A DNA stretch of 32,553 nucleotides, taken from Candidatus Bipolaricaulota bacterium. GTDB taxonomy: Bacteria; Bipolaricaulota; Bipolaricaulia; M55B111. Below the pieces are notes generated by a model, which was given only the letters and a program-made list of their open reading frames with translations, did not search any database and had not been told where the DNA came from. Location of the stretch: contig JAIPHN010000006.1 of the NCBI GenBank assembly GCA_021735185.1, positions 1 through 32,553 of the forward strand, in the 5' to 3' direction. How positions within the stretch are numbered: position 1 is the first letter of the stretch; each line of letters starts with the position of its first letter. The position numbers and the translations under genes are program-made. Shown here piece by piece: positions 1-32,553 of this stretch.

Positions 1-2
1 AG

Positions 3-491
3 CGGATCCTAGGACCGGCTCATCAGGAATTACAAGAAACCGGCTTTCTCAAAAACGTGAGCTGGGCCGAGGTGGATAACGGGGAAAATGATTGGTACAT
101 CCACTACGTCCCCGGAAAACGGGCCAATGAGGAGATAGAGGAGTTCGGTGGTCCGCCCTACTTTGCCACCGAGGACGAGAAGCCGGCACTAACCGAAAGC
201 CAGGAACGAAGCGTCAACGTTTGGGTAAACGAGTTAACACAAAAACTAGAGGACGAAGCAGGGGAAAACGAAGGCTACTACAAGAAGCTGGCCAAGCTAA
301 TAGTTAAGGGTAAACTTCCGGAAAACCTCGTCCGGCAGTGTCTCTCCGAGGTCAAATCCGAGGACCAAATGAGACAACACGACTCCGAGGCGGAACAGAT
401 AGAAAACAGAAGTGCCTACTTCACCGACCTGCTGAAACGCCGGTTGAAGGAAAAGGATAAGGACTTAAACGAACTACTGGAAGGGGTTTAA
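3..491 (+). CDS. Possible plasmid replication initiator (RepA-like), C-terminal part; 5' end lies outside the window
   Basis: The open frame continues upstream of the listed start to the window edge (RILGPAHQELQETGFLKNVSWAEVDNGENDWYIHYVPGKRA). The 'ahqELqetGFL...YvPG.rA' pattern resembles winged-helix plasmid Rep proteins. Confidence 0.45.
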   Translation, partial: RILGPAHQELQETGFLKNVSWAEVDNGENDWYIHYVPGKRANEEIEEFGGPPYFATEDEKPALTESQERSVNVWVNELTQKLEDEAGENEGYYKKLAKLIVKGKLPENLVRQCLSEVKSEDQMRQHDSEAEQIENRSAYFTDLLKRRLKEKDKDLNELLEGV

Positions 492-565
492 CCCTGCCCC
501 GACTTGACTTTAACCGCTGGCAACCCTACCTTCTATTCCAGTACTGCCCTAAGGAGGTATTATAC

Positions 566-889
566 ATGAACAAAGGCGAGTTTGTCGACAGGCTGGCTGA
601 GAAGACCGGTTTTACGAAGAAGGATTCGAAGAAGGCTCTGGATTCTGTGTTAGAAATAATCACCGAGGCACTGGAGGAAGGCGATGATATATTGTTTACC
701 GGCTTCGGCAAGTTCGAGCCACGGGCGAGACAGGCGACCGAACGGATAAATCCTCAGACCGGAAAGATGATTGACGTTCCGGCAAAGGTAGTGCCCAAGT
801 TTAGCTCGGGAAAGACCCTGGAAGATACGGTTCGGGAGAACCTGGAGGCCGTGGAGACCGACTCCGGGCTCGAGATAGAGAAAAGCTAA
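566..889 (+). CDS. HU/IHF-family DNA-binding protein
   Basis: MNKGEFVDRLAEKTGFTKKDSKKALDSVLEIITEAL...FGKFEPRARQATERINPQTGKMIDVPAKVVPKFSSGKTL matches the HU pattern. AAGGAGG lies upstream of the ATG. Confidence 0.93.
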   Translation: MNKGEFVDRLAEKTGFTKKDSKKALDSVLEIITEALEEGDDILFTGFGKFEPRARQATERINPQTGKMIDVPAKVVPKFSSGKTLEDTVRENLEAVETDSGLEIEKS

Positions 890-1158
890 TAAGGTCGATT
901 TTTAACAAAAGCTGCCCATTGTTAAAATAATTAGCACACTCATTTCTTGACCTGAAGGGTTCTACTGAAGTATTGCATTTTCAAGCTCCCGGAGCAAACA
1001 AGAATTTATATCGCTTACCGCGGAATAATGTACACTCTATTAGTCAAGAATGGGACCAACGGCCTCGCCGTTCCGCCCAAGGCTCGTTCTGTTCTATAGC
1101 AAAAAAGGGATGTGTGTTTTTTAATATAGGGGCCTGTTTTCATGCTGATCCATAAACT

Positions 1159-1557
1159 AAGGCTATCGCTTTGGATGAACTGGACCAGTGGAACGGGAAG
1201 TCAAAGGTAATTTACGACCTTACCAGGTTGGAAAAAGCAGATTCCCGGTTGAGTCTGGTGACCGTGAACTACGAGCTCAGTTCCCTGGAAGACTTGAGCA
1301 GCAGGGCCAGAAGTGTTTTCTCGCCCGGAACTATCAGTTTTTCTCCCTACAGCAAAGGTCAAATCATCGATATTCTAGATGAGAGGGTAGATAAAGCGTT
1401 CAGACCCAACAGTGTCCCGAGTGAGGTCCTGGAAAAAATTGCTGATTTCGCCTCCGCTTCGGGGGACTGTCGGCTGGCCCTTCAATGTCTTGGGGAAGGT
1501 GCAAATAGCTTAAAATTAGGCCAAATAGAGAGTGTGCTTGAGAGCAAGCAAGGGTAA
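1159..1557 (+). pseudogene. Orc1/Cdc6-type AAA+ replication initiator remnant (Walker B to lid only)
   Basis: The frame reads TKAIALDELDQWNGKSKVIYDLTRLEKADSRLSLVTVNY...ISFSPYSKGQIIDILDERVDKAFRPNSVPSEVLEKIADFASASGDCRLALQCLGEGAN, the Orc1/Cdc6 pattern. No Walker A upstream (in-frame stop at 1153) and no C-terminal winged helix. Confidence 0.7.
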
Positions 1558-1825
1558 GCATGGTTACGGGCTAGTTGTTGTAATTTTTCCTACGAAAGTT
1601 CTTTACAGATTAACCGCGAGCGAGCTAACAGTTACAATGCTAGTGTAAAATCCGGTTCTCAAGGTCAAGAGAATAACGGAAAGGGGTCAACACGTTTTGG
1701 GCTCTGGTTTTGGCACCATGAGATATGGGGTCTTAAAATTTGATGCCGCTGTCAGGAGATCTTAGGTGCGTGAACGGGAGTTCACTATTAAACTTGAGTA
1801 GGTGGAAGCCATTTACCCGAGGCAT

Positions 1826-3643
1826 TTAATTTTTAGAATCGGGTTCAGTTGTTCCAAAAGGTCTATTTTTTCCTTCTACAATTTCTTCTATTAGCTCACC
1901 CCAACTGTATGTGCTTTGAGAGGCAAAAGCTTTGAGTGATTTGGTATTTAACTTTGTTTCTGGTTGGAATTTTGCTATGACTTTTCGATTATTCTCCCCA
2001 AGTAGATCGGCGTCATCAAATGCTGCTAGGATATCTTTATGAGATTCCTGTGATTCTCTCGTCTCCTCATAAGACCTAGTGGTTCTAAAGAAATCCCATA
2101 ACTTAGCTACCATGGCCCCTAAATTATTATCAAATAGGGGATCCAATTCATTTATATCTGCAACAGATAATCCAAGCGTGTTCGAAAGTTCCTTATCGGT
2201 TAGTGGCCAGTCGGGGATGCCTACAGCTTGGGACAACTCACGTTGCTTTTCCAAGGGGATGAGATTAAGAGGAATATTCTTAAGAATAAGAGTAAACTGT
2301 TGTTGGCCGGTAAGTTCAAAGTATTCACATTTTCTCATTTTCGGAAAGTTTTCCAGTTCTTTTATAATCTTGCACCCCTCCATGAAAAGCTTCAACCCCC
2401 CCATAAGATGCTTACTTATTGGATCCTGATTTGAGATTTTAATCAGAAATCTCCTCTTCTCTTTTTTATATATTTTGATGGAAGGAGAAGGGTCATTATT
2501 GACTATGTCAAAACCAGAAACTGAAGGATGTAAACCCTCTGTTGCTCGAAGTGAAATAAGAGGGCTGAGCGAAGCTTTTATATACAATAGTTGATTAGGA
2601 TCTGCATTGGCAAGGGTTTTTGCCGCCCTTTCCCTCGGTAAGTCAATAGATTCTGAGTCGGGAAATGGTAACCCTTCCAGGACTTTGCTCAATAACATCT
2701 TTCTCAGAGTATCGTAGAGATTTGACTTGTCTGCTGAGGCCTTTAGGTTGGTTTCGATTTTCTCGTTGGATAACTCCAAAAGGAGGGAAATGGTTTTAAG
2801 AAACCGAGTTTTAGGATCTGATCGGAGGAATTCTTTTTCGTCGCTTAGACCACTGTAAGTCGGGAGTTTAATGGGGTTGAGGGCAACAAAACTCGGGAAC
2901 TCAATTAGATATTGAGCTAGAAACGGCGTAACTTTTTCAGAGGAACGCTGAGCTATCTCGAGCACTTTCCTGATCCATTCATATGTCCGATCTATAGGTT
3001 TACTTTCTTCGGAAAAGCCTAGAGAGCGCCGGATCCTGGGCTTAATTGAATTAAAAAGCTCCATTAAGGTTTTGGCGCAGGCCTTCATGACTTCCTGTCG
3101 AGACCCGTCTTTTTTCAATTCGGAGAGAGCTCTTTTGGCCTCTTCCGTGGTAGGAGGTACTTGGAGAAAAGGTAAAGGGAGCTTGAGAGAAAGGGGTAAT
3201 CTAGATCTGAACCCCGCGTGAAAGAGATATCTTACCCGGATTTGATATTCCAAGGGGAGTCTCACTGATTCCCGGTAGGTTTTATATTCGGCGAACTTGC
3301 GCTGTAGCTCCTGTATATCCCCCTGGCTGACGTTCGTTGAGAAGTTTGCAAGAGTTCCTAGAAAACTTCTTTGCATTATCTCTAAGTACCACCCGGCGGT
3401 GAACTTACGGAGCTGGTAAAGATGGAATCGTTCTTCGAATTCGGATAAGAATACGTTTTTTTGGTTTTTATGGTCAGGGGGCACGGGGAAATAAATCGCA
3501 TCGAAGGCCCCGATCGTCTGGAGACTATAGGTATCTTCTATTAAGTGGGAGAACTCTTCTCCAACTTCAGTTTGGAAAGAGGTGTGGAAACCGAAGTTAT
3601 CTAGGAGGAATTCAAAACCGGGCCCGAACTTCTCTTGGTACAT
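1826..3643 (-). CDS. Uncharacterised 605-aa protein
   Basis: Long uninterrupted ORF downstream of a short ORF and an XRE-like gene on the same strand. No family recognised. Confidence 0.75.
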   Translation of the reverse strand: MYQEKFGPGFEFLLDNFGFHTSFQTEVGEEFSHLIEDTYSLQTIGAFDAIYFPVPPDHKNQKNVFLSEFEERFHLYQLRKFTAGWYLEIMQRSFLGTLANFSTNVSQGDIQELQRKFAEYKTYRESVRLPLEYQIRVRYLFHAGFRSRLPLSLKLPLPFLQVPPTTEEAKRALSELKKDGSRQEVMKACAKTLMELFNSIKPRIRRSLGFSEESKPIDRTYEWIRKVLEIAQRSSEKVTPFLAQYLIEFPSFVALNPIKLPTYSGLSDEKEFLRSDPKTRFLKTISLLLELSNEKIETNLKASADKSNLYDTLRKMLLSKVLEGLPFPDSESIDLPRERAAKTLANADPNQLLYIKASLSPLISLRATEGLHPSVSGFDIVNNDPSPSIKIYKKEKRRFLIKISNQDPISKHLMGGLKLFMEGCKIIKELENFPKMRKCEYFELTGQQQFTLILKNIPLNLIPLEKQRELSQAVGIPDWPLTDKELSNTLGLSVADINELDPLFDNNLGAMVAKLWDFFRTTRSYEETRESQESHKDILAAFDDADLLGENNRKVIAKFQPETKLNTKSLKAFASQSTYSWGELIEEIVEGKNRPFGTTEPDSKN

Positions 3644-3882
3644 TTTAGACTCCTCCCTAAGGGAGTATGGTTGTAAAATTGCTGACCTATATCTTCTCGG
3701 TTCCTTCTTGAAATTTTATCTACTGCATCGTCTGAGACTAATGCATAAATCCCAATTCTTACCTCCTCGGCAAAGCCTACCAAGGTCTTGTATTGCGTAT
3801 CACGGAAAGAAGGGAATCGAAGAGGAAGCATATCTTTACACACATTTTCCGGACTTGAGGGAAACCCTTCCCTCCTTTTCAT
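3601..3882 (-). CDS. Small hypothetical protein between the XRE-like gene and the 605-aa gene
   Basis: Its start overlaps the stop of the upstream HTH ORF by 4 nt, and its end overlaps the start of the 605-aa ORF. Confidence 0.4.
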   Translation of the reverse strand: MKRREGFPSSPENVCKDMLPLRFPSFRDTQYKTLVGFAEEVRIGIYALVSDDAVDKISRRNREDIGQQFYNHTPLGRSLKCTKRSSGPVLNSS

Positions 3883-4283
3883 TCTTCTACCAGATTCCTT
3901 ATACTCGAAGCGATGGTGGTTACGTCTTTTATAAGTTCTCTTTTGTAGGTAAGGGGTATAGTTTTGTTGCCCATAATTTCCTCAATTTCTCTCATCATAT
4001 TTTGGTACTCTTCTTCGAGCGGGTTTTTCGGTTTATCCGGGGAAAAAGGGGAAGTGTATCCTTTCATGACCCCTTTTTCTCTTTCCACACCAAGGAGGTA
4101 TTGAGCCGTTTCGAAGACTTTCCTTATAGTTCTTTCCCGGGGCTCACCTTCCCCATTAGCAAGTCTGTAGACGGAAGTTGAGGAGACACCCGCCTTGGTA
4201 CCCAGGCTTTCATACGTTTCTCCCTTGTGCCTTAATTCTTCAATCATCTTCTTCACGTCTTCGATCTTCTCTTCGTCGACCAC
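3879..4283 (-). CDS. XRE-like helix-turn-helix regulator
   Basis: HTH pattern ETYESLGTKAGVSSTSVYRLANGEGEPRERTIRKVFETAQYLLG. GGAGGT upstream of the GTG start. Confidence 0.75.
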   Translation of the reverse strand: MVDEEKIEDVKKMIEELRHKGETYESLGTKAGVSSTSVYRLANGEGEPRERTIRKVFETAQYLLGVEREKGVMKGYTSPFSPDKPKNPLEEEYQNMMREIEEIMGNKTIPLTYKRELIKDVTTIASSIRNLVEE

Positions 4284-4369
4284 CCTTTTACCTCCAGGTT
4301 CGTTTTCTTTGTGTTAATTTTAATCATAAGAAAGAAGAGATCAACTTAACTGAAGCCACTAATAAAAAT

Positions 4370-4855
4370 TCAGGAGTTTCGCCCCTCCCGACCTGTGTAT
4401 CTGTACTTCCCCTCTTCTTCCTGCTGGAATATATCTTCTTCAAACTCCGTTATTTTCTTCTCTACGGTCTCAGGTTCCATTGTTATTTTCCTGTCCACTT
4501 CTGGATCCTCCTCAGCGGCTTCCCCAAGACGGTCTGATATTTCCCCTAGTCCCAAAACTTCTCCTTCCTCTAGGGCCCCGGTTGCGTATTTTGGTAAGTG
4601 GCGGATATAGTGCTTGTATGCCTTATCGTACTCCCTTCGATGGGGTTCCCTTTGATATCTGCCGGTTCTATTCCTGTTCCTATCTCTGTTCCTTCGGCTT
4701 TCATCCAACCAGTATCTGGCTGTATGATAGGTAGTGTCATAAAATTCCGCTATCTCTTCCCGGGTTTTGGTTATACCAACCCCTGCTTTCAACAGCTCCT
4801 CCTCGAGTCTCCTCCATTCCTTTAGCAGTTCTGGGTTATCTTTCGGAGAGATCAT
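4370..4855 (-). CDS. Predicted HTH-containing hypothetical protein
   Basis: TREEIAEFYDTTYHTARYWLDE resembles a helix-turn-helix, followed by basic and then acidic segments. Confidence 0.5.
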   Translation of the reverse strand: MISPKDNPELLKEWRRLEEELLKAGVGITKTREEIAEFYDTTYHTARYWLDESRRNRDRNRNRTGRYQREPHRREYDKAYKHYIRHLPKYATGALEEGEVLGLGEISDRLGEAAEEDPEVDRKITMEPETVEKKITEFEEDIFQQEEEGKYRYTGREGRNS

Positions 4856-5266
4856 GGTTTTACTCTTTATAGGTCTGTTTCAAACCCTGAGTTTTTAAAG
4901 GGGAGGGCTTGACAAGGTGTGCTTTTACAGCTATAAATAAAATGCAAAGTATTTAAATAATTACAAAGTAAGATAGATTCCTCTTCTTATGTAGTTTTTA
5001 GTAAGGAGCAATCACAAGGGCTGGCTCAGGAGAAAAACGACAAGGATTTTTAGGAAAGAAATGGAAGCTATGCTAGATAACTACGGGTTTCCTTACGGGG
5101 AAGTCACGAAAGAACAAAACTTTTTGAAAGTTGGCCCGATAACCTAATAGAGTCGCTCAGAGAAGTGCGTAAGTTTAGAGAGGGACTGCTGAGCGGGAGG
5201 GTGGGTGGATAAGACAAGGGTTTTCTAGAGGACTAGTTGCGTAAATTGGCCAAGAAGTAAAAATTC

Positions 5267-5293
5267 TCCCCGCTAGCTTGGGACTAGCGGGGA
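5267..5293. other. Perfect 10-bp stem-loop (TCCCCGCTAG / CTAGCGGGGA, 7-nt loop)
   Basis: TCCCCGCTAG at 5267-5276, loop CTTGGGA, CTAGCGGGGA at 5284-5293. No T-tract follows. Confidence 0.8.
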
Positions 5294-5533
5294 AGACTTG
5301 GACTGATCGACATGTGGAGATCTGATCAGCCTTACATTCTGATTATAAGCTTTTCCCGTGGCGTTTACAGCCTTTCTGTTGCTTTTTCATTCAAGTCGTC
5401 CATTCTTCCCATCAACTTTCGGCTCACTCAGTTCTATTCCGTTATTACTTTTAAGTCGGTTTTCTGTCTGGTGTTTCTATTGGACGAAACGTGTGTTTTA
5501 AGAGCGAGGAATTTTTAAGCGGAGGTGAATCTG

Positions 5534-6073
5534 ATGAACAGCGGGAAGGAATTATTCCGAAGAGCCGGAGAGGGCGAGAATCTGTCGAAAAAAGAGAGGA
5601 GGATAGCGGTTCAGTACGCAGAGGTGCACCGACCCCGATCGATCAACCAGTTGGCCGAGAGATTCGGGGTAACTGAGCGGACTATCTACGCGGACCTTAA
5701 AGCGATAAATAAGCAGTATAAGCAAGCCGCCAATAACTCAATGATCCTGGGGGAGAAGTTGCGGACGTATACTGATGTAAAGCAGGAACTCATAGCCGGC
5801 CGGGAGGCCACGGAAAAGGGAACTCAAGAGCACATGAAGTACGTCAAGGCTATCTGGAATCTCACGAAGGATATAACCGATTTTCTCTTAGACCCGGAGG
5901 TGCAAAAAATCGCCGAGATGGAGCAAGGACTAGAGGATAAAAGTGAGGAGCTAGAGCCAAAAGAAGGGGAAGAAGGTGAAGAAGTCGAGGGAAAAGAGCA
6001 GTTCGACCAGGCTTTGGAAGAAGAATCCTCGACCTACAAGTTGACCACTGGGCCCGAGGAGGGAGAAAAATGA
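5534..6073 (+). CDS. HTH protein, first gene of the Hsp70/HerA operon
   Basis: INQLAERFGVTERTIYADLKAINKQYK is a helix-turn-helix. The tail is acidic. GGAGGTG lies upstream of the ATG. Confidence 0.75.
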   Translation: MNSGKELFRRAGEGENLSKKERRIAVQYAEVHRPRSINQLAERFGVTERTIYADLKAINKQYKQAANNSMILGEKLRTYTDVKQELIAGREATEKGTQEHMKYVKAIWNLTKDITDFLLDPEVQKIAEMEQGLEDKSEELEPKEGEEGEEVEGKEQFDQALEEESSTYKLTTGPEEGEK

Positions 6074-6777
6074 GTAAACAAGGGAAAGAAGAGGGGAAGA
6101 ACCCGTGGAAATCCTTCCGACTGGTGGAATCCGACGGCAAGTTGAACAAGAAGCTAAATCGGTTAGCGAAGTTGGGTAAGCAGTCAATCAAGGGTAGCCG
6201 GGCTATTTACAAAAAGCTTCAAGAGTTGGAAGAAAACTTGGTCGATAGATTCGATCGGGATGAGATGGCAGAAGCTCTGGCTGCAACTAAACAGCGACTA
6301 AGTGGGCTAGAGCAAGAACTTAATGAAGTGAAGGAGGAGGTTCTGAGGAAGGAAGAAAGCAAAAATTTAAACAAGGAGATTCTCCAGGAAATCAGGACCG
6401 AGATAGAACAGTTCAGCACCGAAAAGGAATATACCAGGAGAAAAAAGGCCATCGAGAAAAACATTGAGCAGTTGGAAGATCTGAGAACCCTGCAAGATCA
6501 GAACCCCTCACAGGATTTCTGGGAGCCCTTGATCAGTAGAGCGAAGGGTGTTCTGGAACACCAGGGGGTCGAGATTCTTGATGAAGTTCCCGGGGAGTTT
6601 GCACCGGCCACCCAGGAGGCCATCGAGGTGCGAGAGACGGAGGAGGAAGACCGCGACGGTAAAATTGCCGAAGTTTTCCGGTATGGGTATCGTTACCTAG
6701 ATGGCACGCTGATCAAGCCGGTGAAGGTAGCGGTTTGCAAGTATAGAGAGGAACCTGAGGAGGTGAACGAGAAATGA
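6070..6777 (+). CDS. grpE-like: GrpE-like nucleotide exchange factor with a long N-terminal coiled coil
   Basis: The C-terminus matches the GrpE beta-domain pattern: LISRAKGVLEHQGVEILDEVPGEFAPATQEAIEV...DGKIAEVFRYGYRYLDGTLIKPVKVAVCKY. ATGA overlaps on both sides. Confidence 0.8.
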   Translation: MSKQGKEEGKNPWKSFRLVESDGKLNKKLNRLAKLGKQSIKGSRAIYKKLQELEENLVDRFDRDEMAEALAATKQRLSGLEQELNEVKEEVLRKEESKNLNKEILQEIRTEIEQFSTEKEYTRRKKAIEKNIEQLEDLRTLQDQNPSQDFWEPLISRAKGVLEHQGVEILDEVPGEFAPATQEAIEVRETEEEDRDGKIAEVFRYGYRYLDGTLIKPVKVAVCKYREEPEEVNEK

Positions 6778-8276
6778 CGGGCGCAGGAGATGTCTGCGGA
6801 ATCGACTTAGGGACAAGCTTTTCGATCTTGGCTCACCGGACGAGCACTGGACAAGTTGAGGTAGTAACCAACGATGCGGGAGATAAACTTACTCCTTCCG
6901 TTTTCAAATACAATGAAGAAGGACAAATAGTCGTTGGTGGGCCTGCCAAAAGATCGCGTCTAGCTACTCCTGAACGGGTAGTTGAGCAGGTAAAACGCCG
7001 TATGGGCTCGGATTGGAGTTGGGAATCTCCAGAAGGAGAGAGTTTTACATCAATAGGGATCTCGGCGGAGATCCTCAAGAAGGTAAAAAACGATGCCCAA
7101 AAAAAGGTTGGGTTGGAGTTTACAAAAGCAGTTATCACCGTACCAGCCTACTTTACTGAAGGAGCAAAGGAAGCAACCAAAAAGGCAGGACAACAAGCCG
7201 GCCTAGATCAAGTGGTCCTGAAAGATGAGCCGGACTGTGGGCTACTGGCACAATACTGGGCGGGCTGGGAGATAGATAAAAAGACGGTCCTTGTGGTAGA
7301 TATAGGCGGCGGAACAAGCGACCTATCATTGATCCGGTGTGACCTGCCAAACTTCCGGATCTTGGACCGAGCAGGCGACAATCACCTTGGAGGAATCGAT
7401 TTCACGAACAAAATCGTCGAGGAACTTAGATCGGAGTTCGGACCTTTCGAGGACCCGGGTTTGAAACAGCAGGTCTTTCAGCGCTCGGAGCGAGCGAAGA
7501 AGGACCTCTCGACGGATACTACCGTTACGATAACTTTTTCGACGAACAAAGGGCTGGAAAGCGTGGAACTTACCAGAAGTCACTATAATGATCTTATAGA
7601 GGAGAATGTCGACAAGATAGTGGGTCTGGCCAAGGAAGCCTTAAGTTCCGCAGACGTTACTAAAGATGCTTTGGACGAAATCCACTTCATCGGCGGGAGT
7701 ACCCGAACACCCCTCCTCCAGGAGTCCTTTGCTGAGGAGTTCGGCCTGGAGCCGAAAGTAGCTCCGCAGCCGGATTTGAGCGTGGCACAAGGGGCACTGA
7801 TAGCTGCTGCTAATGAGGAAGGCTACGATCTTTTAGCAAAGACTGGTCAGGCGTTACCCGGGGTTAAAGTGGACAAAATATTGAATCATTCGATTGGTGT
7901 TGAAGCGACCAATACGGAGACGGGCGAGACGATCAACTCCGTCCTTATTGAGGAGGGAGAACCCTTGCCCGCCACCGGCCGGAAGGTGTTTTCCACGGAA
8001 AGAGATGGTCAAACAAAGGTCAGAATCACCCTTCTCGAAGGATCCGCTCGCGATCCGGCGGAGTGTACGGTGATTGGTAACCGGGGAGGATACGTACTGG
8101 AAGGGATCCCGCCCAAACCCCAAGGAGTGGCTAGAATCGAGCTAAAGTTAAAGATAACTGAGGAAGGCCTCCTAGAGGGGGAAGCAAGAGAATTGGAGTC
8201 GGGCAAGGAGTTGCATATTAGACATGAGCGGGACGAGCTGGTTGGGGAGGCAGAGGAAGGCAACGAGGAAGGATAG
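6774..8276 (+). CDS. dnaK-like: Hsp70/DnaK-like ATPase, short form (500 aa)
   Basis: GIDLGTSFS, VGGPAKRSR, VPAYFTEGAKEATKKAGQQAGL, VVDIGGGTSDLSLI and HFIGGSTRTPLLQE. A beta-type substrate-binding region follows, but the chain ends without a normal-length helical lid. Confidence 0.95.
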   Translation: MTGAGDVCGIDLGTSFSILAHRTSTGQVEVVTNDAGDKLTPSVFKYNEEGQIVVGGPAKRSRLATPERVVEQVKRRMGSDWSWESPEGESFTSIGISAEILKKVKNDAQKKVGLEFTKAVITVPAYFTEGAKEATKKAGQQAGLDQVVLKDEPDCGLLAQYWAGWEIDKKTVLVVDIGGGTSDLSLIRCDLPNFRILDRAGDNHLGGIDFTNKIVEELRSEFGPFEDPGLKQQVFQRSERAKKDLSTDTTVTITFSTNKGLESVELTRSHYNDLIEENVDKIVGLAKEALSSADVTKDALDEIHFIGGSTRTPLLQESFAEEFGLEPKVAPQPDLSVAQGALIAAANEEGYDLLAKTGQALPGVKVDKILNHSIGVEATNTETGETINSVLIEEGEPLPATGRKVFSTERDGQTKVRITLLEGSARDPAECTVIGNRGGYVLEGIPPKPQGVARIELKLKITEEGLLEGEARELESGKELHIRHERDELVGEAEEGNEEG

Positions 8277-8319
8277 GACCCCCGCGAAGGGAAACTTAGA
8301 GTCATGTAAGGAGGTACCA

Positions 8320-9069
8320 ATGAGCCTTTTGCCGAACTTTGAGGAGTATATAGAGGAATTCAAAAAGAAGGTTCGAGAAGCAGAAAGCAAAAGAAGGACC
8401 AAGAACCAGAGCAAACAGCAGGTGACCGAAGAGGACGAAAAAGAAAAACATGTTTCTGGAGAAGGTACCGAAGAAGCGCAGGGATGGCTTGCCCCCTGCG
8501 TTTGGCTAACAATCCTCATTGACGTATCCGGTTCGATGGGGGGTGCCTCGGTTGTGGATCGGAGCAAGACCAAGCTGGACCAGGCCGTCAAGGCGGTGCT
8601 AGGTTTTTTGGATACGTTGGACCTTCAACGAGTCTCGGTAGGAGTAGTCAGCTTCGGAGGCCAGGCTGAGAGTTTGATTGATCCCACGAACAACCTAAAA
8701 CGGCTAAAGGAGAAAGTAAAAAGCGTCTCCTCTCATGGCGGCACTCCTCTTTTTGATGGTATGAAGATAGCCTATGAGAAACAGCTGATGTCGCGAACGG
8801 ATACCAGGGTAATCGTGTTGACTTCTGATGGTAAAGCTAACGGGGGAGTGGGTGATGAGGAGATCCTTGGATATGCGGACGAGATAAAGGAAGAAGGGGT
8901 AAAGATAGTGACTATCGGCATGGGTTCCCAAGCGCGGGAGGAGTTCCTTAAGAAGCTGGCTTCGTCCACGGATCTTTACTTCTACACCGAAGCTCCCAGT
9001 GGTTTGGGAGATGTGCTCGATCAAGTAGCGGGACGTCTGGCGTTACTTCCGGATGAAGAGCAAGTTTGA
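8320..9069 (+). CDS. VWA domain protein with intact MIDAS
   Basis: LTILIDVSGSMGG (DxSxS), GGTPLFDGM and VIVLTSDGKANGG. The ATG at 8320 has GGAGGT upstream and is preferred over the listed GTG at 8224. Confidence 0.93.
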   Translation: MSLLPNFEEYIEEFKKKVREAESKRRTKNQSKQQVTEEDEKEKHVSGEGTEEAQGWLAPCVWLTILIDVSGSMGGASVVDRSKTKLDQAVKAVLGFLDTLDLQRVSVGVVSFGGQAESLIDPTNNLKRLKEKVKSVSSHGGTPLFDGMKIAYEKQLMSRTDTRVIVLTSDGKANGGVGDEEILGYADEIKEEGVKIVTIGMGSQAREEFLKKLASSTDLYFYTEAPSGLGDVLDQVAGRLALLPDEEQV

Positions 9070-9090
9070 CCGGTGGTTGGGGGAGATAAT

Positions 9091-9585
9091 ATGGAGACCA
9101 TCACTGGACAAATACTCGGTGTAGCCGCGGTTTACGGGGCGGTCGTAAAGGTTCTTCGGTTTGGCCTGGCCCAACGTCAGGTTCCTGCAAGGAAGCCGAC
9201 CAGGGTCTGGCAGAAGGGGGTAGTTGCCCTCTCCTGTCTGGCCCTGGGAGGGTTAATTGCCGCCACGGGCTGGCTCCTGTTTTTCGGATACAGGCAGATA
9301 GAAGCGAATCCGGAGCTTTGGCCCTCTCCGCTTAATCTGAGTTTTGTCTTTTCCGTACTTTATTTTGTTTCCTTTTATTTCACTTCGAGCTTTCCCTCTT
9401 TTACTGGCAATCTATTGCTAGATCAGATCTTTACGGCGCTTGTACTTCTGGGTTTGGCTTCGGGGGCAACTGTCGGCCTACTTTATGCGCTCCCGACGAT
9501 TACGGAAGTCCTGCTCTTGCAATGGGCCACGACCTCTATTTTCTGTGCAACGGGAGTGAGGATCTCCCTGTGGTTACTTGTGTAG
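9091..9585 (+). CDS. Integral membrane protein, about 4 predicted TM helices
   Basis: Hydrophobic stretches VVALSCLALGGLIAATGWLLFF, LSFVFSVLYFVSFYFTSSF, IFTALVLLGLASGATVGLLYA and LLLQWATTSIFCATGVRISLWLLV. Confidence 0.8.
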   Translation: METITGQILGVAAVYGAVVKVLRFGLAQRQVPARKPTRVWQKGVVALSCLALGGLIAATGWLLFFGYRQIEANPELWPSPLNLSFVFSVLYFVSFYFTSSFPSFTGNLLLDQIFTALVLLGLASGATVGLLYALPTITEVLLLQWATTSIFCATGVRISLWLLV

Positions 9586-9628
9586 GGTAAAGCTATGAAT
9601 TCTTTTTCTCTAAACGGAGGAGGAGATT

Positions 9629-10210
9629 ATGACTGACAGTAATAAAACCTACCGTACGGAAGATTTCGCCGTTCACGAACCTTTAAATAACTTGATAGAT
9701 GTACTAAGCGGCTACCCGGAGATGGATTTGGCCAAGGAGACCCTGGAGGTCGTCCTGGAGAATCAAAGGGAACTAATTGAGCTGCAGCAGGTCTCCAGTG
9801 AGGTTCAAGTGGAGGCGATGAAGCTGTATCGGGAGTTAGTCGAATCCTTTTCGGAAGAAGAGGAGCTCATCAAACGGGGACGGAGGGGCCGTCTTACCGG
9901 TTTCGGGAGCGAGGATCCTCTAGAGGTAATTACGGACCAAGCCTTCGAGGCGACCCGAAAGATGCTAGAAAAACTTACGGACAACGAAAAGGCTGTTGAA
10001 CTCATGTTAGAGGGGACGGGAGATCTCACAAAGGAGCTAGGTAAACGGGTCAATAAGCTTATGGATAGGCCCGAAATCGCGAAGAAGGATAAAAAGAAAT
10101 TGGAAGCGGTAAAAAATAACCTCATCAAACACGCCAACCAAGGGCAAGGGAGCCAGACCGGAGGTTCTCGGAGTCAGAACTTGAAGGGTGGTGGTAAAGG
10201 TGGCCCCTGA
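9629..10210 (+). CDS. Helical hypothetical protein
   Basis: GGAGGAGGAG upstream of the ATG. Heptad-rich sequence with a Gly-rich C-terminus. Overlaps the downstream HerA-like ORF. Confidence 0.7.
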   Translation: MTDSNKTYRTEDFAVHEPLNNLIDVLSGYPEMDLAKETLEVVLENQRELIELQQVSSEVQVEAMKLYRELVESFSEEEELIKRGRRGRLTGFGSEDPLEVITDQAFEATRKMLEKLTDNEKAVELMLEGTGDLTKELGKRVNKLMDRPEIAKKDKKKLEAVKNNLIKHANQGQGSQTGGSRSQNLKGGGKGGP

Positions 10211-11474
10211 ACCCGGCATGGACATGGAGCTCTACGAGAAGTTGGAAGATTTGGCGGAGAAGTCGGGCGTCCAGGGGCTTGAAGAGTACGAAGAGGCGAT
10301 CAGGGCCGCCGCTGTAACCGGTGACGAAAAGCTGATCGATCGCCTTCAAGGCGAGTTGACCGACCTCGCCATCGAGGATCCCTATCCCTTCGTTCAACCC
10401 GCAGCGGAAAAGATAAAGGGGCCGATAGAGTACGGCGACGAGCTACAGAGGGGCGTCAGGGCCGGCTTTCAGCCAAATGATTTTGGTCAGATGGCGATCA
10501 CCGGAAGGAACCAGATGGGAAAGACCAACCTGGCCAAGGTACTATTAAAGGAATTGATCCAACAAGGGATAACCGTTCACGTCTTCGACCCCAAGGAGTC
10601 CTTTCGCGGTCTGATCAACCAGCTACCGGATATACACGTCCTCAACTTGACGGAGGACGTACTTTGGAACCCCTTTGCTCCCCCCGTGGAAAACGAAAGG
10701 CTGCGTAAGTTCTGGCGGTCCAAGGTAATTGAACTAATCAACGAGCTCTTCGACCTGCTCAGCGGATCGGGCTCCTTCAGCCAAAACGCCATCTACCAAC
10801 TGTACAAAAAGGCCCGCGATCAGGACGTCTACCCGACGATCCATGACTTGAAGGATTACGTGGAGGCTCGGATGGAGAAGTTACGGGCCCGATCTATCCG
10901 GTATAACTACGCCGAACGTCTCCTGACCCGACTGGAGGCAATCATTTCCGTGATTGGCGATACCTTGAAGCCACAAGTTGGTTTCCCCCTCCAGGATCTA
11001 GCCGGAGAGAATCTGGTATTCGAATGGGGGAATGCCTCTACCCGCATTGAGAGGTTCTTGATCCTGTCGATCTTTCTCTCCCAGTACTACTGGAGGAAGA
11101 CCCGCTATCGCAAAAGAGGGACGATTGACCAAGTAATAATAGTGGACGAGGCGGAGGCCCTCTTCGACCCCAGGGACGACAAGAGCTTCAAAAAGGGGGT
11201 CCCCTTCACCAAGATCCTCGCCTCCCGCTCGAAGGAACTCGGCCTGGCAATTGTAGTCATAAACCAGAATCCAAGCCTCTCAGAGGGGATCAAGGATAAC
11301 GTGGAAACCTGGATTAGCTTCGCTCCCTCGGAAGAACATACCCACAGTGTGGGGAAAGAGATGGGCCTCGACGAGGAGCAAGAGGCTAAGTTGACCGAGC
11401 TCCAAACCGGTGAATGTATAGTCAAGATGGGCCGGTACCCGGAGCCGTTTGGCGTAAAAGCAGATCTTTTTTAG
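10188..11474 (+). CDS. HerA/DUF87-like P-loop ATPase
   Basis: Walker A ITGRNQMGKTNLAKVLLKEL, Walker B QVIIVDEAEALFD, then LASRSKELGLAIVVINQNPSLSEGIKDNVETWISF. Confidence 0.88.
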   Translation: MVVKVAPEPGMDMELYEKLEDLAEKSGVQGLEEYEEAIRAAAVTGDEKLIDRLQGELTDLAIEDPYPFVQPAAEKIKGPIEYGDELQRGVRAGFQPNDFGQMAITGRNQMGKTNLAKVLLKELIQQGITVHVFDPKESFRGLINQLPDIHVLNLTEDVLWNPFAPPVENERLRKFWRSKVIELINELFDLLSGSGSFSQNAIYQLYKKARDQDVYPTIHDLKDYVEARMEKLRARSIRYNYAERLLTRLEAIISVIGDTLKPQVGFPLQDLAGENLVFEWGNASTRIERFLILSIFLSQYYWRKTRYRKRGTIDQVIIVDEAEALFDPRDDKSFKKGVPFTKILASRSKELGLAIVVINQNPSLSEGIKDNVETWISFAPSEEHTHSVGKEMGLDEEQEAKLTELQTGECIVKMGRYPEPFGVKADLF

Positions 11475-11485
11475 AGGTGATTGTT

Positions 11486-12271
11486 ATGAGTATAGAGGAG
11501 GGAGAAGAACAAGGAATTGAGATAGAAGAAGACAAGGCCTACGTCTCGAACGAAGAATTGGAAAAGGACAACCGCCAGTTGCTGGAAGGGCTCATGGAGA
11601 AGGTGGTGCCCGCCGAACCGCTTTTTAAGGAAGACCGGGAGGCAGAAGACGGGGAGGAGGAAGAGAACAAGAGCGGAATGCTTTCCCTCCCGGAAGCAAA
11701 CTTCCTGGAACACGTCAACGATAAGCCCCTTCTTTCTACTACGAAGAGAAAGGAGGATATGGGGTTTAGCTCTTCCAAGTTCAGGCGAATCAGGAAGAAG
11801 TTGGAGGATCTGGATTTTATCAAGGACACGCAGGTCAACCGCGGGGGCAGGGGCGGAATGATCAAACTGACTGCCCTGAAAGAAAAGGGGAGAAACTTCC
11901 TCAAGCAGAGAGGAATTGACCCTCATCATCACCGCGGTGGTCTGGAGCACTTCTTTTTCGTAAACGCCGCCCAGAAGTTTCATCAAAAGCATGGTTGGAA
12001 CGTGTCCCGGGAGGTGAAGCTGGGAGACGTATATGCCGACCTCGTAGCCAGCAAAGAAGGAAAAGATAGGGTGGTAGAGATAGAAACTTCTGATCACGAG
12101 GAAACTGTGGAGAAGATTCACACTTTGTTGAATCAGGTGGACCAGGTCTGGATTGCGACTGCAACGGAACAGCTTCAGGAGAAGTTCGCTCAAACCCTAG
12201 GAAAACGTCTCTCCGAGGAGGAGCAAAAAGAGAGTGTGGAAATTATCAGGGCCCAGAAGTTTAGTAAGTAA
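11486..12271 (+). CDS. Winged-helix protein with C-terminal restriction-endonuclease-like domain
   Basis: wHTH (FSSSKFRRIRKKLEDLDFIKDTQVNRGGRGGMIKLTALKEKGRNFL), then GLEHFFFVNAAQKFHQKHGWNVSREVKLGDVYADLVASKEGKDRVVEIETSD, an E..(V/L).(Y/D)AD...VEIE pattern. ATG at 11486 with AGAGGTG upstream. Confidence 0.7.
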   Translation: MSIEEGEEQGIEIEEDKAYVSNEELEKDNRQLLEGLMEKVVPAEPLFKEDREAEDGEEEENKSGMLSLPEANFLEHVNDKPLLSTTKRKEDMGFSSSKFRRIRKKLEDLDFIKDTQVNRGGRGGMIKLTALKEKGRNFLKQRGIDPHHHRGGLEHFFFVNAAQKFHQKHGWNVSREVKLGDVYADLVASKEGKDRVVEIETSDHEETVEKIHTLLNQVDQVWIATATEQLQEKFAQTLGKRLSEEEQKESVEIIRAQKFSK

Positions 12272-12273
12272 AA

Positions 12274-13281
12274 ATGGGTGCCGTTTCTGTAGAAGGTCGA
12301 GCTCAAAGGTCCGGGATGAACAGCCACCAAAGAGAAGTGCGGAAATTTTTCGAGCTGCTTTTCCCCGTAAAGAGAGGGTGGATAGAACTGCGACCCTTCC
12401 TGGCGGGGGAGCCGGTGAGGGAGGAGAGAGCGTGGATCTCGGTTAAAGACAAATCGAATCTGGTCCAAAGAGCTTTGGAGATGGGAAGTTGGCTTGATAC
12501 TTACTTCGGCGTCGCCGTCAGGAGCCGGGAAAGCAAGCAAAGACATAATGCGCAAAAGAAATACCTTAGTTTCTTAACCACCTTATTTGCCGACCTCGAT
12601 GCCAAGGACTTCTCCAAGGGAATGGACGGGGCTAGAGGTAAAGTAGAGAATTTCCACCTTAAACCTTCCGTCATAGTAAACTCTGGACATGGCTTCCATC
12701 TCTATTTTCTTTTAAATGAACCGGTCGAACTGGGGGAGTCCAGGGTGAGGGGAGTGGAGGCGTTGCTTAAGGCCTTGGGGCAGGAGCTTAACGGGGATAG
12801 CATCTCCCTAGCACAAATACTGCGAGTACCCGCTACTTGCAACTGGAAGGACCCCTTTGCTCCCCGACCGGTTCGGATGGTAAAGCTGGAGGATAGACGC
12901 TACGATATTGACTCATTGAAGGAGGCCCTCGACTGGAGAGAGGAAAGCGAGAAGCTTGCTGAAAGTGCGAAAACTAGCTCCCCTCACTTGCCTGAATCTA
13001 CGGAATCCATCGAGCTTGATAGTTTAGAGATCAGCCAGAGGATGAAGCAACTGATTCGCCAAGGGAGAGAGGGTAAATTTAAAGAGTCTTATCCCAGCCG
13101 GTCGGAATGTGATCAGGCGGTCATCACTTCTCTTCTTTCCTCCGGTTATGGAGAAAAAGTCATAAAGTCCGTCTTTGAAAGTTTCCCAATCGGCGAAAAG
13201 TATCGAGAAAAGGGCAAACACGGGGACAAGTATCTCGCCCACAGCATCAAGCGAGCGAGGCTCTATTTGGCCAAACCATAA
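12274..13281 (+). CDS. PrimPol/RepB-like archaeo-eukaryotic primase with primase C-terminal-type domain
   Basis: TTLFADLDAKDF, VIVNSGHGFHLYFLLNEPV and LAQILRVPATCNWKDPFAPRPVRM match primase-polymerase motifs. C-terminus: SECDQAVITSLLSSGYGEKVIKSVF...YLAHSIKRARLYLAK. Confidence 0.85.
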   Translation: MGAVSVEGRAQRSGMNSHQREVRKFFELLFPVKRGWIELRPFLAGEPVREERAWISVKDKSNLVQRALEMGSWLDTYFGVAVRSRESKQRHNAQKKYLSFLTTLFADLDAKDFSKGMDGARGKVENFHLKPSVIVNSGHGFHLYFLLNEPVELGESRVRGVEALLKALGQELNGDSISLAQILRVPATCNWKDPFAPRPVRMVKLEDRRYDIDSLKEALDWREESEKLAESAKTSSPHLPESTESIELDSLEISQRMKQLIRQGREGKFKESYPSRSECDQAVITSLLSSGYGEKVIKSVFESFPIGEKYREKGKHGDKYLAHSIKRARLYLAKP

Positions 13282-13720
13282 CACTTCTTCCCTTATTTTT
13301 CTTTAACTTCTTTGACCCCCAACCTAACCGGCATACCTTTTGATTTCCCCCTTTTGTAAGAGAAAAGAAGAAAAAGAAAAAGATAAAAAAATAAGAGTAG
13401 AGAGAAAGATAGTTGAAAAGAGACTAGATCATTCTTACGCACTCACCAAAGGGGCGCAACTCAGTAGGTTCTCGGGTAGGTTACTATAGGGGCTTAACTA
13501 AGTTTGGCGCTCACAAGGTCAGCTACGTGATAGACAGCGCCTAATAGTTGCTGCTCGTTGGCGCTTCGGTTGGAGCTCAGTCCTGCAAAGGGGTCCTTCG
13601 CGCTAGTGACGCTAAACTGCGCGAACGGAGGCGCTGAATGGTCAGTAGCTGAGGGGTTCGCCTACGTTTAAGTGACCTACGTGAGGGGCGCCGCTGGTTC
13701 GCTGGCTCATCTGTGATCTG

Positions 13721-13774
13721 TCAGTTAGACTGCGCAGGACGTGCGCTCCGCTTGACAGGCTGTAGTCTAACTGA
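13721..13774. repeat. Perfect 11-bp inverted repeat (TCAGTTAGACT / AGTCTAACTGA)
   Basis: Arms at 13721-13731 and 13764-13774 in the noncoding block after the primase gene. Confidence 0.85.
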
Positions 13775-14076
13775 ACATCTTGGGGGAGGTGCTGAGGGCG
13801 CAAGGGAGTAACAGAGTGGGCGGGGCGCGGGAAGCAAGGGTTAGTCCGAGGGAGAAGAAAAAGCTAATGTCTCGTGGCGGGCAGGCGGTCGCAAGTGTGG
13901 CGTGTGGCGTACGGAAGGGAGAGCTAGACGCGAGACGGTTTGGGCGCAGTGGGGAGAGGCAGGTCGCCTCCGCGGGAAACACCTCTTTGACCTTAAGGAA
14001 ATAAAGGTCGGCAGAGACGATTCCGGACGCTTCGGCTCAGAGCCTCTCCGGGCGCCAAATCCGGGAGAAGCTCTCG

Positions 14077-14091
14077 CCTGCCTCCGGCAGG
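14077..14091. other. Short stem-loop CCTGCC-TCC-GGCAGG
   Basis: Perfect 6-bp stem with a 3-nt loop. Confidence 0.6.
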
Positions 14092-14104
14092 AATCCTTAA
14101 CAGG

Positions 14105-14320
14105 GGCAATTACTGAAACTATAGCTTCACAAATTTCGCGCTTGTGCAGTGTCGCTGGGACTTCGAGAGATTTCACGGGGCGGAGGAAAAAATTAGAGGA
14201 GAGTAAAAAAGCTCGAAGCTTCCTGGAAAGATTTGAAACTAGTCGGCAATTACTGAAGATATAGCTTCAAAGAATTAGCGCAGCTGCGGATCTGTAGGCT
14301 ACTTGGCGCAGTTTCACGGG
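14105..14320. repeat. Duplicated ~75-nt noncoding unit
   Basis: GGCAATTACTGAAACTATAGCTTCACAAATTTCGCGC (14105-14141) and GGCAATTACTGAAGATATAGCTTCAAAGAATTAGCGC (14245-14281) match at 31/37 positions. Each is followed by TTTCACGGG at nearly the same offset (14171-14179 and 14312-14320). Confidence 0.8.
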
Positions 14321-14377
14321 AAGGCGCAGTCAAAATCGCTGCGGAAGTTAGGTACAATCTAAGTCAGGAGGTCAACT

Positions 14378-15187
14378 ATGGCTAACACGAAGATCGAGTG
14401 GACCGAGGAGACCTGGAATCCTGTTACCGGTTGTGAGGAGGTAAGCGGTAGCTGGGTGCACTGTTATGCCGAGGTGATGGCCAGAAGGTTGCAGGCGATG
14501 GGCCAGGACAAGTACGAGGACGGCTTTGAAGTTCGGGTACACGAATCAGAGCTAAACAGACCAAACCATTGGCGGGTACCGTGCAAGGTGTTCGTCAGCT
14601 CGATGGGCGACACCTTCCACGAGCAAGTGCCGGACGAATTTATCGAGCGGATACAACAGGTGATTGCGGACAACGAGGTGCACATCTTCCAACTGTTGAC
14701 GAAACGGGCGGAGCGCCTTCGGGATTTTCCGGAGTGGCCGGACAACGCCTGAATCGGCGTCACGGTAGAGAACAACCGCGCTCGCTCGCGCATCAAGTAT
14801 CTTAAAAATTTGCGGGCTCCGGTCCGCTTTATTTCGCTCGAGCCGCTGCTGGAGCCTTTGACGGACCTGGGCGAGCAGTTGCGGGAGAATGGGGTCAACT
14901 GGGTGATCGTGGGAGGAGAGAGCGGAACGCAAGCGAGACGGTTGGAGTTAGACTGGATCCGCGACCTGATAGAGGAGTACAAGGACCAAGATGTTGCGAT
15001 CTTCGTCAAGCAACTGGGCACGCGCTGGGAGATGGAGCAAGCAGGCACGAGGGGTAAGGGCGAGGAAATGGAGGGCTGGCCGGAGGAGCTAAAGCTGAGA
15101 CGGTATCCGGAGGCGGCTGACTACCTAAATAAAGGAGCAGGGCGCCTAAAGACAGGTGGCCTTAAGAGAAGGGCGCTCAGCCGCTGA
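14378..15187 (+). pseudogene. DUF5131 (phage Gp37/Gp68-like) gene with in-frame TGA
   Basis: 14378-14752 and 14810-15187 share a frame, interrupted by TGA at 14750-14752. The joined reading ...LRDFPEWPDNA*IGVTVENNRARSRIKYLKNLRAPVRFISLEPLLEPL...WVIVGGESGTQARRLELDWIRDL...FVKQLG is continuous DUF5131-like. Confidence 0.85.
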
Positions 15188-15269
15188 AGAGGATCCTAGG
15201 GTACTGAAAGACGCAGTTTTAGGCCTGCGGCTAAAAAAACAGGGCTAAGACCGGCCAAAACGGCTATCT

Positions 15270-16098
15270 TCAACCGCTTTGAAACTGATCGTACTTCTCC
15301 AAGGCCGACCGGTCGACGGACTTCTCCTGGCGGCTAATTGACTCTCTCAGGTCCTGATAGGTGAGGGAGGGCGCTTGGTGTGGCTTTGCCAGCTCTTACT
15401 TCTCTACCTACTTACTCTTCACGGCTTTGAGGAAGCGCTGACGGGCCGCCCTTTCACACATCTCGGCGATATCGGCACCGCTGTAGCCTTGAGTCTGCTG
15501 CGCCAATTCGTTCAGGCGGGCGCCGTGGTTGGCTAGCTGCTGGCTGACGGGTCTCTCTTCCAGGTGAAGGACAAATAGTTGCGCTCTTTCCTTACTATCG
15601 GGAAGTCCTACGTAGGCTGTTCTATCAATTCTCTCCGGTCTTAAAAAATCTCCATCTATTAACCAGGGCTTGTTTGTTGGAGACTGAGAGCACTAACACG
15701 TCGGCTTCTTGCTCCTCAAATCTGTCCAATTCGGAAAGGAATTGGGTGACTACGCGGGGGGTGACGGGAGAGTTACCGAGCGATTCGCGCCGGGGGACAA
15801 AGGGTTCCGCTTCGTCAAGGAAGATCACTGCCGGAGCTGCTTTCTCGGCCTGACGGAACAGGTCTCTGACTCCTAGCTCAGCGGCAGTAGCCTTAGCCAG
15901 CCGGGTCTTGCCCGTGCCCGGCGGTCCGTAGAAGAACAACCCCGCGCTCGAGCTCATAATCCCGAACGCAGTCCAAGGCAAACACGTTGGAAGATGAGCT
16001 CCGGGCCGTGAGGTCCGTTTCGGGTTAAAAACCCCTTGAATATTTTTTGTCTGGACCTGCCGCTTGATAGGCCTCCTGTTTAAATCACCGTTGCTCAT
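15270..16098 (-). pseudogene. Degraded Cdc48/PAN-like AAA+ ATPase
   Basis: AGLFFYGPPGTGKTRLAKATAAELGV then LFRQAEKAAPAVIFLDEAEPFVPRR, with the segment between Walker A and B shortened. Another frame continues PWLIDGDFLRPERIDRTAYVGLPD...LAQQTQGYSGADIAEMCERAARQRFLKAVKSK*, then after two in-frame stops SLTYQDLRESISRQEKSVDRSALEKYDQFQSG*. The 5' end is uncertain. Confidence 0.82.
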
Positions 16099-16403
16099 TA
16101 TCCTCCTGGTTTCCTTCCTTCAAGCTGTCCAGCGTACCCCAGTTCTGTTCGAGGCCTGGCCCAAACTGAGCAAGATTTCCCTCTACTTGATTTTCGGTCG
16201 GATCGGGAACCAGGCGAGAAAAATTACAATCGGAAGAGCTAAGGGCAGTAAAGATTACCTTACTCGTCCAATGAATCGGAAGGTGACTAACCCCCCATTA
16301 CGAGTTGACTTAACCTAAGCTTTGTCTCCTAGAACGAAAAGGGATTCACGGGGACGATGGTTCTAGATGCTTCTCGTTGATTTTTACACATTTTTACTAT
16401 AAG

Positions 16404-16442
16404 GTAAACGTATGTATTTACTTTGTGGGTAAAGTGGGTAAA
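16404..16442. promoter_or_regulatory. Candidate AbiEi operator: IR GTAAA-N8-TTTAC plus tandem GTGGGTAAA x2
   Basis: GTAAA 16404-16408 / TTTAC 16417-16421, then GTGGGTAAA at 16425-16433 and 16434-16442, upstream of the abiEi start. Confidence 0.5.
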
Positions 16443-16491
16443 ACTTAAAAAGTTTTTTATCTAACATCTTCTCTGGTTGGATGTGTTTACC

Positions 16492-17304
16492 ATGTCTCAA
16501 AAAGACGTAGATAATAAAAGTGCGGATAGTGTTGAGTCCCTATCGCCCACCGAGCAGCGCATCTACTCGCAGTTGTACTCACAACGGATTATCACCACTG
16601 AAGACGTCAAGGAAATTGTAGGCGGTCCCCACAAAAGTGCCAATTATATCAATAACCTGCGACGCAAGGGGTACCTGCAAAAGATCCGCAAAGGCCTTCA
16701 CGCCATAGTGCCCCCTAACCTGGTGGGAGAAGAGTTTAAACCCGACAAGTTTTTGGTGGCAAGTAAATTAAAGGACGACTACTATCTTGCCTATCATTCC
16801 GCTCTGGAGTTACACGGGGTGGCCCAATCCGCCTACAACACGATCTGGGTCGCTTGCAAGAACCCATCCGAGCCCTTTTCCTACCAAGGGATAGACTATC
16901 GCTTTGCGACCACCGGGCATTTTTTTGGTTTGACTCAGACGAACCGGCAGAACAACACTTTACGGATAAGCGATCGGGAAAAGACCCTTCTAGATTGCAT
17001 TCGCAGGCCCAAATACGCGGGAGGGTGGGAGGAACTGGTGAAAAGTATCGAAAGTCTCCCCTCCATCACCAGCGAGCGCCTGCTCGGTTATATGGAGAAA
17101 TTTTCCGAGCAAGGACTCTACCAAAAGACGGGTTTCGTCTTAGAGAACATCGAGTTGCCCATCCCTCAGGAGACGATCGCTAAACTTCAGTCTCATGTGG
17201 GCCAACGGACCTATTACATAGATAAGAACAAGCGGTCCCACTACGTTTCTGCCTGGAACCTGATGGTGCCGGACAACTGGGGGGAGATGTTCTACCGTGG
17301 CTAG
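16492..17304 (+). CDS. abiEi: AbiEi-family antitoxin (type IV TA)
   Basis: N-terminal wHTH (IITTEDVKEIVGGPHKSANYINNLRRKGYLQKIRKGLHAIVPP), then YYLAYHSALELHGVAQSAYNTIWVA and ISDREKTLLDCIRRPKYAGGWEEL. Overlaps an AbiEii-like gene. Confidence 0.9.
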   Translation: MSQKDVDNKSADSVESLSPTEQRIYSQLYSQRIITTEDVKEIVGGPHKSANYINNLRRKGYLQKIRKGLHAIVPPNLVGEEFKPDKFLVASKLKDDYYLAYHSALELHGVAQSAYNTIWVACKNPSEPFSYQGIDYRFATTGHFFGLTQTNRQNNTLRISDREKTLLDCIRRPKYAGGWEELVKSIESLPSITSERLLGYMEKFSEQGLYQKTGFVLENIELPIPQETIAKLQSHVGQRTYYIDKNKRSHYVSAWNLMVPDNWGEMFYRG

Positions 17305-18235
17305 ATTGGATAGACAGACTTTTGAAGAGTTGTCAGTAGAGACCGGGTTTCAGATTGACGTGCTAGAAAAAGTCTACCGTCTGATCGAGCTTTTGAGGGA
17401 AATTTCGGACCTCGAATTGAGGACCAAGTTGGTTCTCAAAGGAGGGACTGCCATCAACTTCCTCTATTTCGACTATCCCCGCTTGTCAGTAGATATAGAC
17501 CTCGATTATATCGGCGCGGTGGAAAAGAAAAAGATGTTGGAAGAAAGGGAGAAAATCCTTGGCACGTTGGAGCGGCTGTTTCGGACATTTGATTATGAAA
17601 CCCGAGAGAGAAGTTCCTACGCGCTAAATCGACACGACCTGTTTTACGAAAACTCCGCCGGCAATCGGGACAGGGTACAAGTTGAGATCAATTTTCTCAA
17701 AAGGGCCACGATACTTGAATCCCGGGAAGTTGAATTTAGCCATCCTTTTGATTTTGCCAGTTTTCCCATCCTTACCTTACGGGGAGAGGAACTGTTTGGA
17801 AGAAAATTTAGCGCCCTAGCTCAGCGCTCATCCGCAAGGGACCTCTATGACGTATACGAGTTACTGAATGGAGGGTACGAGTATGATAAAGCAACGATGA
17901 AGAAGTGTTTTCTGTTTTCCGTCTGTCTCGATCAGGACCCCCGTCAAATTAGATCGGCTTCTGAGATCATGGAAGCTATAACTTACGATGACGTGAGAAG
18001 GAGGCTTCTCCCCCTATTACAGAAAGGGGAGTCAGTCGAGCTGAATCGGCTTAAAAGTAAGGTCCGACCGCTCGTGAATCAGTTTTTGACCCTCAACAAA
18101 GGCGAGGCTGAGTTCGTAACTGGCCTGTTTGAGGATGGGACATACCGACCTGATTTACTGTTTGATGAAACGGAATATAGCCGGTCTCTAGTTGATCACC
18201 CCGGTATAGAGTGGAGGCTGGAAAACATGGACTGA
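17297..18235 (+). CDS. abiEii: AbiEii/AbiGii-family nucleotidyltransferase toxin
   Basis: KLVLKGGTAINFLYFDYPRLSVDIDLDYIG is the diagnostic nucleotidyltransferase motif. 8-nt overlap with abiEi. Confidence 0.93.
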   Translation: MARLDRQTFEELSVETGFQIDVLEKVYRLIELLREISDLELRTKLVLKGGTAINFLYFDYPRLSVDIDLDYIGAVEKKKMLEEREKILGTLERLFRTFDYETRERSSYALNRHDLFYENSAGNRDRVQVEINFLKRATILESREVEFSHPFDFASFPILTLRGEELFGRKFSALAQRSSARDLYDVYELLNGGYEYDKATMKKCFLFSVCLDQDPRQIRSASEIMEAITYDDVRRRLLPLLQKGESVELNRLKSKVRPLVNQFLTLNKGEAEFVTGLFEDGTYRPDLLFDETEYSRSLVDHPGIEWRLENMD

Positions 18236-18716
18236 CCCCGCCGGAGGCAGTAACCTGGAGATGTCTGTTTCGGTCACCGAGAGGGCTTTTTACGGTGGTG
18301 GAGTGGACTACCCCCCAAAAACCGTATAGAGTAATTGCTGGAGGGAGTTCACTAGTGGGGTATTGGGTTTGGCGGCCTTGATCCTTGTTTCTAACCTGCT
18401 TGCCCCCTTTTTTGTGAATTATTCGGGGACAAATTTATGGTAACTCTTTTTATCGTGTCAAAAATCAGGGTGGAAAAGCCCCCTTCTAAACTAGTCTACT
18501 GGCTCCATGCCGAAAGTTGGTATATTGCCGATAAAATAAGTTAGCAAGTTCCCTATGAATTCAATTATCAAATGTCTACCCCCGGCCTGTCTAACTAACA
18601 GCAGTTGAAATTTGGTCGTCAAATTCAGGAAGGTGGGTTACGGACGATCTTGGCGCCATTTTGTCGGGAAACCGGAGGGCCAATAAGAATAAAAAAATGG
18701 AGAACTACCCCTCCTT

Positions 18717-18938
18717 ATGGACGAAGAGCGGAAGTACGAAGAACGCCCAACCTACCTCGATTTTGAGATAGAACTATACAAGCATAAGCTTGAAGCCTAC
18801 AAGGAGCAGCTAGAAGAGGACTTGGAGGAGTACCTCGGCCCTCCGAGTGAGGAGGAGGTCCTGGAGGATATCTTCGAAGACCTAAAGGGCCGTCCCAGCA
18901 CTTCGGATTACGAGGAAGAAAATAGGAAAGATTTATAA
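18717..18938 (+). CDS. Small acidic helical protein
   Basis: 73-aa ORF preceding a basic small ORF with a similar helical segment. Confidence 0.5.
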   Translation: MDEERKYEERPTYLDFEIELYKHKLEAYKEQLEEDLEEYLGPPSEEEVLEDIFEDLKGRPSTSDYEEENRKDL

Positions 18939-18974
18939 AGTACCTTTCTCAACTTTATTGAGATGGTTGAGAAA
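18931..18974 (+). promoter_or_regulatory. TATA-like box plus 9-bp inverted repeat straddling the start codon of the next ORF
   Basis: ATTTATAAAG at 18931-18940. TTTCTCAAC (18945-18953) and GTTGAGAAA (18966-18974) flank the ATG at 18963. Confidence 0.5.
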
Positions 18975-19256
18975 AGACGGGAAGATGGATTTGGGGAAAG
19001 AAAGGACTTCTACCACTCGGCCCTCCAGTTCTACAAGGAGAGGCGAAATTTCTACCAAGAGGAGCTGGAAAGGAAGTATAGGCTAAAGAGCGTATTCGGG
19101 TTCGGCGGCCGGAAGGGGGGCCGAAGAAAAAAGGAGGAGGCGCACCGCCAGGCTCTCCGGGACACGCTCAAGTTCTTCGGGGAGCTTTTTCCCGGTCCGG
19201 TATCCGGGAAGAGCGAGGGTAAGCCCAACGGATATTTCGTCGGCAATGAGGAGTAA
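18963..19256 (+). CDS. Small basic helical protein
   Basis: 97-aa ORF (FYHSALQFYKERRNFYQEELERKYR...GGRKGGRRKKEEAHRQ). Confidence 0.55.
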   Translation: MVEKRREDGFGERKDFYHSALQFYKERRNFYQEELERKYRLKSVFGFGGRKGGRRKKEEAHRQALRDTLKFFGELFPGPVSGKSEGKPNGYFVGNEE

Positions 19257-19347
19257 CTTCTTTTTGCCCTGGGCGATTGACCTTGGCCGACCTCCCGAAG
19301 GGATAGTTCCGATCAAATTTTTATAGCTCTCCCCCCCAATAGGGGAC

Positions 19348-21399
19348 ATGGAATTTCCTTCCGATTTAGAGGCGCTCGATTACGGCGATCTCCAGCGGGT
19401 GTTAAAGCTGGCCCGGCGGATGGAGCTTCCGGAAGGGGACCGCGAACGGCTGGTATCGGCCCTGGGGGCAAGCGGGGACAAGACGCTGGCAAGGGATATC
19501 GAACGAAGCCTCCTCCTCTCGGAAAGCAGGCGGGTCTCCGACCCCCTCTGGCCAACCTCGACGGACGATCGGGGATCGATTCACCTTGGCAAAAGCGGTA
19601 AGGCCCAAGCCTCCTTGACCACCGAAGAACTGAATCGAAACCTGCTGGTTGTCGGGGAGACCGGATCCGGTAAGACGAACCTGTTCTACCACCTTATCCG
19701 CCAGTTTATCGAGCAAGATCTGCCGATAATGGCCTTTGATTTCAAACAGGATTATCGCCACCTGACCCGGCTCGAAGACGAACTGATTGTCCTGCGCTGG
19801 GAGGAGCTGAAGTTCAACCCGCTTAGGCCCCCGGAAGGGGTCTCACCGCTACGCTGGTTGCAGGTATTTGCGAACACGTTCAGCGACTCCCAGGGCTTCC
19901 TTACGGCAAGCAAGTACTTTTTGATGTCTCGGGTTCACCGACTCTACAAGCTTTACGGGATATTTGAGGGAGAGGATAGGTACCCCTCCTTTCACGAGCT
20001 GGCCGAAGTTCTCCGCTATGAAAAACAGCCGCTGGTGACCAAGCAGGCCAGGTACCTGGAGACGACGATAAACAGGGTGGAGGCGATCAGCCTGGCCGTC
20101 GGTGATATCCTGGACTGCAGTCAGGGTCTTCCGATGGGTAAGCTGCTAAAGCAAAACGTGATAATTGAACTTGACGGCCTGGCGAAAGAGATTCAACAGT
20201 TCCTGGTCGAGGCCATATTGGTTTGGATCTACTTCTATCGCATGGCAAAAGGGCACCGCGGTGAGCTGCGCCACTGTATAATTTTTGACGAGGCAAAGAA
20301 GGTCTTTGACGCGAACAAGGAGAGAAACTACGAGTCCGGGGTTCCGATAATCGACGATATCACCGCCAAGACGAGGGAGTTTGGCGAGGCGCTGATAGTC
20401 GGAGACCAGGAGCTTGCCAAACTGACCGACTCGATAAAGGCAAATACTTATTCCGTGTTGGGCCTGCCACTCGGCTCCGGGAAGGATATCGAAGAACTTT
20501 CCGAGGTGATGGGTCTTACGAGTCGCCAAGAGGAGAGATTGTATCGGCTCGAGGTCGGGGAGGGAGTTTTCAAAAAATCGGGAGAAGGGCCGACCCGGGT
20601 CTCTACTCCCCTGGTGGAGATAGACAAGGGGGTAACTACGGAAGAGGCCAAGAAAGCCAACGAGGAGGCCAAACGAGCCTTTCAAGTGGAAGTCAGGGAT
20701 AGATACAGGCCCAAATGCTTTGAGAATTACCTCCAAGATCTTGCCGGTAAACATAAAGTCAAGGATAAATCGATCAAGACGGGAGAACCGGAAAAGGAAG
20801 AAAAAATCTCCGAGGAAGCGGAGGAGTTGTTAATCGAGGTAGCCGAGAATCCTTTTAGGAAGCTATCCGACCGTTACCAGGACTTGTCGCTTTCTAGTTA
20901 TAAAGGGAACAAGCTGAAGAAGAAGCTCCTAGACAAAGGATACGTGAAGGAAGTCGAGCTAAGCTTGGGGGCCGGCGGGAGGCCAAAGTTTTTGCAACTT
21001 ACCGAAAAGGGCGAAACCCTCTTTGAGGATATCAAGCCTGGCGAAGTCCACACGGTAAAGGGTGGGGGGAGTTTTGTCCATAAGTTTTGGCAAAACAAGA
21101 TCGCCGGCCACTTCCAAGAGAAAGGCTATGAGACCTTCATCGAATTCGTGGTGGACGAATCCCAGCTCGACGTCCTCGCGGTCTCCGCCGGAGGCGGAGA
21201 AAGGATCGGCGTGGAAGTCGCCCTCTCCCCGGGCGGGGAAGTGGATAATATCAAAAAAGGTTTAGAGGCGGACCTCGATAGGCTAATTGTGGCCTGTAAA
21301 AACGAGCGAGTAATGAGCCAGGTGGGAAAAAGGGCGAGGCAAAAAGTAGGAGAAGGGGTAAGTGAGGTCCGTTTCTGTCCGGTAACCGATTTTCTCTAG
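19348..21399 (+). CDS. HerA/DUF87-like ATPase fused to wHTH and nuclease-like C-terminal domain
   Basis: Walker A VVGETGSGKTNLFYHLIRQF, Walker B HCIIFDEAKKVFD. C-terminal wHTH SSYKGNKLKKKLLDKGYVKEVELSLGAGGRPKFLQLTEKGETLF, then GGGSFVHKFWQNKIAGHFQEKGYETFIEFVVDESQLDVLAVSAGGGERIGVEVALSP. Confidence 0.88.
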   Translation: MEFPSDLEALDYGDLQRVLKLARRMELPEGDRERLVSALGASGDKTLARDIERSLLLSESRRVSDPLWPTSTDDRGSIHLGKSGKAQASLTTEELNRNLLVVGETGSGKTNLFYHLIRQFIEQDLPIMAFDFKQDYRHLTRLEDELIVLRWEELKFNPLRPPEGVSPLRWLQVFANTFSDSQGFLTASKYFLMSRVHRLYKLYGIFEGEDRYPSFHELAEVLRYEKQPLVTKQARYLETTINRVEAISLAVGDILDCSQGLPMGKLLKQNVIIELDGLAKEIQQFLVEAILVWIYFYRMAKGHRGELRHCIIFDEAKKVFDANKERNYESGVPIIDDITAKTREFGEALIVGDQELAKLTDSIKANTYSVLGLPLGSGKDIEELSEVMGLTSRQEERLYRLEVGEGVFKKSGEGPTRVSTPLVEIDKGVTTEEAKKANEEAKRAFQVEVRDRYRPKCFENYLQDLAGKHKVKDKSIKTGEPEKEEKISEEAEELLIEVAENPFRKLSDRYQDLSLSSYKGNKLKKKLLDKGYVKEVELSLGAGGRPKFLQLTEKGETLFEDIKPGEVHTVKGGGSFVHKFWQNKIAGHFQEKGYETFIEFVVDESQLDVLAVSAGGGERIGVEVALSPGGEVDNIKKGLEADLDRLIVACKNERVMSQVGKRARQKVGEGVSEVRFCPVTDFL

Positions 21400-22078
21400 G
21401 AGGTTTCCAATTCGGGGGCCGTCTCGGGTTCCTCGGGTATCCAAAAGTAAAGGGAGAAAAAGAGGTAGAATTGGCTTTGAAGAATCCAGCACGGTCTCAT
21501 TAGGACTATTTCTCCTTACTATCACCCACGAGTTCGTTTCCAGGAGCACAGATGGGAGGAGGTTGATTTGGTTGGGGGTGAAAATGGAATACCGTTTTTG
21601 GGTCAATAGTACCTATGGTAAATCTCGGTTTTTCGGGATAGATAATAATCGTGGCCAGTGGGCGAGGGTGGAAGGGAAGGACAGGTGGTCCCTGCCGAGG
21701 GGCGGGTGAGCCTTCCTTCTGGAACCAAAATTCCTGGCTCATAAACACCTTGGGACGAGTAGATCGGCTGCTTTTACCGGTTTCTAGCCGAGTGATATGA
21801 AAGTTTTGGCTGATCCCCCGTTTTTATGACTGAGAATAAAATTTCATCGCAAGGAGTTACTTTCCTGAAAGAGGGGATAATATAATAATTCTATAACAGG
21901 GTTATAAATATCTTAGTTAATTATACTACTTACCCATTATCCGGAGCCGTTCTGTTGTTGGGCCAATGACCGGGGGAATAAAAAGGCAGGTAGACTCAAA
22001 GGACCACGATCACTCATAGTTATCGTCGGTTGGGTCGCAAATAAATTCATCTAAGTCATAAAAAGTCCGATGCAACTA

Positions 22079-22169
22079 CGTTGCAACGACAAAGTCGTCT
22101 TTAGGGACAGGCCTTACAAGCCACCCTCGTTGCAACGGCGTTTCGTTGCAACGAATTCATGTTGCAACG
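22079..22169. repeat. Cluster of four CGTTGCAACG palindromes (one degenerate)
   Basis: CGTTGCAACG at 22079-22088, 22128-22137 and 22144-22153; TGTTGCAACG at 22160-22169. Confidence 0.9.
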
Positions 22170-22193
22170 GTGGAGTAATTGAAGAAGTTCCCC

Positions 22194-22820
22194 TCACTCG
22201 GGTATGGCCAGTCGTCTCGTTACCTCGAGCGGGAGTTTGACTCTCTTCTTTTCTCCGTCTTCTTCGACAAATTCCAAGGGAAAACTTCTCTCTTTTAGCC
22301 GATAGACGTAGCTTCTGGCCGTGGCCTCCCTTTTATTCATCTCGTCTGCTAACTCCTGATAATTGAGAGCGGTATCGTTATCGAACAGGACTCTTACCAC
22401 CCCCTTTAGCGAGGATGGGAGGTTGCCGATCTTCTCCTGAATGGTCGCTTCTTCGCTTCCCGCGGGATCCGTCGTTTCGAGAGATCCCTTGTCTTGCCGG
22501 TCCCGTTTCGCTTCTTGGACCAAATCGTTGATTCGGCCCATCTCTTCTTCCAGTTGGTGAAACTCGTACTGCAACTCAGCTCTGCCGACCTTGTCTTCTA
22601 GGTCCTCCCTCACTTCCTTGAGCCCTCTCTCGAGATTAATGTAGTTGGTCGATAACTCGCTCTGGTCCTCCTCTAGCTCTTCCACCCGTTGAACCAGATC
22701 TGTCTGTATCTTTCCCACTTGCTTGAGCAGTTCCGTAAGAGAAACGAGGCTTTCCTCAAGCTCCCTCCGGTCCTCCTCCAACCTTTTTGAGCCCAGCAAT
22801 TTTTTGATCAGTTCAAACAT
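22194..22820 (-). CDS. Coiled-coil plus winged-helix DNA-binding protein
   Basis: Long heptad-rich N-terminus. C-terminal ALNYQELADEMNKREATARSYVYRLKERSFPLEFVEEDGEKKRVKL resembles wHTH. Confidence 0.7.
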   Translation of the reverse strand: MFELIKKLLGSKRLEEDRRELEESLVSLTELLKQVGKIQTDLVQRVEELEEDQSELSTNYINLERGLKEVREDLEDKVGRAELQYEFHQLEEEMGRINDLVQEAKRDRQDKGSLETTDPAGSEEATIQEKIGNLPSSLKGVVRVLFDNDTALNYQELADEMNKREATARSYVYRLKERSFPLEFVEEDGEKKRVKLPLEVTRRLAIPE

Positions 22821-23114
22821 CTACTCACCCTTCTTTTCTCCTCGCGCCAGTTTGTAAACCACAACTTGGTCCCCGTTAGAGTGAGAGATACTTACCTGCT
22901 TGGCTACTTTACCTTCCTCGAGAAGCTTGGTTACATACTTTTTGACCGTATTCCAACTCAACTCCTCTCCGTACCGCTCCCGGTAGAGCTTCCCCAGTCG
23001 GTTGGTCGTTCCCAGTTGCTTTTCCTCGAGTATCGCGACCAGCCTCTCCTTTACCTCTTCCTTTGGCGGCCTCCCCCTCTTCCGATATATCCCCTGATGG
23101 CCGGTTTCACTCAT
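22821..23114 (-). CDS. Winged-helix protein
   Basis: RPPKEEVKERLVAILEEKQLGTTNRLGKLYRERYGEELSWNTVKKYVTKLLEEGKVAKQVS. Confidence 0.65.
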   Translation of the reverse strand: MSETGHQGIYRKRGRPPKEEVKERLVAILEEKQLGTTNRLGKLYRERYGEELSWNTVKKYVTKLLEEGKVAKQVSISHSNGDQVVVYKLARGEKKGE

Positions 23115-23487
23115 CTCGTTTCACCTCGAATTTCCCGTAACCGAGGACTATCAGCTTCTTTATCCTCTCTTCGAACCTAAACTTTTTTACCAGACAAAGG
23201 GGATTGGTGTCGGTTACTATCTCTACTAAGTTCCAACTTTCCAGCCTGTCCAGCCTGTTCTTTATCGTCGTCGAGCAGACCCCGAAGGTAGTCAAGCTCC
23301 TGGTCAGTTCGTGGAGGGTGAGCTCGTCTTTGAGGTAGATATGATCCAGTACTTTGAGGGAAAGGAAGTCGATTTTTCTCAGCAATTTGTTCCAGTTCAG
23401 CCGATCGTTGCTCGGCCCGAATTTCCCGGATTTTACCGGCCTCTGGTCTTTAGCTCGAGCCCTCATGGAAAACTTATGAGGTCTCAT
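23107..23487 (-). CDS. Winged-helix protein (alternative start at 23547)
   Basis: KVLDHIYLKDELTLHELTRSLTTFGVCSTTIKNRLDRLESWNLVEIV. The internal ATG at 23487 lies downstream of a TATA-like element at about 23528-23535. Confidence 0.65.
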   Translation of the reverse strand: MRPHKFSMRARAKDQRPVKSGKFGPSNDRLNWNKLLRKIDFLSLKVLDHIYLKDELTLHELTRSLTTFGVCSTTIKNRLDRLESWNLVEIVTDTNPLCLVKKFRFEERIKKLIVLGYGKFEVKRDE

Positions 23488-23521
23488 AGTTAAAAACTTT
23501 CCGTTGTTACTGGCGGGTAGA

Positions 23522-23537
23522 AAAGGTTTATAAATCT
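23522..23537. promoter_or_regulatory. TATA-like element in a divergent promoter region
   Basis: AAAAGGTTTATAAATC between divergent ORFs. TTTATAAA is palindromic and could serve both directions. Confidence 0.45.
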
Positions 23538-23566
23538 TTGCCCCCATTCGTTGTTATCCTTCGGCG

Positions 23567-24001
23567 GTGACAAATATGGCTGATAAAGACCCAATCAGGG
23601 AGGAGCTAAATAGTTCCCTCAACCCAAAGGAGTTACTTTACTCCCTTACAAGTCGAATCGGGATAATAGACGAAAGACTCGAGGAGATCGAAGAGGAAAT
23701 CGAGGAAAGAAAAGAGATCGGGGAGAAAATCATGAGAAAAAAGCAAAAGAAAAAGTCGGAATACAGGGGTTGTTTGTCTAGCCCGCGCAAGTTGAAAGAG
23801 AAGGCAAAAGGCGATAGTTTTCACCAACAGCAGGCTGATATGCGGGAAAAAATTGACCATCTGGACAGAGAAATCAATGCAGAGATGGAAAATCAATGGA
23901 AGGACGTTCAAAAACTGACCAAGGAAAGGCGGGAGTTGAAGGAAAAGAAGGAAGAGCTGAAGAGAAGAAAACTTGCGGTGGCCAAGGCTTTGGGAATGTA
24001 G
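23567..24001 (+). CDS. Coiled-coil hypothetical protein
   Basis: Heptad-rich charged ORF downstream of the TATA-like element. Alternative ATG at 23576. Confidence 0.6.
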   Translation: MTNMADKDPIREELNSSLNPKELLYSLTSRIGIIDERLEEIEEEIEERKEIGEKIMRKKQKKKSEYRGCLSSPRKLKEKAKGDSFHQQQADMREKIDHLDREINAEMENQWKDVQKLTKERRELKEKKEELKRRKLAVAKALGM

Positions 24002-24262
24002 GAGATGAAGTAGTTTTTACCGAAGTAACAGCAGTCTCGTTGACTTATAATCCACCCCGAACCTTAAACTTCACTACTTCCTCCGAGTTGAGAAAGGATT
24101 ATTAAATGGCCTCTGATATCCCCAACTAAAGGTTCTAGGAAAATTCTTGGTTTTCGTTGAATTGAAGGTAAACGGTCGCCTCCGCTCCAGAATTGCTTAA
24201 ATTATTGATTTTAATTAAGGTTAAGCAACTCTTCCGCTCCGGCTTTTGTCCGCTTCGCTTTG

Positions 24263-24280
24263 CTCTTCCCTCGGGAAGAG
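24263..24280. other. Stem-loop CTCTTCC-CTCG-GGAAGAG
   Basis: Perfect 7-bp stem in a noncoding region. Confidence 0.5.
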
Positions 24281-24483
24281 TTAAGCTTTAGCTTCTATTC
24301 CGGTTATACTGGCCGCTTCACACCTCCCTCGGTCAGATTTGCGCTCCGCTCATTTCTCCCTCAGTTTCAAGAGAGCGAAGAATTTTAAAAAGTTCCCTGA
24401 TTTCCAAAGGATACGAGTCCTCTCGATGATGAATAGTTGAGCTTTTTCTTAACGAGTAGGTATTCCCACCTGGACGTGAATTA

Positions 24484-24505
24484 GTAAATACGTACAGACG
24501 TAAAT
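24484..24505. repeat. 22-bp dispersed motif, copy 1
   Basis: GTAAATACGTACAGACGTAAAT, upstream of the PIN-domain gene. Confidence 0.65.
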
Positions 24506-24660
24506 TCATATTCTTAGCCCAACCTTTTAGCGTACGAGCTTACTACCTCACTTAAGCCGACCTAGGCAGGTTTGTTATCACAATTAAATCTTTTCAGCCG
24601 AGTTTTCTCTTATAGACACAAGGTATTTTGAAATTCGTATAAGATTGTATAATAAAGTGA

Positions 24661-25197
24661 ATGAGCAAGATAGCTTTGGATTTAGACGGACTTATCAAGC
24701 TGAAAAAGGCAGGGCTGTTGACGGCCCTTGCCGAATGTCACGACTGCTTAATCCCAGAGGCGGTCTATCGGGAAACTGTGACCAAGGGAAAGAAAGAACT
24801 GTACGAAGACGCCTTTGAGATAGAGGAGATCGTAGAGAAAAACATTGAGTGCAAAAAAGCTAAGAAGTCTGACAGAAGCAATAAAGTATTGAAGAGCGGA
24901 GACCCAACCTCTCTGGGAAAAGGCGAAAAACAGGCGCTACGTCTTTACTTTCAGGAAGAGGGAAAAGCGATAATATCAGATGATAGAACTTTTTTGAATC
25001 TGCTCGACAGGAATAACCGAAAGTCCGAATCCGAAGAAGTTCCCTTTATTACTCCGGCCAACGCGATGGTTGCTATGGCTAACAAAGGCATAATTTCAAA
25101 TGAGGAAGCCAGAAGAGGGTTAAATCAGATTAAAGACCTAATAAGGCAAAGCTCATACCAGGTAGCGTTAGAAGAATTAGAACATGGAGGTGAATGA
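24661..25197 (+). CDS. PIN-domain (DUF3368-like) putative toxin
   Basis: IALDLDGLIKLKKAGLL...IPEAVYRETV...LGKGEKQALRLYFQEEGKAIISDDRTFLNLLD. Conserved PIN acidic positions are present. Confidence 0.75.
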   Translation: MSKIALDLDGLIKLKKAGLLTALAECHDCLIPEAVYRETVTKGKKELYEDAFEIEEIVEKNIECKKAKKSDRSNKVLKSGDPTSLGKGEKQALRLYFQEEGKAIISDDRTFLNLLDRNNRKSESEEVPFITPANAMVAMANKGIISNEEARRGLNQIKDLIRQSSYQVALEELEHGGE

Positions 25198-25198
25198 T

Positions 25199-25501
25199 AT
25201 GGCTAAGAAACCTTATCCGCTTCGAGTTCCAGACAACTTGTTGAATCTTGCAGAAGCTAAATCCAAAGAGGAAAAGGTAGATAGGTCTACCGCTTTGAGG
25301 CAATTGATGTACGAAGGTGCCGAACAATACGTGCTTGAATTAATATCAGAGGGCCGGCTGAGCGTCTCGAGAAGCGCTGAGTTGTTGGACGAATCTATCC
25401 ACGAAATATACCGGTTAGCTAGGAAGAGAAATATAGAAATTGGAGCCACCGAAGAACAATACGAGAAGGGAAGAGAGACGGCGGAAGAAGTCATTTCATA
25501 A
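25199..25501 (+). CDS. UPF0175/RHH-like putative antitoxin
   Basis: YPLRVPDNLLNLAEAKSKEEKVDRSTALRQLMYEGAEQYVLELISEGRLSVSRSAELLDESIHEIYRLARKRNIEIG. GGAGGTG upstream of the ATG at 25199. Confidence 0.75.
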   Translation: MAKKPYPLRVPDNLLNLAEAKSKEEKVDRSTALRQLMYEGAEQYVLELISEGRLSVSRSAELLDESIHEIYRLARKRNIEIGATEEQYEKGRETAEEVIS

Positions 25502-25563
25502 AAACTTGAAGCTTTCCTTACAGCAACACTGTTATTTTCTCTACCCTAAACAGAGGTATATTT

Positions 25564-25585
25564 GTCAAAACGTACAGACGCAAAT
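25564..25585. repeat. 22-bp dispersed motif, copy 2
   Basis: GTCAAAACGTACAGACGCAAAT. Confidence 0.65.
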
Positions 25586-25598
25586 ACTTATTTACAGG

Positions 25599-25892
25599 TT
25601 AACCTTCCAGGATGTCCTCGTCCTCTATATTCTCCAGACCAGCCTGTATAACCTTAGGGTAAAAGTCCCTGTTTTTCTCCAGCTCGAGACCCTCCTTGTT
25701 CCCTTCAAGCTGAAGCTCCAGAAACTTAGTTCTAAGTCTTTGATGTAAGTCCTCCGGTAGGTACATGGTGATTGAGGGTCTACCCTTTACCGATCCCTTT
25801 TCCCCCTTGGTTTTGCTTTTGGTCTGCGCTTCGTCACCTTGATTCAACCTCTGACCGATCCGTTCAGCTCGCTCGTCAAGTTCCTCACTCAT
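25599..25892 (-). CDS. RHH-like centromere-binding/ParB-type partner of ParA
   Basis: Ribbon-helix-helix-like RPSITMYLPEDLHQRLRTKFLELQ...FYPKVIQAGLENI. 8-nt overlap with parA. Confidence 0.65.
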   Translation of the reverse strand: MSEELDERAERIGQRLNQGDEAQTKSKTKGEKGSVKGRPSITMYLPEDLHQRLRTKFLELQLEGNKEGLELEKNRDFYPKVIQAGLENIEDEDILEG

Positions 25893-26661
25893 TGTAATCG
25901 ACCTCCTTTAGGTAATCCGCAATTTCGCTAAATTTATCCTCCATATCACATTTCTCGCTATGAGCAAAGATAGAGACCCCGGCGGACCAGGCCCGCTGAA
26001 GCGCCACCCTCTTCCTTACCTCGAATATTGGCACCCGATCCTTGAATGCCTTGTTAAACCAGTCCATCATCTCTTTGGCTTGGTTGTTGGGGTTTACTCT
26101 GTTGGCCACCACCGCCAGCTTCTTAATTTCTGTCTCATAGGCTCTCTCCAGAGTCGTTATCTGGTCGAGCAGAATCTCTAAGGCCCGAACGGAAGTCCCT
26201 TCCGCTAAAGCGGGGATGAGAATATTTTTAGAAGCGAGCAAAGCGTTGTCCGTCAGATTGCCCAAGTGGGGAGGGCAGTCTATCAAGATATAGTCATAGG
26301 AGCATTCCAGTTGGTCGAGGGCCATTGACAATCTCTCTTTATTGCGCACCGCTGTAATAAGTTGAGGCTCGAGGTTAAACATGTCCACGTTGCTGGGAAT
26401 CACGTCAAACTCTCTCCCTTCAACGACCAGATCGTTGATCCTTTCCAGCTCCTCGAGGTCAAGGAGAACCTCGGACAGGTTTCCCTCATCCGAGGTATAC
26501 TTGCTTTCCAGACCAACGCCCTCAGTCCCATGACCTTGTGGGTCCAGGTCAACAAAAAGCACATCGTTTTCCTTTTTAGTTAAAGCCGAACACAGATTGA
26601 TGGCTATGGTGGTCTTTCCCACGCCACCCTTCTGGTTGCTTACGGATATCTTTGCCGTCAC
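25885..26661 (-). CDS. parA: ParA-family partition ATPase
   Basis: ISVSNQKGGVGKTTIAINLCSAL (deviant Walker A), VLFVDLDPQGHGTEGVG, YDYILIDCPPHLGNLTDNAL. Confidence 0.95.
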   Translation of the reverse strand: MTAKISVSNQKGGVGKTTIAINLCSALTKKENDVLFVDLDPQGHGTEGVGLESKYTSDEGNLSEVLLDLEELERINDLVVEGREFDVIPSNVDMFNLEPQLITAVRNKERLSMALDQLECSYDYILIDCPPHLGNLTDNALLASKNILIPALAEGTSVRALEILLDQITTLERAYETEIKKLAVVANRVNPNNQAKEMMDWFNKAFKDRVPIFEVRKRVALQRAWSAGVSIFAHSEKCDMEDKFSEIADYLKEVDYNE

Positions 26662-26779
26662 AGATGGATCACCCGTTCAATATATAAGTACAGTTGTTAC
26701 AGTATAGTGTAAAACTGGCAGTACCGTCAATGACATAATGATAAAAATGATGTTATCCTAGCAATATATTATTTTGTTA

Positions 26780-26805
26780 TTTCGTAAATACGTTTTTACG
26801 AAAAG
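26780..26805. repeat. 9-bp inverted repeat overlapping 22-bp motif copy 3
   Basis: TTTCGTAAA-TACGTT-TTTACGAAA at 26780-26803; GTAAATACGTTTTTACGAAAAG at 26784-26805. Upstream of parA. Confidence 0.65.
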
Positions 26806-26874
26806 ATGAAATGATGGGTTCCCTAGTAGTGACGAGGAACTTTTAAGAATTAAATGAGGCCAGAAAAGTGAGTT

Positions 26875-27114
26875 TTAGAACTTATCTTCGATCTCTTTTC
26901 TCTTCTCCTCCAGCCATTCCTTGTAGTCTTCTATCAGTTCTTCCCTGCTGTATCCCTTATCCTCGAGAAAATCCAACAGGTTTTCATTTAACGCCTTTAC
27001 TTCCCCGTTCTCTATGTTTCTTATCGTGGAGACGCTGACTTCACTTGCCAAAGCCAGCTCGTGCTGGGTAACGTCTTTCTCTTCCCGGATCTGTTTGATT
27101 GGGTTCTTGGCCAT
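26875..27114 (-). CDS. XRE-family HTH regulator
   Basis: IKQIREEKDVTQHELALASEVSVSTIRNIENGEVKALNENLLDFLEDKGY. Confidence 0.85.
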   Translation of the reverse strand: MAKNPIKQIREEKDVTQHELALASEVSVSTIRNIENGEVKALNENLLDFLEDKGYSREELIEDYKEWLEEKRKEIEDKF

Positions 27115-27221
27115 AACATAATATTTTATTTCTTTAGTGCTGTTATATCAATTCCTGGTTTGACTGCTGTTGTTGCTGTTGTTATACTTGTTACTAGTGA
27201 AAATTGCGTGGTGAGGGTCCA

Positions 27222-27437
27222 ATGAAGTACTTTAAAGAGCCAATCTGCAAGGGTGACCTCGTCAGGATAACTCGAACCTGTCCTTATTATCCGACTTTTG
27301 CGGAGAAGGTCGGCTGGGTGAGACAGGTCGACAAGGATTCTATCGGCGGTCTTTACCTCGTGGAAATCAGGGACGGGGAAAAGGTGTACTTGCGCCGGAG
27401 CGAATTTGATGTCCTACACGGGGGGAAGGTGAGCTAA
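27222..27437 (+). CDS. Small protein, possibly SH3-like
   Basis: ICKGDLVRITRTCPYYPTFAEKVGWVRQVDKDSIGGLYLVEIRDGEKVYLRRSEFDVL. Short beta-rich pattern; ATG at 27222. Confidence 0.6.
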   Translation: MKYFKEPICKGDLVRITRTCPYYPTFAEKVGWVRQVDKDSIGGLYLVEIRDGEKVYLRRSEFDVLHGGKVS

Positions 27438-27439
27438 CA

Positions 27440-27700
27440 GTGGAAGAAGTTTTAATTTCCTGGAGATCCGTTGACCCGGAAGAAAACCGTTTTCGGTTCT
27501 ATTCTCTCAGTCTGGGAGAGGACCTCTGGGGAGATGAAGTGCTGGTCAAGCGCTGGGGCAGGATAGGTGGTAGGAAACGGGAAAACTACTACTGGCCGGA
27601 CAGTTACCAAGATCTGTTAGAAGAGATAAAAGAGACGGCCAAACGAAGAGAAAGACACGGTTATCAGGTCAAAAAACAGAAGCTATTATCCTTTAATTAG
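27440..27700 (+). CDS. Stand-alone WGR domain protein
   Basis: NRFRFYSLSLGEDLWGDEVLVKRWGRIGGRKRENYYWPDSYQDLLEEIKETAKRRERHGYQVK contains the WGRIG core. Confidence 0.85.
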   Translation: MEEVLISWRSVDPEENRFRFYSLSLGEDLWGDEVLVKRWGRIGGRKRENYYWPDSYQDLLEEIKETAKRRERHGYQVKKQKLLSFN

Positions 27701-27846
27701 CCACGGCCGGTAAGTTATATCTCCTAAGCATTTCTTTTGTACCTCCTTACGAGTTTTTTCTCAATCCATCCGACCAAGGGATGCAATTATAAAAATGAAA
27801 TTTCTTCTGGGGTAATCCATGTAGGGTCGGGAATTAAAGGATTTGC

Positions 27847-27910
27847 CTGAAAAAGAAGGCTTCCCTTCGGGTGAGGCTCTCCTCTTAAGCTTTTCATTCC
27901 TCTTTTTCAG
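27847..27910. repeat. Perfect 10-bp inverted repeat (CTGAAAAAGA / TCTTTTTCAG)
   Basis: Arms at 27847-27856 and 27901-27910 in noncoding DNA. Confidence 0.7.
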
Positions 27911-28021
27911 TTCCTCCAGTTGAATTCCCTCTTTCATTTTCTATGGAGAAATTGATGGTCGGATTCGAAAAAGTTGAAAATTTGATCTTTGACATATTGG
28001 TAAAACTCCGAACGCTCGGAG

Positions 28022-28315
28022 GTGAAAGCCTTGACGGGAAAAAGTTTAGCCAGGTTAGTTAGGGCTATCGCTTACAGGCGCAGGTTGATGGAAGACCTGC
28101 CGGACCTGGAGGCGAGGTTAACCACTTATCTGCAAAGTGAAGGCCTGAACCAACTTAGGGCCGGAGGCCACAAGGTCGAGTTAATTGGAGGTGAAATCAA
28201 GTTAACAGAAGCAGAAACAAAAAGCACGGAATTTGATCAGTTAGAGTTCGAGTTTGAGCGAGATTCGGAAAACAAAAGGAGTGATCAAATTGAAAGGCAA
28301 ATTACAGGAAGTTAA
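28022..28315 (+). CDS. Hypothetical small protein
   Basis: Translationally overlaps the next ORF. Confidence 0.5.
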   Translation: MKALTGKSLARLVRAIAYRRRLMEDLPDLEARLTTYLQSEGLNQLRAGGHKVELIGGEIKLTEAETKSTEFDQLEFEFERDSENKRSDQIERQITGS

Positions 28316-28646
28316 ACCACCGAAGTCGGAAAAGGCCAAGAAGAAGGGAATGAAGTGGGTCAAAATCTCCGGGAAGTTTTACTCCTGGATCGGAGACCTT
28401 CCCGAAGTGAACAAAGGAACGCTGGTAAAGTTTGAGTACCAGGAAAAGAAGACAAACGGCAACACCTACCGCAACCTGCAAGATTTTGAACCTTTGACTA
28501 GAAAGCCGGTAAGCAACAAACAGAGGCTAATTTGTAGATCCGTTTCAGTTAAGGCAGCTGCTTCCGCTGGGTTTGTAGAGTCAAAAGAGGAATTAATTGA
28601 ACTTGCGGAAGGGCTGGAAAATCACTTGTTGAGAGCGCTTGAGTGA
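28290..28646 (+). CDS. Hypothetical protein, possibly OB-fold/ssDNA-binding-like
   Basis: LKGKLQEVKPPKSEKAKKKGMKWVKISGKFYSWIGDLPEVNKGTLVKFEYQEKKTNGNTYRNLQDFEPL suggests a compact beta-barrel. Start uncertain (TTG 28290, GTG 28281 or the listed 28254). Confidence 0.5.
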   Translation: MKGKLQEVKPPKSEKAKKKGMKWVKISGKFYSWIGDLPEVNKGTLVKFEYQEKKTNGNTYRNLQDFEPLTRKPVSNKQRLICRSVSVKAAASAGFVESKEELIELAEGLENHLLRALE

Positions 28647-28672
28647 GCAGAGGGCGGGCGACCGCCCTCTGC
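28647..28672. terminator. Perfect 11-bp hairpin with GCGA tetraloop
   Basis: GCAGAGGGCGG-GCGA-CCGCCCTCTGC immediately after the stop at 28646. No T-tract. Confidence 0.6.
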
Positions 28673-28674
28673 CC

Positions 28675-28695
28675 GGATAGGTGATGACCCTATCC
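28675..28695. other. Second hairpin GGATAGG-N7-CCTATCC
   Basis: Arms at 28675-28681 and 28689-28695, directly after the first hairpin. Confidence 0.6.
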
Positions 28696-28755
28696 ATGCT
28701 CAAAATGATGGTAACGGACAGTTAATGTCGACTCAACTAAGGGAGGAGGTGCAAG

Positions 28756-29115
28756 GTGGAACTTCCAAAAAACGAGAAGATTCGACTGATTCAGGGAATT
28801 TCAGGGGTATTTCACACGCCATATATTGTAGAAGGCAAAACTTCGAGTACGGGAAAGACCATAAGAGTGGAGGAGAAGCATGGGAACAGGGCTTATAGAT
28901 TGGATGCCGAGAAGATCTTAACCGGAGGAGTTGAAGTGAGAAGAGCCACCACCTTCAAGCTCTACACCCGCGAGAACCTTATAAGACAGAAGAAGGCAAA
29001 TTACGACCCCGCAAACTACAGGAATTTGGATACAAAAGATGTTATGAAGTCAATGCTGGAAGGGGATTATCCCGAACCAACCCACCAGGTAGTAGGGGAA
29101 ATAAGTGAAGGGTAA
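28756..29115 (+). CDS. Hypothetical protein
   Basis: GGAGGAGGTG upstream of the start; continuous ORF. Confidence 0.6.
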   Translation: MELPKNEKIRLIQGISGVFHTPYIVEGKTSSTGKTIRVEEKHGNRAYRLDAEKILTGGVEVRRATTFKLYTRENLIRQKKANYDPANYRNLDTKDVMKSMLEGDYPEPTHQVVGEISEG

Positions 29116-29120
29116 GATCA

Positions 29121-29144
29121 GGGGCCGGTTTAGCCGCCGGCCCC
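29121..29144. terminator. Hairpin GGGGCCGG-N8-CCGGCCCC after the 28756-29115 ORF
   Basis: Arms at 29121-29128 and 29137-29144, 6 nt after the stop. No T-tract. Confidence 0.55.
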
Positions 29145-29262
29145 ACTGTTGAGGGGTCGGCCACGAAAAGTAACAACGGGGTTAACCGGGTTACCGTTAT
29201 TGCACTAAAAATTTTCCTAGTCTATAATCAAGCTAGATTCTCTAATATGGGAGGGTAGATCC

Positions 29263-29592
29263 GTGAACAAAAGCGATCTGGTGGAGAGGCTTTACCAAGA
29301 AAACAGCTTGACTAAAAGAGAATGTCGAGGAGCGGTTGATACCGTTGTTGACGCAATAGTGGAGGCGGTAGCAGAAGGACAAGAGGCTCGGTTGGTCAAC
29401 TTCGGGACCTTCAAGCCCAATCCGAGAAAGGAGACGGTGAAAAGACACCCACAGACGGGAGAAAAGATAGAGGTGCCGGCGAAAGTGGTACCGAAGTTCA
29501 GCCCCGGCAAGGGGTTCGAGGTAGCAGTTGAGGAGAACCTGAAAGTATCAAAGGACGGTTCCGGGGAGCTCGGGGTGGAGGAGGTTAAATAA
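29263..29592 (+). CDS. Second HU/IHF-family DNA-binding protein
   Basis: MNKSDLVERLYQENSLTKRECRGAVDTVVDAIVEAVAEG...FGTFKPNPRKETVKRHPQTGEKIEVPAKVVPKFSPGKGF. Confidence 0.93.
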   Translation: MNKSDLVERLYQENSLTKRECRGAVDTVVDAIVEAVAEGQEARLVNFGTFKPNPRKETVKRHPQTGEKIEVPAKVVPKFSPGKGFEVAVEENLKVSKDGSGELGVEEVK

Positions 29593-30011
29593 AGTGTTTT
29601 GAAGGATCAGCTACAAGTTATCGTGGCCCTTTGTAAACCCGCTTTTGTTAAATTCTAGAAAGCGAGTCCTCCTTTCCCGTTCGTGACCATCTTACCGGAC
29701 GGTATCTTTTTTCAGGAAGTGGTAGTCCTCTCCCCTGCTTGATTTAAATTCCGGCCTCAATGACCTACCGTTAACCCGAGAAGAAGTTACCCATGGCAAA
29801 AAACGGAGAAGGATTGACCACTAATCCGACCGGGTTCAACGGTTAAAGGTCGGTTGTGTGAAGAAGTAGCCGGGGGAACCGGTCCGGACGATGACTTGTC
29901 CGCCCCGCCGATAGCAGCTCTTTACCTGGGCCTGCCTTGTCGAGCCCTGAAAAGCTTTTACCTACATCGACGAGGATTTCCCGTGGGTCTTCGGCTACGG
30001 GAAAAGAGAAC

Positions 30012-30042
30012 GACACCTTGATGATAATTGGCGGTGTCTTTT
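30012..30042 (+). terminator. Stem GACACC/GGTGTC followed by TTTTA
   Basis: Arms at 30012-30017 and 30033-30038. The second arm runs into a short T-tract. Confidence 0.35.
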
Positions 30043-30165
30043 ACCTGTCCGCACTATAAAGGGGGCTCGAGGATAGAATTTCACCCGGGTTTGGCCCAAA
30101 CTATAATCGGCGATATAGTATGAAGAATTGGAATTTATGTCGAAGCCAAAAAGGAGGCGTCTGAG

Positions 30166-31152
30166 ATGAACCGAAAAGAAGTTGACCCAGGAGATGACGG
30201 GGGAGAAAAAGCCAAAGTGGTAAGGTTGCGTGAGGGGCTAGCGAAACTGGGGGAATGTGAGACCAAAGGGGATATCTACGATACGACCCTTCGGACCGTC
30301 GGCCGGATCCTGGATTGTGACTTCCGTTTACTTTGTCTCAAGGATGAGAATACCCTGATGGCGAAGGGGGAGTTGGGTGAGTACGGGAACGAGGGTCCGG
30401 CCCAGAAGGTAATGGGGGCGGACCTATCGACCCGAACCTTAAAGAAGGAGACGCCAATCCGGGGTGAGGATCCGTCCCCCTACTTTGAAGGTAAGACCTT
30501 CTATGAAGAGTGCAATTCCTTCCTCAGCGTCCCCATCGGTAGTCTCGGGACTTTACAGGTCTACTCTCACGATAAGGGGAAATTTAGCGAACTGGACGTA
30601 AACTTCCTTCGGATCCTCGCCAGCCATCTCCGGGAACGACTCGCCCGAGCAAAACTGGAAGGAGAGGTGCGCCAGCAGGCGATCCACGACCAGCTGACCG
30701 GCCTCTACAATCGTCATTACCTGGACGAAATCTTGGCCAAGGAGGTCCAGCGCGCCCGCCGCTATGATCATAGGATATCCTTCTTGATGCTCGACGTAAA
30801 CGGGTTTAAGGAAGTAAACGACCGTTACTCCCATGCCAAAGGGGACCGGGTGCTAAAAGAGATCGGGAAGGTCTTGGACGAGAACGTAAGGGAGGTAGAT
30901 ACCGTCTTCCGCTACGGGGGCGACGAGTTCTTGATCCTGCTTCCGGAGACCGGGGAAGGTTCCCGAATGGTTGCCGGAAGGTTAAAAGAAGCAATAAAGA
31001 CCTGGAGTGAAGTGACCGAAGAGCTGGACTTTCCCTTAACAATTGCCATAGGCTCCAGCAACCTGGAACCGAACGAAAAGATAGATGTAGAAAAGAAGAT
31101 AAGCGAAGCGGACCGGAAGATGTATGCGGACAAAAACGGAGTAGCTGGATAG
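30166..31152 (+). CDS. GAF-like domain plus GGDEF diguanylate cyclase
   Basis: HDQLTGLYNRHYLDEIL, ISFLMLDVNGFKEVNDRYSHAKGDRVL and VFRYGGDEFLILLP. The N-terminal region resembles GAF. Confidence 0.93.
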   Translation: MNRKEVDPGDDGGEKAKVVRLREGLAKLGECETKGDIYDTTLRTVGRILDCDFRLLCLKDENTLMAKGELGEYGNEGPAQKVMGADLSTRTLKKETPIRGEDPSPYFEGKTFYEECNSFLSVPIGSLGTLQVYSHDKGKFSELDVNFLRILASHLRERLARAKLEGEVRQQAIHDQLTGLYNRHYLDEILAKEVQRARRYDHRISFLMLDVNGFKEVNDRYSHAKGDRVLKEIGKVLDENVREVDTVFRYGGDEFLILLPETGEGSRMVAGRLKEAIKTWSEVTEELDFPLTIAIGSSNLEPNEKIDVEKKISEADRKMYADKNGVAG

Positions 31153-31199
31153 CTCCTCCGTTGCTTGAATGTTGGTTGTCTCTTGTGAGTCAAACCCCC

Positions 31200-32552
31200 C
31201 TAAACGAGCTCTCCCAGCGGCTCGGGTCTGCCGATATAGTAGCCCTGGGCGTGGTCGGAGCCGTAGTTTTTGACCATCTGCAGCGTCTCCTCGTCCTCCA
31301 CGAACTCGGCGATCGTCTCCTTTTTCAACCGGTGGGCCACCTCCACGATGGAGCGGACCAGGTTCTGGTTCATCGAGTTTCGCGGAAGGTCCTGGATAAA
31401 GCTTCCGTCTATCTTCAGATAGTCCACGGAGAGCTCTTTGAGATAGTTGAAGGAGGAAAAACCCATGCCAAAATCGTCGAGGGCAAACTGACTCCCCCGA
31501 TCCTTTAGCGTAGAGATGAAATCATTTGCCAGGTCTATATTGCTGACCGCCGCGGTCTCGGTTACCTCGAAGAGGATCTGCTCGAAGCTTCCCTCCCGAA
31601 GCGATCGGTTGGTCTCCAGCCAATTTAGCAGCTCGCCGTCGGTCATCGACTGTCCGGAGAGGTTGATCGCGAACTGGTGGTCCAGGTTGCCCTTTCCGGC
31701 CTCAGGGAAGCTATCCAGGGCCTTGCTTACCACCCACTTGTCGATATCCCGGCTTAACCCGAACTTCTCGGCCACGGGAAGGAACTTGCCCGGGGAGATA
31801 AGTTCGTTTTCCCCTTGGGACATCCTGACCAGGATCTCGTAGTGGGAGACCCTGTCGGTCCCAAGTTCCAGTATCGGTTGGGCGTAAAGCAAGAAGTCAT
31901 CCCTTCTGATGGCCTCGTTTATCCGCATTGCCCAGTCCACCCGGGATTCTACCTCTCCACGGGCGTCGTAGTCGGGCTTGTAGGCCTTGAACTGATTCCG
32001 GCCTGACGCCTTTGCTTGGTGTAAGGCGATATCCGCCTTTGCCAAAAGCTCACTGGCGGTATTACCCTGTCTGGGATAGGTGGCGTACCCGAGGCTCGCC
32101 GTGGCCTGCAGATTCGCTCCCGGTGAGGGGACCTCCTGCTCCCTTACCCCCTTTACTATATCAACTACCAACTCTTCCGCCCCCTCCTCATTTGGACCCG
32201 GGATGAGTCCGATAAATTCGTCCCCTCCGAACCGGGCCAGGATCCCCGATTCGGGTAGTTGCTCCTTTAGGAATTCGGCCAGGCCGACTAGGAGTCGATC
32301 GCCGGCCTCCACTCCGAAGCTATCGTTTACCTCCTTTAGCCTATCCACATCAAGTAGCAGCAGGAGGCCGGTCGAGGGAGCGCTCGAGCTAGCCAGTTCT
32401 TCCTCTGCTAATTTTCGAAACTTTCGGTGATTGATCAGCCCCGTAAGGCGGTCGTGGGTTCTGAAATATTCTAACTTCTCTTCCAGCTCACGCTGGCCGG
32501 TTCTATCCGTGACGGAGACCACGGCCCCGATTACCCCGCCCTTTTCGCCCTC
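31200..32552 (-). CDS. GGDEF-EAL protein with upstream PAS-like end; 5' end outside the window
   Basis: DRLTGLINHRKF, ILARFGGDEFIGLIP, YEILVRM (EAL position), FEVTETAAVSN, ALDDFGMGFSSFNYLKELSVDYLKIDGSFI and DHAQGYYIGRPEPL. The frame stays open to the window edge (EGEKGGVIGAVVSVTDRTGQRELEEKLEYFRTHD). Confidence 0.93.
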   Translation of the reverse strand, partial: EGEKGGVIGAVVSVTDRTGQRELEEKLEYFRTHDRLTGLINHRKFRKLAEEELASSSAPSTGLLLLLDVDRLKEVNDSFGVEAGDRLLVGLAEFLKEQLPESGILARFGGDEFIGLIPGPNEEGAEELVVDIVKGVREQEVPSPGANLQATASLGYATYPRQGNTASELLAKADIALHQAKASGRNQFKAYKPDYDARGEVESRVDWAMRINEAIRRDDFLLYAQPILELGTDRVSHYEILVRMSQGENELISPGKFLPVAEKFGLSRDIDKWVVSKALDSFPEAGKGNLDHQFAINLSGQSMTDGELLNWLETNRSLREGSFEQILFEVTETAAVSNIDLANDFISTLKDRGSQFALDDFGMGFSSFNYLKELSVDYLKIDGSFIQDLPRNSMNQNLVRSIVEVAHRLKKETIAEFVEDEETLQMVKNYGSDHAQGYYIGRPEPLGELV

Positions 32553-32553
32553 C

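Follow-up and report, generated by a model that had tools for sequence, protein, structure and literature searches.

Phage replication proteins are remodelled by the Hsp70 of the host. The replication proteins of plasmids are likewise substrates of host Hsp70, with DnaK and its partners monomerising and remodelling the initiators P1 RepA, F RepE and RctB (PMC5395669). HSP70 and GrpE are also included in GAP1-N2 GTPase-centred conflict systems (PMC7159879), and in CoCoNuT systems an Hsp70 with degenerate ATPase motifs occurs in fusion with McrBC and HEPN or is encoded alongside them (PMC11090510). IME_Class_8 is made up of PF13814, VirD4 and an integrase (PMC5357655). The locus described here lies at positions 5534–13281 of a 32,553-nt stretch of DNA (hereafter, the window) from a halophilic member of Candidatus Bipolaricaulota. 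With moderate confidence, it is taken to be a module for mobilising and replicating an element that is plasmid-like or integrative, equipped with a dedicated Hsp70/GrpE/VWA remodelling cassette.

Gene content of the nine-gene region

An ORF check of the window recovered all nine of the packed plus-strand genes described in the sequence-only reading (Table 1), with 4-nt ATGA overlaps at the HTH/GrpE and GrpE/Hsp70 junctions and spacings of about 40, 3, 43, -23, 11 and 2 nt, in gene order, at the remaining six. For the VWA gene, the most likely start is 8320, where AAGGAGG is followed by an ATG, and for gene 8 it is 11486; the ORF starts at 8224 and 11414, respectively, were disfavoured. No convincing promoters or terminators were found inside the cassette, matches being at or below the expectation from shuffles, so that transcription of the region as one unit is plausible. 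The proposed HTH, GrpE, Hsp70, VWA and HerA assignments were borne out by Pfam searches, in which the TM gene, the coiled-coil gene, gene 8 and the PrimPol gene gave no significant match; the PrimPol assignment was supported by PHROGs. Four TM segments had been claimed for the TM protein, but three strong hydrophobic segments were found.

Table 1. Features of the nine-gene region and the adjoining non-coding stretch (positions in the window).
Feature	Position	Strand	Evidence
HTH DNA-binding protein, first gene, likely regulator	5534..6073	+	PF08279 HTH_11 1.1e-6
GrpE-like nucleotide exchange factor, long coiled coil	6070..6777	+	PF01025 6.3e-8
Hsp70-like chaperone, 500 aa	6774..8276	+	PF00012 HSP70 1.8e-86
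VWA protein, intact MIDAS (DVSGS...T...D)	8320..9069	+	PF00092 2.3e-19
Small multi-TM protein	9073..9585	+	three hydrophobic segments
Coiled-coil protein, no family	9629..10210	+	no Pfam match above cut-off
HerA-type DNA-translocating ATPase, coupling-protein slot	10188..11474	+	PF01935 (HerA DUF87) 2.9e-6
wHTH + PD-(D/E)XK-like nuclease protein (gene 8), relaxase slot	11486..12271	+	structure model, Foldseek
PrimPol-type primase	12274..13281	+	PHROG DNA polymerase/primase 3.3e-10
Non-coding stretch 3' of PrimPol	13282..14377	.	37-nt direct repeat (14105, 14245) + 24-nt imperfect inverted repeat

The GrpE-like protein matched its Pfam family over residues 66–224 with 32.9 bits (cut-off 25.8). 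The Hsp70-like protein has a complete nucleotide-binding domain with retained catalytic motifs and belongs to the Hsp70 superfamily by its conserved phosphate and adenosine motifs (GIDLGTSFS, DIGGGTSD, IGGSTRTP, VKRRMG and EP); its substrate-binding part is truncated and has no lid, and the linker is altered, the DnaK linker LVLLDVTPLTLGIE having been lost. In the tree, this protein and its counterparts in the related modules described below formed a clade apart from housekeeping DnaK (support 98/96) and also branched separately from phage DnaK. Identities among the module Hsp70s were 28–52%, as against 88–96% for housekeeping DnaK within the genus. A housekeeping dnaK-grpE-dnaJ locus was ruled out by the tree, the length of 500 aa, the missing lid, the divergent linker and the lack of a J-domain gene in the cassette. 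It is highly improbable that the region encodes a segregation or partition machine, in which Hsp70 would polymerise into a cytomotive filament of the ParM-like actin type and HerA would pump DNA at division: Hsp70 shares the actin fold and gave weak MreB/ParM profile matches, but the protein matches the whole Hsp70 profile, with part of the substrate-binding region covered, and together with the dedicated GrpE this points to chaperone cycling, and the contig already has a ParA (25885–26661).

CoCoNuT systems resemble the region in that Hsp70-like and VWA proteins share an operon; membership was rejected on account of the intact, not degenerate, Hsp70 ATPase motifs and the absence of McrBC and HEPN from the region. 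The haloarchaeal Halorubrum plasmid p117 carries VWA-Hsp70 with a convergent GrpE beside tubulin-like genes. It resembles the region described here, as do the GTPase-centred systems, in encoding Hsp70, GrpE and VWA together, and it is also mobile DNA; the region differs in having no GTPase, GAP1, tubulin or J-domain gene and in the partners of the chaperones, which comprise DNA pump, nuclease and primase. Membership of the GTPase/HSP70 conflict systems was likewise rejected, Pfam and NCBIfam scans having found no DO-GTPase or GAP1 family in the cassette.

Recurrence of the module in related genomes

The order GrpE-Hsp70-VWA-TM-ATPase-nuclease-PrimPol was repeated in two further genomes of this genus (loci L022 and L023), which belong to Candidatus Bipolaricaulota from Great Salt Lake and Tobar, with gaps mostly of -17 to +19 nt. 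The possibility that these genes never co-occur elsewhere was thereby dismissed, the GrpE/Hsp70/VWA/TM/ATPase order recurring in two highly diverged loci. GrpE homologues were detected at 2.4e-16 in L022 and by alignment in L023; the MIDAS residues, whose presence in the VWA protein had been noted earlier, are invariant across the three copies except for a variable second position, and the PrimPol is 34–36% identical to the primases of L022 and L023 with ADLD and SGHGxH motifs. The HTH slot is occupied by other genes in L022 and L023 and is thus not conserved; the coiled-coil gene is absent from both. Since the order is conserved despite the low identity of the Hsp70s relative to DnaK, the recurring module fits a mobile cassette. 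Accessory Hsp70 and PrimPol co-occurred in exactly the same three of 100 genomes of the phylum, all three carriers belonging to one genus. One extra weak PrimPol match in these 100 genomes lay within a 920-aa frame. A scan of the genome collection with narrow patterns returned L022 and L023 as sole matches, and in a limited search outside the phylum no chaperone genes adjoined a coupling protein or relaxase in the known-plasmid regions inspected. The grpE-hsp70 pair of genome G081 (L055) has a different neighbourhood.

In L022 and L023, the ATPase is a VirD4-type, TraG-D_C/TrwB-like coupling protein, the nuclease gene encodes a PF13814 Replic_Relax (MobC) relaxase (5.5e-27 and 1.1e-19), and the module is followed by a tyrosine recombinase (PF00589 in L022, a homologous gene in L023); L023 also carries an RPA/Rep_3 plasmid initiator. 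The combination of VirD4-type protein, relaxase and recombinase identifies the core as one that mobilises and replicates an integrative or plasmid-like element. Exact 15-mers that could serve as flanking att repeats were not found at either locus. The coupling protein, PF13814 relaxase and recombinase are compactly ordered as in IME_Class_8, and the corresponding slots of the window are filled by an ATPase and a nuclease; the differences lie in the upstream presence of a stand-alone TM gene and the Hsp70/GrpE/VWA cassette, the added PrimPol, and the tyrosine rather than serine recombinase of L022 and L023. In the window, neither PF13814 nor a VirD4-type protein nor an adjoining recombinase was found, its ATPase and nuclease being of other families. 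No recombinase was seen among its ORFs, nor did the window yield a complete type IV secretion system, and the contig shows neither a terminal overlap indicative of circularity nor a terminal inverted repeat. The non-coding stretch downstream of the PrimPol gene, which carries repeats (Table 1) and had no Rfam match, is a possible origin or oriT.

Related relaxase/coupling-protein modules of the same phylum (L191, L194 and L195) have no Hsp70 or VWA gene, which indicates that modules of this kind can do without the cassette. Their existence, together with the stress chaperone operons found on other plasmids (Nocardia, Legionella, Gordonia), would agree with two unrelated cassettes, the GrpE-Hsp70-VWA genes being stress chaperones that hitch-hike on the mobilisation/replication genes of the element. 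This explanation is nevertheless improbable, as the three copies keep order and tight spacing at about 30% identity, the Hsp70 is devoid of a lid and canonical linker, and the DnaJ, ClpB and small Hsp of plasmid stress islands are missing from the region. In L195 the coupling protein itself carries the TM segments, and in the window, L022, L023 and L191 a separate gene encodes them; the TM protein may accordingly be read as a membrane domain that has split off from the DNA pump. PRTRC cassettes comprise ParB, ThiF, E2-like and JAB genes; in L191, ThiF/JAB genes precede that of the coupling protein, and they are absent from the cassette in the window. A phage origin was rejected, the viral contigs examined carrying at most single module genes: PrimPol matches occurred without the cassette, Hsp70 matches (about 29%) were DnaK-like phage genes of the usual 605–644 aa where measured, VWA matches were generic, and scans for GrpE and the coupling protein gave no matches.

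ATPase and putative nuclease of the window

The HerA-type ATPase had no VirD4-family match and no TraG-D_C or TrwB match in Pfam. It is 29% identical to a second HerA at 19348, a fused protein (19348–21399) whose C-terminal part is 26% identical to gene 8. The model of gene 8 has a predicted REase-like alpha-beta3-alpha-beta core (pLDDT about 70–80 over the domain), its best Foldseek matches were REase-fold nucleases, e.g. Can2, Hjc and Bax1 (E about 4e-4 to 5e-2), and D185 and E198-x-E200 are retained in a D...ExK/E pattern. Gene 8, described earlier as wHTH/nuclease-like, thus models as carrying a PD-(D/E)XK-type putative nuclease domain. Pfam gave no match to PF13814, and a profile comparison with Replic_Relax relaxases was not significant (hhalign probability 3.2). 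HerA-NurA end resection was rejected, gene 8 having no NurA Pfam match and a predicted REase-like fold. A single protein combines HerA and nuclease in the second copy of the window and at three G028 loci, which supports joint action of genes 7 and 8; these fusions (Bipolaricaulota L202–L204; 19348–21399) contain the same ATPase and wHTH-nuclease parts but lack the chaperone cassette.

HerA-nuclease pairs also occur in defence, and the HerA of the window resembles PADLOC mad8 (4.4e-21). Both points count for the main rival explanation, a conflict system (defence or inter-element exclusion) on a mobile element, in which Hsp70/GrpE/VWA would set a threshold and HerA-nuclease would degrade DNA. 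VWA-Hsp70-GrpE sets in predicted conflict systems (p117; GAP1-N2 with HSP70 and GrpE, PMC7159879) also speak for it. It is judged rather unlikely, however: the nine genes include no GTPase, GAP1, MoxR, methylase or toxin-like effector, and the VirD4-type protein and relaxase family in the slots of L022 and L023, followed by PrimPol and recombinase, follow a transfer/replication logic. Membership of MADS, which calls for several mad genes with a methyltransferase among them, was rejected, HerA being the only scanned protein with a mad match.

Proposed mode of action and implications

In the favoured mobilisation/replication module, the HerA-type ATPase and the nuclease of the window presumably fill the same roles as their counterparts in L022 and L023. 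The TM protein and the ATPase would form a split, membrane-anchored DNA pump in the role of a coupling protein, the wHTH/nuclease protein would nick or hold the element DNA in the role of a relaxase, and priming of the complementary strand would fall to the PrimPol. The dedicated GrpE would reset the Hsp70, and the VWA protein, standing in for a J-protein, would target it; the Hsp70 would remodel the nuclease-DNA-ATPase complex or the replication complex, allowing transfer or replication to begin or be recycled. The precedent for such remodelling is the action of DnaK and its partners on plasmid initiators (PMC5395669), which it resembles in that an Hsp70 would act on a DNA-binding protein of the element and from which it differs in relying on its own pair without a J-protein instead of the host DnaK-DnaJ-GrpE. 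We think, by inference, that the cassette remodels a transfer or replication complex. The earlier proposal of a membrane-anchored DNA translocation or replication machine fits the coupling protein, relaxase, PrimPol and recombinase of L022 and L023, whereas the conflict option that accompanied it gained no positive effector evidence; that chaperones regulate the machine is likewise inferred. More tentatively, the locus could encode a self-contained chaperone-gated DNA-transfer machine, in which the Hsp70/GrpE of the element and the VWA protein, replacing a J-protein, control assembly or disassembly of a split HerA/VirD4 pump and nuclease/relaxase at the membrane.

The mobilisation/replication core is of a known kind; what is new is the Hsp70/GrpE/VWA cassette dedicated to it. 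The conserved order of this cassette with DNA pump, nuclease and primase genes suggests that DNA is moved or copied with the help of chaperones, in a manner not described before. If this is true, an element with an Hsp70-GrpE pair of its own, in line with its coupling protein, its relaxase and its primase, would make a chaperone role in conjugation and mobilisation directly testable, an Hsp70 system that has a VWA partner and no J-protein would be added to those described, and a first view would be gained of gene-transfer modules in the halophilic, uncultured Bipolaricaulota.

Gene module and contig context

The assembly holding the window is incomplete (1.30 Mb, 71% complete), and the window corresponds to one entire contig (C46, 32,553 bp). 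An ORF check bore out the nine close-packed plus-strand ORFs described in the sequence-only reading, and Pfam agreed with the HTH, GrpE, Hsp70, VWA and HerA identities proposed there; the PrimPol assignment was backed by a PHROG DNA polymerase/primase match. No significant Pfam family was returned for PrimPol, for gene 8 or for the genes of the TM and coiled-coil proteins. The HU-like pair, ParA and the GGDEF/EAL-like gene on a single contig make up a plasmid-like mixture. The Cdc6/Orc1-type fragment, here on a bacterial contig, is probably a truncated replication ATPase; at L204, a locus in G028, an intact Cdc6/ORC-like ATPase has both a HerA-nuclease fusion and a recombinase in its vicinity.

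Features of the window, in order of position
Feature	Position	Strand	Remarks
HU-like gene	566-889		read by eye
Cdc6/Orc1-type AAA+ lid fragment	1171-1557		PF22703, 2e-11
605-aa protein	1826-3643	-	no Pfam, PADLOC or PHROG match
Module	5534-13281	+	nine ORFs
Gene 8	11486-12271	+	wHTH and nuclease-like domain
Candidate origin or oriT	13282-14377		no convincing gene over 1.1 kb; two copies of a 37-nt direct repeat (84%), spaced by 140 nt; 24-nt imperfect inverted repeat
AbiEi/AbiEii toxin-antitoxin pair	16477-18235		AbiEii PADLOC 1.8e-82
Second HerA	19348-21399		fused to wHTH and nuclease-like domain
ParA	25885-26661	-	
HU-like gene	29263-29592		read by eye
GGDEF/EAL-like gene	31200-32522		read by eye; close to contig end

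Recurrence and divergence

The window Hsp70, used as a query, retrieved mainly housekeeping DnaK (~600 aa and longer), together with genes of 503 and 507 aa in G002 and G003, two same-genus genomes with public records as Candidatus Bipolaricaulota isolates GSL_GSL3510_5 (GSL taken to mean Great Salt Lake) and Tobar15.5-16.5m-G30. The taxon assigned to the window follows from this relationship. At their module loci (L022 and L023), the GrpE/Hsp70/VWA/TM/ATPase order was found again: GrpE (237-246 aa), Hsp70, VWA, a small TM protein, a VirD4-like ATPase, a Replic_Relax relaxase, PrimPol and a tyrosine recombinase, with a second VirD4-like ATPase between relaxase and PrimPol in L022 only and spacings of -17 to +19 nt at most junctions. 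Identities between the window and L022 are 28% for GrpE, 32% for Hsp70 and VWA and 34% for PrimPol, and those between L022 and L023 are 52% (Hsp70) and 57% (PrimPol); housekeeping DnaK is 88-96% identical inside the same genus. Because its order is kept across far greater divergence than that between the hosts, the module is mobile-element-like.

The accessory Hsp70 was detected in 3 of 100 phylum genomes, plus a distinct grpE-hsp70 pair in G081; PrimPol was found in the same three, with one weak match within a 920-aa frame. As all three carriers belong to one genus, they do not represent three independent phylogenetic events. At the G081 locus, genes for GrpE, a 514-aa Hsp70 and a membrane protein form a set that lacks DnaJ and lies alongside metabolic genes; its Hsp70 is the nearest other accessory Hsp70 within the phylum.

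Relaxase, coupling protein and gene 8

The nuclease-slot genes of L022 and L023 match PF13814 (5.5e-27 and 1.1e-19), the MobC relaxase superfamily, whose combination with VirD4 and an integrase defines IME_Class_8 (PMC5357655). Their ATPases match TraG-D_C, T4SS-DNA_transf or TrwB, and L023 contains an RPA/Rep_3-type plasmid initiator. Coupling protein and PF13814 relaxase also occur, without chaperones, at three loci of other Bipolaricaulota (L191, L194, L195). The L195 coupling protein carries two fused TM segments. The ATPase of the window, L022, L023 and L191 lacks such segments, and a small TM gene is found either immediately upstream of it or with one gene between. TM protein and ATPase are read as a split coupling protein. 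Upstream in L191, ThiF/E1 and JAB genes occupy the position that the chaperone cassette takes in the window's relatives; are the two interchangeable in this slot?

The window ATPase is HerA-type, unlike the VirD4-type enzymes of L022 and L023. Gene 8 aligns at 26% with the C-terminal part of the second HerA, a paralogue of genes 7 and 8 combined, and three further fused homologues are encoded in G028 (L202, L203, L204); these fusions support the view that the products of genes 7 and 8 act jointly. The aligned nuclease domains read EIE in gene 8 versus EVA in the second HerA, whose domain may be degenerate. The AlphaFold model of gene 8, built from an alignment of two sequences only, has an alpha-beta-beta-beta-alpha-beta core (pLDDT ~70-80), and Foldseek yielded mainly REase-fold matches (Can2, Hjc, Bax1, FokI and R2 endonuclease domains; E from 4e-4). 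Profile comparison found no significant sequence homology to Replic_Relax, so the window module would work like a MobC module but fails as a member of it.

Chaperone cassette and overall reading

The Hsp70s of the window, L022 and L023 form one group (98/96) separate from housekeeping and phage DnaK, a grouping to be read with caution given its long branches; they retain the nucleotide-site motifs but not the DnaK linker or lid. The MIDAS motif noted earlier in the window VWA is intact in all three copies. No J-domain gene was found in the cassette. The L022 TM protein (5299-5586 of that locus) ends in AKYVRSFHPDVWRRLRDYL, resembling a J-domain helix II-HPD stretch, probably by chance since it is absent from L023 and the window. 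By analogy with MoxR-VWA systems, where VWA is described as a peptide-binding co-chaperone (PMC7159879), VWA would take the targeting role. The nearest mechanistic precedent is the monomerisation and remodelling of plasmid initiators by DnaK with partners (PMC5395669).

A conflict function of the cassette is kept alive by Halorubrum plasmid p117 (NZ_CP034691; L207/L210), where VWA-Hsp70 and GrpE are convergent across the record start, and by the report that about 14% of GAP1-N2 neighbourhoods contain both HSP70 and GrpE (PMC7159879), although cassette profile scans found no GTPase, GAP1 or known effectors in the window. Next to the p117 VWA-Hsp70 are several metallophosphoesterase genes and a pair of tubulin-like genes, and MoxR/VWA genes occur at a greater distance; this haloarchaeal conflict-type island is similar in style to the predicted conflict systems of PMC7159879.

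The link of the cassette to coupling protein, relaxase and primase was absent from the literature and collections searched, which covered one phylum in depth and a genome collection by narrow patterns. The gene arrangement in the sequence-only reading was confirmed, and its interpretation as a chaperone-regulated translocation, replication or conflict machine received partial support. We are inclined to regard the module as a mobile-element mobilisation/replication module with its own Hsp70/GrpE/VWA remodelling cassette.
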